This document shows, piece by piece, positions 1 through 64,000 of a DNA stretch of 64,000 bases. Below the pieces are notes generated by a model, which was not told the origin of the DNA, made no database searches, and saw only the letters and a program-made list of their open reading frames with translations. Every line of letters starts with the position of its first letter. The stretch's first letter is position 1. The DNA is from Reyranella massiliensis 521 (GTDB lineage: Bacteria; Pseudomonadota; Alphaproteobacteria; Reyranellales; Reyranellaceae). Location of the stretch: assembly GCF_000312425.1 (NCBI RefSeq), contig NZ_HE997181.1:1857829-1921828 (forward strand), written 5' to 3'. The position numbers and the translations under genes were made by a program.

Positions 1-552
1 GGCACCCAGCACGGCGCCGCCGGCAATCGCCAGCAGCAGGGCGAGCCCGCTCGACCAGAAGAAGGCGCGCACGATGGCATGCTGCATGTCGGTGAGCCGC
101 GTCGAATCCTGGGCCACCAGCAGGAACGAGCCGTCGGGGAGGGTGAGGCCGAAGCCCATCAGCTTCGAGCGGTCGATATCGGCCTCAGGCGCCTCGCGCT
201 GCGGGATGAAGTCTATCGAGCCTTCGACCGGCGGCATGCCGGGCAGGTTGCCGACCACGACGCGGCGGTTGGGCGCCTGCAACAGATAGAAGATGGGGCC
301 GCGCGTGCGGAAGTTGATGCGCCGCGTGATCTGGTCGGCGAGGCCGGAAAGGCCGCTGCGCCGGTGTACCTCGGCAAGCTGATAGGCCTCGGAGCGCAGC
401 ACCGCCGACATGTCGCTCTGCATCGCCGCCGTCGCCGTCCAGTAGACGGTGACGAACAGCGCGCCGGCCGAGAGGATGAACAGGACGGCGTAGAGCAGCG
501 GCAGGCGGAAGCTTGCCGAGCGCAGGATCCTAATCAGGCGCCCGGACGACAT
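1..552 (-). CDS. Sensor histidine kinase, N-terminal part (runs off the window)
   Basis: The reverse strand from an ATG at 552 reads a membrane sensor: a basic start, a first hydrophobic helix at about residues 15-32, a periplasmic domain of about 110 residues, then a second helix (FFWSSGLALLLAIAGGAVLG) that runs into the window edge. HAMP, dimerisation and ATPase domains lie outside the window. Its start overlaps the 3' end of the response regulator by 23 bp, so the two are one operon and surely a cognate pair. The family phosphorylates the regulator in response to an envelope signal; the ligand cannot be told. Partial only because of the window edge. Confidence 0.85.
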   Translation of the reverse strand, partial: MSSGRLIRILRSASFRLPLLYAVLFILSAGALFVTVYWTATAAMQSDMSAVLRSEAYQLAEVHRRSGLSGLADQITRRINFRTRGPIFYLLQAPNRRVVVGNLPGMPPVEGSIDFIPQREAPEADIDRSKLMGFGLTLPDGSFLLVAQDSTRLTDMQHAIVRAFFWSSGLALLLAIAGGAVLGA

Positions 553-1204
553 AGCCGGCCCCCCTGATCGTATGGAGCAGGGGCTTGTCGAAACCCTTGT
601 CGATCTTGGAGCGCAGCCGGCTGATATGCGTCTCGACGATGTTGGTCTTGGGGTCGAAGTGGAAGTCCCAGACCTTTTCGAGGAGCATGGTGCGCGTCAC
701 CACCTCGCCGGCATGGCGCAACAGATACTCCAGGATTTTGAACTCCTGGGCCAGCAGATCGATGCGCTTGCCGCCGCGTGTCACGGTGCGCGCCAGCAGG
801 TCCATCTCGAGATCGCCGACGCCCAGCGAGGTTGCTGCCACGATCGGCGGCCGGCGGGCGAGGGCGCCGATGCGCGCCCGCAGCTCGGCGAAGGCGAAGG
901 GCTTGGTGAGGTAGTCGTCGCCGCCGGCTTCGAGGCCGGCCACGCGATCGTCGACGCCGCCCATCGTGGTGAGGAAGAGCACCGGCGCCGTCATGCCGGA
1001 GGCGCGCGCGGCCTTCACGAGCGAGAGCCCGTCCATCGCCGGCAGCATGCGGTCGACGATCAGCACGTCATACTTCTCGCCCGTGGCGAGGTAGAGCCCG
1101 TCGCGGCCGTTGTCGGCGTGGTCGACCACATGGCCGTGCTCGCGCAGGCCTTTGGCGATGTAGTCGGCGGTCTGTTTGTCGTCTTCAACGAGGAGGATTT
1201 TCAC
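530..1204 (-). CDS. OmpR/PhoB-family response regulator
   Basis: A 224-residue two-domain regulator. The receiver domain covers residues 1-115, with the acidic pair D8-D9, phospho-acceptor D51 (VDRMLP), conserved T79/T80 and K101 (LTKPF). A winged-helix OmpR-type DNA-binding domain follows at about 125-222, ending in GAGYVVRAPD. It should be phosphorylated by the kinase whose start overlaps its end, then bind direct repeats at target promoters. It is transcribed divergently from the DegP-type protease with 132 bp between starts, so control of the protease and envelope-stress sensing are plausible but inferred. Its sequence is of the CusR/CopR/QseB type; the regulon is unknown. Confidence 0.93.
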   Translation of the reverse strand: MKILLVEDDKQTADYIAKGLREHGHVVDHADNGRDGLYLATGEKYDVLIVDRMLPAMDGLSLVKAARASGMTAPVLFLTTMGGVDDRVAGLEAGGDDYLTKPFAFAELRARIGALARRPPIVAATSLGVGDLEMDLLARTVTRGGKRIDLLAQEFKILEYLLRHAGEVVTRTMLLEKVWDFHFDPKTNIVETHISRLRSKIDKGFDKPLLHTIRGAGYVVRAPD

Positions 1205-1336
1205 GACGCCCGTCTAACCGGCGCCGAGCCCCGGCGCAACGCTCCCCAACTATACAAACATTCAATCTGGCGGCCATCGGGACGCTACAGGTCGAAGCCC
1301 ATATTCCGCGTGCCCCCAAGGAGGAGGTTTTAGATT

Positions 1337-2860
<1,524 letters not shown>

Positions 2861-3167
2861 GGCCGGTAGGACCCACTCAAGGGAGGCTCCAGTAACGCCT
2901 GGAGACTTGGGGGCGGGGTTGGTGCCTGGGCTATCTCTCCCCGGGTCATGGGTGCCAACCCCGTTCGCAGTTCCTAATCCGAGTTGGGTGGAGGCCCCCG
3001 CCGCCACCCACTACCTACCGCCCCGCACCGCAAACTCATCCCCGGGTTGGTGTTGGGCGGTTTTTTTGAGCGAATTCGTTAAGGGGGAGGCAGCCGGTCA
3101 ACGGCTGTCTTGGGAGGGTGGGGCTAGGCAGCGTACGTACCTAGTACCCACTCTTTTCGCTGCCAGC
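2861..3167. other. Non-coding gap between convergent genes
   Basis: No convincing gene. It holds an inverted repeat CTCCAG/CTGGAG (2889-2906 region) soon after the degP stop, and the terminator described at 3017-3067. The base pattern is G- and C-run rich and unlike the flanking codon-biased DNA. Confidence 0.6.
3017..3067 (+). terminator. Rho-independent terminator of degP
   Basis: ACCGCCC (3017-3023) pairs with GGGCGGT (3055-3061), and CACC (3026-3029) with GGTG (3049-3052) across a 2-nt internal loop. Six further T residues follow at once. It is the only strong terminator shape in this gap and points with degP. Confidence 0.75.
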
Positions 3168-4172
3168 CTACAGGGCTGGCATTACTTCTTTGGCCAGAAG
3201 CTCGACCGAGCGCGCCGATTCCTCGAACGACAGATCGCCAAAGGCGAGCCGGCAGAGGCAGTAGTTGATGCCGGCAATCTCGTTGTCGCGCATCAGCCGG
3301 TCGCGCACGGTCGAGGGTGACCCGGCGATGATGTAGCCACCCTCCAGAGCGGCCTCGAATTCGGCAGGGATCATCTGCCGCGGCAGGCCGACCCCGTTTT
3401 CGCGCCAGAGATGAATGAGGGCGTCGTACCACAATGCGAAGGCACGCTTGGCGGCCGACTGCGCTTCATTGTCGGTTTCGCCGACCACGACATGGCGGCT
3501 GAGTCCGATCAGGGGCATGTCTTCCTCGGCGCGGTCCAGCGCCTTCCAGGCCGCGCGATAGCGGGCGGCGAACTGGCCGACGGCCTCGGCCTTCATGCCG
3601 ACCACCGTATTGCAGGCCTGCTGCGCCAGCCGGTCCGCGCTCTCCAGAGAGTTGGCGCCATACCAGAGCGGCGGGTGCGGGCGTTGCACGGGCCGCATCT
3701 CCATCGGCACGTCCTTGAAGGTGAAGAATTTGCCTTGATGGTCGAGACGCTCCCGCGTCAGCCCCTTGAGGAGGACTTGCAGCGCTTCGGCAAAACGTTC
3801 CGGCCCCGTGGCGGGGTCGACGCCATAGTAGCCGACTTCATAGGGAGAGATGCCGCGCCCGACGCCGAGTTCCAGCCGGCCACCGCTCATCTGGTCGAGC
3901 ATGCAGATCTCGTCGATCAGCCGCAGCGGGTGGTAGAGGTTCACGGTGTAGACCAGCGGCCCGAAGCGCAGCCGCTTGGTCCGCTGCGCCACGGCAGCGA
4001 GGAAGACGCTGGGCGACGGCGCCATGCCCAGCGGCGTCGCGTGATGCTCGGCCAGATGATAGGCGTAGAAGCCCGCGCGCTCGTAGAGTTCGACCAGGCG
4101 CAGGCGATCTTCGAATTGCCGGCCGAGGTCGGGGCCGGCGCGATCCATGTGGTCGAAGACGCCGAATTTCAA
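3168..4172 (-). CDS. LLM-class (luciferase-like) flavin monooxygenase
   Basis: A 334-residue protein of the bacterial luciferase-like family: start FGVFDHMDRAG, then YAYHLAEHHATPLG, LGVGRGISPYE and the C-terminal GSPSTVRDRL typical of F420- or FMNH2-dependent oxidoreductases. The reading frame stays open upstream, but homologous sequence begins at a TTG at 4172, four bases overlapping (TTGA) the stop of the CoA-binding gene, so translational coupling is likely. Such enzymes use reduced flavin and O2 on small organic substrates; the substrate is unknown. The neighbours (OYE, aldolase, enoyl-CoA hydratase) suggest a catabolic role. Confidence 0.88.
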   Translation of the reverse strand: MKFGVFDHMDRAGPDLGRQFEDRLRLVELYERAGFYAYHLAEHHATPLGMAPSPSVFLAAVAQRTKRLRFGPLVYTVNLYHPLRLIDEICMLDQMSGGRLELGVGRGISPYEVGYYGVDPATGPERFAEALQVLLKGLTRERLDHQGKFFTFKDVPMEMRPVQRPHPPLWYGANSLESADRLAQQACNTVVGMKAEAVGQFAARYRAAWKALDRAEEDMPLIGLSRHVVVGETDNEAQSAAKRAFALWYDALIHLWRENGVGLPRQMIPAEFEAALEGGYIIAGSPSTVRDRLMRDNEIAGINYCLCRLAFGDLSFEESARSVELLAKEVMPAL

Positions 4173-4657
4173 AGCGCGCGTTTCTTCGAGGAGATCACAC
4201 CGCTGGCGATGCCGTGCCACTCGATCGTGCCGGCGAGGCGGGAGTGCTCGATCTTCGGGCAGCGGTTCATCACGACCCTGAGGCCGGCCTTCTCGGCGCG
4301 CTCGGCCGCGGCTTCGTTCACGACGCCGAGCTGCATCCACACGATCTTCGCGCCGTGCCGGATGGCCTCGTCGGTAATGGGGCCGGCGGCTTGGGAATTG
4401 CGGAAGATATCGACCATGTCGGCCTTGACCGGCAGCTCGTCCAGCGAGGCGTAGACCTTCTGGCCCAGGATCTCCTGGCCGGCGGCGGCCGGGTTGACGG
4501 GGATGACCTTGTATCCCCAGTCTAGCAAGTATTTCATCGCGAAATAGGACGGTCGATTCCAGTTGGCCGAAGCGCCCACCATGGCGATGGTCTTGGTGTC
4601 GCGCAGGATCTTGCGCAGGTAGTTGTCTTCGTAATGGTCGCTGAAGGCGGCTGGCAT
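4169..4657 (-). CDS. CoA-binding domain protein (YccU-like)
   Basis: A 162-residue single-domain protein with the Rossmann-type CoA-binding fold: TIAMVGASANWNRPSYFAMK near the N-terminus, GYKVIPVNP, then IVWMQLGVVNEAA and VVMNRCPKIEH. This matches the CoA_binding_2 family seen as stand-alone proteins and in acyl-CoA synthetases. The open frame extends upstream, but ATG 4657 starts just before conserved sequence. It is followed by the monooxygenase with a 4-bp overlap. Only 13 bp separate its start from the divergent Old Yellow Enzyme start. Family members bind CoA; the biological role is not established. Confidence 0.88.
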   Translation of the reverse strand: MPAAFSDHYEDNYLRKILRDTKTIAMVGASANWNRPSYFAMKYLLDWGYKVIPVNPAAAGQEILGQKVYASLDELPVKADMVDIFRNSQAAGPITDEAIRHGAKIVWMQLGVVNEAAAERAEKAGLRVVMNRCPKIEHSRLAGTIEWHGIASGVISSKKRAL

Positions 4658-4670
4658 GGGGGGAGTATAC

Positions 4671-5831
4671 ATGGCTCTGCCGAAGCTGTTCGAACCGATT
4701 TCGATCCGTGATGTCGCCCTGAAGAACCGCGTCGTCGTGGCGCCCATGCACCAGTATTCGGCGGTCAAGGGTTTCGCCACCGATTGGCACCTGATGAATG
4801 CCGGACGCTATGCCGCCGGCGGCGCCGGCCTCGTCATCATGGAGTCAACCAAGGTCGAGCGGCGCGGCTGCGGCACGATCGGCGATCTCGGCCTGTGGGA
4901 CGATGCCTTCGTGCCCGGGCTGAAGCGCTGCACCGATTTCATCCGCCTGCACAATTCGGTTCCCGGCATCCAGCTCGGCCATTCCGGCCGCAAGGCGCGG
5001 CGCTTCCGTCCCTGGGAAGGCGGGGCACCGCTGAAGCCATCGCCCGAGATCGACGACTGGGATCAATGGGAACTGGTGTCGTCGAGCGGCATAAACTCGC
5101 CCGAGTCCGATCCGACGCCACGCGCCCTTACCCGCGCGGAGATCCCCGAGGTCGTCGAGCGCTGGGGGCAGGCGGCCCGGCGTGCCCACGAGGCAGGCTT
5201 TGACGTGCTCGATGTCCATGCCGCGCACGGCTACCTGATCCACCAGTTCCTCTCGCCGTTCTCCAACGTGCGCAACGACGAGTATGGCGGCAGCGAACTC
5301 AACCGCATGCGCTTCTGCATCGAGGTGGTGGAGAGCGTGCGCGCCCACTGGCCGGCGTCGAAGCCGCTGTTTGTGCGCTTCTCCGTCGAGGACGACGCTG
5401 GCTGGGGCCCGGACCAGAGCGTCGCCCTGGCCAAGATCCTGAAGCCCAAGGGCGTCGACGTGATCGACTGCAGTTCGGGCGGCATGCGCGGCGCGCCGGT
5501 GGTGGGCTCGGGCCCCGTCACCTATGGCTACCAGGTGCCCTATGCCGAGCGGCTGCGGAAGGATGCCGACATCATGACCATGGCCGTCGGGTTGATCGTC
5601 CATGCCGATCAGGCGGAGCAGATCCTCCAGGAGGGCAGGGCTGACCTGATCGCGCTGGCACGGGAGCTGCTCTACAATCCCAACTGGCCGATGGATGCCG
5701 CGCAGAAGCTCGGCGTCGACCAGCAGTTCGGCTCGGTGCCGCCGCCGCAGGCCTACTGGCTCGCCAAGCGCGCGCAATCGGTGAAGAGCGTGGTCCCGTC
5801 GACGTACATGAAAGGCATGAATGCCGGCTGA
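4671..5831 (+). CDS. NADH:flavin oxidoreductase, Old Yellow Enzyme family
   Basis: A 386-residue TIM-barrel FMN protein. Seen: LFEPISIRDVALKNRVVVAPM at the N-terminus, substrate-anion pair H183/H186 in HAAHGYLIHQFLSP, and the family signature SNVRNDEYGGS with NRMRF. The length fits the YqjM/NamA (NADPH dehydrogenase) subgroup. It reduces activated C=C bonds of enones and similar compounds. ATG 4671 has GGGGGGAG just upstream; an in-frame ATG 15 bp earlier lacks a site. It starts back-to-back with the CoA-binding gene and is followed 35 bp later by the class II aldolase, probably its operon partner. Confidence 0.93.
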   Translation: MALPKLFEPISIRDVALKNRVVVAPMHQYSAVKGFATDWHLMNAGRYAAGGAGLVIMESTKVERRGCGTIGDLGLWDDAFVPGLKRCTDFIRLHNSVPGIQLGHSGRKARRFRPWEGGAPLKPSPEIDDWDQWELVSSSGINSPESDPTPRALTRAEIPEVVERWGQAARRAHEAGFDVLDVHAAHGYLIHQFLSPFSNVRNDEYGGSELNRMRFCIEVVESVRAHWPASKPLFVRFSVEDDAGWGPDQSVALAKILKPKGVDVIDCSSGGMRGAPVVGSGPVTYGYQVPYAERLRKDADIMTMAVGLIVHADQAEQILQEGRADLIALARELLYNPNWPMDAAQKLGVDQQFGSVPPPQAYWLAKRAQSVKSVVPSTYMKGMNAG

Positions 5832-5866
5832 AAGCCGATACGCCGACACAAAGAACGGAGCGAGGG

Positions 5867-6625
5867 ATGGATACGGTAGTGCACAGTCGCATCGACATGA
5901 GCGAAGCCGAGTGGACCGCACGTTGCGATCTCGCGGCGCTCTATCGCATCACCGATCACTTCGGCTGGACCGACACGATCGACACCCACATGTCGGTGCG
6001 CATCCCGGGCGAGCCGAACTGCTTCCTGATCAATAACTACGGCGACCTGTTCGACGAGATCACCGCGTCCAGCCTCGTGAAGATGGATCTGGACGGCAAG
6101 GTCTATGGCAAGGATGGCCGGTTCAATGCCGCGGGTTTCACCATCCATAGCGGCGTCTACAAGGCGCGGCCCGACGCCAATTGCGTGATGCACACCCATA
6201 CGCGCGCCGGCACGGGCGTCTCGGTGCTGAAGAAGGGCATCCGGCCGATCAGCCAGGACGCGCTCTCCGTGTACGACGATCTCGTCTATCACGAGTACGG
6301 CATGCCGACCTCGGACGAGGAATGCGAGGCGCTCGGCGCGACCTGCCAGGGCGGCAACTCGGTCGTGCTGCGCAATCACGGCCTGCTGACGGTGGGCGCG
6401 ACCATCCCCGGTGCGTTGCGGCGCATGTACATGCTGGAACGCGCCTGCGAGGTCGAGGTGATCGCCCGCAGCCTCGACGAGGAGCCGGCGCCGATCGACC
6501 CGGATGTCGTGCGTCAGTACGGCGAGCGTGCCCGGCAGATGCGGGCCAATCCCGAGTACGGCGTGACCTACTGGAACGCCGCGCTACGCCAGGTTCAGGG
6601 CAAGGGGACCGACTGGCGGCAGTAA
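5867..6625 (+). CDS. Class II aldolase/adducin-family protein
   Basis: A 252-residue class II aldolase fold. Zinc ligands are visible as H109 and H111 in MHTHTRAG and a third His in LRNHGLL. The catalytic region with SLVKMDLDGK is also present. Relatives include L-fuculose-phosphate aldolase and many uncharacterised adducin-like enzymes that work with aromatic or sugar catabolism. The gene follows the OYE gene by 35 bp with GGAGCGAGGG before the ATG. It may cleave or decarboxylate a product of that pathway; the substrate is unknown. Confidence 0.9.
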   Translation: MDTVVHSRIDMSEAEWTARCDLAALYRITDHFGWTDTIDTHMSVRIPGEPNCFLINNYGDLFDEITASSLVKMDLDGKVYGKDGRFNAAGFTIHSGVYKARPDANCVMHTHTRAGTGVSVLKKGIRPISQDALSVYDDLVYHEYGMPTSDEECEALGATCQGGNSVVLRNHGLLTVGATIPGALRRMYMLERACEVEVIARSLDEEPAPIDPDVVRQYGERARQMRANPEYGVTYWNAALRQVQGKGTDWRQ

Positions 6626-6662
6626 CGCCCGACGCAGACGGCCGTCGGCGGAGAGGACGCGC

Positions 6663-7460
6663 CTAGCGCCCGTTCCACTCCGGCTTGGGCTTCTTGTTCA
6701 CGAAGGCGTCGATGCCGGCCTGGGCATCCTCGCGCTGGATCGCGCCTGCCATGAACTCTGTGGCATAGGCATAGGCTTGGCCCAGTTCCATCGTCATGTG
6801 GCGGTGGAACATCGCCTTGCCCTCGGCGATCTGCTGCGGCGGCTGGGCGGCGATGCGATTGGCCAGCGCCATCGTCGCCGCATCGAGTTCGGTCGGTGGC
6901 ACGACGCGGCTCACCAGCCCGTCACGCAACGCCGTTGCGGCATCGACGAACTCGCCGGTGAAAAGCATGTCGAGGGCGCGCTTGGGTCCGACGTTGCGGC
7001 CGACGGAAACCGAAGGCGTGCCGCAGAAGAGACCGTTGTTGATGCCGGACGTGGCGAAGGTCGCGGCGCTCGACGCCACGGCGAGATCGCAGGCGGCCAC
7101 GAGCTGGCAGCCGGCCGCCGTCGCGACAGCCTTAACCTTGGCGATGACGGGCTGCGGCAGGCGTTGGATCGAGACCATCATCGCCGAGCAGCGCGTCAGG
7201 AGGCCGTGGTGGAAGGCGTAGTCGCGTGTCGAGGCGACCTCGCGCAGATCGTGGCCTGTCGAAAAGGCGCGGTCGCCCTGAGCCTCGATGACGACGCAGC
7301 GGATCTCGCGGTCCTTCGCGAGCTTGTCGAATTCCGCCTGCAGGGCGTCTATAAGCTCGCCCGAGAGCGCGTTCATGGCGTGAGGGCGGTTGAGCGTTAG
7401 GATCGCGACTCGACCTTCGTCGCGGCGCAACAGGACAGGTTCGTTGGGGGCGGCAGTCAT
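6663..7460 (-). CDS. Enoyl-CoA hydratase/isomerase family protein
   Basis: A 265-residue crotonase-fold protein: LTLNRPHAMNALS at the N-terminus, the oxyanion-hole segment FSTGHDLREV, a second loop around AAGCQLVAACDLAVAS, then SRVVPPTELDAAT. It most resembles the ECHDC3-like group. The acidic residues used by true hydratases are not obvious in the second loop (ATSGINNGLFCGTPS), so a hydratase reaction is not assured. It is convergent with the aldolase gene and divergent from the thioesterase, whose start is 33 bp away. Likely role: acyl-CoA catabolism. Confidence 0.88.
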   Translation of the reverse strand: MTAAPNEPVLLRRDEGRVAILTLNRPHAMNALSGELIDALQAEFDKLAKDREIRCVVIEAQGDRAFSTGHDLREVASTRDYAFHHGLLTRCSAMMVSIQRLPQPVIAKVKAVATAAGCQLVAACDLAVASSAATFATSGINNGLFCGTPSVSVGRNVGPKRALDMLFTGEFVDAATALRDGLVSRVVPPTELDAATMALANRIAAQPPQQIAEGKAMFHRHMTMELGQAYAYATEFMAGAIQREDAQAGIDAFVNKKPKPEWNGR

Positions 7461-7493
7461 GGCGCCAGTCTATGGGAAGAGGGGAGTTGCGTC

Positions 7494-7919
7494 ATGCCGG
7501 TGATGTCGCCCGACGAGCTGTTGAAATTCCTCGACGAGCATTTTCCGCAGTCGTCGCACCTCAACCTGTCTATCGAGCACCTCGACGACAAGACCATCCG
7601 GCTGCGCCTGCCGACCGACGAGCGAAATCTGCGCCCGGGAGGCACCATCTCCGGTCCGACGTTGATGTGGCTGGCGGATTGCGGTTTCTATCTTTTGATC
7701 CTGGCCCAGCTCGGGCCGGTGGCGCTGGCCGTCACCACCAACCTCAACATCAACTTCATGCGCAAGCCCGAGCCGGGCGACGTGATCGGCGAAGGACGCC
7801 TGCTGAAGCTCGGAAAGTCGCTCGCGGTGGGCGATTTTACGATGTGGAGCGACGGCAAGCCCGACCCGGTGGCCCATGCCACGCTGACCTATGCAATTCC
7901 GCCCGCTTCAAGGAGTTAA
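7494..7919 (+). CDS. PaaI-type hotdog thioesterase
   Basis: A 141-residue hotdog-fold protein. The helix/loop RPGGTISGPTLMWLADCGFYLLI and the strand VTTNLNINFMRKPEPGDVIGEGRLLKLGKS match the PaaI/4HBT family, which hydrolyses acyl-CoA thioesters as a house-cleaning step. The ATG has GAGGGGAG upstream. It is divergent from the enoyl-CoA hydratase gene with overlapping promoter space. An AT-rich gap with the rplM promoter follows. Confidence 0.88.
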   Translation: MPVMSPDELLKFLDEHFPQSSHLNLSIEHLDDKTIRLRLPTDERNLRPGGTISGPTLMWLADCGFYLLILAQLGPVALAVTTNLNINFMRKPEPGDVIGEGRLLKLGKSLAVGDFTMWSDGKPDPVAHATLTYAIPPASRS

Positions 7920-7980
7920 GAGGAGGTATAATAATACCGCTATCTTAAGTCATTGAATCTAATAGGATATTTTTGGAGAT

Positions 7981-8009
7981 TTGACATCTCCCGGTTCTCT
8001 CTCCATAAG
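7981..8009 (+). promoter_or_regulatory. Housekeeping-sigma promoter of rplM-rpsI
   Basis: TTGACA at 7981-7986 and CATAAG at 8004-8009 with an ideal 17-nt spacer, in an unusually AT-rich stretch (7920-7990) for this GC-rich genome. It lies 26 bp before the rplM start. Confidence 0.7.
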
Positions 8010-8034
8010 CGCGCGCTCATTGGAAGAAAGAACC

Positions 8035-8514
8035 ATGCATACCCTTAGCAACCGTACTGTCAGTCTCAAGACTGCCGACGTGCAGAAGAAGTGGGTGCTG
8101 ATCGACGCCGACGGCCTCGTCCTCGGTCGGCTCGCCTCGATCATCGCCATGCGCCTGCGCGGCAAGCACAAGCCGACATTCACCCCGCACATCGATTGCG
8201 GCGACAACATCGTCGTGATCAACGCCGAGAAGGTGCGCCTGACCGGCCGCAAGGCCGAGCGGGAAGTCTTCTACTGGCACACCGGCCATCCCGGCGGCAT
8301 CAAGGGCGAGACCCTGGGCAAGCGCCTCGAAGGCCGCTTCCCCGAGCGCGTCCTCATCAAGGCGGTCGAGCGCATGATCACCCGTGGTCCGCTCGGCCGT
8401 GCGCAGATGAAGAACCTGCGCGTCTTCGCGGGCCCCAACCACGAGCATGAGGCGCAGCAGCCGGAGAAGCTCGACGTTGCCGCAATGAACCGCAAGAATT
8501 CGAGGATCGGCTAA
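8035..8514 (+). CDS. rplM: 50S ribosomal protein L13
   Basis: A 159-residue L13: [68 protein letters not shown] and a normal C-terminus. It binds 23S rRNA early in large-subunit assembly. ATG 8035 follows GGAAGAAAG; a longer frame from the TTG at 7981 would include the promoter and is rejected. rpsI starts 1 bp after the stop, the universal L13-S9 operon. Confidence 0.98.
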
Positions 8515-8515
8515 C

Positions 8516-9001
8516 ATGGCTACCGAACTTTCGTCCTTTGCCGAACTGAAGAAGGCGCCGGTCGTTGCCGGCACCCAGACTCCGGCGCCGCTCCGCGAGA
8601 AGGAAGTCGACAGCCAGGGCCGCGCGTACGCCACTGGCCGCCGCAAGAACGCGGTCGCCCGCGTGTGGGTCAAGCCCGGCACGGGCAAGATCACGGTCAA
8701 CGGCCGCGACCAGACGATCTACTTCGCGCGTCCGACGCAGCGCATGATGATCCAGCAGCCGTTCGACGTGTCGCAGCGCAATGGCCAGTTCGATGTCGTT
8801 GCCACCGTGTCCGGTGGTGGCCTCTCGGGCCAGGCCGGTGCGGTTCGTCACGGCATTGCCCAGGCACTCTCGAAGTTCGAGCCCGGCCTGCGCGGCGCGA
8901 TGAAGACCAGCGGCTTCCTCACCCGCGACAGCCGCGTGGTCGAGCGCAAGAAGTACGGCCGTGCCGGTGCCCGTCGCCGCTTCCAGTTCTCCAAGCGCTA
9001 A
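8516..9001 (+). CDS. rpsI: 30S ribosomal protein S9
   Basis: A 161-residue S9 with the usual alphaproteobacterial N-terminal extension (residues 1-35) before the conserved body [32 protein letters not shown] and the terminal RRRFQFSKR that reaches into the ribosomal P site. Co-transcribed with rplM and closed by a strong terminator 20 bp downstream. Confidence 0.98.
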
Positions 9002-9021
9002 TCTGCGGCTTGGTCTATCTT

Positions 9022-9052
9022 CGAAGGGCGCCGCGAGGCGCCCTTCGTTTTT
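9022..9052 (+). terminator. Rho-independent terminator of rplM-rpsI
   Basis: An 11-bp perfect stem (9022-9032 with 9037-9047), GCGA tetraloop, then TTTTT. A textbook intrinsic terminator. Confidence 0.93.
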
Positions 9053-9073
9053 GTGGAGTGGAGTAGCGATCTG

Positions 9074-9610
9074 ATGTCCGGCCTCATCGTGCCCTTCAAT
9101 GGCCTCGTCCCGAAGATCGACAAGTCGGCCTTCATCGCGCCGAACGCGACCCTGATCGGCAATGTCGAGATCGCCGCCAATTGCGGCATCTGGTTCGGCG
9201 CTGTCCTGCGTGGCGACGGCCCGCCGATCAGGATTGGCGAGAATTCCAACATCCAGGACGGCTGCGTGATCCACATCGCCGCGCGGGGCGTGGGGACGAC
9301 CGTCGGCCGCAACGTCACCGTTGGCCATCTCGCGCTGCTGCATGCCTGCGAAGTGCAGGACGACTCCTTCATCGGCATGCACTCGACCGTGCTCGACGAG
9401 GCTGTCGTCGAGACCGGCGCAATGGTGGCGGCGGGCGCCGTCGTCACGCCACGCAAGATTGTGCGCAAGGGCGAGCTGTGGGCCGGCAATCCCGCCGTCA
9501 AGATGCGCGACATCACGGAGAAGGATCTCGAGTCCTTCCGCCGCTCCGCCGCAGGCTATGTGCAGCTCGCACAGGCCTATCGCGGCGATGTTCCGAAGGC
9601 TGCGGAGTAG
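9074..9610 (+). CDS. Gamma-carbonic anhydrase family protein
   Basis: A 178-residue left-handed beta-helix protein with hexapeptide-type repeats. The three zinc-ligand histidines are H67 (CVIHIAA), H85 (VGHLALL) and H90 (LLHAC). WFGAVLRGD and the C-terminal GNPAVKMRD region are as in the PaaY/CaiE/YrdA group. Such trimers bind Zn or Fe; some have carbonic anhydrase activity and others an unknown function. ATG 9074 is preferred to an upstream ATG because homology begins with its product. It is tail-to-tail with the next gene, 3 bp apart. Confidence 0.92.
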   Translation: MSGLIVPFNGLVPKIDKSAFIAPNATLIGNVEIAANCGIWFGAVLRGDGPPIRIGENSNIQDGCVIHIAARGVGTTVGRNVTVGHLALLHACEVQDDSFIGMHSTVLDEAVVETGAMVAAGAVVTPRKIVRKGELWAGNPAVKMRDITEKDLESFRRSAAGYVQLAQAYRGDVPKAAE

Positions 9611-9613
9611 CGC

Positions 9614-9967
9614 CTAGCGCTGAACGTTCGTACCTGCCGGCGAGGTGGGCTGGGCGAGGCCGGTGGGCGCAGGAGGAATTTCCATGTTCTTCCGCTCGAG
9701 AAGTTTCTCCATGGTCGCGACAGCTTCCGCCGGATGGCCGTTGTCGCAATCGATACGCGCACCGATGCGGGTATGATTGCGCTCGCCGTCGGAGTTCTCG
9801 CCGCGGCTGGCGGCATATCGGTCGAAGTACGAGATGAGCTGATTGCAGCGGGCCTTGGGATCGGGCGACGTCTGGCTGGAGACGGATTGTGCGGAGACGG
9901 TGTTCGTGGCGCCGGCAGCAAGGACGACAGCCAACACGAACGATGAACGAAACAAATCTGAAAACAT
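9614..9967 (-). CDS. Small secreted protein, unknown function
   Basis: A 117-residue protein from ATG 9967: hydrophobic signal segment SSFVLAVVLAAGA with cleavage near VSAQS, then a mature domain with two cysteines (ARCNQL and RIDCDNG), DRYAASRGENSDGERNH and a charged end. A longer frame runs to 10078, but its extra residues are not signal-like. The two cysteines may form a disulphide in the periplasm. I do not recognise a named family; similar small exported proteins are frequent in Rhizobiales. The 224 bp upstream to 10191 hold nothing recognisable. Confidence 0.7.
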   Translation of the reverse strand: MFSDLFRSSFVLAVVLAAGATNTVSAQSVSSQTSPDPKARCNQLISYFDRYAASRGENSDGERNHTRIGARIDCDNGHPAEAVATMEKLLERKNMEIPPAPTGLAQPTSPAGTNVQR

Positions 9968-10191
9968 TTCAGGCTCACGACTAGGCATGATCGCAACGGC
10001 CGGATCATGATCGGCACGAGCGTTTCCATCCGCGCCTGAAATGAGAGGTAGCCCAACGAACGGCAAGGCGGCGGCCATGCATGCCGGTCTTGCTATGGTA
10101 GGTGAGAGTGATGGTCGCTAGGCCGCTTGCGATTCGCCGATCGATGCCCAGAGTAACAATCACGAAACAAAAATGAGATGAGTCTCGATCA

Positions 10192-10671
10192 ATGTCCAAG
10201 ACGACACGCGCCACTGATCAACTCAAGAAGTCCGGCGTCGCCTTTTCCGTTCATACCTACGACTACGATCCGAACGCGGATCGGATCGGCCTTCAGGCGG
10301 CGGAAGCTCTTGGAGAATCGGCAGAGCGCGTGTTGAAGACACTGATGGCGCTGGTCGACGATAAGCCGGTCTGCGTCATCGTTCCGTCGGACAGCGAAGT
10401 GTCGATGAAGAAACTCGCGGCGGCCTTCGACGGCAAGTCTGCGCAGATGATGAAGCCGCCGGATGCCGAACGGATCACCGGCTACAAGGTCGGCGGCATC
10501 AGCCCCTTCGGACAAAAGCGACAGGTGCCGACCGTCATCGACGAGCGGGCGCTCGCCCACGACTATGTCTTCATCAACGGCGGTCAGCGCGGCCTGCAGG
10601 TGAGGCTCGCGCCGAAGCTGGCGCTGGAAGTTCTCGCCGCGAAGGCGGCGCCTCTGGCCGCCGATCACTGA
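10192..10671 (+). CDS. ybaK: Cys-tRNA(Pro)/Cys-tRNA(Cys) deacylase YbaK
   Basis: A 159-residue YbaK/EbsC-type editing-domain protein: TRATDQLKKSGVAFSVHTYDYDP, the catalytic-site lysine region VLKTLMALVDDKPVCVIVP, then the conserved GYKVGGISPFGQKRQVPTV. It hydrolyses cysteine mischarged on tRNA-Pro in trans, acting after ProRS. The length is normal. The gene is convergent with phaC. Confidence 0.94.
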   Translation: MSKTTRATDQLKKSGVAFSVHTYDYDPNADRIGLQAAEALGESAERVLKTLMALVDDKPVCVIVPSDSEVSMKKLAAAFDGKSAQMMKPPDAERITGYKVGGISPFGQKRQVPTVIDERALAHDYVFINGGQRGLQVRLAPKLALEVLAAKAAPLAADH

Positions 10672-10696
10672 CGTCGTGTAATCGCGCGCCGGGCGT

Positions 10697-12511
10697 CTAT
10701 TCGCCTGAGCGCACCTTCACGTAGCTGCCGGGCGCATCTTCGATGGCAGGCAGGCCGCCTTCGCCGGGTACGCGCGCAGGGACCTTGGGGCCGGAGAGGG
10801 CGGAGAGCCACTTGTCCCAGTCGTGCCACCATGAACCGGGAAACTCCTTGGCGCCGGCTTGCCATTCGGCGAGGGTCGGCGGGTTGGTCGCCGTCTCGTT
10901 CAGCCAGTGCTGGTACTTTTTGTTGCGCGGCGGATTCACGACCCCGGCGATGTGGCCCGAACCCGCCAGCATGAAACGCACGGGGCCCTTGAAGATCTGC
11001 GTTGCCTTGTAGACCGACTTCGCGGGTGCGATGTGATCTTCCTTGCCGGCCTGCAGATAGACCGGGATGGTGATCTTCCGGAGGTCGATCGGCACGCTGT
11101 CGACGACCAGTCCCCCCGGCTGGCTGAGCAGGTTCTTCTGGTACATGTTGCGCAGGTAGTAGCTGTGCAACGCCGCCGGCATCCGCGTGGCGTCGGCGTT
11201 CCAGTAGAGCAGGTCGAAGGGGAAGGGATCCTTGCCCATCAGATAGTTGTTCACGACGAACGACCAGATGAGGTCGTTGGCGCGCAGCATGTTGAACGTC
11301 GTCGCCATCTCGGCGCCTTCGAGATAGCCCTTCTTGCTCATCATCTGCTCGATGCCGGCGAGCTGATCCTCGTCAATGAAGACGCCCAGTTCGCCGGGTT
11401 CGGTGAAGTCGACCTGGGCAGTGAAGAAGGTGCAGGCGGCGATGCGATTGTCATCGCGCGCGGCCATGTAGGCGAGTGTCGTCGCCATCAAGGTGCCGCC
11501 GATGCAGTAGCCGATTGCCGAGACCTTGCGCTGCCCGGTCGCCTTCTCGATGGCATCGAGCGCCGCGAGGGGGCCCTTCTTCATGTAGTCTTCGAACACA
11601 AATCCCGCGAGGCGCTCGTCGGGATTGACCCAGGAAATCACGAACACCGTATAGCCTTGTTCCGTGGCCCACTTGATGAACGAGTTCTCGGGCTTGAGGT
11701 CGAGGATGTAGAACTTGTTGATCCAGGGCGGCACGATCAGCAGCGGAACCTGATAGACCTCCGCCGTCGAAGGGGCGTACTGGATGAGCTGTATCAGCTC
11801 GTTCTGATAGACCACCTTGCCCGGAGAGGTGGCGACATTGCCGCCGACCTTGAAGGCATCCATGTCGGTCTGCCGGATCGCCAGCTTGCCTTTGCCGCGC
11901 TCCAGGTCCGTCAGCATGTTCTGCAGGCCCTTGAGCAGGTTCTCGCCCTTGGACTCGACGGTTGCCTTCACGACCTGCGGATTGGTCATCGCGAAGTTCG
12001 AGGGCGACATCGCGTCGATGAACTGGCGCGTATAGAAGTCGACCTTCTTGGCGGTCTTGTCGTCGACGCCTTCGACCTCCTTTACCGTGCCCTGCAGCCA
12101 GCGCGCCGTGAGCAGGTAGGACTGTTTCAGGTAGTCGAAGACGACCTCGTCCTTCCAGGCCGGATCGTTGAAGCGCTTGTCTCCCTTGGCCGGTTCGGCG
12201 ACCGGGGCGGCGGGCTGCCCCATCATCCGCTGCGCCGTGACTTGCCAGAGGTTCATATACTGCTGCCAGAGCTCCATCTGGGCCTGAACCAGCCGGTTCG
12301 GATCGGCCAGCATCTTGGCCGTGAAGTCCATGAAGGTCTGGGTGAGCTGCAGCGGGTCGGCCGGCTGCGGCCCGTCGGCCTTGTAGCGCTCGGAGAAGTC
12401 CTGCAGCAGCTTTTGGCTGCGTGTGGCGATATCCTTGAAGGCCGTCTGGAGTTTCTCGGTTTCCTCTGGAGACAGTGCGGAAAAGGCCGTGGGGGCGGGC
12501 GTATCCGACAT
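10697..12511 (-). CDS. phaC: Class I poly(3-hydroxyalkanoate) synthase
   Basis: A 604-residue PhaC polymerising 3-hydroxyacyl-CoA (mainly 3-hydroxybutyryl-CoA) into storage granules. The N-terminal PhaC domain spans about 60-270 and the alpha/beta-hydrolase catalytic domain follows: nucleophile C336 in the lipase-like box GYCIGGT, D492 (GKEDHIAP) and H520 (GSGHIAG). ATG 12511 follows AAGGGG; an ATG 21 bp upstream is less well placed. phaR, phaA and phaB are not adjacent. It is divergent from the lipoprotein gene at 12722, with about 210 bp of shared upstream space. Confidence 0.97.
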   Translation of the reverse strand: MSDTPAPTAFSALSPEETEKLQTAFKDIATRSQKLLQDFSERYKADGPQPADPLQLTQTFMDFTAKMLADPNRLVQAQMELWQQYMNLWQVTAQRMMGQPAAPVAEPAKGDKRFNDPAWKDEVVFDYLKQSYLLTARWLQGTVKEVEGVDDKTAKKVDFYTRQFIDAMSPSNFAMTNPQVVKATVESKGENLLKGLQNMLTDLERGKGKLAIRQTDMDAFKVGGNVATSPGKVVYQNELIQLIQYAPSTAEVYQVPLLIVPPWINKFYILDLKPENSFIKWATEQGYTVFVISWVNPDERLAGFVFEDYMKKGPLAALDAIEKATGQRKVSAIGYCIGGTLMATTLAYMAARDDNRIAACTFFTAQVDFTEPGELGVFIDEDQLAGIEQMMSKKGYLEGAEMATTFNMLRANDLIWSFVVNNYLMGKDPFPFDLLYWNADATRMPAALHSYYLRNMYQKNLLSQPGGLVVDSVPIDLRKITIPVYLQAGKEDHIAPAKSVYKATQIFKGPVRFMLAGSGHIAGVVNPPRNKKYQHWLNETATNPPTLAEWQAGAKEFPGSWWHDWDKWLSALSGPKVPARVPGEGGLPAIEDAPGSYVKVRSGE

Positions 12512-12721
12512 GCGTTTCCCCTTTTGATTCATTGCCTTTATGGCGTTTCTTGCGGTAATTTCAACGGCCCGGTACCATACCTTGTGTCATGTTCCCGGGT
12601 CGCGACCCGCCCCCAATTGGTAGGCTGCGACAACAGACGGGTCAATTTTCCTCTCGGGCTCCGCTAAACAAGGCCTCCGCGAGGCCCCAGCAACGGACAA
12701 CAGGCGACAGTGGTGACGACA

Positions 12722-13399
12722 ATGCAGCGACGACAGGACACGAACGGCAGAGGCCGATGGCTCGGCCTGCTCGGTGTGTCCATGCTCGCCTTCGTGGCCG
12801 GCTGTGACTGGTTCAGCAGCTCGACGCCGGTCGGCGCGCCGCCGCGTCCGGGTGCGGATCGCCAGGTGCAGCCGAGCGCGGCCCTGCCGGCGCCGAGCGC
12901 TAACCGCAGCTATGAATCGGGGACGGTGGCTGTCGACGAGACGCGTGGCGGTGGCGCAATTGGCTCCATCGTCGCCGGCAAGGGCGGTCAGAAGGCCCAG
13001 AAGGAAGCCATCGAGAAAGAGCAGATGGAGCGCGACAAGAAGGATCGCGAAGCCCGTCTGGAGCGCGAGGCCGAAGACAAGGAACGCAAGGCGAGGGAAA
13101 AGGAAGCCGAGAAGGGGACGGGCGGCTCCGCGCCTCCCAGCGCAGCACCTGCCGGCGTAGCCCCGCCCAGTGCGGCGCCGTCGATCGAAGCGGCACCGGC
13201 TGCGGTGCCGCCACCGGCTCCTGTTTCGACCACACCGATCCCCGCACCGGCGCAGCCTGCCACGGATGCGGCGCCCCAGGCGCCGGCCGCTCCGGCGCCG
13301 GAAACGCCCGCTGCTCCGGTGCCCGAGAAACAGTCGGCCTTGCCTGCGGGTACCTACATTGCCGCCGACCGGCGCGTCGACATCTTCGCCAGCATCTAA
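12722..13399 (+). CDS. Proline/alanine-rich lipoprotein with charged coiled-coil
   Basis: A 225-residue putative lipoprotein. A basic start and hydrophobic helix end in a lipobox (LAFVAGC). A low-complexity linker follows, then a highly charged K/E/R helix (about 100-135, QKEAIEKEQMERDKKDRE) likely to coil, then a long Ala/Pro-rich tail and a short conserved-looking end (AGTYIAADRRVDIFASI). A GTG 12 bp upstream is an alternative start. The layout suggests a protein spanning periplasmic space, but no named family is recognised. The aminotransferase follows 19 bp later, so co-transcription is likely. Confidence 0.75.
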   Translation: MQRRQDTNGRGRWLGLLGVSMLAFVAGCDWFSSSTPVGAPPRPGADRQVQPSAALPAPSANRSYESGTVAVDETRGGGAIGSIVAGKGGQKAQKEAIEKEQMERDKKDREARLEREAEDKERKAREKEAEKGTGGSAPPSAAPAGVAPPSAAPSIEAAPAAVPPPAPVSTTPIPAPAQPATDAAPQAPAAPAPETPAAPVPEKQSALPAGTYIAADRRVDIFASI

Positions 13400-13418
13400 G
13401 GCGTCGAAGGAAGAACCC

Positions 13419-14675
13419 ATGGACGATTCCGAATTTCACCGGCTGAAGCGCCTGCCGCCTTACGTGTTCGCGGAAGTGAACGCCATGAAGGCCCGCGCTC
13501 GCGGCGCCGGTCAGGACGTCATCGATCTCGGCATGGGTAATCCCGACCTGCCGACCGCACCACACATCGTCGCCAAGCTCGCCGAGGCTGCCGCCAATCC
13601 GCGGGCGCACGGCTACTCCGCGTCGCGCGGCATCCCGGGCCTGCGCAAGGCGCAGGCTGCCTACTATTCGCGCCGCTTTGGCGTCGAACTGGATCCCGAT
13701 TCCGAAGTCATCGTGACGTTGGGATCGAAGGAAGGTCTCGCCAACCTCGCGCAGGCGATCACCTCGCCCGGCGACACCGTGCTGGTCCCCAACCCCAGCT
13801 ATCCGATCCATCCCTACGGCTTCATCATCGCCGGCGGTTCGGTGCGCCACATTCCGGTGCCGGGCTCGACCTCGATCGAGGAATTCCTGCCGGCGCTGGA
13901 GCGCGCGGTGCGGCACGCGGTGCCGAAGCCGCTTGCTCTGGTGTTGAACTATCCGTCGAACCCGACGGCGCAGGTGGTCGATCTCGATTTCTATGCGGCC
14001 ATCGTCGACTTCTGCAAACGCGAAGGCATCTGGATCCTGTCCGACCTGGCCTATGCCGAGATCTACTTCGACGGCGTGCCGCCGCCGTCGGTGCTGCAGG
14101 TGCCGGGCGCTCGCGACATTGCCATCGAATTCACGTCGATGAGCAAGACCTATTCGATGGCTGGCTGGCGCATGGGCTTTGCGGCCGGCAACAAGACGCT
14201 GATCCAGGCTCTGACCCGCATCAAGTCGTACCTCGACTACGGCGCCTTCACGCCGATTCAGGTGGCGGCGACGGCGGCGCTGAACGGCCCGCAGGATTGC
14301 ATCGTCGAGGCGCGCAACACCTACAAGGAACGGCGCGACGTTCTGATGGAAGGCTTGAGGGGGGCGGGCTGGGACCTGCCGGCGCCGTCCGCCAGCATGT
14401 TTGCCTGGGCGCCGCTGCCTAAGGAATTCGCCGAGCTGGGCTCGCTGGCCTTCTCGAAGCTGCTGCTCACGCAGGCCAACGTGGCGGTCTCGCCCGGTAT
14501 CGGCTTCGGCGAGCATGGCGACGGGCATGTTCGCATCGCGCTCGTCGAGAACAAGCACCGTATCCGTCAGGCCATCCGCAACATTCGTCAGGTGCTGGCC
14601 GACCCCGGTCGGTCCATCGATCTTTACCTGCGCGGTGTTGGGGACAATATCACGCCGATCAAGGCTCGCGCCTGA
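13419..14675 (+). CDS. PLP-dependent aminotransferase, AlaC/LL-DAP aminotransferase-like
   Basis: A 418-residue fold-type I (class I/II) aminotransferase. Seen: VIDLGMGNPDLPTAPHIV, YPSNPTAQVV with substrate-binding residues, and the PLP Schiff-base lysine K243 in SMSKTYSMAGWRMGF. Proteins with this pattern are called AlaC (glutamate-pyruvate) or LL-diaminopimelate aminotransferase. Position directly before homoserine dehydrogenase (26 bp) suggests an amino-acid biosynthetic role linked to aspartate or pyruvate; the exact substrate is inferred. ATG 13419 is chosen because upstream residues of the open frame are Arg-rich shadow sequence. Confidence 0.92.
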   Translation: MDDSEFHRLKRLPPYVFAEVNAMKARARGAGQDVIDLGMGNPDLPTAPHIVAKLAEAAANPRAHGYSASRGIPGLRKAQAAYYSRRFGVELDPDSEVIVTLGSKEGLANLAQAITSPGDTVLVPNPSYPIHPYGFIIAGGSVRHIPVPGSTSIEEFLPALERAVRHAVPKPLALVLNYPSNPTAQVVDLDFYAAIVDFCKREGIWILSDLAYAEIYFDGVPPPSVLQVPGARDIAIEFTSMSKTYSMAGWRMGFAAGNKTLIQALTRIKSYLDYGAFTPIQVAATAALNGPQDCIVEARNTYKERRDVLMEGLRGAGWDLPAPSASMFAWAPLPKEFAELGSLAFSKLLLTQANVAVSPGIGFGEHGDGHVRIALVENKHRIRQAIRNIRQVLADPGRSIDLYLRGVGDNITPIKARA

Positions 14676-14701
14676 CCCCATCCTGTCGTATCAGGCGCCC
14701 C

Positions 14702-15994
14702 ATGAATTCCGCTCTTAGAATAGGCATTGCCGGGCTCGGCACCGTTGGTGCTGGCGTGGTCAAGCTGCTGGCCGAGCATGGCCGGCTTCTCGCGTTGCGC
14801 GGCGGTCGGCCGCTGAAGCTGGTCGCCGTGAGCGCCCGGCGCAAGGCGAAGAAGCGCGACATCGATCTCTCGGGGGTACGCTGGGAGAACGACCCGATGG
14901 CGCTGGCGACCGCACCCGACATCGACGTCGTCGTCGAGTTGATCGGCGGTTCGGGTGGCGTGGCGCGCCGTCTGGTCCAGAAGGCGCTGGCCTCGGGCAA
15001 GCACGTCGTGACCGCCAACAAGGCGCTGCTCGCCATGCACGGCACCGAGATCGCCATGGCTGCCGAGAAGAAGGGCGCGATTCTCGCCTTCGAAGCGGCG
15101 GTGGCGGGCGGCATCCCGATCATCAAGGCGTTGCGCGAGGGCCTGGTCGGCAACCGCGTGCGCCGGCTCTACGGCATCCTCAACGGCACCTGCAACTACA
15201 TCCTGACGACCATGCGCGAGACCGGCCGCGACTTCGACGTCGTGCTGGCCGAGGCGCAGGCGGCGGGCTACGCCGAAGCCGATCCCAGCTTCGACGTCGA
15301 CGGGATCGACGCCGCGCACAAGCTCGCGGTACTGACCGGCACGGCCTTCGGCGCTCGGGTGAACTTTGCCGGCGTGCACGTCGAAGGCATCCGCCGCGTC
15401 ACCTCAATGGACATCCAGTTCGCCGAGGAGCTGGGCTACCGTATCAAGCTGCTGGGGCTGGCCCGCGAGACTCGTCACGGCATCGAGCAGCGGGTGCATC
15501 CCTGCATGGTGCCGCTCGGCGCGCCGATTGCGCATATCGAGGGCGTGTTCAACGCCGTCGTCGTCGAAGGCGACTTCGTCGGGACCACCATGTTCCAGGG
15601 CCGCGGGGCCGGGCAGGGACCGACGGCCTCGGCCGTCGTCGCCGATCTGGTCGACGTGGCGCGCGGGCGACACATGCCGGCCTTCGTCGTGCCGGCCGAC
15701 CGGCTTGCCGACAAGAAGGTCTCGCCGATGGATCGCCATGTCGGTGCCTACTACATGCGCCTCATGGTGCAGGACCGGCCGGGTGTCATTTCGGCAGTGT
15801 CCGGCGCGCTGGCCAAGGAACGCATCTCGCTCGAATCGATGCTGCAGCGCGGGCGCTCGCAGTCCGGCGAGGTGCCGGTGGTGCTGACCACGCACGAGAC
15901 GGAAGAGGCGGCGATGCGGCGTGCCCTCGCGCGCATCGGCAAGCTCGGCGCTGTCGCCGAGGAGCCTTGCCTGATCAGGATCGAAGCATTCTAG
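14702..15994 (+). CDS. hom: Homoserine dehydrogenase
   Basis: A 430-residue enzyme reducing aspartate semialdehyde to homoserine (threonine, methionine branch). The NAD(P) fold has IGIAGLGTVGAGVV at residues 7-20; the catalytic domain holds NGTCNYILTTM and AEADPSFDVDGIDAAHKL; a C-terminal ACT domain (about 350-430, VQDRPGVISAVSGALA) is the usual threonine-sensing module. It sits between the aminotransferase and glpX, a gene order conserved in many Alphaproteobacteria. Confidence 0.97.
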   Translation: MNSALRIGIAGLGTVGAGVVKLLAEHGRLLALRGGRPLKLVAVSARRKAKKRDIDLSGVRWENDPMALATAPDIDVVVELIGGSGGVARRLVQKALASGKHVVTANKALLAMHGTEIAMAAEKKGAILAFEAAVAGGIPIIKALREGLVGNRVRRLYGILNGTCNYILTTMRETGRDFDVVLAEAQAAGYAEADPSFDVDGIDAAHKLAVLTGTAFGARVNFAGVHVEGIRRVTSMDIQFAEELGYRIKLLGLARETRHGIEQRVHPCMVPLGAPIAHIEGVFNAVVVEGDFVGTTMFQGRGAGQGPTASAVVADLVDVARGRHMPAFVVPADRLADKKVSPMDRHVGAYYMRLMVQDRPGVISAVSGALAKERISLESMLQRGRSQSGEVPVVLTTHETEEAAMRRALARIGKLGAVAEEPCLIRIEAF

Positions 15995-16028
15995 ACGACG
16001 CCCTAGGAACGAGGCGACGGAGGAGACG

Positions 16029-17015
16029 ATGGCAGAAGACGTGAAGCTCGACCGCAATCTTGCGCTCGAAGTGGTGCGCGTAACCGAAGCGGCGGCGCTG
16101 GCGGCCTCCAAGCTGATGGGGCGCGGCGACGAGAAGATGGCGGATCAGGCGGCCGTCGACGCCATGCGCACGACGCTGAATTCGCTCGCCATCGAAGGTA
16201 CGGTGGTGATCGGCGAGGGCGAGCGCGACGAAGCGCCGATGCTCTATATCGGCGAGAAGGTCGGCCTCGGCCGAGGCCCCAAGATCGACATCGCGCTCGA
16301 TCCGCTGGAAGGCACCACCATTACCGCCAAGGGCCTCCCCAATGCGCTCGCCGTCATCGCGATGGCCGAGCATGGCGGCTTTCTGAATGCGCCCGACGTC
16401 TACATGGACAAGATCGCCGTCGGCGGCGGCCTGCCGGACGGCATCGTCGATCTCGACAAGACGCCGGCGCAGAACCTCGCGGATCTCGCCAAGGCAAAGA
16501 AGGTCGAAGTTGCCGATCTCGTGGTCTGCATCCTCGACCGGCCGCGCCACTCCGAACTGATCACCAAGGTCCGCGAGGCCGGCGCACGCATCATGCTGAT
16601 CGGCGACGGCGACGTGTCGGGCGTGATCGCAACCTCGACCGGCGATTCCGGCATCGATATCTACATGGGCTCGGGCGGTGCGCCGGAAGGCGTGCTGGCC
16701 GCGGCGGCGCTGCGCGCCATCGGCGGCCAGATCCAGGGCCGGCTGCTGTTCCGCAACGACGACGAGAAGGCCCGCGCCAAGAAGTGGGGCATCACCGACC
16801 TCAACCGCAAATACTCGATGACCGACATGGCCAAGGGCGACGTGATGTTCGCGGCGACCGGCGTGACCTCGGGCTCGATGCTGAAGGGCGTCCGTCGCTT
16901 CCACAACGGTGCCGAGACGCATTCGATCGTCATGCGCTCCAAGACTGGCACCGTTCGCTGGGTCTCGGCGCACCACAACTTCGCGGTCAAGACCGGCCTG
17001 CCCAGCTGGGCGTAA
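16029..17015 (+). CDS. glpX: Class II fructose-1,6-bisphosphatase
   Basis: A 328-residue GlpX-type phosphatase of gluconeogenesis. Metal and substrate motifs are GEGERDEAPMLYIGE (63-76), DPLEGT (91-96), IGDGDVSGVIA and GSGGAPEGVLAAAAL. Start ATG 16029 has GGAGGAGA upstream. It lies 34 bp after hom, probably the last gene of that operon or followed by the small secreted protein at 17125. Confidence 0.97.
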   Translation: MAEDVKLDRNLALEVVRVTEAAALAASKLMGRGDEKMADQAAVDAMRTTLNSLAIEGTVVIGEGERDEAPMLYIGEKVGLGRGPKIDIALDPLEGTTITAKGLPNALAVIAMAEHGGFLNAPDVYMDKIAVGGGLPDGIVDLDKTPAQNLADLAKAKKVEVADLVVCILDRPRHSELITKVREAGARIMLIGDGDVSGVIATSTGDSGIDIYMGSGGAPEGVLAAAALRAIGGQIQGRLLFRNDDEKARAKKWGITDLNRKYSMTDMAKGDVMFAATGVTSGSMLKGVRRFHNGAETHSIVMRSKTGTVRWVSAHHNFAVKTGLPSWA

Positions 17016-17124
17016 TCGTCCAGCACCTGGGCCTAGTCGCCCGGCGCTGGGCTTAGCCGCAAATCGCTGGAGGGGCTGACGCGGCGGGTTGGCAGGGCCA
17101 CCCGCCCGTGCGAGCCTTCCGGGC

Positions 17125-17616
17125 ATGCGCGGCGTTCTCGTCGCTCTTCTTCTCATGCCGCTCGGGCTCGCTGGGCCTGCAGCGGGACAAGATGGCTGCG
17201 GCCGATTCGGATGGCCGCTCACGCGCGAGATCGAACTTCTTTCGGACGGCTACATGCCGGCGGTCGATGCCTCGTCGTGGCTGCCGCGCGAGGGGGCCTT
17301 CACGCTGATCCTGGCCCCGGTCAGCTCGGCGCTTTATCTCGTCACGCCGGAGCGCGGACGCGACGACGGCTTCGGCGGCATCGTCACCTTGCAATGGATC
17401 GCCGCCGGCCGATATCAGGTCACGCTCACGGACGATGCCTGGATCGACGTCGTGCAGGACGAACGCCGCTTGTCGGTCCTGGCTTCTGTCCGCCGGACAG
17501 ACTGCCCGGGCATCCGTCTCAGCCTGCAGGTCGAACTCGACAGCAAGCCGCTTACCCTGCAGTTCGGCGGCGCCGAGGTTCGCCGCCTCGGCATCACGGT
17601 CCTTCGTTCGCCCTGA
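17125..17616 (+). CDS. Small exported protein with one possible disulphide
   Basis: A 163-residue protein with a clear signal peptide from ATG 17125 (LVALLLMPLGLAGPAAGQ) and a mature domain predicted to be beta-rich: CGRFGWPLTREIELLSDG, WLPREGAFTLILAP, GRYQVTLTDDAWIDVV, TDCPGIRLSLQVELD. Two cysteines could pair. No named family is recognised. It is convergent with the broken deacetylase gene (10 bp apart). The start is chosen for the signal peptide; an ATG 36 bp upstream is possible. Confidence 0.72.
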   Translation: MRGVLVALLLMPLGLAGPAAGQDGCGRFGWPLTREIELLSDGYMPAVDASSWLPREGAFTLILAPVSSALYLVTPERGRDDGFGGIVTLQWIAAGRYQVTLTDDAWIDVVQDERRLSVLASVRRTDCPGIRLSLQVELDSKPLTLQFGGAEVRRLGITVLRSP

Positions 17617-17626
17617 CGCGGCGTTT

Positions 17627-18576
17627 TCAGAGTTTCTCGCCGGCCGCCGTCACCACGGCCTCTACGTCGGTGATCCAGACGAGCTTGTGCTTCTTGATGG
17701 TTTCGAGCACGCGGCGCAGCGAGGCGGTGCCGGCCGGCGTGCCGACGACGAAGGGATGGATACCGATGGCCACGACCGTGGCCGGACGCTGCGGATCCGT
17801 CTCGGCTTCGCGCGCCAGTTCGCCGATATAGTCGATCCAGAAACGCTCGAGGTCGACGGGATCCTTGAGGCGTGAGAGATAGCTTCCCATGTCGACAGTG
17901 ACCGCGGGGTAGGGAACCATCACCAGCTTTCCCGAAGGCGTGTCGAGGCGGGACAGAACGTCGGAGTCCATGCCGTCGAGCGTGTACTTGATCCCCTCGG
18001 CAGCGGTAGCCGGAAACGTCTCGACGTTTGGGAAGACGCTGGGGCTCGACCAGCCACTCGAGCGCACGCCCGTGCTCTTTTCGATCCTGTCGAGCGTCTG
18101 CCGGACGTAGGCCTTCTGCGCGTCGAGGCCCTTGTCGAGTGGCAGCATCTCGGTCGAGTTGTTGAGACCGTGCGCGACGATTGCCGCCTTGGGCACGAGG
18201 GGAACTGCGTCCAGATTTCGGGATGCTGTTCGGGGAACTGCGCATTGAGCGCGATGCTGAGGGGCACATTCTGTTCCTTGAACAGCCGGCCGACCCGCGG
18301 CACACCCCATTCGATGGCGTACTGGCGGAAGGCTTCGTCGACGACATCGGGCTTGCGGTCCGTCATGTCGGGCCGGAAGTTCGGGCCGCGATCCTTGCCC
18401 CAGACTTCGACGTAGAAGACGAAGCAGACCGCGACCTTGCGGCCCTCGGGCCAGGCTTTCACCGCGATCTGCTCGCGCGGGAAACCCGTGACCCAGTCCT
18501 TGCTCGTCTGCGCCGTCGCCGACGGCATGAACGCCAGCACCGCAAGCAGCAGTCCGACGAACAATCTCACCATCAT
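17627..18576 (-). pseudogene. Frameshifted polysaccharide deacetylase-family gene
   Basis: The 5' part (from ATG 18576) encodes a signal peptide and the N-terminal half of a NodB-like deacetylase (FPREQIAVKAWPEGRKVAV, NFRPDMTDRKPDVVDEAF, VPLSIALNAQFPEQHPEIW). The 3' part, in another frame, continues as VPKAAIVAHGLNNS, PYPAVTVDMGSYLSRL, to WITDVEAVVTAAGEKL. The switch falls at about 18190-18210 and is explained by one missing base, close to a GGGG run at 18199-18202. Joined, the protein is about 315 residues, normal for the family, with no other damage. So it is either a recent inactivation or a sequencing error. It is divergent from recJ. Confidence 0.8.
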
Positions 18577-18661
18577 GCTTCCCCACCCGAAATCTCGCGC
18601 GGGAACCTAGCAGGGCTCGTGCGGTAAGTCGTCCACAGCGCATTCGCGCTAAGGTGCCTTC

Positions 18662-20497
18662 ATGTCCGATAGTGTCATTTCCAGCGATGCGAGAGCCGAG
18701 CGCGCGGCGTTTCTCGGCATCGAACGTTCGTTGACGGGGCGGCGCTGGGCGGCCCGACTGGCCGACGAGCGCACAGCGCTCGCGATCGGCCAGCGCCATG
18801 GCCTGCCGGACGCAATCTGCCGATTGCTGGCGGCGCGCGACGTTGCGCTGGAGGCGGTTCCGGACTTTCTCGACCCGACCCTGCGCAAGTTCCTGCCCGA
18901 TCCGTCGCACCTCAAGGATATGGACGCCGCGGTCGCCCGCCTGGTGCATGCCGTCCGTCAGGGCGAGCGCATCGTCGTGTTCGGCGACTACGACGTCGAT
19001 GGCGCGACCTCGTCGGCACTGCTGCTGCGTTTCTTCCGCGCCGTGGGCGGCGATATCGGCGTCTACATTCCCGACCGCCGCAAGGAGGGTTACGGGCCGA
19101 ACGCGACCGCGCTGGTCAAGATCAAGGAGGAGGGCGCCTCGGTCGTCGTCACCGTCGATTGCGGCGTCACCGCCTTCGAACCGTTGGCCGAAGCCAGGCG
19201 CGTCGGGCTCGACCTGATCGTGATCGACCATCACATGGCGGAGATCGCGCTGCCCGAGGCCATCGCCGTGGTCGATCCCAACCGGCTCGACGACGAGAGC
19301 CCGCACAAGCAGCTCGCCGCCGTGGGCGTAGCCTTCCTGCTGGCGGTCGGCGTCAACCGGGCCCTGCGCGAGGCCGGCTGGTACAGCACATCGCGGCCGG
19401 AGCCCGACTTGCGACAGTGGCTCGACCTCGTGGCGCTGGGCACGGTGTGCGACGTCGTCCCGCTGGTTGGCGTCAATCGCGCGCTGGTGCGGCAGGGCCT
19501 GCAGGTCATGGCGCAGCGGCGCAATGCCGGCCTGGCCGCGCTCGCCGACGTGGCACGCCTGAAGGAACCGCCGGGCGCCTATCATCTGGGCTTTCTCCTG
19601 GGGCCGAGGGTCAATGCCGGCGGCCGCGTTGGACAGGCCGACCTTGGCGCGCGGCTGCTCTCCAGCGACGATCCGCACGAGGTGGGGGCGCTGGCGCTTC
19701 GGCTCGACGAATTCAATGCCGAACGCCGCGCCATCGAGCGTGAGGTGCTCGACCAGGCGATCGCCCGCATCGAAGGGCTGTATGGCCCCGACCGCAAGGG
19801 CCTGCCCTCGGTGCTACTGGTCGAGAGCGAGGGCTGGCATGTCGGCGTGATCGGCATCGTGGCCAGCCGGCTGGTGGAGCGCTACGGCCGGCCGGCCTTC
19901 GTGATCGGCATGGACGGCGAACTGGGCAAGGGCTCGGGACGCTCCGTGCGCGGCGTCGATCTCGGCGCGGCGGTGATCGCGGCGCGGCAGGCGGGCCTGC
20001 TGCTCAATGGCGGCGGCCATGCCATGGCGGCGGGCCTCACCGTTGCGCGACCGGCCTTGCCGGATCTGGCGCATTTCCTCGATACGCGGATCGCCCCGCA
20101 GCTTGGCGCAGCACCTGCCGTGCGCGAACTCGGCATCGATGCCGCCCTGGCGCCCGCCGCGGCAACCCAGGAACTGGTCGATATGATCGAGCGGGCGGGG
20201 CCGTTCGGCGCCGGCAACGCGCTGCCACGCTTTGCGCTGACCGGCGTACGCGTGAGTTATGCCCAGCCGGTGGGCGAGGGACATGTGCGCTGCACATTAG
20301 TGGGTGCGGAGCGCGGCCGGATCGAGGCCATCGCTTTCCGGGCCAACCAGACAGCTCTGGGCCCGGCTTTGCTCGATTCTGCGCGGCCCGTGCTGCATGT
20401 CGCGGGCGCCCTGCGGATCGACCGTTTCGGTGGTCGGGAGAGCGTGCGCCTGCAGATCGACGACGCCGCCCCGGCGGCCGGTTCCGTTCTGGGCTGA
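18662..20497 (+). CDS. recJ: Single-stranded-DNA-specific exonuclease RecJ
   Basis: A 611-residue 5'-3' ssDNA exonuclease for RecF-type recombination and mismatch repair. DHH-domain metal motifs are FGDYDVDG (107-114), DCG (166-168) and DHH (189-191); the DHHA1 domain has GLLLNGGGHAMAAGL near 440-455; an OB-fold lies at the C-terminus. Length is typical. tRNA-Glu follows 55 bp downstream. Confidence 0.97.
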   Translation: MSDSVISSDARAERAAFLGIERSLTGRRWAARLADERTALAIGQRHGLPDAICRLLAARDVALEAVPDFLDPTLRKFLPDPSHLKDMDAAVARLVHAVRQGERIVVFGDYDVDGATSSALLLRFFRAVGGDIGVYIPDRRKEGYGPNATALVKIKEEGASVVVTVDCGVTAFEPLAEARRVGLDLIVIDHHMAEIALPEAIAVVDPNRLDDESPHKQLAAVGVAFLLAVGVNRALREAGWYSTSRPEPDLRQWLDLVALGTVCDVVPLVGVNRALVRQGLQVMAQRRNAGLAALADVARLKEPPGAYHLGFLLGPRVNAGGRVGQADLGARLLSSDDPHEVGALALRLDEFNAERRAIEREVLDQAIARIEGLYGPDRKGLPSVLLVESEGWHVGVIGIVASRLVERYGRPAFVIGMDGELGKGSGRSVRGVDLGAAVIAARQAGLLLNGGGHAMAAGLTVARPALPDLAHFLDTRIAPQLGAAPAVRELGIDAALAPAAATQELVDMIERAGPFGAGNALPRFALTGVRVSYAQPVGEGHVRCTLVGAERGRIEAIAFRANQTALGPALLDSARPVLHVAGALRIDRFGGRESVRLQIDDAAPAAGSVLG

Positions 20498-20552
20498 GCC
20501 TGCTTTGCTTGATTTACCAGCCTCTTGCGGGTACACCCTGCCGCCGGCTTCA

Positions 20553-20624
<72 letters not shown>

Positions 20625-20628
<4 letters not shown>

Positions 20629-20676
20629 CTCCCGAACAAAAGAAACAACCTCGGGAGACGACTTTGACGGCCCTCT
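20625..20676 (+). repeat. 52-nt direct repeat, left copy (tRNA-Glu 3' end)
   Basis: Matches 32182-32233 at 47 of 52 positions. It starts with the GCCA of the tRNA 3' end and contains an inverted repeat CTCCCGA (20629-20635) / TCGGGAG (20651-20657). Four of five differences lie in the loop, so the stem is kept in both copies. Possible attachment-site remnant of an inserted 11.5-kb segment, or a duplicated tRNA-downstream element. Confidence 0.7.
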
Positions 20677-20782
20677 GCTCGCGAGTTTTTTCAGCACCGC
20701 TGCGGCCCCTTCAAGGCGGACGCAGTCGTGATCAACGGCCACTTGGTCGAGAAGGAAGCGGTCGAGTTCGGTCTTTTGAAGA

Positions 20783-20846
20783 CGGTGCCCGAACTACTGA
20801 TCGGCGACCGCCCGATCGACGTCGTGCAGCGGTCATTGCCGGGTAG
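20783..20846 (+). repeat. Degenerate coding repeat, copy 1
   Basis: About 64 nt, roughly 75-80% identical to 21427-21491. Read from 20727 the frame gives a peptide ending VPELLIGDRPIDVVQ and a stop; the second copy gives VPELPIVDRPIDIVQ and a stop. Differences are mostly transitions at third positions, so both look like 3' ends of the same former gene. They flank the DUF2177 gene. No intact gene remains in 20677-20940. Confidence 0.55.
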
Positions 20847-20940
20847 CTAGATTTCCAGCGTGAGGTGCCCAGGCGGTCCCGCCGACGACTGCTTGATCGT
20901 GAAGGCATTGCAGCCGTCGCTCGAGAAGCGCGCTGCAATA

Positions 20941-21363
20941 TTAGGAAGCGATGCTGCCGGAGCTGACAACGCGCGACACAACATAGTAGGCGAAGGTGGC
21001 GGCGATTGAGGTGAGGAAAGCGCCCCAAGCACAGTCGACAAGGGTTACGACCACTGGCCAGCTGCGCAACGTCGCCTGGTTGGTCAAATCATAGGTTGCG
21101 TATGCAACGAGACCCAAGCAGGCACCCAAGAGAGACGCGGTGCTCCAAGAACCGGCTTTGAGTGCCGGGGCTACCGCGAAGACAACAATGCCGAATGCAT
21201 AGATCAGATAGAATAGAATCGCCGGCACCAGGTTGAAACTGTCAGCCAGAAGATGGCCGATATGTTGCCTGTATAGGCGCTCCGAGGCCAGATGAAGCCA
21301 AACGGCATCGATGACGAAGAAGATCAAGCCGGAGGCGAGATAGGCGATCGCGTATGTTTTCAC
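20941..21363 (-). CDS. DUF2177 family integral membrane protein
   Basis: A 140-residue protein with four hydrophobic segments: AYLASGLIFFVIDAVWL, LVPAILFYLIYAFGIVVF, LLGACLGLVAYATYDLTNQATL and the C-terminal VTLVDCAWGAFLTSIAATFAYYV. VWLHLASERLYRQHIGHLLAD and YDLTNQATLRSWP are typical of DUF2177. Function is unknown. It stands alone between two degenerate repeats and next to decayed sequence, so it may have arrived by transfer. Confidence 0.88.
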   Translation of the reverse strand: MKTYAIAYLASGLIFFVIDAVWLHLASERLYRQHIGHLLADSFNLVPAILFYLIYAFGIVVFAVAPALKAGSWSTASLLGACLGLVAYATYDLTNQATLRSWPVVVTLVDCAWGAFLTSIAATFAYYVVSRVVSSGSIAS

Positions 21364-22006
21364 GGTGTATCCTTCCCGTTTGGATACGAGCCGCAGTCAG
21401 CGTTGGATCACGACCGGCAAGACCTTCGGTGCCCGAGCTGCCGATCGTCGACCGTCCGATCGACATCGTACAGCAGTCGTCGTTCGGGTAGCCGCACCAC
21501 CGGATTTGGCCGCTTGCCCGTGCGTGGGCGATATCGACCTTACGCCAGGCGAGGCGGAAACGTTGGTCTCGATTGGCAAGGGGCAGTCATCAATGCCTGC
21601 ATACCCACGATCTGGTGAAGCTCAACCTACTTCGGCTGATCATGACGAGAGGCACCACGACGTTTGAAGCCACGCCGCTGGGTCAAGCCTGGTCTCGGCG
21701 GCACACGGAGGCGCCAACAAGCTCTTCGTGCGTCGCAATGCCCGCGGCATGTCCTTTAGGGAGGTGGAAGATGTGGGCCGGTCGCTGGCCGCCGATCGGT
21801 GGCGCAAGGCCAAGACCGTCGCCAAGCGCGGGCGGGGGCGATCGCGCGAACGCCGAGGTCGGGGAGGCGCCTCGACGTTTTTCCATCCTGGCGAAGGAGG
21901 CGAGGCAATTCGAGGTACGCTCCAGGCGAACCCCAGGTCGGTCATCTGTGCCTGGAAGTACTAACCGCCCGCCTTTCCAAGCCGGATCATGAGTATGGTG
22001 GGAGTC
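21364..22006. other. Decayed region without an intact gene
   Basis: Holds the second copy of the degenerate repeat and a plus-strand stretch (about 21715-21880) that reads FVRRNARGMSFREVEDVGRS and a basic tail, looking like the end of a small rhizobial protein without a start. Nothing else is recognisable. Confidence 0.5.
21427..21491 (+). repeat. Degenerate coding repeat, copy 2
   Basis: Second copy of the repeat described at 20783-20846; same reading frame, also closed by a stop codon, no intact gene around it. Confidence 0.55.
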
Positions 22007-22162
22007 TCATTCGCCCCCGCCGCCCGAGATGCCGGTGCGCTTGTCGCTGTGGGAGTCCTTTGGCCGATTGCCGCGCGGCCGCGACTTCTCTGGATGCTTG
22101 TGATTCTCGTGAGAGGCGCCAGGGCCGCCGACGCGTTCGGTGTTCGGATGCTTCTGAGGCAT
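22007..22162 (-). CDS. Small hydrophilic protein (51 aa)
   Basis: A short frame from ATG 22162: starts MPQKHPNTERVGGPGASHEN, is rich in His, Lys, Gly and Pro, and ends SGGGGE. AGGA lies about 10 nt before the start. No hydrophobic segment. It begins 2 bp after the stop of another small frame, as if in one operon. Such tiny disordered, charged proteins are frequent among stress-induced genes of Rhizobiales; that link is inferred from composition only. Confidence 0.55.
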   Translation of the reverse strand: MPQKHPNTERVGGPGASHENHKHPEKSRPRGNRPKDSHSDKRTGISGGGGE

Positions 22163-22164
22163 GA

Positions 22165-22311
22165 CTAACGGTCCTGTTGATAGCCTTGATAATGCGTGTT
22201 CTGGGTGATGTTGCCGGCGTTACCCTGCTCCTTGGGGTTGTCCGCGCGGTTGGCGCGCTTGGCATCATCAGGGGGAGGGGCGGACCAACCAACTTCTCGA
22301 ACCTTCGCCCA
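22165..22311 (-). pseudogene. Fragment of a small conserved hydrophilic protein
   Basis: The frame encodes PPPDDAKRANRADNPKEQGN and ends NTHYQGYQQDR, a C-terminus that I associate with small proteins common in Rhizobiales. No ATG, GTG or TTG lies in frame after the upstream stop, so the 5' end is probably lost. It lies 2 bp before the 51-residue gene. Confidence 0.4.
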
Positions 22312-22390
22312 TCAGCCCAGCGAAATATGTTGAGCAATCGACGGTGGTCTTTCCATGCTTGCCGCCTGGATGGGGCACTATTATAACCGA

Positions 22391-22409
22391 ACTGATAATC
22401 ATTCGCATG
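22391..22409 (+). promoter_or_regulatory. Fur-box-like site before the ECF sigma gene
   Basis: GATAATCATTCGC at 22394-22406 matches the core of the 19-bp Fur consensus (13 of 19 positions in the best alignment). It lies 25-35 bp before the sigma-factor start, where iron-loaded Fur would block transcription. This fits the iron-uptake genes downstream. Confidence 0.6.
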
Positions 22410-22427
22410 TAGTAGTAGATAGAAAGC

Positions 22428-22937
22428 GTGACCTCGGCGGACCCGACCCTCGACCTGTATCTCGAACATCGCGGTTCGCTGGTGAACTACGCCAACGGCA
22501 TCGTCCGAGATCGGGCGGGAGCCGAGGACGTCGTGCAGGAAGCCTATCTCCGGTTCAGCGCCGCCAACGGTGATGTCCGTCCGATCGCCAATCCCGTCAG
22601 CTATCTCTACCGAATCGTTCGCAACCTTGCGCTCGACTGGGTAAGCCGCTCGTCCAACGCTGTGTCGGCCGGGGAACCGGCGGCGCTCGAGGAGGTCGCC
22701 CATGAAGCGCCGACGGCCGAGGACGTCCTCTATTACCGCGACGAGCTGCGACTCCTGGCCGACGCGCTGGCCGAACTGCCACAACGGACGCGCATTGCCT
22801 TCAACATGTACCGCTTGGAGGGGCACACCCTCCAGCAGGTGGCTGATCGGCTTGGCGTTTCGGTCGTGCGCGCTCACCAACTCGTGAAAGACGCGATTCT
22901 CCACGTCGCACGCCGTTTGGACGACATGGATAACTGA
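22428..22937 (+). CDS. FecI-like ECF sigma factor
   Basis: A 169-residue ECF sigma: region 2 with DRAGAEDVVQEAYLRFS and YLYRIVRNLALDW, region 4 with ALAELPQRTRIAFNMYRLEG and the helix-turn-helix TLQQVADRLGVSVVRAHQLV. The IAFxMYRLEG style is that of iron-starvation (FecI) sigmas. The start is GTG 22428 with a weak ribosome site. The order sigma, FecR, STN-containing receptor is the standard cell-surface signalling triad; it should direct transcription of the receptor gene when the ligand binds. Confidence 0.93.
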   Translation: MTSADPTLDLYLEHRGSLVNYANGIVRDRAGAEDVVQEAYLRFSAANGDVRPIANPVSYLYRIVRNLALDWVSRSSNAVSAGEPAALEEVAHEAPTAEDVLYYRDELRLLADALAELPQRTRIAFNMYRLEGHTLQQVADRLGVSVVRAHQLVKDAILHVARRLDDMDN

Positions 22938-23033
22938 TCCGATGGAAGTTTCCCGTTACCGCCCTTAAAAGTCGATATCGTCTTCCGTCTGTTCCATGTA
23001 GCCATCCGGAGCGGGCGGGCGAGATCGAGACGG

Positions 23034-24005
23034 GTGACATCCGACGTGGACGAGAGCGATTCCTTGCGCGGCGAGGCGGTGGACTGGCTGGTGCGGATTC
23101 AGGCCGCTCCAAGAGATGCCGTTCTCCATGCCGGTCTCGATGCGTGGCTGGCGTCCAGCGAAGAGCATCGCAAAGCCTATCGCAGCGTCGAACGGGTTTG
23201 GCGGCTGACGGGTGAATTGCCGTCGGCTGCTCCGTCCACTGCCAGGACAGTCGTGAAGCTGCCGCGCGTTCGTCGCACACGGCGCGTCTGGGCACTTGCG
23301 GGGACGGTCCTTGCCGCATGTATCGCGTTCTATTTTGTGCCGAGCCTGAAAGTGCGCCTGCAAGCAGATCACCTGACTGGCATAGCAGAGGTGCGCCAAC
23401 TCGTCCTCGAAGACGGCAGCATCGTTCATCTCGATGCCGCCAGCGCCATCGCCGTGCGCTACGGCGCTTCGCGCCGTGAGGTCCAACTGCTGGCCGGTCA
23501 GGCGTTTTTTAAGGTCGTGTCGACGCACGATCAGCCGTTCCTCGTCATGGCTGGCGACGTGACGGTGACTGTCAAGGGGACGGCGTTCGACGTCGGCTCT
23601 TCCCGGGAAGGCGTGGCCGTTGCCGTGCAGTCAGGAACCGTCGAGGTCACGATCGATGGCGGCCGTCGCGGCGCATTGACCCTGAAACAAGGCCAGCGCA
23701 TGCTGGTCGACCGGCGCGGGCAGGTCGACCGATTCGAAGTTGCGCCCGAGGATGTCGCCTCATGGCGCGAATACCGGCTGGTCGTCGACGGCGCCACACT
23801 GGGCGAGGTCGTCGAGGAACTTGAGCGTCATCATCCCGGCGTCATCATGCTGGGCGATCGCGACTTGGCCGCCCGTCGCATCACCGGCGTCTTCGACCTC
23901 CGCCGCCCCTTGGAAGCGCTGCATACGGTAGCCCGCGCCCAGCACGGCTCGGTCATGGAGATTTCACCCTATCTGACGGTCGTCTCGGCAGCCTCCAAGC
24001 AATAA
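23034..24005 (+). CDS. FecR-family anti-sigma regulator
   Basis: A 323-residue FecR: an N-terminal DUF4880 segment (EAVDWLVRIQAAPRD, AWLASSEEHRKAYRSVERVW), one membrane helix near residues 83-102 (WALAGTVLAACIAFYFVP), the periplasmic FecR domain (VRQLVLEDGSIVHLDAASAI, VTVKGTAFDV) and a C-terminal STN-like region (ITGVFDLRRPLEALHTVA). It holds or activates the sigma factor according to the receptor state. GTG start at 23034; 96 bp separate it from the sigma gene. Confidence 0.93.
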   Translation: MTSDVDESDSLRGEAVDWLVRIQAAPRDAVLHAGLDAWLASSEEHRKAYRSVERVWRLTGELPSAAPSTARTVVKLPRVRRTRRVWALAGTVLAACIAFYFVPSLKVRLQADHLTGIAEVRQLVLEDGSIVHLDAASAIAVRYGASRREVQLLAGQAFFKVVSTHDQPFLVMAGDVTVTVKGTAFDVGSSREGVAVAVQSGTVEVTIDGGRRGALTLKQGQRMLVDRRGQVDRFEVAPEDVASWREYRLVVDGATLGEVVEELERHHPGVIMLGDRDLAARRITGVFDLRRPLEALHTVARAQHGSVMEISPYLTVVSAASKQ

Positions 24006-24056
24006 GTATTTTTTCCGGCGCCCCTTAAATCCGGCCACTCCAGTCCGTCCTCTGAA

Positions 24057-24077
24057 CGCGAACGAAAATCGTTCGCG
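24057..24077. repeat. Perfect palindrome before the receptor gene
   Basis: CGCGAACGA-AAA-TCGTTCGCG, 9-bp arms and a 3-nt centre, 17 bp before the receptor start. It could be an operator or an mRNA hairpin near the ribosome site. A related palindrome (TCGAACGA-GA-TCGTTCGA) occurs at 59404. Confidence 0.6.
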
Positions 24078-24093
24078 TGAAGACAGCACCTCC

Positions 24094-26601
24094 ATGACCC
24101 GCCGGCGTGGAGCATCGGGGGAGTTCGTCGTGTTGCCAGCCAGGACCGGTAGCGTCGCGCAAGCAGTTGCCATTGCGACAGTTGTTGCAGCGATCAGTAG
24201 CCCCATGGCCCATGCCCAGACAGAGCCTGGCCCTGATCAGGCGCCGCTCGTGGCACAGGCCAGCAAAACGACGACTTTCGACATTCCGGCACAGCCGCTA
24301 TCGCAGGCGTTGATGGCCTTCGGCCGCCAGTCTGGCATGCAGATCGCGGTCGATTCCGCGACCGTTGCAGGCAAGACCAGCGCGCCGGTCGCTGGGTCGA
24401 TGACGGCGGATCAGGCGCTGCGCCAACTCCTCGCCGGATCCGGTCTTGGCTACCAGTTCACATCGGCCAATGCCGTGACGGTTGCCGGCGCACCGGCGCC
24501 CGTGCCGGCCGGAGCGGTGGGATCGGGCGCGCTGGTCCTCGATCCGGTGCGGATACAGGGTGCAATTGCAACGCCACCGCAAGGCGAGCTCGGTTACCAG
24601 TCGCCGGCCTTTGCCGGCGGCCAGGTGGCGCGTGGCGGCAAGGTCGGTTTGCTCGGCAATCGCGACTACATGGACACGCCGTTTAGCGAGACGACCTACA
24701 CGAACCAGTACATTCAGAACCAGCAGGCCCGCACGCTGACTGACGTCCTTGCCGGCGATCCGACGCTGCGCTCGGGCATTCCCAATGGCAACGTGTTCGA
24801 CGACCGCGTCATGATCCGTGGCATCACCGTGACGAATCCCAATTTCGGATTTGGCGGCCTCTTCGGCATCGTGCCCAACCAGGTGGATACGACCGGCATC
24901 GAGAGAGTCGAGGTTTTCCGCGGTCCGACAGCGTTCCTGAACGGCGCGTTGCCGAACGCGGTGGGTGGCACCATCAACCTGGTCCCGAAGCGCGCGACCG
25001 ATGCGCCTATAACGCAGGCAACGCTTCTCTTTAATTCCGACTCCCAGCTCGGCGGCTCGCTGGACGTCGGGCGGCGTTTCGGTCCGGACAACGAACTCGG
25101 CCTGCGCGCCGGCGCCACCTATTATTCTGGGGACACGGCCGTCAACAACCAGACCGCCGAACGTCTCGCGCTCACTCTCGGCTTCGACTATCGCAGCGCG
25201 AACACGCGCCTCGAAGCCGATCTCGGATTCTTGCAGCGCGATGTCGGAGCCTTCCAAGGCGGCATCTTCCTGGCGGCCGGTGTCCAGCTTCCGCCCGCAC
25301 CCTATGCGCGCAACAGCTCCTACCAGCCATGGGAACGCCTGCAGGGCAATGACGTCTATGGATCGCTGAAATTCGAGCACGACATCGTCGAGGGGCTCAC
25401 TGGCTTCATCAAGGCCGGCGCGCGCCGCAGCAACTACACGTCTGTGTTCTTCAATCAGAACATCGTGAACTACAGCGGCAATACGACCGTCCTGTCGGCC
25501 GGCCAGTACATGTCGACGGTCGAGGCGCTCTCCCTCGAAGCTGGCCTGCGTGCCATCTTTCATACCGGGCCTCTGAAACACGAGGCGGCGCTGATCGGCG
25601 ATTACCTCAAGACCCAGAACTTCACGTTCAATAATCCGCTCGCGGCCGCGCTGAATTCGAACATTTACAATCCGACATTCATCCCGCAGCCGAGCTTTGC
25701 CGGCTTCCGTACCCAGCCGCCGCCGCTCACCTCGGATTCGGTATACGGAAGCGTCGGCATTGTCGATGCCATCTCGTTCAACAACGACATGTTCCAGATC
25801 ATCGGCGGTGCACGCCTTCAGCGCCTGCAGACCGCGAACTACAACGCGGTGACCGGCCTGCCCACCAACGGCAACGATCAGACGGTCGTGTCGCCGTCGG
25901 CCTCCTTCGTCTTCAAGCCGATGAAGGAAGTCATGCTGTACGGCAACTACATTCAAGCGCTCCAGCAGGGGCCGATCGCACCGGCCGGCGTGGTCAACGC
26001 CGGTATGCAGTTCTCGCCTTTCGTCACCAATCAGTTTGAGATCGGTGTGAAGGCTGACTTCGGCTTCATCGGCGCGACCCTCAGCGCTTTCCAGATAACG
26101 CTTCCTTCGTCCTTCACCGATGTTGCCACGAACACGTTTGTCACGAACGGGCAGCAGCGCAATCAAGGTATCGAATTCGTCGCCTTCGGCGAGCCGGCGC
26201 CCGGCCTCCGGCTGCTGGGCGGATTCACCGTGCTGAACGCGATCCAAATGAGCACCCAGGATGGCCTGACCAACGGAAAGCAGGCGGTCGGTACGACACC
26301 GTTCCAGGCGTCGCTGGGCCTCGATTGGGATACGCCCTGGGTGAAGGGCCTCGGGGTGATGGGCCGCGGCGTGTACAACGGCCAAGTCTACCTCAACGCC
26401 GCGAACACCCAGGCCGCGCCGCCCTGGACCCGGTTCGATGCCGGCCTGCGCTACACGTTCGACCGGACCGACGGCAAGCCTGTCACGCTGCGGGCGAATG
26501 TCATCAACCTGTTCGACGCCAACTACTGGATCGCGACGACCTCGTTCTTCTTCCAGAATCCGCCGCGGACCTTCATGCTGTCGCTCACCGCCGACTTTTA
26601 G
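24094..26601 (+). CDS. TonB-dependent siderophore receptor with STN signalling domain
   Basis: An 835-residue outer-membrane receptor of the FpvA/FecA transducer type. Signal peptide to about residue 42 (SSPMAHAQ); STN domain about 55-125 (TFDIPAQPLSQALMAFGRQS, GLGYQFTSANAVTVAG); plug domain about 180-300 (DVLAGDPTLRSG, MIRGITV, VEVFRGPTAFLNG, NAVGGTINLVPK); 22-strand barrel closing in FMLSLTADF with the usual C-terminal Phe. It imports a ferric siderophore and signals to FecR. Substrate unknown; no siderophore biosynthesis genes are nearby, so a xenosiderophore is possible. Confidence 0.95.
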   Translation: MTRRRGASGEFVVLPARTGSVAQAVAIATVVAAISSPMAHAQTEPGPDQAPLVAQASKTTTFDIPAQPLSQALMAFGRQSGMQIAVDSATVAGKTSAPVAGSMTADQALRQLLAGSGLGYQFTSANAVTVAGAPAPVPAGAVGSGALVLDPVRIQGAIATPPQGELGYQSPAFAGGQVARGGKVGLLGNRDYMDTPFSETTYTNQYIQNQQARTLTDVLAGDPTLRSGIPNGNVFDDRVMIRGITVTNPNFGFGGLFGIVPNQVDTTGIERVEVFRGPTAFLNGALPNAVGGTINLVPKRATDAPITQATLLFNSDSQLGGSLDVGRRFGPDNELGLRAGATYYSGDTAVNNQTAERLALTLGFDYRSANTRLEADLGFLQRDVGAFQGGIFLAAGVQLPPAPYARNSSYQPWERLQGNDVYGSLKFEHDIVEGLTGFIKAGARRSNYTSVFFNQNIVNYSGNTTVLSAGQYMSTVEALSLEAGLRAIFHTGPLKHEAALIGDYLKTQNFTFNNPLAAALNSNIYNPTFIPQPSFAGFRTQPPPLTSDSVYGSVGIVDAISFNNDMFQIIGGARLQRLQTANYNAVTGLPTNGNDQTVVSPSASFVFKPMKEVMLYGNYIQALQQGPIAPAGVVNAGMQFSPFVTNQFEIGVKADFGFIGATLSAFQITLPSSFTDVATNTFVTNGQQRNQGIEFVAFGEPAPGLRLLGGFTVLNAIQMSTQDGLTNGKQAVGTTPFQASLGLDWDTPWVKGLGVMGRGVYNGQVYLNAANTQAAPPWTRFDAGLRYTFDRTDGKPVTLRANVINLFDANYWIATTSFFFQNPPRTFMLSLTADF

Positions 26602-26608
26602 CGGCCTC

Positions 26609-26923
26609 ATGGCGAAGTCCGTCTCCGCTCCCGCACCCGTTGGCGCCGGTAAGGTGGTCGTGCGCGTCCTCGCCATCGTCTTCGGCGCCTACGCGGCCAG
26701 CGCTGCGGTCGTGGCGGCTGGTGTCGCAGCGCTGATTCTGGCCGGCGTCAACAAGAGCGACGCTTTCACCACCTGCAGCATCCTGGGCTTCCTGCTCTAT
26801 ACAGGACTCGCGCTATGGGCCGCGGCGGCGCCCAGGCTGTTACAGTTGGTTGCGAGCCTGCTGCTCATCACCGCGGTGGGGGCCGGGATCGGCTTTCTTC
26901 CGGCTCTCATCGGCGGGGCGTAG
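26609..26923 (+). CDS. Small membrane protein of an iron-uptake locus (DUF3649-like)
   Basis: A 104-residue protein with three hydrophobic helices (VLAIVFGAYAASAAVVAAGV, CSILGFLLYTGLALWAAAAP, LVASLLLITAVGAGIGFLP). It begins 7 bp after the receptor and ends 2 bp before the PepSY gene. Proteins of this size, helix pattern and place are usually annotated DUF3649 or iron uptake protein; the family name is inferred from context more than motif. Confidence 0.75.
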   Translation: MAKSVSAPAPVGAGKVVVRVLAIVFGAYAASAAVVAAGVAALILAGVNKSDAFTTCSILGFLLYTGLALWAAAAPRLLQLVASLLLITAVGAGIGFLPALIGGA

Positions 26924-26925
26924 GC

Positions 26926-28482
26926 ATGGCCGCGACGTTCCGCGAATCGATGGACTGGCTGCACACCTGGGCCGGTCTCGTCATCGGCCTGCTGCTCTTC
27001 GCGGTGTTCTGGACCGGCACGCTCTGCGTCTTCGACCGTGAGATCGACCGCTGGATGAATCCTTCGACGCGGCTGGTCTATTCAGGCGAGCCGATCGCGA
27101 TCGACAGTCTGCGCGAGGAAGCGAGCCGGCTTGCGCCACACGCCGCGCCCTGGGCAATCGTCATGCCGACACCGCGCGATCCAGCCCTCTGGATCGGCTA
27201 TCGTGGAAGAGGGGGCTTCGAGCGGACGTTGTTCGATCCGCTGACGCTGAAGACCGTCGCGCCGGCCGAAAGCTGGGCCGGCACGCGATTCTTCTTTCCG
27301 TTCCATCACACATTGCATATCAGGATCTGGAATCTCGGCACGTGGCTCACCGGCCTGGCTGGCATTGTGATGATGGCCCTTTGCATCTCGGGCGTGATTA
27401 TCCACCGCAAGATCTTCACCGATTTCTTCACCCTGCGCCGCTCGCGCCAGCCGCAACGAATGCTGCTCGATCTGCACAATACGGCGGGAACGCTGGGCGT
27501 GATCTTCTACTTCGTCATGGCCTTTTCGGGCGTGACCATTCTCGCCTCGGTCTACTATCCGTCCGGCGTATGGGTCGCGTTCGACGGCGGTCGCTCGGGT
27601 TATGTGCAGGAGACCTATGACGTCTTCAGCCGGCCTCTACTCAACCAGCCCGGCCCGCCGCTTGGGTCGCTCGAGGCGATGGTGGCCACAGCACGTGACG
27701 CCTGGGGTGGCCTCAATCCCGGCCTGGTGCGCGTCTTCCACCATGGCGACATGAATTCCTATGTCGAAGTGCGGCCATCGATCGAGGCCGAAGTCGCGAT
27801 GCGCACCGATCCCTTCTTCTTTGATGCCGCGACGGGTGAGATTCTTTACCGGACCTACATCCGCGAGACGACGCAGGTGCAACAGTTCCTGACGGGCCTG
27901 CACTTTGCGCAGTTCCGTCACTGGACGCTGCGCTGGGCCTATTTCGCGCTGGGCTTGCTGGGCTGCGTTCTCATCGTCACCGGCTTCCTCTTCTGGGTGG
28001 AGTCCCGGCGCAAAGCGCATGTCGCGGCCGGCCGCAGGGGCGTCGGCTTCGTCGAGGGGCTGGCCGTCGGCGGCACCGGCGGCATGGTCCTGGCGACACT
28101 GGCTTTCTTCGTCGCTAATCGCCTGCTGCCGTCGGGTGCAACGCTCATGGGCGGCATGCGCTACGAGCTCGAGATCTGGATCTTCTTCGCCGTCTGGGTG
28201 CTGAGCTTCGCCCATGGCTGGACGCGGCGCACCGCCGCCTGGACCGACCAGTGCTGGCTCGCCGCCGCGCTCTGCGTTCTTGCCGTCGTGTTGAACGGCG
28301 CGACGACCGGCGACCACATCCTGCGTGCGTGGGCCGCCGGCAAGCTGGCCGTCGCCGGCATGGACCTGGTGCTGCTGGCCGGCGGATTTGCCGCCGCCGT
28401 CACGGCGTGGCGCCTGCAGCGCCGCCGGCAAGGAGCATCCGCGACACAACTGCGACATCATCTGGAGGGCCAATCATCATGA
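26926..28482 (+). CDS. PepSY-associated transmembrane protein (PiuB-like ferric reductase candidate)
   Basis: A 518-residue inner-membrane protein. N-terminal helix WLHTWAGLVIGLLLFAVFWTG, periplasmic PepSY region with HHTLHIRIWNLGTWLTGLAG, helix pairs near 150-165 and 195-215, RILYRTYIRETTQVQQFLTG-like loop, and four C-terminal helices. The histidines at helix ends (HTW, HHTLH, HNTAG, HGW) suggest haem or metal binding. In siderophore loci such proteins are thought to reduce or release iron in the periplasm. Overlaps the next gene by 4 bp (ATGA). Confidence 0.9.
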   Translation: MAATFRESMDWLHTWAGLVIGLLLFAVFWTGTLCVFDREIDRWMNPSTRLVYSGEPIAIDSLREEASRLAPHAAPWAIVMPTPRDPALWIGYRGRGGFERTLFDPLTLKTVAPAESWAGTRFFFPFHHTLHIRIWNLGTWLTGLAGIVMMALCISGVIIHRKIFTDFFTLRRSRQPQRMLLDLHNTAGTLGVIFYFVMAFSGVTILASVYYPSGVWVAFDGGRSGYVQETYDVFSRPLLNQPGPPLGSLEAMVATARDAWGGLNPGLVRVFHHGDMNSYVEVRPSIEAEVAMRTDPFFFDAATGEILYRTYIRETTQVQQFLTGLHFAQFRHWTLRWAYFALGLLGCVLIVTGFLFWVESRRKAHVAAGRRGVGFVEGLAVGGTGGMVLATLAFFVANRLLPSGATLMGGMRYELEIWIFFAVWVLSFAHGWTRRTAAWTDQCWLAAALCVLAVVLNGATTGDHILRAWAAGKLAVAGMDLVLLAGGFAAAVTAWRLQRRRQGASATQLRHHLEGQSS

Positions 28483-29186
28483 AACCCATCTTCGGCATCG
28501 CGGCCCTGGCGGCGCTCACGCTGTCGTTCGCCGTGCCGGCCTCGGCGCATCATATCTGGGTCGAAGTCGACGGGCAGGGCGGGAAGATTTACTTCGGCGA
28601 GTTCGGCGAGAACCTGCGCGAAGCCTCGCCGGGTACACTCGACAAGCTGCAGCCGCAGGCGAAGATCGTGTCGTCGACTGGCGAGCGTCCGTTGACCGTC
28701 CAGAAGTCCGCCAACGCCTACGCCGCCACCGGCAAGATCGACGCCACCGACAGTATCGTCGTCGAGGACATCCGCTGGCCCTCGTTCGAGCGCAAGCGCG
28801 ACAACAAGACGGGCATCTACATGCCGGCGGCGCGCTTCGTGCCGGACCGGACGCCGCGGCCCGCAGTGCTGACGCTCGATATCGTTCCCATGGGCGACGA
28901 CAAGTTCCGGGTCATCTTCAAGGGCAAACCCCTGGCCAAGGCCAAGGTCGCGGTCGTCACGCCGTCGGGCTGGGGACGCGAGGAGCATACCGGCGCCGAT
29001 GGCGATTTCGAGGTGAAGCTGCCGTGGCGCGGCGCCTATGTCTTCGAGGTGCATCACGACGACAACAATCCCGGCAAGCGCGGCGACCAGGCCTACGATT
29101 TCGCGAACTACGTGACCACGCTCACGCTCATGCAGCCGCAGGGTATCGAGCCGCTACCGGCGCCGCCGCCGGCCAAGCCGCATTGA
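28479..29186 (+). CDS. DUF4198 periplasmic protein
   Basis: A 235-residue exported protein: signal peptide ending VPASAHHIW (the mature start HHIWVE is typical of DUF4198), beta-rich body, and a carboxypeptidase-regulatory-like half (GKPLAKAKVAVVTPSGWGRE, TGADGDFEVKLPWRGAYVFEV). The N-terminal histidines could bind metal. The family occurs with nickel, cobalt and iron TonB-linked uptake genes. Translationally coupled to the PepSY gene (ATGA) and to the next gene (TGATG). Confidence 0.88.
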   Translation: MKPIFGIAALAALTLSFAVPASAHHIWVEVDGQGGKIYFGEFGENLREASPGTLDKLQPQAKIVSSTGERPLTVQKSANAYAATGKIDATDSIVVEDIRWPSFERKRDNKTGIYMPAARFVPDRTPRPAVLTLDIVPMGDDKFRVIFKGKPLAKAKVAVVTPSGWGREEHTGADGDFEVKLPWRGAYVFEVHHDDNNPGKRGDQAYDFANYVTTLTLMQPQGIEPLPAPPPAKPH

Positions 29187-29506
29187 TGCAGGCGGTCCTG
29201 ATCGTTGCGGTGCTTGCTGCGTCCTATCTGGGCTTTGCCTTGCTGGCACTTAGCCAGGATCGGCACTGGCTTCATCTCAGCGGCGCGCGCCACTGTCCGC
29301 CGCGGCTCGCCTGCATCTTGCGCGTTGCGGGCTATGCCTTGCTGATCGCAGGCCTTGGTGCCGCGCTGCTGCGCGATGGCGCGGGTTTCGGCTCGCTGGT
29401 TTGGGCGACAACGCTGACGGTCGGTGCGTTCGCCGTCGTCTGCACGCTGACGTGGCGGCCGCACTGGCTCCGGCCGCTCGTCCTGGTCTGTCAACGTCTT
29501 GCCTGA
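29186..29506 (+). CDS. DUF3325 membrane protein
   Basis: A 106-residue protein with three hydrophobic helices (AVLIVAVLAASYLGFALLAL, ILRVAGYALLIAGLGAALL, LVWATTLTVGAFAVVCTLTW) and the loop SQDRHWLHLSG typical of DUF3325. It overlaps the stop of the DUF4198 gene by one base. Role unknown; recurrent in TonB/PepSY iron loci. Confidence 0.85.
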   Translation: MQAVLIVAVLAASYLGFALLALSQDRHWLHLSGARHCPPRLACILRVAGYALLIAGLGAALLRDGAGFGSLVWATTLTVGAFAVVCTLTWRPHWLRPLVLVCQRLA

Positions 29507-29521
29507 TGAGCAGTTGAAATC

Positions 29522-30379
29522 ATGAAGTTCGTTCGTAGTGTGCTGGGGCTGCTCGTCCTGTTTCCGTCGCTGGCCTGGGCACAAGCGCCGGCAACGACGG
29601 AGCAATCACCACCTGCGGCCTCGGTCAGGCCCGTTGATCCCGCGACTTCGGCGGCGACGCCGACGGATCCTGCGGCGACCGACGCAGCGACGCCTGTGGT
29701 GATGCCACCGGGCGCGCCGGCCGTGCCGAGCCAAGCGGTTCTGCCGAAGGACCTGTCGGTGTGGGGCATGTTCAAGGCCGCCGACTGGATCGTGCAGGGG
29801 GTGATGATCGGCCTCGTCGTGGCCTCGGTGCTGACCTGGACGGTGTTCATGGCAAAGAGCCTGGAGCTCATGGTGGCGGTGCGCCGGCAGTGCCGCCTGC
29901 TGGCGGCCATCGACAATGCGCCGTCGCTCGACAAGGCGCCGTCCAGCGACCTCGTGGCGGCGGCGCAGGCCGAGCGGCGGCTGAGTGTCGACACGGTCGA
30001 CGATCGCGACGGCTTGAAGGAACGCGTGGCATCGCGTCTCGAACGGCTGGAGGCGGGCGCCGGCCGTCGCATGCTGAAGGGCACCGGGGTGCTGGCGACG
30101 ATCGGCTCGACGGCGCCGTTCGTCGGCCTGTTCGGCACGGTGTGGGGCATCATGAATTCCTTCATCGGCATCTCGCGCTCGCAGACGACCAATCTCGCGG
30201 TCGTGGCGCCCGGCATCGCCGAGGCGCTGCTGGCGACGGCGCTGGGTCTCGCCGCCGCCATTCCGGCGGTGGTGATCTACAACCACTTCGCGCGCCAGGT
30301 GGCGGGCTATCGCGCGCTGGTCGGCGATACGTCGGCCGCCGTATTACGCCTCGTCTCGCGCGACTTGGGGCGGAGGTAG
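29522..30379 (+). CDS. exbB: ExbB, proton channel subunit of the TonB system
   Basis: A 285-residue MotA/TolQ/ExbB protein with a signal peptide and a long Ala/Pro/Thr-rich N-terminal extension (to about residue 80), as in ExbB of Rhizobiales and Pseudomonas. Helices: [20 protein letters not shown], then [24 protein letters not shown] and [24 protein letters not shown], which carry the conserved channel motifs. Starts 15 bp after DUF3325 and is followed by exbD after 3 bp. Confidence 0.95.
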
Positions 30380-30382
30380 CCG

Positions 30383-30796
30383 ATGTCGGTAAAGCTCGAC
30401 CACGGCGCCGAAGATCTGGCGGAGAATCACGAGATCAACGTTACGCCGTTCATCGACGTGATGCTGGTGTTGCTGATCATTTTCATGGTGGCCGCGCCGC
30501 TGGCCACCGTCGACGTGCCGGTGGACCTGCCGGTGTCGACGGCCGAGCGCCAGCCCAAGCCCGATGCACCCTTGTTCCTCACCCTGAAGAGCGACCTGTC
30601 GTTCACGCTGAAGGACACGCCGGTCGGTCGCGAGGCGCTGCCCAAGGCGCTCGATGAAGTGACGGGCGGCAAGAAGGATGAGCGCATCTTCCTGCGCGCC
30701 GACAAGGCTGTGCCCTATGGCGAGCTGATGCAGGCAATGAACGTGCTGCGCAGCGCGGGCTATCTCAAGGTGGCTCTGGTCGGGCTCGAACAATGA
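30383..30796 (+). CDS. exbD: ExbD, biopolymer transport subunit
   Basis: A 137-residue ExbD/TolR protein: one membrane helix with the proton-conducting Asp in [22 protein letters not shown], then a periplasmic domain ([40 protein letters not shown]). Overlaps tonB by 4 bp (ATGA), so the two are coupled. Confidence 0.96.
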
Positions 30797-31536
30797 GGGA
30801 AGCGTTTCGCTGGATCGGGAGCCTCGTCTTCGTGCTGGCCTTGCACGCGGGCGCGATCCGCATTGCGCTCGGCTGGGCGACCAGCGAAGTGCCGTACTCG
30901 CCGCCGCCGGCCGCGATCATGATGGAACTGGCGCCGCTGCCGGCTGCGCCGGAGGCGTCGCCCAACGAAGCGCCGCCAGGGCCGGAGCTGAGCGAGGTGA
31001 TCCCGGAGCCCGAGGAGCCGCCGCCGGTCGAGATGCCGCCGCCGGTGATGGCTGAGGTGACGCTGCCGGAACCCGAGCCGCCGCCGCCGCTCGACCTCAA
31101 GCCGCCACCGCCGCCCAAGCCGATCGAGAAGAGGATCGAGAAGAAGCCGCCGCAGCCCAAGGTCTCGGCGCCGCAGGCGGCGCCAGAGCGGGCCCGGACA
31201 GCGGCGGCACCAACGCCGGGCGCCTCGGTCGATCCGCCGTCGGCGACCTTGCCGACCTGGAAGGGCCTGCTGCTGCGCCATCTCGAGCGCCACAAGCGCT
31301 ACCCTTCTGAATCGCAGCGGGCGCGGCACGAGGGCGTGACCTATGTGCGATTCACGATGAGCCGCGACGGCCGCGTGATCGCGATGCGCCTCGAGCGGGC
31401 GTCGGGTTTCGCGGCGCTCGACCAGGAGGGGCTCGACCTTCTGCAGCGTGCGCAGCCACTGCCGCCACTACCGCAGGATCAGCCGGGCGAGAGCCTGGAG
31501 ATCATCGTACCCATACAGTTCTTCCTGAGGAGGTGA
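30793..31536 (+). CDS. tonB: Energy transducer TonB
   Basis: A 247-residue TonB: N-terminal membrane anchor (WIGSLVFVLALHAGAIRIAL, with the His typical of the TonB helix), a long Pro/Glu and Pro/Lys spacer (about 40-150, with runs of PEPEEPPPVEMPPP type) and the C-terminal domain (HKRYPSESQRARHEGVTYVRF, LLQRAQPLPPLP). It transmits proton-motive force from ExbBD to the receptor upstream. The Fur-family gene follows after 4 bp. Confidence 0.95.
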   Translation: MREAFRWIGSLVFVLALHAGAIRIALGWATSEVPYSPPPAAIMMELAPLPAAPEASPNEAPPGPELSEVIPEPEEPPPVEMPPPVMAEVTLPEPEPPPPLDLKPPPPPKPIEKRIEKKPPQPKVSAPQAAPERARTAAAPTPGASVDPPSATLPTWKGLLLRHLERHKRYPSESQRARHEGVTYVRFTMSRDGRVIAMRLERASGFAALDQEGLDLLQRAQPLPPLPQDQPGESLEIIVPIQFFLRR

Positions 31537-31540
31537 GGGG

Positions 31541-31942
31541 ATGAAGCGCCTGGAAGATCTGTGCCGCGAGCGCGGCGTGCGGCTCACCGATCAACGGCGC
31601 ATAGTGCTGGAAGTCATCGAGGCTGCAACGGATCATCCCTGCACTTTCGAGATTTATCGGCGCGCCTCTGTAAACCGCAAGATTGGCATGGCTACCGTTT
31701 ATCGCGCGCTGAGCGATCTCACGACGGCAGGTCTGATCACACGCCACATCTTCACCGACGGCAAGGCTCGCTACAAGATAGTCGGACGCGATTCTCATTC
31801 GCATCTCATCGACGTAGTTAGCGGTGCCATCTTGGAAGTGACCGGGGAAGGCCTTAGAGCCTTACTTGAAGAACAGGCTCGCAAGCTAGGTTATAGGCTT
31901 GTGGACTTTCGATTGAGAATGGTCGGGACATCTCCCTCCTAG
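31541..31942 (+). CDS. Fur-family metalloregulator
   Basis: A 133-residue Fur-type repressor: winged helix with LTDQRRIVLEVIEAATDHPC and the recognition helix region IGMATVYRALSDLTTAGLI, then RHIFTDGKARYKIV and dimerisation domain SHSHLIDVVSGAILEVTGEGL, KLGYRLVDFRLRM. It lacks CxxC zinc motifs, as do most alphaproteobacterial Fur/Mur proteins, and has DSHSH where HHDH is common, so metal affinity may differ. Ribosome site GGAGGTGAGGGG. Being the last gene of the iron operon, it is probably a local regulator. Confidence 0.88.
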   Translation: MKRLEDLCRERGVRLTDQRRIVLEVIEAATDHPCTFEIYRRASVNRKIGMATVYRALSDLTTAGLITRHIFTDGKARYKIVGRDSHSHLIDVVSGAILEVTGEGLRALLEEQARKLGYRLVDFRLRMVGTSPS

Positions 31943-32541
31943 TCCAGCCTTGGAATGAGCTGCTTTCGCGGCCAGCAGGAGCCCTAAAAGCATGCGATTG
32001 GGCTGGGCCAGGAAGGCGTTGCTGGCCTGCTTTAACGCGCGACTACTGGCACCAAGGGGCGATCGAGGAGGCAAAAGCAGTTAGTTAGCCGAAGTGTGTC
32101 GGCAGTGGCAGCGCGCCCCTGATTTGAACCTACTTGTCGCCGGGTGGCATTGCTTGGACCCAGCCCTCTCCTTTGACCACTGCCACTCCCGAACAAAAGA
32201 GGGAGCCTCGGGAGACGACTTTGACGACCCTCTTGCCCGGGCGATTCTCCTGACGCAGGTCGGGCAGTGCCTCGGCCAGGCGGCGACGCATCTCGACCGA
32301 CAGGGGCTTGAGATTCTCTGGCGACAGTCCAACTCACCTGTCCTCAGGTTGCTTTGCAGGCTGGCGATGCCCCAGCCCGGCTCGGCCTTCTGTGAGCGCA
32401 AGGCGACCAAACGCGCCCGTAATCCAGGGCATTGGGTTCCATCATCCCATTTTCGACTATTGCCAGGCAGTCTGGCGACCGCCGCATCTATGCGGCAGCA
32501 GCTCAGAATGTGTGTCGGTCGCTGCTTTAGATCTGTCGACT
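31943..32541. other. Gene-free stretch with repeat and decayed coding remnants
   Basis: No intact gene. It carries the right 52-nt repeat, an 84-nt segment bounded by the inverted repeat GGCAGTGG (32101-32108)/CCACTGCC (32177-32184), and an open but unrecognised frame after the repeat (GDDFDDPLARAILLTQVGQC). These look like remains left at a former insertion boundary. Confidence 0.5.
32182..32233 (+). repeat. 52-nt direct repeat, right copy
   Basis: Partner of 20625-20676, same orientation, 47/52 identical, stem CTCCCGA/TCGGGAG preserved. No tRNA accompanies this copy; only the tRNA-terminal GCCA is shared. Confidence 0.7.
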
Positions 32542-32555
32542 TTGACTTGCATCAA
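32542..32555 (+). promoter_or_regulatory. FNR/FixK-type box upstream of 32614
   Basis: TTGACTTGCATCAA, one mismatch from TTGAT-N4-ATCAA. It lies 58 bp before the ATG of the next gene, a spacing that allows class II activation (centre near -41.5). Confidence 0.7.
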
Positions 32556-32613
32556 GGTACGCGCCACCCACCTTGATATGTTTTGGTTGTTGCCGGGCTA
32601 AAGCGGAGGCGAC

Positions 32614-32922
32614 ATGTCACAAAACCGTACAACCGACACGATCAGGACGGCCTCTAGCTCGCACAATGCGGGTCTTCCCAAGGTTGATGCCGACGGAATC
32701 GGCGATCAATGGGAAGCCCGGCGTTGGGGACGTGGCTTCTTGCGGCTGTGGATTGCGAGTGCGGTGATTTGGGTTGGCATGGTTGGACTGTTCGCGCTCA
32801 GCGATTCGTACAGCCAGGAGCGTCTGGAACTCGCCGCTTGGGCCTTTGTTCCTCCCACTTGCACTCTTTTCGTAGTACTCGCGCTCGTCTGGATTTGGCG
32901 AGGCTTTCGGTCTGGGGCTTGA
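32614..32922 (+). CDS. Small two-helix membrane protein
   Basis: A 102-residue protein: polar N-terminal 40 residues, then two membrane helices (FLRLWIASAVIWVGMVGLFA and AWAFVPPTCTLFVVLALVWIW) separated by a short charged loop. Good ribosome site GCGGAGGC. No family recognised. It is the first gene after an FNR-type box and lies 7 bp before the lipoprotein gene, so they share an operon. Confidence 0.72.
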   Translation: MSQNRTTDTIRTASSSHNAGLPKVDADGIGDQWEARRWGRGFLRLWIASAVIWVGMVGLFALSDSYSQERLELAAWAFVPPTCTLFVVLALVWIWRGFRSGA

Positions 32923-32929
32923 ACCGTAA

Positions 32930-34036
32930 ATGAAGGCAATTCGAATTCCGGCCATTCTTGCCGCTGCGTCGATTGCCTCGGCGATTGGCGCTTGCAGCAG
33001 CATTGGTCCGGGCACTGTTACGCGCGACCGAGCCGACTACAGCGCCGCGATTGGCGATTCATGGAAGCAGCAGACGCTGCGCAATATAGTAAAGCTGCGT
33101 TATGGCGATTTCCCGGTCTTCATGGAAATTGCACAGGTGATTACCGGCTATACTTTCGCAACGACCGCTACGGCAGGCCTGAGTGCTGCGAATTTCACAC
33201 CGTCATCGATCGGCGGGCCTGTGCCTGCCATTGGCGGGAGCGTAGGCGCAGGTGCCACCTACATCGATCGTCCGACGGTGGTCTATGCGCCGCTGACCGG
33301 AAACGATTTCATCAAGACGCTGATGCGGCCGATCCCGCCGTCCGCCGTCTTGTTCCTGCTGCAGTCCGGATATTCGGCCACCATCGTCATGCCGATTGCG
33401 GTTGATTCGATCAATGGCGTCGCCAATGAATCGAGGCGCGTCGGCATGAGCAGACCCGGCGACCCGGAGTTCACCCGCCTGGCCCAGGTCCTTTACGAGT
33501 TGCAGCGCCTCAATGCGCTGCAGATCCGGGTCGATCGCGCGAAGGACAATTCCGAGACCGCGGTCGTTGGATTCCCACCGGCCAACGTGACGCCCGAAGT
33601 GGCAGCGAAGATTGCCGAGGTAAAACGCATCCTACACTTGACCGGGACGGGACGGAGTCATCCGGTACGCTATGGCGGCTGGTCCGGAAAGGGGGACGAA
33701 ATCGCCATTGCGACCCGGTCGATGCTACAGGTCATGATGGAACTTGGCATCTTTGCTCAGGTGCCAGAAGCCGATATCGTCGGCGGCAAGGCAACCGTAG
33801 GAGCCGGCAGCAGCGCCTTGCCGGGCGGCGAGCATCCGCTGGTGCTGAACATCCAGAGTGGTCCGTCGCCGCCATCCGAAGCCTTTGCCGCCATCGAATA
33901 CAAGGGGCGCTGGTTCTGGATCTCCGAGAACGACATCCGCTCGAAGTCCATATTCACGGGCGTGATGTTGCTCTTCTCGATCTCGGATGTCGGTGTGCGC
34001 ACACCGTCGCCTGTCGTCACGATACCCGCTCAGTGA
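32930..34036 (+). CDS. Putative lipoprotein of unknown function
   Basis: A 368-residue protein with a signal peptide ending in a lipobox (SAIGACSS, Cys at 22). The mature part begins RADYSAAIGDSWKQQTLRNI, with VKLRYGDFPVFMEIAQVITGY and VYAPLTGNDFIKTLMRPIPPS, and ends in an Ile/Ser-rich segment (WFWISENDIRSKSIFTGVMLLFSI). I have seen this type annotated only as hypothetical. It probably sits in the outer membrane facing the periplasm. Co-transcribed with the small membrane protein 7 bp upstream; ends 53 bp before the next FNR-type box. Confidence 0.78.
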   Translation: MKAIRIPAILAAASIASAIGACSSIGPGTVTRDRADYSAAIGDSWKQQTLRNIVKLRYGDFPVFMEIAQVITGYTFATTATAGLSAANFTPSSIGGPVPAIGGSVGAGATYIDRPTVVYAPLTGNDFIKTLMRPIPPSAVLFLLQSGYSATIVMPIAVDSINGVANESRRVGMSRPGDPEFTRLAQVLYELQRLNALQIRVDRAKDNSETAVVGFPPANVTPEVAAKIAEVKRILHLTGTGRSHPVRYGGWSGKGDEIAIATRSMLQVMMELGIFAQVPEADIVGGKATVGAGSSALPGGEHPLVLNIQSGPSPPSEAFAAIEYKGRWFWISENDIRSKSIFTGVMLLFSISDVGVRTPSPVVTIPAQ

Positions 34037-34089
34037 GCACCGTTTCGCCCAAGCAGCTATGCCGACCTCATCGTCAATCGGATGTCCGC

Positions 34090-34103
34090 TTGATGTGCAT
34101 CAA
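34090..34103 (+). promoter_or_regulatory. Perfect FNR/FixK-type box upstream of DUF2252 operon
   Basis: TTGATGTGCATCAA is an exact match to TTGAT-N4-ATCAA. It lies 79 bp before the DUF2252 start. Confidence 0.8.
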
Positions 34104-34182
34104 AGCTCCCCTGTAACGCAGCTGTAGCATCTATCCTCGCGTACGTTGCTCTTCGGCGTGCGCCCCACCGAGGGGGTAATCC

Positions 34183-35610
34183 ATGGGCAAGGTAACCAAG
34201 CTACCGGCGCGTAGAGATATACCCGAAACCAAGCGCCCCGTGCCCTCGGTACCGGCCAGCGATCTTCTCGCGGCAGGCAAGCGTCTCCGCGAGGCGATCT
34301 CACTCGAAAGCCAGGGCGAATGGAAGCGGCACAAGGATCGGGCGGATCCGGTCGAGCTGCTTCAAGCCTCCGACGCCGGCCGCGTTCCTCAGCTCATCCC
34401 GATCAAGTACGGGCGGATGCTGCAAACGCCGTTCACTTTCTACCGGGGCGCGGCAGGCGTGATGGCCGCTGATCTCGCCACCACACCCGATATCGGCGTC
34501 AATGTCCAAGCATGTGGCGACTGCCATCTGATGAACTTTGGCGGCTTCGCCACGCCGGAACGCAACATCACTTTCGACATCAACGACTTCGACGAGACGT
34601 TGCCGGCCCCTTGGGAATGGGACGTCAAGCGGCTGGTCGCCTCGTTTGTCCTCGCGGCTCGTGCCAACGGGCTATCGGATACCGCCGGACGCGACGCCGC
34701 CGTGAGCTGTGCCCGCAGCTATCGAGAGCGGCTGCGGGAAGTGGCCGAGATGAGCCCGCTCGAAGCCTGGTACACACATATTGGCGTGGAAGATCTCTTG
34801 AATGCGATCGACGACAAGGCTGCAAAGAAGCGCTTGCGCAAGCGGCTTGAAAAAGCCCAGGAGCAGAAAGACAAGTCCTCCGAGCTGGTGTACCCCAAGC
34901 TGGCCGAAATGGTCGGTGGTGAGGTGCACATCAAGGATCAGCCGCCGCTGATCTTTCACCCGGATTTTGTACATGAGCCGAATTTCAAGCCCGTAGTCGA
35001 CCAGGCGCTGGCCGACTACCGGGCAACTCTTTCCGACGACCGCAAAGCTCTGCTGGACCGTTACCGCCTGGTCGATGTGGCGCTCAAGGTCGTGGGAATC
35101 GGCAGCGTAGGCCGTTATTGCGCGATTGGCCTGTTCATGTCGTCGTCGAACGAGCCTCTGTTTCTTCAGTTCAAGCAGGCCGTTCCGTCGGTGCTAGAGC
35201 CCTACGCTGGCAAGAGCCTTTATGGTAACGCCGGCCAGCGGGTGGTGGAGGGGCAGCGCCTTATGCAATCGGCCTCCGACATCTTCCTCGGCTGGTCGGT
35301 CGGGATGGAAGGGCGACATCTCTATGTGCGTCAGTTGCGCGACGCGAAGATCAAGCCGGTGGTGGAGGCGTTCGATCGCAGAATACTGGAACTCTACGGT
35401 CAACTGTGCGGCTGGGCGCTGGCTCGGGCGCATGGTCGTGCCAGTCATCCGTGGCTGGTGAGCGGCTATATCGGCACCAGTGATGCGTTCGACAAGGCAA
35501 TGGGTAAGTTTGCGATCACCTATGCTGATCAGGCCGAACGTGATCATGCGGCACTGAAGGCGGCGGTGAGTGCCGGAAAGATCGAGGCGTATATCGAGGA
35601 AGACCGCTAG
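34183..35610 (+). CDS. DUF2252 family protein, paralogue 1
   Basis: A 475-residue DUF2252 protein. Conserved blocks: KYGRMLQTPFTFYRGAAGVM (75-94), CGDCHLMNFGGFATPERNIT (111-130) with FDINDFDETLPAPWEWDVKR, VVGIGSVGRYC (303-313), LFLQFKQAVPS (326-336), and the C-terminal WALARAHGRASHP. GDCHxxN plus DINDFD resembles the catalytic and metal motifs of phosphotransferase-fold kinases, and GIGSVG plus FLQFK a glycine loop and lysine, but in swapped order. Activity is unproven. No signal peptide. The paralogue at 41278 aligns without gaps at the N-terminus. First gene of an operon with CYTH and SulP genes, behind a perfect FNR-type box. Confidence 0.92.
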   Translation: MGKVTKLPARRDIPETKRPVPSVPASDLLAAGKRLREAISLESQGEWKRHKDRADPVELLQASDAGRVPQLIPIKYGRMLQTPFTFYRGAAGVMAADLATTPDIGVNVQACGDCHLMNFGGFATPERNITFDINDFDETLPAPWEWDVKRLVASFVLAARANGLSDTAGRDAAVSCARSYRERLREVAEMSPLEAWYTHIGVEDLLNAIDDKAAKKRLRKRLEKAQEQKDKSSELVYPKLAEMVGGEVHIKDQPPLIFHPDFVHEPNFKPVVDQALADYRATLSDDRKALLDRYRLVDVALKVVGIGSVGRYCAIGLFMSSSNEPLFLQFKQAVPSVLEPYAGKSLYGNAGQRVVEGQRLMQSASDIFLGWSVGMEGRHLYVRQLRDAKIKPVVEAFDRRILELYGQLCGWALARAHGRASHPWLVSGYIGTSDAFDKAMGKFAITYADQAERDHAALKAAVSAGKIEAYIEEDR

Positions 35611-35632
35611 TCGTCCATCGGGGAAGCAGCCT

Positions 35633-36133
35633 ATGGCGACCGAGATCGAACGGAAATTCCTGTTGGCCGGTGACGGCTGGCGTACGCAGTTTACGCATCG
35701 AAAGCGCATCCGGGACGGGCTCGTCGCAACCGCAGGCCGGCGCAAGGTGAGAGTACGAGCTTACGATGATCGGGCGACGCTGACCATCAAGGCCAAGACC
35801 GCCAGTTTGGGCGATGCAGAATACGAATACGAAATCCCATTGACGGATGCCGAGGAACTGCTGGCGACACACTGCGATGGCAGAGTGCTCAGCAAGACGA
35901 GGTACTACGTCCCCTATAAGGGCTTCGTGTGGGAGATCGATGAGTATGACGGCATTCTCAGTGGCGTGGTGTTGGCCGAGGTTGAGCTATCCCGAGAAGA
36001 TGTTGAGGTCCCCCTTCCTTCGTGGGTGGGGGAGGAAATAACCGGCAGACCTGAGTACAGGAAGAGCAACATGCATGTGGCACGCCTAGCTGCGCTTGCG
36101 ACCGACGGCGACACGACCCCTCGAAAGTATTGA
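35633..36133 (+). CDS. CYTH-domain protein (inorganic triphosphatase-like)
   Basis: A 166-residue CYTH domain: signature EIERKFLL at residues 4-11, strands RRKVRVRAYDDRATLTIKAK, EYEYEIPLTDAEELL, the YYVPYKGFVWEIDEYDG block and VLAEVELSREDVEV. The Glu/Arg/Lys residues line the triphosphate tunnel of the family (CyaB, ThTPase, bacterial inorganic triphosphatases). ATG 35633 starts just before the signature; the frame upstream is open but overlaps the DUF2252 end. It lies 22 bp after DUF2252 and 9 bp before the SulP gene. Substrate probably a triphosphate or nucleotide; not determined here. Confidence 0.93.
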   Translation: MATEIERKFLLAGDGWRTQFTHRKRIRDGLVATAGRRKVRVRAYDDRATLTIKAKTASLGDAEYEYEIPLTDAEELLATHCDGRVLSKTRYYVPYKGFVWEIDEYDGILSGVVLAEVELSREDVEVPLPSWVGEEITGRPEYRKSNMHVARLAALATDGDTTPRKY

Positions 36134-36142
36134 GGGGTAACA

Positions 36143-37816
36143 ATGCGGTGGCGGGAGTTTTTCCCCATAACTGAATGGGTCGCCGGCTACTCCCTTAAGC
36201 GGCTGGGCCCCGACGGCATCGCTGGCTTGTCTCTGGCCGCGTTCGTTATTCCCGAGTCGCTAGCCTATGCGTCGCTGGCAGGCTTGCCGCCGGTATCCGG
36301 TCTCTATTGCTACCTCGCCGCGGGCCTGGCCTACGCCGTATTCGGCACGAGCCGACAATTGGCGGTGGGCCCAACGTCGGCCCTGGCGCTCGCAGTTGCT
36401 GCCGGCATTGCCACCCTCGGCGGCGGTGATCCGACACGGGTGGCCGCCTTGGGAGCGTCCATCGCACTGTTGGTTGGCTTGATTGCCATTGGTGGCCGCT
36501 TTATCGGGCTGGCCAACCTTGCTTCCTTCTTCTCCGATTCGGTTGTGACGGGCTTTAAGACCGGCGCAGCTCTGTACATCGCATCGACCCAATTGCCGAA
36601 GCTCCTTGGGCTCGAAGGAGGCAGCGGCAACTTCTTCGAGCGGCTTTTCAATGTCGGAACAATGATACCGGACATCTCGCTTCCGTCGTTGGCGATTGGC
36701 GGGCTGGCGATCGCGCTCTTTCTACTGCTGGAGTGGAAGCTGCCCAGTCGACCGACCACGTTGATCGTGGTCGCGGCCGCGATAGCGGCGACCGGCTTCC
36801 TCGGCCTGGGCAAGCTCGATGTCCGGCTGGTGGGCGACCTGCCGCAGGGTCTGCCGACCTTGGGCCTCTTGCCGATATCGATGGCCGATCTCGGTGATCT
36901 CCTGCCGACGGCGTTTGCTTGCTTTCTGCTAGCCTACAGCGAAACCATTTCGGTGGCGCGCAGCTTCGCTCAGAAGCGAGGTTACGAAATCGATCCGTCG
37001 CAGGAGCTTACGGCTCTCGGTGCTTCCAACGTCGCCACGGCCCTGGCTAGCGGCTTTCCAGTGGCCGGCGGCATGTCGCAAACGGCGGTCAACGACATGA
37101 ACGGCGCCACCTCGTCGGTTTCGCTCGTCGTGACCTCGATCGCCGTCGCGCTGACCCTCGCTTTTTTCACAGGCCTGTTCCGCGATCTGCCCGAGCCCGT
37201 GCTGGCAGCCATCATCCTGATGGCCGCCAAGCATCTGGTGAAGCTCGAGGAGTTGCGCGAGCTCAAGAACGCGTCGCGCACCGAGTTCGCGATCTCGCTT
37301 CTCGCGCTGTTCGGCGTCCTGGCCTTCGGGCCCTTGCAGGGTCTGTTGCTGGCGGCGGTAGGCTCGCTGGTCATGCTGATCGGGCGCGCTTCCCGGCCGG
37401 CCGTCGCGGTGTTGGCGCGCGATCCGGCAAGCGGTCACTACGTGAACAAGGAGAGATATCCGGCGGCCCTGGAGCCGCCCTCCGTGCTGGTGTTGCGCAC
37501 CCTCGGGGGCTGGCTCTATTTCAACGCAGAGCAGATCCGGCGCCGCTTCCAGGAGCTCGTGGCGCAGACCTCGCGCCCCTTGACCACAGTGGTGATCGAC
37601 TGCTCCGTAGTGCCCATAATCGACATTACGGCCCTGACCAGCTTGCGCGTGTTCGCCGCCACCATGAAGCGCCGCGGCGTTGTGGTACGGCTTGCCGAGT
37701 TGCACGATGGCGTCGCCGATACGTTGCGCAGGCGGGGTGCCGAAGCCGATTTCGGCTCGATTGTTGCCCATCGCACCGTCGATCAGTGTGTGGCGGCAAG
37801 CGCTGGCAGGATTTGA
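36143..37816 (+). CDS. SulP-family anion transporter with STAS domain
   Basis: A 557-residue SLC26/SulP carrier: RLGPDGIAGLSLAAFVIPESLAYASLAGLPPVSGLY (conserved first helix block), then VFGTSRQLAVGPTSALAL, many helices, YSETISVARSFAQKRGYEIDPSQELTALGASN and GGMSQTAVND, ending with a cytoplasmic STAS domain (about 440-557, VVIDCSVVPIIDITALTSL). It moves sulfate, bicarbonate or related anions; which one cannot be told. Co-operonic with DUF2252 and CYTH. An arylsulfatase with its own FNR-type box lies 8 kb away, making sulfate a reasonable guess. Confidence 0.93.
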   Translation: MRWREFFPITEWVAGYSLKRLGPDGIAGLSLAAFVIPESLAYASLAGLPPVSGLYCYLAAGLAYAVFGTSRQLAVGPTSALALAVAAGIATLGGGDPTRVAALGASIALLVGLIAIGGRFIGLANLASFFSDSVVTGFKTGAALYIASTQLPKLLGLEGGSGNFFERLFNVGTMIPDISLPSLAIGGLAIALFLLLEWKLPSRPTTLIVVAAAIAATGFLGLGKLDVRLVGDLPQGLPTLGLLPISMADLGDLLPTAFACFLLAYSETISVARSFAQKRGYEIDPSQELTALGASNVATALASGFPVAGGMSQTAVNDMNGATSSVSLVVTSIAVALTLAFFTGLFRDLPEPVLAAIILMAAKHLVKLEELRELKNASRTEFAISLLALFGVLAFGPLQGLLLAAVGSLVMLIGRASRPAVAVLARDPASGHYVNKERYPAALEPPSVLVLRTLGGWLYFNAEQIRRRFQELVAQTSRPLTTVVIDCSVVPIIDITALTSLRVFAATMKRRGVVVRLAELHDGVADTLRRRGAEADFGSIVAHRTVDQCVAASAGRI

Positions 37817-37896
37817 GCGTCGCGGTCGTTGAAGTTCGCGACGACCGGCACGCCGTCGAAAGCTGATCCACGGTCGCGGCATTGGCGGGGGTGATC

Positions 37897-38682
37897 ATGT
37901 CCGGTTCGCTTGCCATTCGCGCGCTGCTGCTTGGACAACGCATAGAGACGCGCGGCCTCGAACATCAGGATACGATAGCCCTGGCGCCGCTGACGTTGCG
38001 AGCAGGGCAGCAGGGTATCGCCTTCCTGTTCCGCTATGGAGTCGCCGTCCTCGTGGGGCTTTCGCATGCCGAGGAGGAGGCGCTCCTGGGGACGCTGCGC
38101 GCGAGCATCGTGGAGGCTCTGCCAACACCGGAAACCGATCAGGTCCAGATTGTCGTGACACCGGACGGCGAGGACCAGATCGAGCCTTCCGGCGCCATTG
38201 TGTTGAAGGATGCGTCTACCGAACGACTGCAGATCCTCGCCAACGTGCTGTCAAAGAGCGTCGTGTTGGCGCATCACGAATCGCAGATCGCAGCGACCTT
38301 CGACAAGATTGAACCGCTGGCCGCCGGCATCCGGCGGAAGGGCCGTGTCGATCGCAAGGCCTCGCAACTCATTCAGCAGATTGGCGACATATTGCTGACA
38401 CAGCATCGGATGGTGGGACGGGTTGCGATCGAGGACAAGCCGGACGTTCTTTGGGACCGCCCTGAACTCGAGCGTCTCTACGCCCGGTTGGCGGATGAAT
38501 ACGAACTGCTCGAACGCAACAGCGCGATCGACCGAAAACTCACACTGGTTGGTGAAACAGTCCGGACACTTCTGGAGCTTGTGCAGGATCAGCGCAGCGT
38601 ACGTCTGGAATGGTATATCATCTGCCTCATCGTTATCGAGATCCTGTTGTCCATCTATGAGATCTTCGTTCGCTCTCATTGA
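37897..38682 (+). CDS. RMD1/DUF155 family protein with C-terminal membrane anchor
   Basis: A 261-residue protein. The DUF155 body includes LLGQRIETRGLEHQD, GIAFLFRYGVAVLVGLSHAEE, then LANVLSKSVVLAHHESQIA, HRMVGRVAIEDKPDVLWDRP and YARLADEYELLERN, and a terminal helix RLEWYIICLIVIEILLSIYE, the hallmark layout of RMD1/Sif2-type proteins (known from yeast and mitochondria, function obscure). ATG 37897 has a G-rich site; a TTG 15 bp earlier is possible. It lies 80 bp after SulP, probably the last gene of that operon. Confidence 0.88.
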   Translation: MSGSLAIRALLLGQRIETRGLEHQDTIALAPLTLRAGQQGIAFLFRYGVAVLVGLSHAEEEALLGTLRASIVEALPTPETDQVQIVVTPDGEDQIEPSGAIVLKDASTERLQILANVLSKSVVLAHHESQIAATFDKIEPLAAGIRRKGRVDRKASQLIQQIGDILLTQHRMVGRVAIEDKPDVLWDRPELERLYARLADEYELLERNSAIDRKLTLVGETVRTLLELVQDQRSVRLEWYIICLIVIEILLSIYEIFVRSH

Positions 38683-38799
38683 TGCGGCTGAAGCGTACCC
38701 CAGGCCGGCTTTGATTGAACTCACCCACACGTTGCGCAGAAGGAGCGTGCGGCAAGGTCTTGCGCGATCGCATCGGTGTCGCGAGGTCCGGTGGCCGCC

Positions 38800-40014
38800 C
38801 TACAGGAGTATAGTGAACAACCTCTTCAGAAGTTCCTCCAGCGGTATTAGGGTTAGGACAAGTGGTGCGATCGGCACGATCGCCATGATGCCGACTTGCA
38901 AAACTGTCTCCTTGGTGAAGGGCGCGACGTTCATCGACTTCACTATGTCGAAACTGTTGGATAGATCGGCGAGCGATTGAATGTCGACGCTGCCTAGGAG
39001 TGGCTCCTCGTCGCTTGAGTTTCCGCCGCGCAACCATTTGCTGTCGAATTGGCGAACGTAGCGCTGGGCCAAGGCGCCGTACTCACGCAGGCCGATCAGT
39101 TTCGCCTCGGCCATCTGGGGCACAAACAGCAGGAGTGGGCCCAGCACCACGCATAGGAGCAGGACGACAAGGGTAACGATTTCGAGCTTGAAATCGAGGA
39201 GGGTGGCCTGAACAAAGAAAATGCGATCAGCAATGTGTCCGGCAAGTATTGTGCCGTGGGCAAACAGCAGTGGCACCAAGGCGTAGACCGTGGTGGAAAG
39301 AAAAAGCAAACCGCCTGCCCGGTCAGGATGAGTCGGCACCAGGTTTAGTTTGATGCGTGACACGTGCCAGAGGAAACGTGTCCAGACGAATAGGCGGAAA
39401 TACCAGCGAAGCAACATGAACTGAAAGATCGGCAGGCTGACGTAGCTCAACCAGATGCCGGCAAGCGACGGCTTCGATCCGCTCGCAGAGGCTGCCGCGT
39501 ACCAGGTGCCCGTTTCGATTGCCGCGTATTGCCGCCAAACGACAAGAATGCCGACAATGTAGACGATTGCGACAATGACGACCTCCGCGACTATCGAGTT
39601 TCGAAGGCGGACGGCTGACGTAATGGCGGCATGGAATTGTGGTAGGGCTCCCTCCGGAATCAGGTCTCGTTCGATGAACTGTGGCACCAGGAGACGCATG
39701 CGCTGATGGACTACAAGCTCGGCCGCGATCAATAGAGGCAGCGCCACCAGGAAGCGGACGTGTATGCCAACATCCTTCAGGAAGGACAAATTCTCGCCCG
39801 CGGGGAAGAGATTTCCTTCGAGAATCGAAATCACCAGAAGCGGCAGCCAGCAAAGCAGCGAGATGACGATGACGCGCCGGCGCACCAAACGCAGCGTATC
39901 GTCCGTAAGATGGGCGCGACGAAGAAGCTGAAACAGGGGCCCCCCGATGAAGAGGGAGAATTCCATTGAATTCTCCGCAAAGGCGCCGCCAGAAGGGGAT
40001 TTGGGGAGCGTCAT
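38800..40014 (-). CDS. Multi-pass inner-membrane protein, unknown function
   Basis: A 404-residue protein with about seven hydrophobic helices: VIVISLLCWLPLLVISILEG, FLVALPLLIAAELVV, IVAEVVIVAIVYIVGILVVW, a central pair, TLVVLLLCVVLGPLLLFV and VGIMAIVPIAPLVLTLIPL. Between the last helices is a soluble stretch (GLREYGALAQRYVRQFDSKW, LLGSVDIQSLADLSNSFDIV). No named family recognised. ATG 40014 has AGGGAGA upstream; an FNR-type box lies 57 bp upstream on this strand. It is convergent with the RMD1 gene. Confidence 0.82.
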   Translation of the reverse strand: MTLPKSPSGGAFAENSMEFSLFIGGPLFQLLRRAHLTDDTLRLVRRRVIVISLLCWLPLLVISILEGNLFPAGENLSFLKDVGIHVRFLVALPLLIAAELVVHQRMRLLVPQFIERDLIPEGALPQFHAAITSAVRLRNSIVAEVVIVAIVYIVGILVVWRQYAAIETGTWYAAASASGSKPSLAGIWLSYVSLPIFQFMLLRWYFRLFVWTRFLWHVSRIKLNLVPTHPDRAGGLLFLSTTVYALVPLLFAHGTILAGHIADRIFFVQATLLDFKLEIVTLVVLLLCVVLGPLLLFVPQMAEAKLIGLREYGALAQRYVRQFDSKWLRGGNSSDEEPLLGSVDIQSLADLSNSFDIVKSMNVAPFTKETVLQVGIMAIVPIAPLVLTLIPLEELLKRLFTILL

Positions 40015-40070
40015 CTTCGAGATTCTCCCTAAGTGGCTTTCTTAGATTAACATCGAGTTCCGCGGGGCCT

Positions 40071-40084
40071 TTGAGGCAAGTCAA
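40071..40084 (-). promoter_or_regulatory. FNR/FixK-type box (weaker) upstream of 40014
   Basis: TTGAGGCAAGTCAA keeps both TTGA and TCAA half-sites. The centre is about 41 bp before a start site that would leave a 22-nt leader for the membrane-protein gene. Confidence 0.5.
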
Positions 40085-40269
40085 AGGGGTTGTACGCTCT
40101 GCACCTGAAGTTTCGTGGCCCCTTCAGGATGATGTCAAAGTCACGGTGCAGGATTGTAATCGCCGGCATCCAGCACCGCAGCGGGCCCTGTCCGCGCGCA
40201 CCGACTTTTGATTCGCAGAGATGGCCACCAGCCGAGCAGGGCCGCCCGTCGTCAAATCGTCGTTAGCGG

Positions 40270-40416
40270 TCAAGGGAGCGTAGTCGGCCGCCGGATCCAT
40301 GCCGATGAAGACCGAGTGCATCGTTCTTCCTGACGGGCCGCAGCCGTGGCGGTGCCGGCGAGCAGCTCGCGCTGCGACAGGTCAACCTGCGTACGGAGAT
40401 GCGTCGCCTTGTTCAT
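40270..40416 (-). CDS. Small frame coupled to the TMEM175-like gene (possible remnant)
   Basis: 48 residues beginning MNKATHLRTQVDLSQRELLA, overlapping the TMEM175 stop as ATGA. The start resembles Tat-type leaders of periplasmic redox proteins, but twin arginine is absent. Another frame just downstream (from 40321) reads MHSVFIGMDPAADYAPLTAN, so this may be the broken 5' end of a longer gene. The rest of 40085-40269 shows nothing else. Confidence 0.35.
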   Translation of the reverse strand: MNKATHLRTQVDLSQRELLAGTATAAARQEERCTRSSSAWIRRPTTLP

Positions 40417-41003
40417 GATGCCCTTTTCAGACGTCGCTCCCTGAGTCGGTTCGCGATCACCACCACGGAGAAGCCCATCACATAAGGCCACAGCGCGTGG
40501 CGAGGACCGATGAAGCTCCAGCCGATTGCAAGCCCGGACGAAACGATCAGAACGGCAAGCAGGAATTGATGATCTCGCTGCTTGCCCGGCTCCACATCCG
40601 GAATGAGGGCCAATAAACGCAGGCCGATGGCGGAAAGGATCAATGTGTTGCCGGCATACAACCAGATTGCGGGCGCCAGGTTGGGAAAGCGACCGACGAC
40701 GATGGTGACGAACGGAAAACAGGTGGTGAAAAGCAGGTAGAGCAGCCACCAGTGGACGTATTCGCTGCCGAGGTTCTCGTCCGGCGACCGCACCTGAATA
40801 CCCGATAGCCAGCGGAGCCCCAGCACGCCGAAGCTCAGGGCATAGGGCAGGAACTTGGGTGTCAGGGCGATCAAGCCTTGAATGAGCTCGCTCGCATCAT
40901 GCGGTTGGAAGTCATCCGGGAGGCGGAGGTCGAGCACGAGCAACGTCATGGCGACGGCGAAGAGCCCGTCGGTCAGCGCGTCTAGGCGAGCGCGTGGATA
41001 CAT
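40413..41003 (-). CDS. TMEM175-like (DUF1211) potassium channel family protein
   Basis: A 196-residue membrane protein whose first helix has the family motif RLDALTDGLFAVAMTLLVLDL, the pore-lining helix of TMEM175 channels (usually FSDGVFAIAITLLV). Five further helices follow (FLPYALSFGVLGLRWLSG, LYLLFTTCFPFVTIVVG, and others) with a basic C-terminus. Prokaryotic members form potassium-selective tetramers. Start at ATG 41003 is chosen because the motif normally begins a few residues from the N-terminus; ATGs at 41027 and 41039 are alternatives. An FNR-type box at 41055 would suit start 41003. Confidence 0.85.
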   Translation of the reverse strand: MYPRARLDALTDGLFAVAMTLLVLDLRLPDDFQPHDASELIQGLIALTPKFLPYALSFGVLGLRWLSGIQVRSPDENLGSEYVHWWLLYLLFTTCFPFVTIVVGRFPNLAPAIWLYAGNTLILSAIGLRLLALIPDVEPGKQRDHQFLLAVLIVSSGLAIGWSFIGPRHALWPYVMGFSVVVIANRLRERRLKRAS

Positions 41004-41054
41004 CTGCTGTTGCGTCCTTCCAATCATCCCTCGCCGCATCTGCTTCCGCCTGCT

Positions 41055-41068
41055 TTGACTCAGATCAA
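41055..41068 (-). promoter_or_regulatory. FNR/FixK-type box between divergent genes
   Basis: TTGACTCAGATCAA. If it drives the minus strand, transcription would start near 41020, 17 bp before the TMEM175-like ATG at 41003. Confidence 0.65.
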
Positions 41069-41215
41069 ACCCCGGTGGAGCGGTGAAGTTTGCGTCGAGC
41101 CCGACGTATCAGGGTACGGATGTGTCGATGCAACACAACCATCCGTTCGATACGTCAAGCGAATGCAGATCGATGCCCGTTGCCGCGTCGCCCCGTGGTT
41201 GCATCATGCGAATGC

Positions 41216-41229
41216 TTGACTTGCATCAA
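41216..41229 (+). promoter_or_regulatory. FNR/FixK-type box upstream of second DUF2252 gene
   Basis: TTGACTTGCATCAA, identical to the box at 32542. It lies 48 bp before the TTG start of the gene. Confidence 0.7.
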
Positions 41230-41277
41230 GGCCCGCTGAGACGGGCGGACATATTCAGCTCGGGAAGGGGAGGCGAT

Positions 41278-42699
41278 TTGAACAACGTGGCAGCCTTTAC
41301 GGGTCCGGCTCAGACGCCGCTGGTCAGACGACCAGAGTATTCCATCCCTGCGGACGATCTCGTCGCAGCCGGCCAGCGTCTGCGCGATTCGGTCCCGCGG
41401 GCGAGTCAAGGTCTCTGGAAGAAGGACAAGCAACGGCTCGATCCACTTGAAATTCTGCGCGCCTCGGATGCTGGCCGGATTCCCGAGCTCGTCCCGATCC
41501 GTTACGGCCGGATGCTGCAATCACCCTTCGCCTTCTATCGAGGGGCGGCGGGCGTCATGGCCGCCGACCTCGCCGCGACACCCACCACGGGCATTCATGT
41601 CCAGGTCTGCGGCGACTGTCATCTGATGAATTTCGGCGGCTTCGCCACGCCTGAACGTAGCATCAACTTCGACATCAACGACTTCGACGAGACCCTGCCG
41701 GCGCCCTGGGAATGGGACGTCAAGCGGCTGGTCGCGTCGTTCGTGCTGGCGGCCCGGTCGAATGGCTTGTCGGATGCGGCTGGCCGCGACGCAGCCATCG
41801 CCTGTGCCCGGAGCTATCGCAAGCGGTTGCGGCAAGTGGCAGAGATGAGCCCGCTGGAAGCATGGTACACCCACATCGGTCTGGAAGAGTACCTCGGGCT
41901 GATCGACGATCCGGCTGACCAGAAGCGGGTGCGGCGCAGAATCGACAAAGCGAAAGAAGGAAGGGCATCTGACCTGGATTATCCGAAGTTGGCCAGGATG
42001 GTCGGCGGGGTGGTGCAGATCAAGGATCAACCTCCGCTCATCTATCACATGGATGTTCAGCATCAGGAGGGCTTCGGCGCCCTCACGGACAAGACGATGG
42101 CTGCTTACCGGGACAGCCTTCCGATTGACCGTCGCGCCCTGTTCGATCGCTACCGCTACGTCGACGGGGCGATGAAGGTTGTGGGGGTCGGAAGCGTCGG
42201 CCGGTACTGCTCTATCGGACTGTTCATGTCGTCGTCCAATGAGCCGCTGTTCCTGCAATTCAAGCAGGCCGTCCCGTCCGTTCTGGAGCCTTACGCGGGC
42301 AAGAGCCTGTTTGGCCACGCCGGGGAGCGGGTGGTCGAGGGCCAGCGCCTGATGCAGGCTTCATCGGATATTTTTCTTGGCCACACGATTGGGCCATTGG
42401 GCAACCAACTTTATGTCCGCCAGTTGCGCGACGCGAAGATCAAGCCTCTAGTCGAAACCTTCGATCGCGACATGATGAAGATCTACGGCAGGGCGTGCGG
42501 TTGGGCGCTGGCGCGGGCGCACGGCAAGGCCAGCCATCCGTGGCTGGTCACCGGCTATCTCGGAAACAGCGACGCGTTCGACGAAGCGATGGGTGATTTC
42601 GCCATTGCTTATGCCGACCAGGCCGAGCGCGACCACGCGGCTCTCAAGGCTGCGGTAGGCGCAGGCAGGATTCAGGTCCAGATCGAAGAAGATAGGTAA
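41278..42699 (+). CDS. DUF2252 family protein, paralogue 2
   Basis: A 473-residue paralogue of the product at 34183 with the same blocks at the same positions: RYGRMLQSPFAFYRGAAGVM (75-94), CGDCHLMNFGGFATPER (111-127), DINDFDETLPAPWEWDVKR, VVGVGSVGRYCSIGL, LFLQFKQAVPS and ALARAHGKASHP. The start is TTG 41278: AAGGGGAGG lies 5 nt upstream, and from this codon the GDCH motif falls at the same residue as in paralogue 1. The frame open to 41083 would run through the FNR-type box. It stands alone, 150 bp before the patatin gene. Confidence 0.9.
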   Translation: MNNVAAFTGPAQTPLVRRPEYSIPADDLVAAGQRLRDSVPRASQGLWKKDKQRLDPLEILRASDAGRIPELVPIRYGRMLQSPFAFYRGAAGVMAADLAATPTTGIHVQVCGDCHLMNFGGFATPERSINFDINDFDETLPAPWEWDVKRLVASFVLAARSNGLSDAAGRDAAIACARSYRKRLRQVAEMSPLEAWYTHIGLEEYLGLIDDPADQKRVRRRIDKAKEGRASDLDYPKLARMVGGVVQIKDQPPLIYHMDVQHQEGFGALTDKTMAAYRDSLPIDRRALFDRYRYVDGAMKVVGVGSVGRYCSIGLFMSSSNEPLFLQFKQAVPSVLEPYAGKSLFGHAGERVVEGQRLMQASSDIFLGHTIGPLGNQLYVRQLRDAKIKPLVETFDRDMMKIYGRACGWALARAHGKASHPWLVTGYLGNSDAFDEAMGDFAIAYADQAERDHAALKAAVGAGRIQVQIEEDR

Positions 42700-42851
42700 C
42701 GGGTCGTGCCGAGGGTCAACCAGCGGCGCTCTGCCTTCAACTGGTCTGGTGTGGCATTTCGCCTGATCGAGCACGGCGCGTTCGCCGCACCGCCGTGCTG
42801 ACAATGTACACGTGTTCCGCGTCATCCTTCGCCGAGAGACGAGACGTTCGC

Positions 42852-44042
42852 ATGCGCAAGTTCCTGTCATTCGCGATGCTGCTGGCCGGAGTCCTCGGCG
42901 CCTGCTCGTATCCCGAGCGCGGCCCCGGCGTGCCTTCGACCCACACCACCGTCGCATTGCCGCTGGGCATCCCCAATGCCCGGTTCTTCGCCGACGGCGA
43001 TCCCAAGCCCATGATGGAGGAAGCCGCCCGCGCCTACCAAAGGGAGGAGGCGACACGGCGCACCGCAGGCGGACCGACGCGCCCGCCGCCGGTCTACTAC
43101 CTGGCGATTTCCGGCGGCGGCGATGACGGCGCTTTCGGCACCGGATTGCTGAATGGTTGGGCCGCGACAGGAATGCGGCCCCAGTTCAATTTCGTGACGG
43201 GCGTCAGCACCGGCGCCCTGATCGCGCCCTTCGCCTATCTCGGATCCGAGTACGATGCCGTCATGGCCGGGATGTATACGACCCTGACACCCGACAAGGT
43301 CTATCGACCGCGGGCACTCACGGCCGCGCTGTTCGACGACGCCATGGCCGATACCAGTCCGTTGGCCGAGGTGATCGCACGCTACACTGACCAGAAGATG
43401 TTCGATGCCATCGCCCGGGAGTACGGGAAGGGTCGCCTGCTGCTGATCGGCACGACCGACCTCGATGCCGAGCGACCGGTAATCTGGAACATAGGCGCGA
43501 TCGCGGCCAGCGGCCATCCCGGTGGGCTGGAGCTGTTCCGCAAGATCCTGCGCGCCTCGGCGGCCATTCCCGGCGCCTTCCAGCCGGTCATGGTCGATAT
43601 CGAGATCGACGGCCAGAAGTACCAAGAGATGCATGTCGACGGCGGCGCCGTTGCCCAGCTCTTCATCTATCCATCGTCGATCAACATCGCCGAGAGCGGA
43701 CCACGCCGCGAACGGCACGCGTACGTCATCCGCAACGGCAAGCTCACGCCGGGCTACGAAACGAGCAAGCGGCGAACCATCTCGGTCGCCGGCCGCGCCA
43801 TCAGCACCATGCTGACGTCGAGCGGGCGAAACGACGTGCTGCGCACCTACCTGCTCGCGCAGCGCGACGGCATCGACTACAACCTCGCTTATATAGGGTC
43901 TGACTTCACCACTACCGAGATCGGCATGTTCGAGCCGGCCTACATGCAGGCTCTCTACGCCTACGGCTTTCAGAAGGGTAGGGATGGTCGGGCCTGGCAC
44001 AAGCGGCCACCCCAGATCGACCCTGCGGCCGTGCGCCAGTAG
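42852..44042 (+). CDS. Patatin-like phospholipase lipoprotein
   Basis: A 396-residue protein with a lipobox (LLAGVLGAC, Cys18) and a patatin domain: oxyanion loop SGGGDDGAFGTG (88-98), nucleophile S119 in GVSTG, catalytic D264 in VDGGAVAQ. The Ser-Asp dyad is complete. It is expected to be a periplasm-facing lipase or acyl hydrolase. RGPGVPSTHTTVALPLG follows the lipobox. The alpha/beta-hydrolase follows after 46 bp, suggesting paired lipid or ester hydrolysis. Confidence 0.92.
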   Translation: MRKFLSFAMLLAGVLGACSYPERGPGVPSTHTTVALPLGIPNARFFADGDPKPMMEEAARAYQREEATRRTAGGPTRPPPVYYLAISGGGDDGAFGTGLLNGWAATGMRPQFNFVTGVSTGALIAPFAYLGSEYDAVMAGMYTTLTPDKVYRPRALTAALFDDAMADTSPLAEVIARYTDQKMFDAIAREYGKGRLLLIGTTDLDAERPVIWNIGAIAASGHPGGLELFRKILRASAAIPGAFQPVMVDIEIDGQKYQEMHVDGGAVAQLFIYPSSINIAESGPRRERHAYVIRNGKLTPGYETSKRRTISVAGRAISTMLTSSGRNDVLRTYLLAQRDGIDYNLAYIGSDFTTTEIGMFEPAYMQALYAYGFQKGRDGRAWHKRPPQIDPAAVRQ

Positions 44043-44088
44043 CAACAGGACCGGCAGATCGGGGGACGGACGACTTGAGGTGCAAGAG

Positions 44089-45588
44089 ATGGTCCCTGAA
44101 CGTCGCCTGACCAGAGTATTGCGGCGCTTGATCATCTGGCCGGTTGCTGTTCTGGCTGCAGCCGTCGTGGGCTTTTCGGCCTATGCCGTCCTGGCCCTTG
44201 GACCCTTGGCGCCCTGGCACACCCTCGATCTCAGGCAGGAGTTCAGAGCAGCACGAGATGCCCACCTGGACTTCGCCGGACTGCTCGCCCTCGAGGGGCG
44301 CCTGTTCGAAGAGCTGCGCGGTGCCAAGGAACTCCGGAGCGGCGATATAGCCGAAGAGAGGTCATCCCGGTTCTCTCCTCGCAGCTGGATCGCCCGGTTG
44401 ACCGGCGCCGCGAACGACGGCGCCTCCGATAACATCCATGTCGCGCCTTACAACCGCACGTTCGAGCTCGTGCCGGAGGAGCGGCGGGGCTCAGCGCTGT
44501 TGATCCATGGCCTGACGGACGCACCTTACTCGATGCTGGCGTTGGCACGCAGGCTGCACGCCGGCGGCCTTCATGTCGTGGTGTTGCGGTTGCCGGGGCA
44601 TGGTACCGTGCCGGCTGGCCAGCTCCACATGACCCTCCAGGACTGGCGTGCCGTCGTGCGCATAGCGGCCCGGCACGCGGCTTCGCTGGCGATGCCGAAC
44701 CAACCCTTCTATGTCGGCGGCTATTCCACAGGCGGCACGCTCGCCTTGACCCATGCGATCGAGAGCCTGGCCGATGAGACGCTGCGCCAGCCGACGCGCG
44801 TTTTGCTTGTATCGCCCGCGATCGAGTTGCCGCGTATCGCCGTCCTGACGCGGATCATCGACGCGCTGGCGTTCCTGCCGGGACTGGAAGCGGCGCACTG
44901 GCAGGAGATCCTGCCGGAATACGACCCCTACAAGTACAATTCGTTCGCGGTGAACTCGACGCGCCAGGTGCTGGCCGCCACCAACGCGCTGACGCGCGCG
45001 TTCGAGCAGGCGCAGGTGGCGGGCCTGCTGGACAAATTGCCGCCGGTGATCGCCTGGCAGTCGGTCGTCGACTCGACGGTGGGTGCCAGGGGCGTATTCG
45101 ATTCTGTGTTCGGACGTCTCGTAGGCGCGCAGCATGAGTTGATACTGTTCGACGTCAACCGCCTGGCCGTATTTCGGTCCTTGGAGAGTGCTCGAAGCGC
45201 CGACTTGCCGGGAGTACTGAGAAGCCTTCAGCGTCCACATTCCTTGACAGTGGTCGCCAACCGCGACGACGAATCGGAGCGTGTCATGATGCGTCGGCGC
45301 AGGCCAGGGCAGGGGTGGACCGAGAGCGAGACCGACCTCGCTTGGCCCAGAAGCATCGTATCGGTCGGCCACCTTGCACTTTGCTTTCTGCCGGACGACC
45401 CGGTTTACGGGTTCCTTCCGGGCAGCGGAGCGAACGGCCAGCCGGCGTTGGGATCGCTCTTCCTGCGCGGCGAAGCTGGAGCGCTGTCCCTGCCGCTTTC
45501 GATGTTCACGCGTCTTCGCTCCAATCCTTTCTTCTCGCTCATTGCCGGCCGGGTGGACGAGATGCTGGAGGCCGATCTGCGGAGATGA
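44089..45588 (+). CDS. Membrane-anchored alpha/beta-hydrolase
   Basis: A 499-residue protein with an N-terminal membrane helix (IIWPVAVLAAAVVGFSAYAVLAL), a linker of about 80 residues and an alpha/beta-hydrolase domain: oxyanion segment ALLIHGLTDAPYSM, GHGTVPAGQLH, nucleophile S213 in GYSTGG, and a late VGHLALCFLPDDP region with the likely catalytic His. The pattern is that of serine aminopeptidase/lysophospholipase-type hydrolases. Its helix puts the enzyme in the periplasm. Likely co-transcribed with the patatin gene; convergent with the sulfatase gene. Confidence 0.88.
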   Translation: MVPERRLTRVLRRLIIWPVAVLAAAVVGFSAYAVLALGPLAPWHTLDLRQEFRAARDAHLDFAGLLALEGRLFEELRGAKELRSGDIAEERSSRFSPRSWIARLTGAANDGASDNIHVAPYNRTFELVPEERRGSALLIHGLTDAPYSMLALARRLHAGGLHVVVLRLPGHGTVPAGQLHMTLQDWRAVVRIAARHAASLAMPNQPFYVGGYSTGGTLALTHAIESLADETLRQPTRVLLVSPAIELPRIAVLTRIIDALAFLPGLEAAHWQEILPEYDPYKYNSFAVNSTRQVLAATNALTRAFEQAQVAGLLDKLPPVIAWQSVVDSTVGARGVFDSVFGRLVGAQHELILFDVNRLAVFRSLESARSADLPGVLRSLQRPHSLTVVANRDDESERVMMRRRRPGQGWTESETDLAWPRSIVSVGHLALCFLPDDPVYGFLPGSGANGQPALGSLFLRGEAGALSLPLSMFTRLRSNPFFSLIAGRVDEMLEADLRR

Positions 45589-45653
45589 ATGGCGAAGGGC
45601 TCAGAACTTGGCGGCTAGTTCGATCAAAGGACCGTGGATGACGAGGTGCGGCC

Positions 45654-48092
45654 TCAATCTCGGGCGAGCGCGCGTGCTGCCTCCTTTTCGAGGTCGATGT
45701 ACTGCGCTTTTTCGACGGTGACGCCGACGGCGAATATTACCCCGCCGCTAAACCTCCCAGGCGACTTGTACTCCTGGCTGACCGTGTCGCCGCTGTCGTA
45801 ACCGACGCAGAGGCCGTCGCCGGACAGCGTGAATTTGCCAAGCTGCGTGCGCATCGGACCTTCGGCGACGACCTTATCGTTGACATAGAGTTTGGTCCTG
45901 CCGAGAGACTCACCATGCTTGCCCGAACTCTCGCGGGTGAACTCCATCCCGACTGTGTACTTGCCGGGCTTCAGTTCACCGGAAACGAATTTCTGTTCCG
46001 GCTTGATGCCCAGAAAGTTGTACACGTAGTACAATTTCTTGTTCTTGATGAAGAGCGAGTGACCTCCAAAACGCGAGCCGTGAGCGAAAATCACACCCGA
46101 CGCATTCGGATCTGTAATCTCGATGTTGGCGAGAATCTTGTACGATCGGCCGCGCACACTGACGGCAACGCCTTCAGGCACCGGCGAGGTGCCCGGGTAG
46201 TAGACATACCTTTCGCGGGCTGCTTCTTCGGTGGGCCGTTCAACTCCCAGCTGCTCTGCAGCGCTTCGGTCGTCGATCGGCAGCACCATGTTTTTATCTG
46301 CTTCTTCGAACCATGCCTTTATGAGCGCTCGAAGCTTGTCGGGATACTCCTTGGCGAGGTCCTTGGACTCCGACCGGTCGGCGTCCACATGATAGAGCTC
46401 CCAACGGTCCTCATCGAAATTACCTTTGCCAGTGAACGGCGCATGGACAGCGGCAGCCTTCCAGCCATCCTCCCAGATCCCGCGTGTTCCGAGCATCGCG
46501 TAATACTGGCGTCTTTTCCGTGTCGGATCGTGGGGCCTGGCATCAAAGGTGTAGCGCATCGAGACGCCGGCGAGTGGGTATTGATCTATGCCGTGATACA
46601 CTTTCGGCATTTCCAGTCCGATGATCTCCAAGAGCGTCGGTACGATATCGACGGCGTGATGATACTGATCGCGAATCTCACCGCGAGCCTTGATGCCCTT
46701 TGGCCACGAGATGACCAGCGGATCGATGGTCCCGCCTGAGTATTGCGAGTAGCGCTTGAACATCTTGAAGGGGGTTGAGAATGCTGCAGCCCATCCTGTC
46801 GGATAGTGCGGATAGGTGTTCGGCCCGCCCAGATCGTTCAAGGCCTTCATGTTCTCCGCCAGATCGTCCGGGTAATTGTTGAAGAACTTGTTCTCGTTCA
46901 CTGAACCGTTCGGCGTGCCCTCTCCGGACGCTCCATTGTCCGCCGCGTAGAGCACGATAGTATTTTCGAGTTGGCCTGACTCCCTCAGGTAATCGATGAT
47001 GCGGCCAATTTGCACGTCCGTATATTCGGAGAACCCGGCATAGACCTCGGCCATATGGGAGAATAGTTTCTTCTCGTCGGAACTAAGCGAGTTCCATGGG
47101 CGCACAAAGTCTGCCTTGTTGGCCACCTCATCGGGCAAGGGGTTGAGCGGCGTGAGTTGCGTTCCCTTCGGGAGCACGCCCTTGTCGATCATGCGTGCAA
47201 GTACCCATGTCCGGTAAGCGTCATAACCGTCGTCGAACTTACCCTTGTACTTGGCAATGTATTCTTGCGGCGCATGATGGGGCGCGTGATTGGCGCCGGG
47301 GTTGTACCACATGTACCAGGGCCTTGATGGATTCGTGGCCTTCTGGTCGCGGACCATCGCGATGGCGCGGTCGGCGAGATCCTTCGAGAGGTGGTAGCCC
47401 TTTTCAGGCCCGTACGGCGGCTCAATGAAATGATTGTCTTCAACGAGATCCGGATACCACTGATTGGTTTCTCCACCGATAAAGCCGTAGAAGCGGTCGA
47501 AGCCCTTCTGGAGGGGCCATAGTTTCCGGCTGGCGCCCGATGCGACGTCCTGCTCGGCGACGTTATGATTTTTGCCCAGCCAAAAGGTGCTGTAGCCGTT
47601 GTCCTGCAGGATCTGACCTATGGTGGCGGCCTGATCGGGCAACCGGCCATGCGCTCCGGGAAAGCCGTTGGCGCCTTCCGTAATGGCAGCCATGCCGTTC
47701 ACGTTATGGTTTCGTCCGGTCAGCAGCATCGATCGGGTCGGTGAACATAACGCCGCCGTATGAAACTGTGTGTAAGTCAGGCCCTCGGCGGCTATCTTGT
47801 CCAGAGTCGGCATGTTGATCCGGCCACCATAGGGCGACCACGCCGCAAGGCCGGTGTCGTCGTAAAGAATGAAAAGAACGTTTGGCGCACCCTCGGGCGC
47901 CTTCTTCGGAATATACGGTGTCCAGTCGGGCGTAGATTTCCGAACATCGAGATCGATGACGCCCTTGAACGTCGACGGCGCATTTTGGGCCGATGCCATC
48001 GACATCAGGACTCCGCATGTTGCGAGGCTGATGGCTGCGAGCGGTAACATCATGCGTGTGCTGTCACGCAATTTCAGCTTGGCAGTGGTCAT
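45654..48092 (-). CDS. Periplasmic arylsulfatase (sulfatase family)
   Basis: An 812-residue sulfatase with a signal peptide (LAAISLATCGVLMSMASAQ). Metal-site D78-D79 (LYDDTG), the formylglycine motif C116-S-P-T-R with SMLLTGRN, then HNVAEQDV, MWYNPGANHAPHHAP, ADNGASGEG and WPKGIKARGEIRDQYHHAVDI. Length and the C-terminal beta domain resemble large Pseudomonas-type (PAS-like) arylsulfatases. The Cys must be converted to formylglycine, but no maturase gene lies in the window. It releases sulfate from sulfate esters. An FNR-type box stands 88 bp upstream. Confidence 0.94.
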   Translation of the reverse strand: MTTAKLKLRDSTRMMLPLAAISLATCGVLMSMASAQNAPSTFKGVIDLDVRKSTPDWTPYIPKKAPEGAPNVLFILYDDTGLAAWSPYGGRINMPTLDKIAAEGLTYTQFHTAALCSPTRSMLLTGRNHNVNGMAAITEGANGFPGAHGRLPDQAATIGQILQDNGYSTFWLGKNHNVAEQDVASGASRKLWPLQKGFDRFYGFIGGETNQWYPDLVEDNHFIEPPYGPEKGYHLSKDLADRAIAMVRDQKATNPSRPWYMWYNPGANHAPHHAPQEYIAKYKGKFDDGYDAYRTWVLARMIDKGVLPKGTQLTPLNPLPDEVANKADFVRPWNSLSSDEKKLFSHMAEVYAGFSEYTDVQIGRIIDYLRESGQLENTIVLYAADNGASGEGTPNGSVNENKFFNNYPDDLAENMKALNDLGGPNTYPHYPTGWAAAFSTPFKMFKRYSQYSGGTIDPLVISWPKGIKARGEIRDQYHHAVDIVPTLLEIIGLEMPKVYHGIDQYPLAGVSMRYTFDARPHDPTRKRRQYYAMLGTRGIWEDGWKAAAVHAPFTGKGNFDEDRWELYHVDADRSESKDLAKEYPDKLRALIKAWFEEADKNMVLPIDDRSAAEQLGVERPTEEAARERYVYYPGTSPVPEGVAVSVRGRSYKILANIEITDPNASGVIFAHGSRFGGHSLFIKNKKLYYVYNFLGIKPEQKFVSGELKPGKYTVGMEFTRESSGKHGESLGRTKLYVNDKVVAEGPMRTQLGKFTLSGDGLCVGYDSGDTVSQEYKSPGRFSGGVIFAVGVTVEKAQYIDLEKEAARALARD

Positions 48093-48179
48093 TGGAGATG
48101 TCTTTCTCCGTTCTTTGCCGACTGGCGTAGTCGTTCTACGCCCAATCCTACGTGCCTAAGGCAGGCGGTCAGGCAAACA

Positions 48180-48193
48180 TTGATCTGAATCAA
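48180..48193 (-). promoter_or_regulatory. FNR/FixK-type box upstream of arylsulfatase gene
   Basis: TTGATCTGAATCAA is an exact match to TTGAT-N4-ATCAA. Its centre lies about 94 bp before the sulfatase ATG, leaving a leader of roughly 50 nt if placed at -41.5. Confidence 0.8.
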
Positions 48194-48752
48194 AACACCG
48201 CGTGAATTCGCTTTGCCATGCCATGCGGCGCAGCTTTGAGCGCTCAGTCCAATTTTTTGTCGGCGGCGGAGAACACAGTACGAGCATAATTGACCATTTT
48301 TGTGGGTGAGAGAAGGTTCAGGAGATCCCGCGTGAGAAGGCGCTCCTAGTCGTCTCGATCGAGGCAAGGATGGGATGGCAGCACGCCGTCCTGGCGCACA
48401 TCGTGATGTGAGTAGCGGAATAGGAGGCCGTGATAGCCGAAGTCCGGATGGCGTTTGCCCTCGGTCCGAGCAACGCTTTCGTGATCTACGCGCGCAGCTG
48501 ATCGCTCGGCTATTGCCCCGCGGCCCCCAGCAACCGGGCGGGCGTAAGATCGAAGCAGTGCTCGAGGTCCATCCGGCAAATGCTGACTAGTCGACGATCG
48601 AAGTGTAATGCTGATTGTCGGAGGAATAGCAGCGTTGGAGGACGACCTTCATCGGACGGCGCTCGTCGAGGAGGGCTGGAGCGACCCGCGCGTCACTCAG
48701 CGGGGCAAATCGGCGGGCTCGTCGGCTTGCCCTCGGCCAGTCGGCCGAGGAT
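48194..48752. other. Gene-free, probably decayed stretch
   Basis: Several open frames on both strands but none with a recognisable domain, good start site or coherent composition. A plus-strand stretch before 48753 (ANRRARRLALGQSAED) continues in frame into the small gene at 48753, suggesting that gene has lost its 5' part. Confidence 0.45.
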
Positions 48753-48923
48753 ATGGCCCGGCTATTGCAGTTCGCCGCCGAGCTGGAATTGCAAGCGAAG
48801 GCGCTGGAAGGTGAGATTGAGCCTCCGCCGCCAGGCCTCATCGAACATGTGCAGCTGCAGATGGAGCAACAGCAGCAATCCGATGCCGTTGCGGACGAAT
48901 GCGCCGAGCTCCCTAAATCTTGA
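48753..48923 (+). CDS. Small Gln/Glu-rich helical protein (possibly truncated)
   Basis: 56 residues from ATG 48753: MARLLQFAAELELQAKALEG, then EPPPPGLIEHVQLQMEQQQQ and an acidic end. Heptad-like hydrophobics suggest a helix. The frame is open further upstream with similar composition, so the true start may be elsewhere or lost. Resembles small rhizobial proteins with an amphipathic N-terminal helix; function unknown. Confidence 0.4.
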   Translation: MARLLQFAAELELQAKALEGEIEPPPPGLIEHVQLQMEQQQQSDAVADECAELPKS

Positions 48924-48970
48924 TCTGGGTTCGTCCGACGTAGGCTCGCACTCCTGCTTCTCGCCGTGCT

Positions 48971-49081
48971 TCATCGAGAATTGACGTCGAAATACGCAAT
49001 CAAGCCCATGACGGCGATCGCTCCCAAGCCGAGCGCGAGGCCCTTGAAGTTTATGGCCAGAAGAATTGCAATAATAGCCAT
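48971..49081 (-). CDS. Single-helix micro-membrane protein (36 aa)
   Basis: From ATG 49081 the product is MAIIAILLAINFKGLALGLG followed by AIAVMGLIAYFDVNSR: one or two short hydrophobic segments and a polar end. GGAGG lies about 8 nt upstream. The open frame extends back to 49171, but that part is not membrane-like. Unknown function. Confidence 0.5.
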   Translation of the reverse strand: MAIIAILLAINFKGLALGLGAIAVMGLIAYFDVNSR

Positions 49082-49191
49082 CTGGCCTCCGTCCGGCACG
49101 CTCGCGCGAGCGCCATCCCCAAACCCCGCAAGCCAAGGGAACGACATTGGACGCCGGTTGACGCCGCCCACGATCGCATAGGCTAAGGCAC

Positions 49192-49701
49192 TTATTGCCG
49201 TTTGCGCAGAAGCCTCGGCTGCTCCTCCAGCAGCTTCTGGGTCCTTTTAAGCATTTCTAGGAGGAGCGCATCCTGCTGTGCAGCGAGCTCATTCAATGGC
49301 GGTCCGGCCACGACGAAGCGCTGTTTTTCCAGGCGTTGGCGACCGGCCATGACCCGTCTTACGCCACCCTCCTGATGCACGCGACTGAACCCCATGCCGG
49401 CAAATTCCTTTGCCATCAGGTGACGGATCTGGTCGCATTCGGTTGGATCGAAGATGCTGTGTAGTTTCGACAAGTAAATTTCAATGTTGCCCTCGGCAAT
49501 AAATACGTTCAACGCATCGTCGCCGCACGGCCCGGCCGATGGCTCGAAGTTGAATACTTCGCCTGCCACTATTTTATCTGCGAGAGTTCGCCAGTGTCGA
49601 GCCATTGCCAGAAACTGCGCTTTGTTTGCTTCGATGTCGGAGACCTCGGCCAGCCGCGTGCACTTTGCGGCGCGCTGGAAGCATTCGAAAGTGGACATCA
49701 T
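49192..49701 (-). CDS. Conserved hypothetical protein (169 aa)
   Basis: Starts MMSTFECFQRAAKCTRLAEV from ATG 49701 behind GAGGGAGGG. The N-terminal 45 residues (AKCTRLAEVSDIEANKAQFLAMARHWRTLAD) form the amphipathic helix pattern common in small rhizobial cytoplasmic proteins. The C-terminal half has ECDQIRHLMAKEFAGMGFSR and a charged coil (LLEMLKRTQKLLEEQPRLLRKR). No catalytic motif seen. Confidence 0.65.
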   Translation of the reverse strand: MMSTFECFQRAAKCTRLAEVSDIEANKAQFLAMARHWRTLADKIVAGEVFNFEPSAGPCGDDALNVFIAEGNIEIYLSKLHSIFDPTECDQIRHLMAKEFAGMGFSRVHQEGGVRRVMAGRQRLEKQRFVVAGPPLNELAAQQDALLLEMLKRTQKLLEEQPRLLRKRQ

Positions 49702-49725
49702 CGCTCCCTCCCTCAACGTGGCCAA

Positions 49726-50272
49726 AGCACATGAGCGGGAGTTCGGTCATTTCTGTTCTTGATGCCGTAGACTCTCAGCCGTCGGTGCTCAATCAATTCA
49801 CGCCCGACGGTAAACAAAAGGTGCGCCTCAAATGAGGTCTTGTCACGCGGTCATTCGGCCTGCCCAGGCAGAGATCCGGCAGTTGTTCGGGGGCCTGGCC
49901 GGAAAGCATCAGGTCGCTTTGAAGAGGGTCGCGCAAGCCATGGGGCTCGGTCGACGATAGACTCACCGATCTCGTCTTCGATTGCGAATGGGAACTCGAG
50001 CTCGAAATCGAGGACGAGGATACAGCCCCTTGTTTCGGGGCGTGCCCTTCGCTTCATTGTCCTCGGCGATCTTCTTCTTCTGGCCGTTGACGAGGTCGCC
50101 TTTCGGCGTCCGGGTGAGCGCGAATCGCGGTCAGCCTTCTTCGTCAAGTACCGGGCAAGGCATGGTGCAGGAATGCAAGGAGCCGATGCAGGCAGTCATG
50201 ACGCACGATCGCTTCGGCCCCGCCACCGTGCGTCGTTCGGCGCAGGTTCGCGTGGTCGGCAATGGTGGCTGC
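49726..50272. other. Gap with coding debris
   Basis: No intact gene. A plus-strand fragment (about 49858-49959) reads AEIRQLFGGLAGKHQVALKR and stops soon after; it lacks a start. The rest is unrecognised. Confidence 0.45.
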
Positions 50273-50533
50273 CTAGTTGGCAAGAGCGCGATCCCGGTAC
50301 TCGGATTTCATCTTCATCAGGACGATCACGTCTCCGACAGTCTTCAGGCGCTCTGCTTCCGCGTCGTTGATATCGAGCCCGAAGGCATCTTCGAGGGCCA
50401 TGATGGTGTCGACCGAATCGAGGCTGGTAGCGCCGAGATCCTCGACAATGCGCGCCTCGGGCACAACCCGGTCCGTTGCGAGGCGGAGCTTGGTGGCGAT
50501 CACGTCGCATACAACGGCTTCTACGTTCTCCAT
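50273..50533 (-). CDS. Orphan acyl carrier protein
   Basis: An 86-residue ACP: VEAVVCDVIATKLRLATDRV, then EDLGATSLDSVDTIMALEDA with the phosphopantetheine serine S40 in DSVD, and an acidic helix II. It carries acyl chains on a 4'-phosphopantetheine arm. No fatty-acid, polyketide or lipid A genes are near, and the flanks are decayed, so its partner enzyme is unknown. The extended C-terminus (MKMKSEYRDRALAN) is unusual for AcpP. A secondary or lipid-A-type ACP is likelier than the housekeeping one. Confidence 0.88.
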   Translation of the reverse strand: MENVEAVVCDVIATKLRLATDRVVPEARIVEDLGATSLDSVDTIMALEDAFGLDINDAEAERLKTVGDVIVLMKMKSEYRDRALAN

Positions 50534-51112
50534 GGCAGTCCCTTTCTGCAGGACGCTTCGCTACTGAATGAACGCTCCTCGGCTTCGTTCGGTGGCGCCT
50601 GGACGGCGATAAAGTGGCGCCGCTCGAAGGGCGGGGCGACATAACCGTTCACGTCATCCTGAGCGATGTTCGCCACCAGCTCAAGACGCTCGCCCATCGA
50701 AGTGACCAACGGCTACTGCAGCCTACGGGTCAACTCTGCCGTCGATGGTGTCCCGAGCACGCGGCCCAAGAACGATGCCAGCCAATCATCGTGCTATTCG
50801 AGCAAGGCGTCTATGCCCGCCGCGGCTACCGTATCGTCGTCGCTGGTTGGGTCGCCTAGTGGTCGTGCCAGAAGGTCGTGGTTACCGATCTCAAGGAGAA
50901 ATGCGATGCCCTCGCCGATCATGACGGGTCTCCGAGAGCGTCGTGGCGACTACCTCCGAAGTCCTGACCTCAACCAAGAAGTCCAGCCACGGCGGCGACG
51001 ACGGTCGTGGGAAACGTTGCCTTTCCCTGGGAAGTCCGCGCGGTCGCAGTGTCGGCGCTCAAGTTCCCGCGAATAGTTCCTCTTTATCTTTAATCGATCA
51101 TCACGAAACGTT
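50534..51112. other. Gap without a supported gene
   Basis: A minus-strand frame of 62 residues (50521-50709, MVTSMGERLELVANIAQDDV) and plus-strand fragments are open, but nothing is recognised and starts are poor. Probably eroded DNA. Confidence 0.4.
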
Positions 51113-51301
51113 TCAGCTTTTTGGCCATGATGGTCCCTTGGGATCAGACGGTGCTATGGAAACACTCTGGTAGCCCGATTCCCGCAGTTCTTTCGCCCGC
51201 CGCTCTGCTTCTTGCAGTGTTGCGCAACTCTCGCCGTGAAATTTGCGTGTATCGGGGTGAATGGCCGACACTGTGTAGGGAGTAGGAGATGCGACTGCCA
51301 T
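51113..51301 (-). CDS. Small conserved hypothetical protein (62 aa)
   Basis: From ATG 51301: MAVASPTPYTVSAIHPDTRK, then GESCATLQEAERRAKELRES and a short end with GYQSVSI. The pattern (beta strand, helix, beta strand) looks like a small folded domain of a type widespread in Bradyrhizobium-like genomes. Function unknown. Upstream codons to 51337 are considered less likely. Confidence 0.6.
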   Translation of the reverse strand: MAVASPTPYTVSAIHPDTRKFHGESCATLQEAERRAKELRESGYQSVSIAPSDPKGPSWPKS

Positions 51302-52140
51302 AATATGAATGATGACATGGGAATCAGCGGCTATCAAAGGCGATTGGCTCTAAGCGAGGCAGGCACGCGCAAGCGTTCACCCTTAGTGAAGGTGGCGCTT
51401 GTACGTCGGACGCGAAGCCTTTGACGCTCGTGATCGAAAAGAGTGGCCGTGAACAGCATCGTCCCACCACTTTCAAGCTGGCAGACGAGGGGCCATTACA
51501 GGTTACCTGGAGTCGCAGTGGGTCTGCGGCGAATTCGAAAGAGCAGGGAAGACCGTAAGCGTAATGACAGGTATGAGGCTTAATGAAGCTTTGTCGCTTC
51601 AAGCCGAATCGTTCTCATGTCGCGCCACGTATGATGTGCGCTTGAGGGGAACATTGCGGCTGTGGGAAGCGCGACCCTTGCTCGTGAATTGCATCGACCG
51701 TGGAGATCGCGCCTAGAGCTGCTTGGAACAATTTGTCCGCCGGTCGTTAAGGTCGCGCTTCGGACACTTTTCCATCCCGCCCAATCCGAGAGTGTCCGGG
51801 CTCACCTTCTGAGCTCGCTGCGGGGCAGGCTCCTTCTTCCCTGGCGCTTGAGCGCCGTCATTCGCCATTCGGACAGCAGGTCTGTGCCGGATCTTCTCTT
51901 CGGAGAAGGGAAGAGGTCCGCTCCCACGCGGGCCTTTTCTGATGGGGAACACTTCTCTGGGAATCCGGAAGAACAATACTCAAGCGCTTAAAATCGTCAT
52001 CGGAGCCCGTTGCAGCGGCAACAAAAGCCCTCTTGGGAACCGATCATCGGTACCTCACTGTCCAAACCGCGACGTTCACGATCCAGGGAACGCCGAGGCC
52101 GAGAAGGGTCTTCTATACGGCGAAAGTTCATGGGGCCGGC
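51302..52140. other. Long gap without a supported gene; one terminator-like hairpin
   Basis: No coherent coding signal on either strand. One plus-strand hairpin, GGTCCGC (51915-51921)/GCGGGCC (51928-51934) followed by TTTT, looks like an intrinsic terminator, though no gene clearly precedes it. The gap is probably the remains of lost genes. Confidence 0.4.
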
Positions 52141-52857
52141 TTATACGGGGATTGCCGGATCGATCCAGTCGATGGTTTGCACCGCGCCCCACACCATCAC
52201 GCCGGTCATGGCGAGCGAGCACAGCGCGGCGAAGAGGGCGACCAGGAGTGCGAGGCCGTCCTCTTCCAGGTAGGCCACCGCCAGCAGCATGATGACCAGT
52301 GCCGGCACAACCTGGCTCATGGGCACCGGCGAGACCAGGGTCAGCCCCACCAGCAGCATCGCCAGCCCAACCAGCGGCCTCGCGGCTTCGAACACAATGG
52401 GCCAGCGCGGCCTGATCAGTCGCTCAACCCAGGCGAGCCGCGGCGCGACGGCGGCGATGACGCGCTCCAGCCGCGCGACGGCGACCTCGCGGCGGGCCAT
52501 CGCCCACGGCAGCCGGGCGGCATCGTGGCCCAGCATGAGCTGGATTGCCGGCCACGCAATCAGCAGGCCGACGATGGTGGACGCGCCGGGAAGCAGGGCG
52601 ACGATCGCCATCACCAAGAGCGTGAGGCCGAAGGAGCGCTCGCCGAGCTCGTTTATCAGCCAGCCGACCGATACGCGAGCGCCCTCTGCCCGGTCCAGCA
52701 TGCGCAGGAGATGCACAGAGGTCGGGGTGAGAGGGGAGGGGGCATCGGGTTCCCGGGCCACTGGCGCGGCTCCTTGGCAATCCGGATGGGATTGGCGCGC
52801 AGTTTGAAAGCGGACCGGCGCCGACGCAAGCTGGTTCGCTTCGTCGTTGGCCGTCAC
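52141..52857 (-). CDS. exoD: ExoD family membrane protein (exopolysaccharide synthesis-related)
   Basis: A 238-residue ExoD protein: a polar N-terminal 45 residues, then SVGWLINELGERSFGLTLLV, the helix block MAIVALLPGASTIVGLLIAW, AIQLMLGHDAARLPWAMARR and three C-terminal helices (PLVGLAMLLVGLTLVSPVP, VVPALVIMLLAVAYLEEDG, LLVALFAALCSLAMTGVMVW). ExoD of Sinorhizobium affects exopolysaccharide and alkaline tolerance; its biochemical role is unknown. It is 55 bp downstream of the transglutaminase gene. Confidence 0.9.
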   Translation of the reverse strand: MTANDEANQLASAPVRFQTARQSHPDCQGAAPVAREPDAPSPLTPTSVHLLRMLDRAEGARVSVGWLINELGERSFGLTLLVMAIVALLPGASTIVGLLIAWPAIQLMLGHDAARLPWAMARREVAVARLERVIAAVAPRLAWVERLIRPRWPIVFEAARPLVGLAMLLVGLTLVSPVPMSQVVPALVIMLLAVAYLEEDGLALLVALFAALCSLAMTGVMVWGAVQTIDWIDPAIPV

Positions 52858-52912
52858 AAGTCATCGCCGTCGGCTCGCCCGACAAGTTGCATTCGACCCC
52901 AGCGACGGAGGC

Positions 52913-53767
52913 TCACGGCGCGATCTGCACCTCGACCGACATGCCCTGAAACGCGTCGGTTGCTCCATGGAAGGCGCCGCTGATCGGCATTACCTGGTTT
53001 ATGATGCGTCCGACGGCGACAGGGATGAGGTTGAAGCCGCCGACGCCGCGATTGGTCGGATCGAAGGTGATCCAGCCCGCTCCCGGCAGGAAGATCTCGG
53101 CCCACGCATGGGTCGAGCCGGCGTCGCCCGCGCCGCGGTCGGGATTGTAGAGATAGCCCGAGATGATTCGCGCGCCGAAGCCCAGGCTGCGCGCCGCCTC
53201 GATGAACAACACCGCAAGATCGCGACACGATCCCCAGCCGCGCTCCAGCGTCTGCAGCGGCGATTGTGTGCCTTCCTCCTCGCGGCTCTGGTAGGAGATC
53301 CTCTCGAAAACGCCGGTGGCCAGGTCTTTCAACAGGGCCAGCGTGTCGGTCTCCTGGTTGAGCACGAAGCCTCGCGCCCACTGGGCCAGCCAGTTCGATG
53401 GATCGGGATAATGCGACTCCGCGAGCGCCGCGAGATCGATTCTCTCGTCTGGCGAATAGTCGAACGGATAGCGGATGGCCGACGCTGCGATGTCGAAGAC
53501 CGGCCAGGGCGCAGCAGCCAGCTCGACGACCGCCAGGCTTTCGATCACGAGCCGTTCGGTGGCTCGCGCAAACTGCGCGGTGGCGACTGCGTTGCCGAAG
53601 ATGTCATTGGTCCATGACAGGGTCGCCGCCGGCGCGACGTCGAGCTTGCCCGACAGCAGGCGCAGGTCGTGGCCCTCGCGCGGGCGCAGCATGAAACGGT
53701 GCGGCCCGAGCTGCACCGGCTCGCGATAGCAATAGGTCGTGCGGTGGCGGATATTGAGCAGGTTCAT
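52913..53767 (-). CDS. Transglutaminase-like cysteine protein
   Basis: A 284-residue protein with an N-terminal beta domain (MNLLNIRHRTTYCYREPVQL, FMLRPREGHD) and a transglutaminase-like core with triad C181 (GWGSCRDLAVLFIEAARSLG), H220 (THAWAEIFLPG) and D236 (TFDPTNR). This two-domain form is common in Proteobacteria and thought to act as a peptidase or amidase in the cytoplasm; substrates are unknown. Upstream lies a small membrane protein gene 24 bp away. Confidence 0.92.
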   Translation of the reverse strand: MNLLNIRHRTTYCYREPVQLGPHRFMLRPREGHDLRLLSGKLDVAPAATLSWTNDIFGNAVATAQFARATERLVIESLAVVELAAAPWPVFDIAASAIRYPFDYSPDERIDLAALAESHYPDPSNWLAQWARGFVLNQETDTLALLKDLATGVFERISYQSREEEGTQSPLQTLERGWGSCRDLAVLFIEAARSLGFGARIISGYLYNPDRGAGDAGSTHAWAEIFLPGAGWITFDPTNRGVGGFNLIPVAVGRIINQVMPISGAFHGATDAFQGMSVEVQIAP

Positions 53768-53791
53768 CGGCAGCTTCGGTCGGTCGCGGGT

Positions 53792-53926
53792 TCAGCCGGC
53801 GGAGAACAGCTGCAATCCGGATGACCAGAGGCTGATGGCGCCGCCTAGCGCGGCGAGGGCCAGCAGGCCGAGCAGCGCGTCGTGCGCGATCGAGCAGAAC
53901 TCCGTGCGGCAGCGGAAGTAGGTCAT
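53792..53926 (-). CDS. Small membrane protein (44 aa)
   Basis: ATG 53926 gives MTYFRCRTEFCSIAHDALLG, then LLALAALGGAISLWSSG and a short end. One membrane helix with two N-terminal cysteines. It precedes the transglutaminase gene by 24 bp on the same strand. No family recognised. Confidence 0.5.
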   Translation of the reverse strand: MTYFRCRTEFCSIAHDALLGLLALAALGGAISLWSSGLQLFSAG

Positions 53927-54095
53927 GAATCCTGCTCAAGTCTGTGATCGTGGCTATCGCCGGAACGATCATCGTCCGAGCGACGCTAGTTGGAAATGGT
54001 GACGACGGGCGTCTCTTGCGAGGTGCAATACCCGGATTCTTTTCCCCGGCGTGCAGCCGAATGGCCTTTACATCGCAACTTTCCGCGCGTCCGCT

Positions 54096-55355
54096 TCAGG
54101 TTTCGCGACGCTGAACCGACGGCGCGGGGGCTGCCGGGGTGGCCGCCAGGACACGCCTCCTGACGGCGGCGCCAATCGCCGCGAGGACGGGTATGGAAAA
54201 CATCGAGAGGGTCGAGGCGACGAGGATGGTCTGGCCCAGCGTGCGATCGAGCAGCTTCTCCGTCATGGCCGACTGCAGGACGACGAACGCGAACTCGCCG
54301 CCGGCGGCCAGGAGCAGTGCCGTCTCCAGCGCGGCGGCGCGCCCCAGCCGCCACAACCGCGCCAGTCCGAAGACGATGGCACCGTTCAGGGCCGTCACGC
54401 CGACCATCAGACCGAGGATGAGCGCAGGAGCTGCCGCGAGACGCGACAGGTCAAGGCTGATGCCGACGGATACGAAGAACAGTCCCAGCAGGAGGCCCTT
54501 GAACGGCTCGACCGTCCTTTCGATCTGCTTGCGATGCTCCGTCTCGGCCAGCAGCAGGCCGGCAATGAAAGCGCCCAAGGCCATCGACAGTCCGACCATT
54601 GCAGCCGCCAGCCCCGCACCGATCACCACCAGGAGAGAGGCTGCCATGAACAGCTCCGGGCTGTCCGCCCGGGCGACAGATCTCATCATCGGGCGCAGCA
54701 CGAGACGACCAAGGGCGACGAGGCCGAGCAAGCCGAGCGCGGCCGGTGCGAATGCGATGAGGGGCTTGAAAGTGAAGTCGTTGTCCTGATGACTTCCCAG
54801 AAACGCGATCGTCACGAGGATCGGCGCCACCGCCAGGTCCTGCAGCAGCAGGACCGAGAAAGTCGCGCGGCCAGCCCTCGAATGCTGGCGCTTCTGTTCC
54901 GCCAGCAGGGGCATTACGATGGCCGTCGACGAGAGCGCCAACGCCATTCCCAGCACCGTCGCGGTGACCGCGCCGTGGCCCAGAAGGGTCGCGATGACAG
55001 CAATCGCGGTGGCGCAGGCGATCACCTGCAGGCCCCCGAGGCCGAACACCAGGCGCCGCATGGTCCAGAGGCGATCCCACGATAGCTCGAGGCCGATCAT
55101 GAACAGTAGGAACACCACGCCGAGCTCGGCGAGATGCGCCACCTGCGATGGGCTTTCGATCGTCAGATAGGCCAGCCACGGCAGCGACTGATGAAGGGCG
55201 CCGAGGCCGAACGGGCCCAGCAGCACGCCGGCGGCCAGGAAGCCGAGGACCGGGCTGATCTTCCAGCGCCGCAGGATCGGCACCACGACGCCGGCGGTTG
55301 CCAGGAAGAGCACGACGTCCTTGTAGTCGCCGCCGGCTGCGTCACCTGCCATCAT
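54096..55355 (-). CDS. CPA2-family cation:proton antiporter (KefB-like membrane domain)
   Basis: A 419-residue membrane protein of about 12-13 helices: VLGFLAAGVLLGPFGLG, LGVVFLLFMIGLELSWDRL, the ion-site region ALALSSTAIVMPLLAEQ with LLLQDLAVAPILV, GAFIAGLLLAETEHR and GLFFVSVGISLDLSRL. This matches the Na+/H+ exchanger domain of KefB/KefC. The usual C-terminal TrkA-N domain is missing; the protein ends after the last helix with a short basic tail, so it is either a short form or uses a separate regulator. Likely K+/H+ or Na+/H+ exchange. Confidence 0.92.
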   Translation of the reverse strand: MMAGDAAGGDYKDVVLFLATAGVVVPILRRWKISPVLGFLAAGVLLGPFGLGALHQSLPWLAYLTIESPSQVAHLAELGVVFLLFMIGLELSWDRLWTMRRLVFGLGGLQVIACATAIAVIATLLGHGAVTATVLGMALALSSTAIVMPLLAEQKRQHSRAGRATFSVLLLQDLAVAPILVTIAFLGSHQDNDFTFKPLIAFAPAALGLLGLVALGRLVLRPMMRSVARADSPELFMAASLLVVIGAGLAAAMVGLSMALGAFIAGLLLAETEHRKQIERTVEPFKGLLLGLFFVSVGISLDLSRLAAAPALILGLMVGVTALNGAIVFGLARLWRLGRAAALETALLLAAGGEFAFVVLQSAMTEKLLDRTLGQTILVASTLSMFSIPVLAAIGAAVRRRVLAATPAAPAPSVQRRET

Positions 55356-55379
55356 GACTCCTGCCGCGGTCGTGGGTGG

Positions 55380-55628
55380 CTAGCATACGCCCGTCGCCGC
55401 GGCGTCCGCCGCGAGTGCTGCAGCTAGCTCGTCGGGATCGACGGCGATCGCCTCGCGCCGCTGGCCGGGCGCGGGGTTGGCGGGAAGGTGCAAGGTGGTC
55501 ACCAGCCGGCGAAAGGCGACGAACGACAAGCCCGGGATCTGCTCCTCCTCGGTGACGACCGCGTAGGTCCCGGGGGGCTGGACGGCGTCCACTCCGGTCA
55601 GGAGAAACGGACGCGTAAACGTAACCAT
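55380..55628 (-). CDS. Small conserved hypothetical protein (82 aa)
   Basis: From ATG 55628: MVTFTRPFLLTGVDAVQPPG, TYAVVTEEEQIPGLSFVAFR, a central LHLP segment and an Ala-rich tail. No membrane helix. Similar short proteins are annotated hypothetical in rhizobia. It lies 24 bp upstream of the antiporter gene on the same strand and may be co-transcribed. Confidence 0.62.
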   Translation of the reverse strand: MVTFTRPFLLTGVDAVQPPGTYAVVTEEEQIPGLSFVAFRRLVTTLHLPANPAPGQRREAIAVDPDELAAALAADAAATGVC

Positions 55629-55665
55629 CGTCTCGGTGATGCGCGTCGACAGGGTATGCCTCGAT

Positions 55666-55980
55666 TCAGTGACGCCATTTCTTGGCCGGCGGCAAGCCAT
55701 CGGTGACATCGATATGGGCCGCTTGCTCAAGGGGCTTGTGCCGATTGGACGAGAACCGAACCGTGAGCACGCCTCTGTCCTCTGTGAAGAGGCGCAAATC
55801 GTTGCGGCCGATGGCAAGACCCAGCGCGTCGGCGGGCATGCGCAGTTCGCCCGACGCTACGACCTTGCCGGTGGGCATGAGGTAGCCGTCCAGGTCGTAG
55901 TCGGCAGGACCGAAGCCCTCGCCGTCCGAGCTGGCCAGGCTGCCGGTCCCACGCATGACCCCAAGATAGTGCATCGCCAT
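55666..55980 (-). CDS. Hypothetical protein (104 aa)
   Basis: From ATG 55980 (AAGGA 8 nt upstream): MAMHYLGVMRGTGSLASSDG, FGPADYDLDGYLMPTGKVVA, ALGLAIGRNDLRLFTEDRGV and a basic end. It looks like a small beta-barrel domain. The open frame continues upstream into an unrelated desaturase remnant and should not be joined to it. It starts 38 bp before the 82-residue gene. Confidence 0.62.
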   Translation of the reverse strand: MAMHYLGVMRGTGSLASSDGEGFGPADYDLDGYLMPTGKVVASGELRMPADALGLAIGRNDLRLFTEDRGVLTVRFSSNRHKPLEQAAHIDVTDGLPPAKKWRH

Positions 55981-56099
55981 ATACAGATTCCTTCCCATTC
56001 TTACCGCTTCGGGAAATGGGGCCATCCCATCTCTATCCGACAGTTCAAGCGTCGCGACACATGTCGGCTGCGAAAGCGCGTCTCGAGAGGCGCCCAAAC

Positions 56100-56270
56100 A
56101 CATCACCTCGTTACAGTTGTGAAGGTGGGCAGACTGCATGCCCAACCCGTCATCGAATTTGGCTCGGCTCGACCTGAAGTAAGAGCCGTGCCCGCAATCG
56201 TGCTGAACGATGAAGACACGCACGAGCGGCAGGCCGGTCGGCAGGGCAGTTTCAAGGCTCCTTGGCCTCT
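56100..56270 (-). pseudogene. Fatty acid desaturase fragment
   Basis: The minus strand reads LPLVRVFIVQHDCGHGSYFR followed by SSRA, which is the first histidine box (HDCGH) and its context in acyl-lipid desaturases. The sequence then degenerates (KFDDGLGMQSAHLHNCN) with no second or third His box. No start is evident. A remnant of a once longer membrane desaturase of about 330 residues. Confidence 0.65.
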
Positions 56271-56624
56271 GATCAGCGGCTGCGCGAAGGCCCCAACGGC
56301 CCGCCGCACCTCGATGCCCGAGCGATTCGGCGCTCGGTCGGCATCCATGACGCTGTCCTTTGTGCGACAGGATCGACGATGATGTCGACGGAATGTATAT
56401 GAGACGTTCGATTGCCCATTACAATGTATCCTTGTAAAGGGCGTGCGAAGCGCCCATATGCAGTTAGTCGACAAACGGACTGATGATTTGGCCGCGCCGT
56501 GCACCTTAAGGCGCCTGCCAGCGACTTGATCCCGAAAACCAATGCGAATTCGACAGCCAGCCCTCTGCGCCAAGCACCGGGCGGCTATGCATTTCTTCAA
56601 CTAAGCAGTGAAAGGGTTCTCCTC

Positions 56625-56837
56625 ATGTCTATGGGAACCGTGAAGTGGTTTAACTCGTCCAAGGGCTTCGGCTTCATTCAGCCGGATAACGGCGGCAAGG
56701 ACGCTTTCGTCCATATCAGCGCCGTCGAACGGGCCGGCCTCAACCACCTGGTCGAGGGCCAGAAGATCGAGTTCGACCTGGTGTCGGATCAGCGTAGCGG
56801 CAAGCAGTCCGCCGAGAATCTCAAGACCGTCGCCTGA
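56625..56837 (+). CDS. Cold-shock domain protein (CspA family)
   Basis: A 70-residue OB-fold RNA chaperone: [20 protein letters not shown] with RNP1 (KGFGFI) and RNP2 (FVHIS), then [20 protein letters not shown]. Full length. ATG 56625; a second ATG two codons later is also possible. The 200 bp upstream are free of genes, as expected for the long leader of many csp mRNAs. Confidence 0.96.
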
Positions 56838-56989
56838 CCCTCGGATCGCCGTTTCCTCTTTCCGGCTGACCACGAATGTACTGGTCGCCGGAGCGAGGAA
56901 TGAGGCGTCGCATCTCTCCAAAAGAGGGAAGAGCGGGACTTGTCATTCGGCGGGTCGCTCGTGGTCCGGCGTAACCAACGAGGCCGCCC

Positions 56990-57247
56990 ATGAGCCGCGC
57001 AAGCACCGCCAATGTCTCACGCCTATTCGAGCTTACCGACGATGAGGCGATTACCCTGCGGCGCATCGCCTTCAGCGAAGCGGAAGTCCGTTCCCTGCGT
57101 CGCGGCGACGTCGATCGCCTGCTGAAGCTGCGTCTCATCGCCGAGGCCAAGAACAGCTTGGTCCTTACGATCTCGGGGAAGGAGCATTTCGATTCGCTGC
57201 CCCGCTCCATCTTTGCCGCCAAACTGTATCAGCGCAACGGCTGGTAA
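56990..57247 (+). CDS. Conserved hypothetical protein (85 aa)
   Basis: MSRASTANVSRLFELTDDEA start, then ITLRRIAFSEAEVRSLRRGD and VDRLLKLRLIAEAKNSLVLT, ending in an aromatic/basic tail. Helix-rich with a likely winged turn (LTISGKEHFDSL), which might bind DNA; similar to the small protein at 60562 in size and end-of-domain pattern (LT-x-x-G). Not a recognised family. Confidence 0.62.
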   Translation: MSRASTANVSRLFELTDDEAITLRRIAFSEAEVRSLRRGDVDRLLKLRLIAEAKNSLVLTISGKEHFDSLPRSIFAAKLYQRNGW

Positions 57248-57318
57248 CCGACAGGTTTGCCCATGCATCATCTGCACATTGCGACGTGGCGCGTTCGTGC
57301 TTTCCGCACGGTTGTGTC

Positions 57319-57411
57319 TTGAAAAGCTGGAAGGAGTGGCTCGTGCCGCCGGTCTTGTTTCCGGCGCTGCTCGTCATCGTCATCGTCGCCTATGCGATTT
57401 TTCGAAGTTGA
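57319..57411 (+). CDS. Single-helix micro-protein (30 aa)
   Basis: From TTG 57319: MKSWKEWLVPPVLFPALLVI and a further VIVAYAIFRS. A short amphipathic start then one membrane helix. Its WLVPPVLFP block resembles WLVLPVVFP in the micro-protein at 59853. The ribosome site is weak, so expression is uncertain. Confidence 0.45.
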   Translation: MKSWKEWLVPPVLFPALLVIVIVAYAIFRS

Positions 57412-57443
57412 CGGCTTTGGTAGCCGCGGATCAGGAGCATTGG

Positions 57444-57665
57444 ATGGATAACCTCCAGAGGAAGCGGGGGCGACTGCGGCTTGAACTCGTGGCCGCGTAT
57501 GGTGCCTGGCTGAAGGTTGCCGAAGACCGGGCAAGGTCGACGCTTCGTCATATCGTGGTCGAGCTATCCGGCAGCCCCCAGGAAACCCGGACAGAATGGC
57601 TCGAGTATCTGGCTGCAAAGAAGCGGTTGGTGCTGGCCTACGCCGAGCAGTCCGCAACAGCCTAG
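57444..57665 (+). CDS. Small hypothetical protein (73 aa)
   Basis: MDNLQRKRGRLRLELVAAYG start from ATG 57444, then WLKVAEDRARSTLRHIVVEL and EYLAAKKRLVLAYAEQ. Highly helical and charged. No known family. It ends 9 bp before the next gene, so they may be co-transcribed. Confidence 0.55.
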   Translation: MDNLQRKRGRLRLELVAAYGAWLKVAEDRARSTLRHIVVELSGSPQETRTEWLEYLAAKKRLVLAYAEQSATA

Positions 57666-57674
57666 TTGGGGGAC

Positions 57675-58082
57675 ATGCCGCGACATTCCCCGGAAACACG
57701 ACGACCGCTGGGCACCCTTGCGTGGCGTCAGTACGACGTCACGCTGGACTCAGGTCATTGTGTGAAGGTGGGCTTCTCGCTCGCCGACCCTCATGACGAG
57801 ACGATCGCGGAAATCAGCCGCAAGCACAGTGCTTCCAATCTGGGCTTCATCGTCATCCTCGATGACCCAGACTCGCTGGAAGAGGTCGTGCTATGGCTCC
57901 GCCAGGCCGGCTCGCTGACGATGATGTCCCAGAACGGCGCCATGCTGATCGGCGACGAAATGAAAACGCTACTGCCCCGGTACTTCACCGTATTCTTCGA
58001 TGAAATCAGGCATATCGCGCCAGACCTGGCAGATGTCTTGTTGGTCGGCGTACCGAAGGCGAGCAAGAAGCATCTCAATTGA
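57675..58082 (+). CDS. Hypothetical protein (135 aa)
   Basis: MPRHSPETRRPLGTLAWRQY start from ATG 57675, then VGFSLADPHDETIAEISRKH, FIVILDDPDSLEEVVLWLRQ, and a C-terminal LPRYFTVFFDEIRHIAPDLA with a basic end. Mixed alpha/beta. Not recognised. Confidence 0.62.
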   Translation: MPRHSPETRRPLGTLAWRQYDVTLDSGHCVKVGFSLADPHDETIAEISRKHSASNLGFIVILDDPDSLEEVVLWLRQAGSLTMMSQNGAMLIGDEMKTLLPRYFTVFFDEIRHIAPDLADVLLVGVPKASKKHLN

Positions 58083-58232
58083 TCGGCCATTCTGCGGTGG
58101 CTTGGCGACAGGACGATAGGCTGCACCACATAGCAGCTCCTCGCCGCTATTTGAAAAACGAATGGTAGCTTCAGGGCTTGCCGCTTTCACGCGCCGCCGC
58201 TGGAAATGAAGTGAGCCTCTCCGTGCTCCAGG

Positions 58233-58535
58233 TCAGGAATGCGCCTCGTGCGCCAGGCGATCGAAGTCATCGAGGACGGCGGCGATCAGCGTGCGGCGGC
58301 GAGTGTCTTCGGTCGGCAGCATGGCGGCATATAGCGCCAGCACGTAGCGCGCCTTCTCGGCCGCTTCGGGCCAGGTGGCGGCGGGGGCGGCGAGGAGATG
58401 CGCCTCGAGCTCGCTCTGGCGCTCGCGCAGGATCTTTTCGTTGGCCTCCACCTCCGACAAGAGTCGTCGCAGATCCGTGGCTTTCTGCGCCGCCATTCCG
58501 CGGCGGGCGTCGAGGTCGATCGGCTTTTCGGTCAT
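58233..58535 (-). CDS. Coiled-coil hypothetical protein (100 aa)
   Basis: From ATG 58535: MTEKPIDLDARRGMAAQKAT, a heptad-like helix (LRRLLSEVEANEKILRERQS), then AEKARYVLALYAAMLPTEDT and TLIAAVLDDFDRLAHEA. Resembles small proteins widespread in Rhizobiales; function unknown. Confidence 0.65.
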   Translation of the reverse strand: MTEKPIDLDARRGMAAQKATDLRRLLSEVEANEKILRERQSELEAHLLAAPAATWPEAAEKARYVLALYAAMLPTEDTRRRTLIAAVLDDFDRLAHEAHS

Positions 58536-58725
58536 GACGGGTGCGCCTCTGTTCGGAAAATACGGCAACAACGGCGAGCCGACGGCGAAGCGCTCGGCGC
58601 TGCGATCAGACGACGGACAAGGAAGGTCCGAATACCCACAGGTTATCAGGCGGCCGTGATACTGTCCTGCATTGCAATGCTCCCGCGCTAGGGGAGGTTG
58701 TCCATGAAGACTCCCGGCCGGTCGC

Positions 58726-59001
58726 TCAGCCCGATTCGCGATGGGACTTCTTGAATTTGCCGCGCGCTGCCAGTACGCCCCTGTGGGTCAGCATGACGCT
58801 GCGTACCGGGACAGGACCGCAGGCCAGCAGCTCGTGCTCGCGCGCATATTCGAGAGCCGCGTTCAATTCCTTAGTGTGGTCCTCGTCAAGCCGGCCGCAT
58901 ACCACATCGATGTCGACCCAGTGGAGGTCCTCGCCCGTCAGCTCGTGAAGGGTCTTGCAGATGCGCAAGGCGATATGTTTGGGCTGCACAGATTTGGCCA
59001 T
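58726..59001 (-). CDS. Small winged-helix-like hypothetical protein (91 aa)
   Basis: MAKSVQPKHIALRICKTLHE start, VDIDVVCGRLDEDHTKELNA, ALEYAREHELLACGPVPVRS and VMLTHRGVLAARGKFKK. The helix-helix-helix then beta wing with LTHRG suggests a small wHTH. It could be a DNA-binding or protein-binding module. Standing alone on this strand. Confidence 0.62.
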   Translation of the reverse strand: MAKSVQPKHIALRICKTLHELTGEDLHWVDIDVVCGRLDEDHTKELNAALEYAREHELLACGPVPVRSVMLTHRGVLAARGKFKKSHRESG

Positions 59002-59121
59002 GTCCGCCTCTCAGGAGCCAACGGCGTCGTCGATGTTCCACAGGGGGGCAGGGGAATCCTGTCGCCGCCCAGGCAAACGAGGCCGCCGGGCGGCGGCCTC
59101 GCGGCGTCGAGGTCCAGTGCC

Positions 59122-59370
59122 TCAGATGTTGCGGCTGTTGCGCAAGGCATCGGCATCGCGTTGCGCCACCTCTTTCGTGAGCCCGTACTTGGCGACGAGC
59201 TGGGTGACCAGGTCGTCGTTGCTCGTGAGGTTATTCAGCTCCTGTTCGCTGAACTTGCTCCACTTCACGCGGATATCCTGCAGCAGCACCTTCTTGGCTT
59301 GCGCAGCATCGGCCGGCATTGTCTTGTCGACGGGGATCGTTGCGGCGTTCGCCTTCGGTTGATCGGACAT
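59122..59370 (-). CDS. CsbD-like small stress protein (82 aa)
   Basis: From ATG 59370: MSDQPKANAATIPVDKTMPA, then DIRVKWSKFSEQELNNLTSN and DLVTQLVAKYGLTKEVAQRD. The W-x-K-[FL]-[ST]-x2-[EL]-L spacing and YG-[IL]-x-K-[ED]-x-A motif match CsbD-type helical stress proteins, though the first half of that domain is shortened. A palindrome 34 bp upstream may be an operator. Confidence 0.6.
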   Translation of the reverse strand: MSDQPKANAATIPVDKTMPADAAQAKKVLLQDIRVKWSKFSEQELNNLTSNDDLVTQLVAKYGLTKEVAQRDADALRNSRNI

Positions 59371-59403
59371 TTTGGAGGTCCCCTTTCCGGGAGCGGCCGT
59401 TTC

Positions 59404-59421
59404 TCGAACGAGATCGTTCGA
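59404..59421. repeat. Perfect palindrome upstream of CsbD-like gene
   Basis: TCGAACGA-GA-TCGTTCGA, 8-bp arms. It shares the GAACGA/TCGTTC half-sites with the palindrome at 24057. Confidence 0.55.
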
Positions 59422-59852
59422 ACAGCACACCAGGGACATGGCGACGCCGGGCTCCGATTAACAGGTGACGCGTGGCTTATATATCTTCCAGGGAACAACC
59501 GATTAGGCTCGACTCCGGGCACTTCGTGCGGACCGTTTCTGCCATATGGCGGTGCGCTCCTCGTGCGCTCCAGCAATGAGGCTTCATCACAGTGATTGCG
59601 CTAAAATCTGCGGTTGTCGGGCACGACGATACGCCATGGCGCGTGGACGGCGACGCACAGACCGGATCGACCGGCAGCAGCGCAGCCGCACTTGGGCGCG
59701 GTACAGGTGGCTACCTGCCTCAGCGTGATTGCCAACGGGTGATAGACGCGACGCGCGCTGAAGTATAACAAGAAACCACCATCGCCCGCGTAAGCCGGCC
59801 TGCGATGGCTGAGAGAGACGTGCGCTCCCGCCCCGACCGCTGGAGGCGCGCG
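59422..59852. other. Gap without a supported gene
   Basis: Short open frames on both strands, none convincing. No repeat, RNA or terminator shape was recognised. Confidence 0.45.
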
Positions 59853-59942
59853 ATGAAGAAATGGCTCGTACTGCCGGTCGTGTTCCCGATCTTCCTGATC
59901 CTGCTGATTGTCGGCCGCGCGCTCCCGCGCACGCTGACGTGA
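59853..59942 (+). CDS. Single-helix micro-protein (29 aa)
   Basis: MKKWLVLPVVFPIFLILLIV and a short basic end (GRALPRTLT), starting ATG 59853 with GGAGG upstream. Related in pattern to the product at 57319. It precedes the 120-residue gene by 29 bp. Confidence 0.5.
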   Translation: MKKWLVLPVVFPIFLILLIVGRALPRTLT

Positions 59943-59971
59943 GGCCGTCCGCGGCCGGAAAGCGACGTCAC

Positions 59972-60334
59972 ATGAATCTTCCCAAGGACACCAAGCCCCT
60001 GATCTGGGGCGCCGTCGGCGGCGCCGTGCTGTGCATGGCGCTCGGCTTCACCTGGGGCGGCTGGATCACCGGCGCCACCGCGCGCAAGGAGGCCGCCATC
60101 GCTCAGCACGACGGCATGGTCGCCGCGTTGGCGCCGATCTGCGCCGAGCGCTTCCGTAGCGAGGCCGACGGCCCGGCCAGGCTTGCCGATCTCACCAAGG
60201 CGAGCTCGTGGGAACGCGGCGGCATAGTCGAGCGGGGCGGCTATGCTCTGATGCCAGGATCCAAGACCAGCAACAGCGATGTCGCTCGTGCCTGCGCCGA
60301 GATGCTCGCGAATCCGGCGTCACCGAAAACCTGA
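59972..60334 (+). CDS. Membrane-anchored hypothetical protein (120 aa)
   Basis: From ATG 59972: MNLPKDTKPLIWGAVGGAVL with one membrane helix (VGGAVLCMALGFTWGGWI), then an outward domain: IAQHDGMVAALAPICAERFR, ERGGIVERGGYALMPG and ARACAEMLANP. Two cysteines could form a disulphide. Proteins of this form are common and uncharacterised in Rhizobiales. Confidence 0.68.
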   Translation: MNLPKDTKPLIWGAVGGAVLCMALGFTWGGWITGATARKEAAIAQHDGMVAALAPICAERFRSEADGPARLADLTKASSWERGGIVERGGYALMPGSKTSNSDVARACAEMLANPASPKT

Positions 60335-60561
60335 AGCGCGGCCGCCCTTCACGGGCGACGAAGACCTCTTCGCTCACGGGCCGCGCGTCAGTGGCCCGCT
60401 TACCTGGGCGAGGAATGGTCATGCGGCAAACGCGAGACCAAAAGCCCCAGCAGAAAATTGATCCCGGCGGTGGCTCGGCCTTCATTTCCGGCCGCTCACA
60501 GCAACTCCGGTCGCAGCGTCGCCCTTCGGCGCACGTAGCGGTGCGCAGGAAGGACTTCTCG

Positions 60562-60801
60562 ATGGCAGGACAACGACCCGACCAGATCGCTCGCCGCGTC
60601 GTGCGCGACATCATGATCTACACGCGCGGCATCAAAATGCGTTGGGTGCCGCTGGAGACCGTGGCGCGGCGCCTGGAGCTGAACGACACCGGCGCAACGC
60701 AGGCGGCGCTGATGCTCGCCGAAACCGCGGGATGGCTGACGGTCAAGGACGGCGAAAGCCTTTGCCTCACCGACGCCGGCCGGCAGATCGCGACGCGGTA
60801 G
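60562..60801 (+). CDS. Small winged-helix-like protein (79 aa)
   Basis: MAGQRPDQIARRVVRDIMIY start from ATG 60562, then WVPLETVARRLELNDTGATQ, AALMLAETAGWLTVKDGESL and CLTDAGRQIATR. The helix-turn-helix plus wing with terminal LTDAGR is typical of MarR-like or archaeal-type small wHTH proteins. No partner gene. Function unknown. Confidence 0.62.
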   Translation: MAGQRPDQIARRVVRDIMIYTRGIKMRWVPLETVARRLELNDTGATQAALMLAETAGWLTVKDGESLCLTDAGRQIATR

Positions 60802-60867
60802 CCGGAGGGCCGCGCCGATCGACGTCGGGCGTCGGACCGAAGAGTCTTGGACGACGCATGGAGGCGA

Positions 60868-61185
60868 TCAGCAGCGTGCGGTTTGTTGTCGGTAGCCGTC
60901 GAAGTATTGGCTTCCGCAGGGGACGCGCTGCTGAACGACGTCGTCGCGGTAGCCGCTCTGGCCGCGGTTCGTCACGGTCACCGTCCGATAGCCGTCGTTC
61001 CGGTAGTACTGGTTGTTGTAGTACGCTGGCGCCGGCTGATAGTAACCCGTTGGCGCAGGCTGGTAATAGCCCGTCGGTGTGGGCTGATAGTAGCCGCGCG
61101 GTGCGGGATAGCTGTCGCCTTGGCATGCCGCCGCGGTCATCCCGATGCCCGTAACGAGAAGCAGTTTCGGAAGAAGCCTCAACAT
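60868..61185 (-). CDS. Small Tyr/Gln/Pro-repeat lipoprotein
   Basis: A 105-residue protein: signal and lipobox (LLVTGIGMTAAAC), then tandem GYYQPTPTG / GYYQPAPTG / GYYQPAP repeats, a Tyr/Asn stretch and a C-terminal domain with GYRTVTVTNRGQSGYRDDVV. Ribosome site GGGAGGA. An EcfG-type promoter (61267-61292) lies 82 bp upstream, linking it to the general stress response. Tyr-rich repeats suggest a surface or envelope role. Confidence 0.72.
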   Translation of the reverse strand: MLRLLPKLLLVTGIGMTAAACQGDSYPAPRGYYQPTPTGYYQPAPTGYYQPAPAYYNNQYYRNDGYRTVTVTNRGQSGYRDDVVQQRVPCGSQYFDGYRQQTARC

Positions 61186-61266
61186 CTCTATTCCTCCCGG
61201 CAGATGCCTGATCGCACCTGCGAGCCGGTCACTCTCTTCAGTCATTCTGTCTTCTTGACGACGGAA

Positions 61267-61292
61267 AACGGTCCGAGGAGCGACAAGGTTCC
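61267..61292 (-). promoter_or_regulatory. EcfG-type general-stress promoter
   Basis: On the minus strand GGAAC (61292-61288), 17-nt spacer, CGTT (61270-61267): an exact match to the alphaproteobacterial EcfG consensus GGAAC-N16/17-CGTT. It faces the repeat lipoprotein gene with room for a leader of about 75 nt. Confidence 0.7.
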
Positions 61293-61321
61293 CGCCCATC
61301 GCTTTTGTGCAGTAGGCGAGG

Positions 61322-61780
61322 CTAACCGGAACCCCGAATGCCGCTTTCCTCGCACAGGCCGGTCACAACGGCCCGCTGCCGCGGTGTGCTGCCGATCTCG
61401 ACGAGGACAAAATCCGGTTTCTCCGGCGTGCCGGCGATAACCCCGATGAAAGGCGCCAGACCGAGAAGGCGGCCTTCGCTGTTGCGGCCGTCGACCAGGC
61501 CGCAGACCGTCACTTTCCCATGGCTATTGCGGGCGGCTCGCATCTCTCCGAACCGGGCCGATGAGCCGTCCTTGAGCCACACCATCACCCCAGCGACGAT
61601 GGCTTCCTGCTGGAGTGGTGTCAGGGGAACGGGCTTGCCGGCGTCGATCGATGCTCCAGGTGGCGCCGGCGGAAGATCGCTATAAGGGGGCTGCAGCGTG
61701 ATGGGATAATGCGAAACGTCGAATTTGCATCCGCACGCGAGCAGGGCTGCGATGAGCACGAGATGGCGCAGCGCTTGCAC
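61322..61780 (-). CDS. Putative lipoprotein of unknown function (152 aa)
   Basis: Signal with lipobox (LIAALLACGC), then a Pro-rich linker (YPITLQPPYSDLPPAPPG) and a folded domain: LTPLQQEAIVAGVMVWLKDG, FGEMRAARNSHGKVTVCGLV, VDGRNSEGRLLGLAPFIGVI and a Cys near the end (GLCEESG). The two mature cysteines may pair. A 7-bp inverted repeat TGAACCC/GGGTTCA (61804-61822) lies just upstream. Confidence 0.7.
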   Translation of the reverse strand: MQALRHLVLIAALLACGCKFDVSHYPITLQPPYSDLPPAPPGASIDAGKPVPLTPLQQEAIVAGVMVWLKDGSSARFGEMRAARNSHGKVTVCGLVDGRNSEGRLLGLAPFIGVIAGTPEKPDFVLVEIGSTPRQRAVVTGLCEESGIRGSG

Positions 61781-61897
61781 AGTGGATCTCCCCCACAGAT
61801 CACTGAACCCTTGGCGGGTTCAATGCAGCCCACTCCGGTAGGCCCGTCCAGATGAGGCACCGCCCGATCTCCGGCGAAAACATCGAGTACCGGCAAA

Positions 61898-62224
61898 CTA
61901 GGGCAGCCTGCTCCTCTGGAACGACTTCACTGCCAACGCGGCCACCAGTCCGCCAAGCGCTATGCCACTGAAGCCGATGACGATGGCCAGTATCTGCGTA
62001 AGCGGTCGGGTCGGCACGTAATCGCCATAGCCGATCGTAAGTCCGGTGATGAAGGCGAAGTAGAGGCCCTTGCCGATGCCCCAGCCTTCGACCAAGCCCA
62101 CGATTGCTCCCAAGACTGCCTGCAGCACGAGCAAGCTCGATAGCACGGGCCAGGTGATCCGGATGCCCTCCAGCAAGGAGTAGAGGTAGAGGCGACGCAG
62201 CGCTTTCGGGGAACGATCGGGCAT
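61898..62224 (-). CDS. Two-TM potassium channel (KcsA-like pore)
   Basis: A 108-residue minimal channel: helix 1 WPVLSSLLVLQAVLGAIVGL, pore helix GLYFAFITGL, selectivity filter TIGYGD (63-68), and helix 2 ILAIVIGFSGIALGGLVAAL. It would form a tetrameric K+ pore. No cytoplasmic gating domain (RCK or cNMP). Isolated gene; osmotic or pH homeostasis is a guess. Confidence 0.92.
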   Translation of the reverse strand: MPDRSPKALRRLYLYSLLEGIRITWPVLSSLLVLQAVLGAIVGLVEGWGIGKGLYFAFITGLTIGYGDYVPTRPLTQILAIVIGFSGIALGGLVAALAVKSFQRSRLP

Positions 62225-62282
62225 CGGTCCTCAGTCTCCTGGTCCTGGCGAGGTAACGCCAAAGAGTGACTTCGTTCGGATC

Positions 62283-64000
62283 CTAGGTGGATCGCCGACG
62301 GAAGAGGCGGTCAGGCAGGGCTTTCAGCGTTTCGCGGATCTTCTGGAACAACACGTAGAGTCCAGGAATGATGAAGATGCCCAGGCAGCTAGCGGCCAGC
62401 ATGCCGCCGAAGACGGCCGTGCCCACCGCCCGCTGGGTCGCGGCGCCCGCGCCCGTTGCAATGACGAGCGGCACCAGGCCGACGATGAAGGCGAAGGAGG
62501 TCATCATCACGGCGCGGAAACGCAGGCTCGCCGCCGTTGTCGCCGCCGTCACGGCATCGGCGCCTTTCTCGCGCTCGGCCATGGCGAACTCGACAATCAG
62601 AATGGCGTTTTTCGCTGCGAGGGCAATCAGCACGACGATGCCGATCTGGGCGAACAGATTGTTGTCGAGCCCGCTCAGCCACAGCGCCGCCATGGCACCA
62701 AACAGGCCGGCCGACACCGACAGCAGCGCCGCTACCGGGATCGCCGTGCTTTCGTACAGCGCGACGAGGAAGAGGTAGGCGAACAGAAGGGCAAGCGCCA
62801 GGATGAAGCCGGTCTGTCCCGCAGCTGCCTTCTCCTGGAAGGCCGTTCCGGTCCATTGGTAGCCGTAGCCGGCGGGTAGTGCCGTCTTTGCAAGCGTTTC
62901 CATGGCGGCCATCGCCTGGCCCGAAGAGTAGCCCGGTGCCGGGCCGCCATTGATGGTGACGGAGCGCAGATTGTTGTAGCGGATGACCTGTGCGGGTGCA
63001 GTGACCAGCCGGATCTCGGCGATCGCGCGAAGCGGGATGAGTTCGCCGGAGGCGTTTCGTATGCGCACGCGGTAGACGTCGCGGGCGACGCGCCGGTCAC
63101 TTGCTTCCGCCTGGACCTTCACCTGCCAGGTCCTGCCGAACAGGTTGAAGTCGTTGGCATAGTAGCCGCCCATGGCCGTCTGCAGGGCATCGAACACGTG
63201 GGCGATGTCGACGCCCAGGATCTGGGCGCGCTCCCGGTCGAGGTCGAGATAGATCTGCGGCGTCGCCGCTCCGTAGGTCGTGTAGACGCCGGCCAGCTCG
63301 GGAACGCTCTGGGCTGCCGAGACGAGACCGCGCGCGGTCGCGGCCATGTCGGTCGGCGAGGCTCCTGTACGGCTTACGAGCTGGAACTCGAACCCGGCGG
63401 ACGTGCTGAGGCCGATGATGGGCGGCAGGTTGAACGGGATGATGGTCGCGGCCGCAATCCGGCGGAAATCCTGGTTGAGCTGGTCAAGGGCCGCGAACAC
63501 CGACATGCCGGGAGCCTTGCGTTCGTCGAACGGCTTCATCGCCGCCACGAAGAAGGCGCGGTTGGGCAGGTTGAGGCCGTCGAGCATGCTGTAGCCGCTG
63601 ACGGTGAAGAGGTTCTGCAGCCAGGGCTTGCCGCGGACGATGCCCTCGACCTGCTCGACGACGGCCAGGGTCCGGCTCGTCGATGCGGCATCCGGCAACT
63701 GGATCTCGCCCATGAAGGCGCCCTGGTCTTCGTTGGGCAGAAAGCCGGTGGGTACGATGCGTGCCAGCCCGCCGGTCCCGGCAATGAAGGCCAGGGCAAG
63801 GAGGCCTGCGATCAGAGCGCGGCGCGCCAGCGGCGTGGCAAGGCGCACATAACCGTTGCGGCTGGCGTCGATGCCGCGGTTCAGGCGGGCAATGATGCCT
63901 CTGCTCTTGCCGCGGTGGCGCAGGACCAGGGAGCAGAGTGCAGGGGACAGGGACAGGGCGTTGATGGCCGAGATCACCATCGATGCCGACACGGCCACGG
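62283..64000 (-). CDS. RND efflux permease, C-terminal part (runs off the window)
   Basis: About 570 residues of an HAE1-type (AcrB/MexB) transporter: [39 protein letters not shown] (hallmark of the family, just after the central helix), a periplasmic half with [20 protein letters not shown], then the last helices ([40 protein letters not shown]) and [14 protein letters not shown]. The N-terminal half lies beyond 64000. It exports toxic amphiphiles with a membrane fusion protein and TolC-type partner, not visible here. Confidence 0.94.

Follow-up and report, generated by a model that had tools for sequence, protein, structure and literature searches.

Four closely spaced genes in Reyranella massiliensis 521 raise the question of whether they form one dedicated functional unit or a local assembly of genes. 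In the window, by which we mean the whole 64,000-nucleotide stretch of DNA analyzed, genes called with a simple codon-usage script run on the forward strand in the order DUF2252 (34183-35610, clade A, permuted-order kinase-type motifs; Pfam E-value 1e-139), a short CYTH/triphosphate tunnel protein resembling NE1496 (35633-36133; 4e-12), a SulP anion carrier with a C-terminal STAS domain (36143-37816; 4e-85) and an RMD1/DUF155 membrane protein (37897-38682, with an alternative TTG start at 37882; 4e-35), separated by gaps of 22, 9 and 80 bp. A perfect box, TTGATGTGCATCAA (TTGAT-N4-ATCAA, 34090-34103), lies 79 bp 5' of the DUF2252 start. The four genes, their strand, order and gaps and the perfect box, as given in the original prediction, are real. 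With moderate confidence, we read the four genes as a local assembly within a low-oxygen island of about 44 kb under a FixK-type regulator (Crp/Fnr family), and not as a conserved system.

The original prediction had instead read DUF2252-CYTH-SulP-RMD1 as one dedicated metabolite or anion system, a reading that is favored by the close spacing, the single box and one locus from another family (L197) that unites three of the four families. However, this unit failed the neighborhood comparison on which it had been staked, because no relative examined has all four genes. Neither CYTH nor RMD1 was found near the 47 DUF2252 loci counted in the genus and family, and the other three genes as well as polyphosphate genes were absent within 10 kb of DUF155 on 27 distinct contigs (28 rows), where one Crp-family gene was the only member of the families sought. 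At the matching site in genome G012 (L083), where four genes are 89-98% identical to window positions 13419-20491, a box and DUF2252 are followed by the gene for a 368-aa protein, and CYTH, SulP and RMD1 are missing. RMD1/DUF155 recurred with none of DUF2252, CYTH and SulP in the relatives examined, which largely refutes the dedicated system as far as RMD1 is concerned, and we regard that system as a whole as very unlikely. By sequence comparison RMD1 is a probable passenger or chance neighbor, possibly read through from the SulP transcript. Between SulP and RMD1, a search for terminator-like sites gave none; the 86-nt stretch can be drawn as a hairpin, but its folding does not exceed that of shuffled sequences (z 0.42), so that transcription may continue into RMD1.

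Boxes recognized by FNR and FixK read TTGAY-N4-RTCAA; FNR carries an N-terminal cysteine cluster, and FixK an ExxSR recognition helix. Such boxes were found upstream of the run and near canonical targets, and they were commoner than chance, with six in the window at up to one mismatch against 0.73 expected (0 of 100 shuffles reached six), nine perfect boxes in the whole genome against 0 for a reversed control pattern, and 32 relaxed boxes against 3 for the same control. Two islands amounting to 1.3% of the genome hold 16 of the 32 relaxed boxes, seven in 1.8904-1.9336 Mb and nine in 4.6126-4.6441 Mb, and random placement put seven boxes within 43.2 kb in 0 of 20,000 trials. One island corresponds to the window region and about 13 kb past the window end, a part that contains a Crp-family gene, a box, DUF3141-Pta-FabI-AckA, a further box and PPK2 (the FabI profile is also matched by other short-chain dehydrogenases). 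Boxes precede a COX1-family oxidase gene and usp-hemN, with PAS-kinase, response-regulator and Crp-family genes alongside, and further boxes lie among Usp, CBS and Hsp20 genes. Several assignments were made by eye: the CBS and GroEL names, the usp gene that precedes hemN, the oxidase as cbb3-type, the second sulfatase, and the RND genes in L241 and L242. The island containing DUF2252, CYTH and SulP is probably switched on at low oxygen, to judge from its sequence.

The original prediction had called the box upstream of the run FNR-type. FixK-type control appears likelier than FNR for the run, because no FNR-like cysteine cluster was found in the eight best-scoring of 17 Crp/Fnr (PF13545) matches; three of the remaining nine scored above the cut-off. 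The ExxSR helix was present in the Crp/Fnr proteins of L217, L218, L220 and L223, with PAS-kinase and response-regulator genes near L217 and L218. Control by PhoB, as in a phosphate-starvation operon, was weighed as well. Pho boxes are 7+4+7 direct repeats, and CTGTAACGCAGCTGTAGC (34111-34128), between the box and the DUF2252 start, is such a repeat with one mismatch to this pattern; a phosphate theme would also suit CYTH and PPK2. However, the pattern at up to two mismatches matched once in the window against 1.75 expected, and 82 of 100 shuffles held at least one match, so that this candidate is no more than chance would give; it was rejected, and PhoB control is highly improbable.

Box-like sites also lie 5' of most neighboring transcription units between 32.5 and 48.2 kb; these, and a second DUF2252 gene, had escaped the original prediction. 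Upstream of the run, the FixK/FNR-type box TTGACTTGCATCAA (32542-32555) precedes two forward-strand genes that may share a transcript, a 102-aa ORF without a family (32614-32922) and a 368-aa lipoprotein-like protein without a Pfam family (32930-34036). The order holds 10 copies of the latter at an identity of at least 64%, counting the window's, and each has a DUF2252 gene or fragment no more than about 6 kb away. Downstream, a TMEM175-type potassium channel homologue (40413-41039, reverse strand) is divergent from the second DUF2252 gene (DUF2252b, about 41278-42699, forward strand), which also belongs to clade A and is 72% identical to the first. Box TTGACTCAGATCAA (41055-41068) lies between the two, and a further copy of TTGACTTGCATCAA (41216-41229) stands before the likely DUF2252b start; with an alternative GTG start at 41083, this box would fall within the gene. 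A patatin-like protein (42852-44042) and an alpha/beta hydrolase (44089-45588) follow on the forward strand, and then a sulfatase on the reverse strand (45654-48005) with the perfect box TTGATCTGAATCAA upstream (48180-48193). Another sulfatase-like gene with a perfect box lies at 3.198 Mb. Patatin homologues occur near clade-A DUF2252 genes in G049 and G012 and, among clade-B loci, near one DUF2252 gene (L101), and a BASS gene was likewise found in one clade-B locus; patatin, BASS and DUF2254 do not belong to the island-partner set used in the survey counts.

The first DUF2252 protein carries GDxHxxNFG (112-120), DFD (135-137), GxGSxG (305-310) and K331, and conservation was complete for D113, H115 and N118 (58/58), D135 and D137 (58/58), G305 and G310 (58/58) and K331 (59/59). 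We take these motifs to be the kinase catalytic-loop Asp/Asn, the metal Asp, the glycine-rich loop and the Lys; in this permuted order, the catalytic-loop and metal motifs come before the glycine-rich loop and lysine. No solved structure similar in sequence was found by sequence search, and a two-row structure model had a mean pLDDT of 35, too poor for a structure search, so the putative kinase fold rests on these motifs and on the placement of DUF2252 in the Pfam PKinase clan (PMC9758233). No function is given in the available passages that mention DUF2252, and no relative was found among viral contigs. Within the family, a box lay 5' of 12 of 22 clade-A genes (10 of 20 minus the window's two) versus none of the 26 genes from other clades (P = 9e-6, uncorrected for relatedness, which inflates the significance), and this box-bearing clade is a new point; in L079 a box-bearing DUF2252 gene stands among Usp, CBS and GroEL-type genes. 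Forty of the DUF2252 loci were chosen by score and contig place and are non-random. For the box count, the window gene (34180) and L083 were entered by hand, their boxes having been established separately; the truncated L216 was dropped, L105 was scored as a miss (the whole locus is boxless), and eight of 10 out-of-family rows were left out, as was L071, where the box lies upstream of the divergent neighbor of DUF2252.

The CYTH protein keeps EIERKFL, with the ExExK motif and tunnel residues expected of a triphosphate tunnel metalloenzyme, and matched the solved structures 3typ and 2fbl with E-values of 8e-14 and 2e-13, respectively. NE1496, which we take to be NeuTTM, is likewise a short single-domain CYTH protein and has EIERKFL and further columns in common with it. 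NeuTTM is described, in the part of the report available, as a specific tripolyphosphatase, the significance of this activity being "by no means clear" (PMC3440374). Compared with NeuTTM, the window CYTH has a candidate metabolic and regulatory setting. Among 10 CYTH loci, neighbors included PPK2 (L185), the DUF3141 operon (L189), Usp/CBS genes with boxes (L188) and a box immediately 5' (L192), whereas six had none of the counted links, some on short contigs; L191, where the box lies about 300 bp 5' of CYTH, was left out of the count. Genes for CHAD proteins are often found in one operon with those for polyphosphate enzymes, and many of the proteins have a TTM (CYTH) domain at the N-terminus (Iyer and Aravind 2002, cited in the accessible part of PMC6537752). 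In contrast, the window CYTH is stand-alone, shares an operon with SulP and DUF2252 and has an oxygen-type box; among the loci examined, a stand-alone CYTH adjoins SulP in the window only.

The SulP protein has the Sulfate_transp and STAS domains of the SulP/SLC26 family and scored 364.6 bits with the NCBIfam sulP model, below its cut-off of 380.45. PPK2 lay within 10 kb in 5 of 24 SulP loci versus 0 of 54 control rows (one contig entered twice; P = 0.002, inflated by relatedness), and the other 19 had none within this distance, some on short contigs; 20 of the SulP loci were a non-random choice by score and contig place. SulP directly adjoins PPK2 in L179 and L180 (both in the order box-PPK2-SulP), L241 and L290, CHAD in L242, CYTH-CHAD in L197 and CYTH in the window; L241 and L242 serve as illustration only, because they were chosen after the PPK2 adjacency had been noticed. 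L290 combines PPK2-SulP with CYTH-C39, and L197 reads AckA-FabI-Pta-DUF3141-(2 genes)-DUF2252-SulP-CYTH/CHAD-PPK2-(1 gene)-arginine deiminase. DUF2252, CYTH and SulP recur, singly or jointly, in one gene pool whose partners are PPK2, CHAD, DUF3141-Pta-FabI-AckA, Usp, CBS, a Na/Ca exchanger and the 368-aa protein. The profile survey covered loci of at least 7 kb, leaving out L184, L129, L029, L030, L205, L208, L214 and L241; L210 yielded no DUF2252 anchor, and L006 and L194 are one contig. The linkage of SulP, CYTH and DUF2252 to PPK2 is a new point. In relatives, the island is linked to energy metabolism based on polyphosphate and acetate. Among the titles listed, none linked SulP to polyphosphate kinase, or FixK to SulP or tripolyphosphate, which is no claim that such a link is unpublished. 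The gene association and the box go together only in part, since 10 of the 22 clade-A DUF2252 genes scanned are boxless and L197, L241, L242 and L290 show the association without a strict box. The theme in the original prediction, with oxygen-linked control, a kinase-like DUF2252, a triphosphate-handling CYTH and an anion carrier, is supported by comparative genomics, as DUF2252, CYTH and SulP each recur in this low-oxygen and polyphosphate pool.

It is somewhat unlikely that co-regulation is all there is; DUF2252, CYTH and SulP would then be genes of stress response or ion homeostasis that are unrelated to each other and have a low-oxygen promoter and an island in common, but no biochemical link and no special polyphosphate tie. 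The island is mixed in function (sulfatase, patatin, TMEM175 channel, Na/Ca exchanger, Crp gene), many separate units have boxes upstream, and gene order and partners vary between genomes, all as co-regulation would have it; against this, SulP adjoins a polyphosphate-associated gene (PPK2, CHAD, CYTH-CHAD or CYTH) in several differently ordered loci. The gene content appears best read as a low-oxygen island that has been reshuffled and has a polyphosphate theme. The gene content, the boxes and their clustering, the link of DUF2252 to the box, the recurring associations and the conserved catalytic residues are observed here, whereas we infer which regulator binds, what the enzymes act on, which anion is carried and how the products might be coupled, as follows. 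When oxygen drops, a FixLJ-type pair would raise a FixK-type protein, which would bind the box at 34090 and drive transcription of DUF2252-CYTH-SulP, RMD1 maybe being read through. Genes of the same island would supply ATP in the absence of respiration, Pta-AckA being one route and PPK2, which draws on stored polyphosphate, the other. CYTH would split inorganic tripolyphosphate, the short chain remaining from polyphosphate turnover, into pyrophosphate and phosphate, SulP would carry an anion made or needed in the low-oxygen state (phosphate, sulfate, bicarbonate or carboxylate), and DUF2252 would be a circularly permuted kinase of unspecified substrate. A full low-oxygen pathway of polyphosphate use, in which PPK2 makes nucleotides, CYTH clears tripolyphosphate, SulP exports or recycles phosphate and the DUF2252 kinase uses or senses short polyphosphate, seems to us quite doubtful; if true, it would give such tripolyphosphatases and SulP carriers a physiological role. 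The reshuffled-island reading gives the uncharacterized, kinase-like DUF2252 family a regulatory and genomic setting, offers CYTH tripolyphosphatases a testable one in low-oxygen polyphosphate turnover, and suggests that some SulP carriers may work in polyphosphate-linked metabolism rather than plain sulfate uptake.

Two known low-oxygen systems invite comparison, for which we take Herbaspirillum phaC2 to be a DUF3141 gene and mycobacterial Rv1739c a SulP protein. The Fnr targets of Herbaspirillum include, in the accessible part of the report, the fixNOP oxidase operon, a hemN2 operon, a dksA-phaC2-fabI operon and two uspA genes (PMC5934665), and the available text on Rhodopseudomonas FixK mentions canonical FixK boxes without giving their letters (PMC3050613). 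DUF2252, CYTH and SulP, not all three of which were sought, did not appear in the available portions on these FixLJ-FixK/Fnr regulons. The part available on the DosR dormancy regulon of Mycobacterium tuberculosis has a table in which Rv1739c, a possible sulfate transporter, and the heat-shock protein HspX appear, and shows no link to DUF2252, CYTH or PPK2 (PMC4082495); this regulon is a low-oxygen one too, but its regulator and its phylum differ from those of the window island.

As the original prediction described, the four open reading frames stand on the forward strand in the order DUF2252 (34183–35610), CYTH (35633–36133), SulP (36143–37816) and RMD1/DUF155 (37897–38682) with gaps of 22, 9 and 80 bp, their Pfam matches (DUF2252, CYTH, Sulfate_transp plus STAS, and DUF155) agree with the families assigned, and a perfect TTGAT-N4-ATCAA box lies ahead of them at 34090–34103. 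Their proposed status as a conserved unit was not upheld by the neighbourhood survey, the full set not recurring in the loci examined. No CYTH or DUF155 homologue was found within ~8 kb at any of 40 genus and family DUF2252 loci (three being the home genome's other copies), and SulP accompanied DUF2252 at one of these (33% identity), with one further SulP (65%) 7.4 kb distant in G037 among later DUF2252 loci. DUF2252, CYTH and SulP were likewise absent near DUF155 at 27 loci (named contigs, 4 to 21 kb) and, inside the flanks covered, at the eight relatives in the order; CYTH matches occurred in 13 of 76 genomes, the home genome counted, with neither DUF2252 nor SulP near the ten best relatives. 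At the matching site in a relative's genome (L083 of G012), where four genes are 89–98% identical to window 13419–20491, the order is box-DUF2252, a 368-aa gene and patatin, with CYTH, SulP and RMD1 absent, and between the matched flanking genes and the box-rich island the window is ~12 kb longer than G012. RMD1 is most likely a passenger.

The window's two DUF2252 copies (34183 and 41278) belong to a clade (A) in which 12 of 22 genes (10 of 20 excluding these two) carry an upstream box, at similar distances, versus 0 of 26 in other clades; an island partner was present at 10 of 21 clade A loci outside the window versus 0 of 26. At one locus (L079), DUF2252 with a box sits amid Usp, CBS and GroEL-type genes. 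All ten copies, at least 64% identical, of the lipoprotein-like 368-aa protein (ORF 32930), home genome included, lie within ~6 kb of DUF2252, two of them beside an incomplete gene (a fragment of 35 residues where a contig of G048 ends, and a truncated gene in G012), and no DUF2252 was found in the flanks of 12 full-length relatives at 35–40% identity. Within the class as a whole DUF2252 is scarce: 15 of 241 genomes have it, the home genus supplying three of them, versus 63 of 76 genomes in the order. Across 59 aligned rows, G112, D113, H115, N118, D135, D137, G305, G310 and K331, among others, are near-invariant, and the motif order (catalytic-loop and metal motifs first, then glycine loop and lysine) fits what a permuted kinase would be expected to show. 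Sequence search found no related solved structure, and an attempted structure model was of worthless quality.

PPK2 lay within 10 kb of SulP at 5 of 24 loci (orthologues 2/6, others in the class 3/18) versus 0 of 54 control rows (28 DUF155, one contig counted twice, plus 26 clade B DUF2252; p = 0.002). Four of ten CYTH loci in the genus were linked, to PPK2 (L185), a DUF3141 operon (L189), Usp/CBS with boxes (L188) or a box directly upstream (L192), and outside the genus L290 joins PPK2-SulP with CYTH-C39 inside ~8 kb. In another family of the class, L197 holds within 17 kb AckA-FabI-Pta-DUF3141, two genes, DUF2252-SulP-(CYTH-CHAD)-PPK2, one gene and arginine deiminase; L242, chosen since its SulP-PPK2 adjacency was known beforehand, reads DUF3141-Pta-AckA-FabI-CHAD-SulP-PPK2. 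Because L197, L241, L242 and L290 link these genes without strict boxes, the gene linkage is more than a by-product of one box, and the box is not a constant element. CYTH retains EIERKFL and many further columns shared with its nearest structures, 3typ (8e-14), then NE1496, 2fbl (2e-13), and SulP, which has a STAS domain, is a carrier of the SLC26 type. The G019 PPK2 gene runs in two overlapping frames (L180, 75–937) and may be broken or mis-sequenced; at L272 (9791–12544, another family of the class) an Orn/Lys/Arg decarboxylase with a box directly upstream lies behind SulP.

Six boxes with at most one mismatch occur in the window versus 0.73 expected, five of them within 32.5–48.2 kb, ahead of most neighbouring transcription units. 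The home genome (single contig, 5.79 Mb; five DUF2252 genes, two inside the window) carries nine perfect boxes versus none with a reversed control, and 32 relaxed boxes (TTGAYNNNNRTCAA) versus 3, of which 16 cluster in two islands, one of 43 kb and one of 32 kb, that together make up 1.3% of the genome; none of 20,000 random placements reached seven boxes in 43.2 kb. The first island comprises the window's box region and ~13 kb past the window; its products include DUF3141, Pta, AckA and PPK2, an enoyl-reductase-like protein, a Crp-family regulator, a Na/Ca exchanger and C39 (145 aa, no family). The second holds Usp and Hsp20 (Pfam) and, on inspection by eye, CBS and GroEL-like genes; PAS-kinase and response-regulator genes lie a few kb from its Crp-family gene.

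A COX1-family oxidase gene, which we take to be cbb3-type, has a box ahead, as does a usp-like gene, behind which come hemN and then a run of PAS-kinase, response-regulator and Crp-family genes reminiscent of FixL-FixJ-FixK. Among the best 8 of 17 HTH_Crp_2 matches, the ExxSR helix is present in four and a cysteine cluster of the FNR kind at the N-terminus in none. On these grounds, together with the FixL-FixJ-FixK-style neighbours, FixK-type control of the putative sites is likelier than FNR.

The model we propose starts from the observed anatomy, boxes, islands, associations and conserved residues: FixLJ-FixK switching would turn the genes on, CYTH may cleave tripolyphosphate, SulP may move an anion, DUF2252 could act as a kinase, and polyphosphate and acetyl-phosphate would supply energy when respiration is limited. 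Regulons that respond to low oxygen and include Usp, oxidase, hemN and fabI genes are of known kinds; in Herbaspirillum, Fnr1 acts directly on dksA-phaC2-fabI and, jointly with Fnr3, activates two uspA genes (PMC5934665). CHAD within polyphosphate operons is likewise described (PMC6537752), and a SulP in a probable low-oxygen island has a counterpart in Rv1739c, a sulfate-type transporter of a dormancy regulon (PMC4082495). What appears new to us is a DUF2252 clade with upstream boxes, together with the repeated linkage of SulP, CYTH, DUF2252 and PPK2, which is stated in no title found by literature search, although we do not claim its absence from print.

Perfect boxes also lie upstream of two different sulfatase or sulfatase-like genes in the home genome (window 45654–48193; genome 3198258), which suggests possible low-oxygen control of sulfate-ester cleavage. 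Membrane and ion-transport proteins are abundant in the island and its relatives, including a TMEM175 channel, a Na/H exchanger, bestrophin-like proteins, a Na/Ca exchanger and DUF2254 (sites at window 40413–41039 and 54096–55352; L071, 10226–10978; L234, 5707–6798; L076, 10723–12000), and RND efflux genes lie beside the island or a SulP-PPK2 pair in three genomes (window 62283–63980 by Pfam; L241 and L242 by eye).
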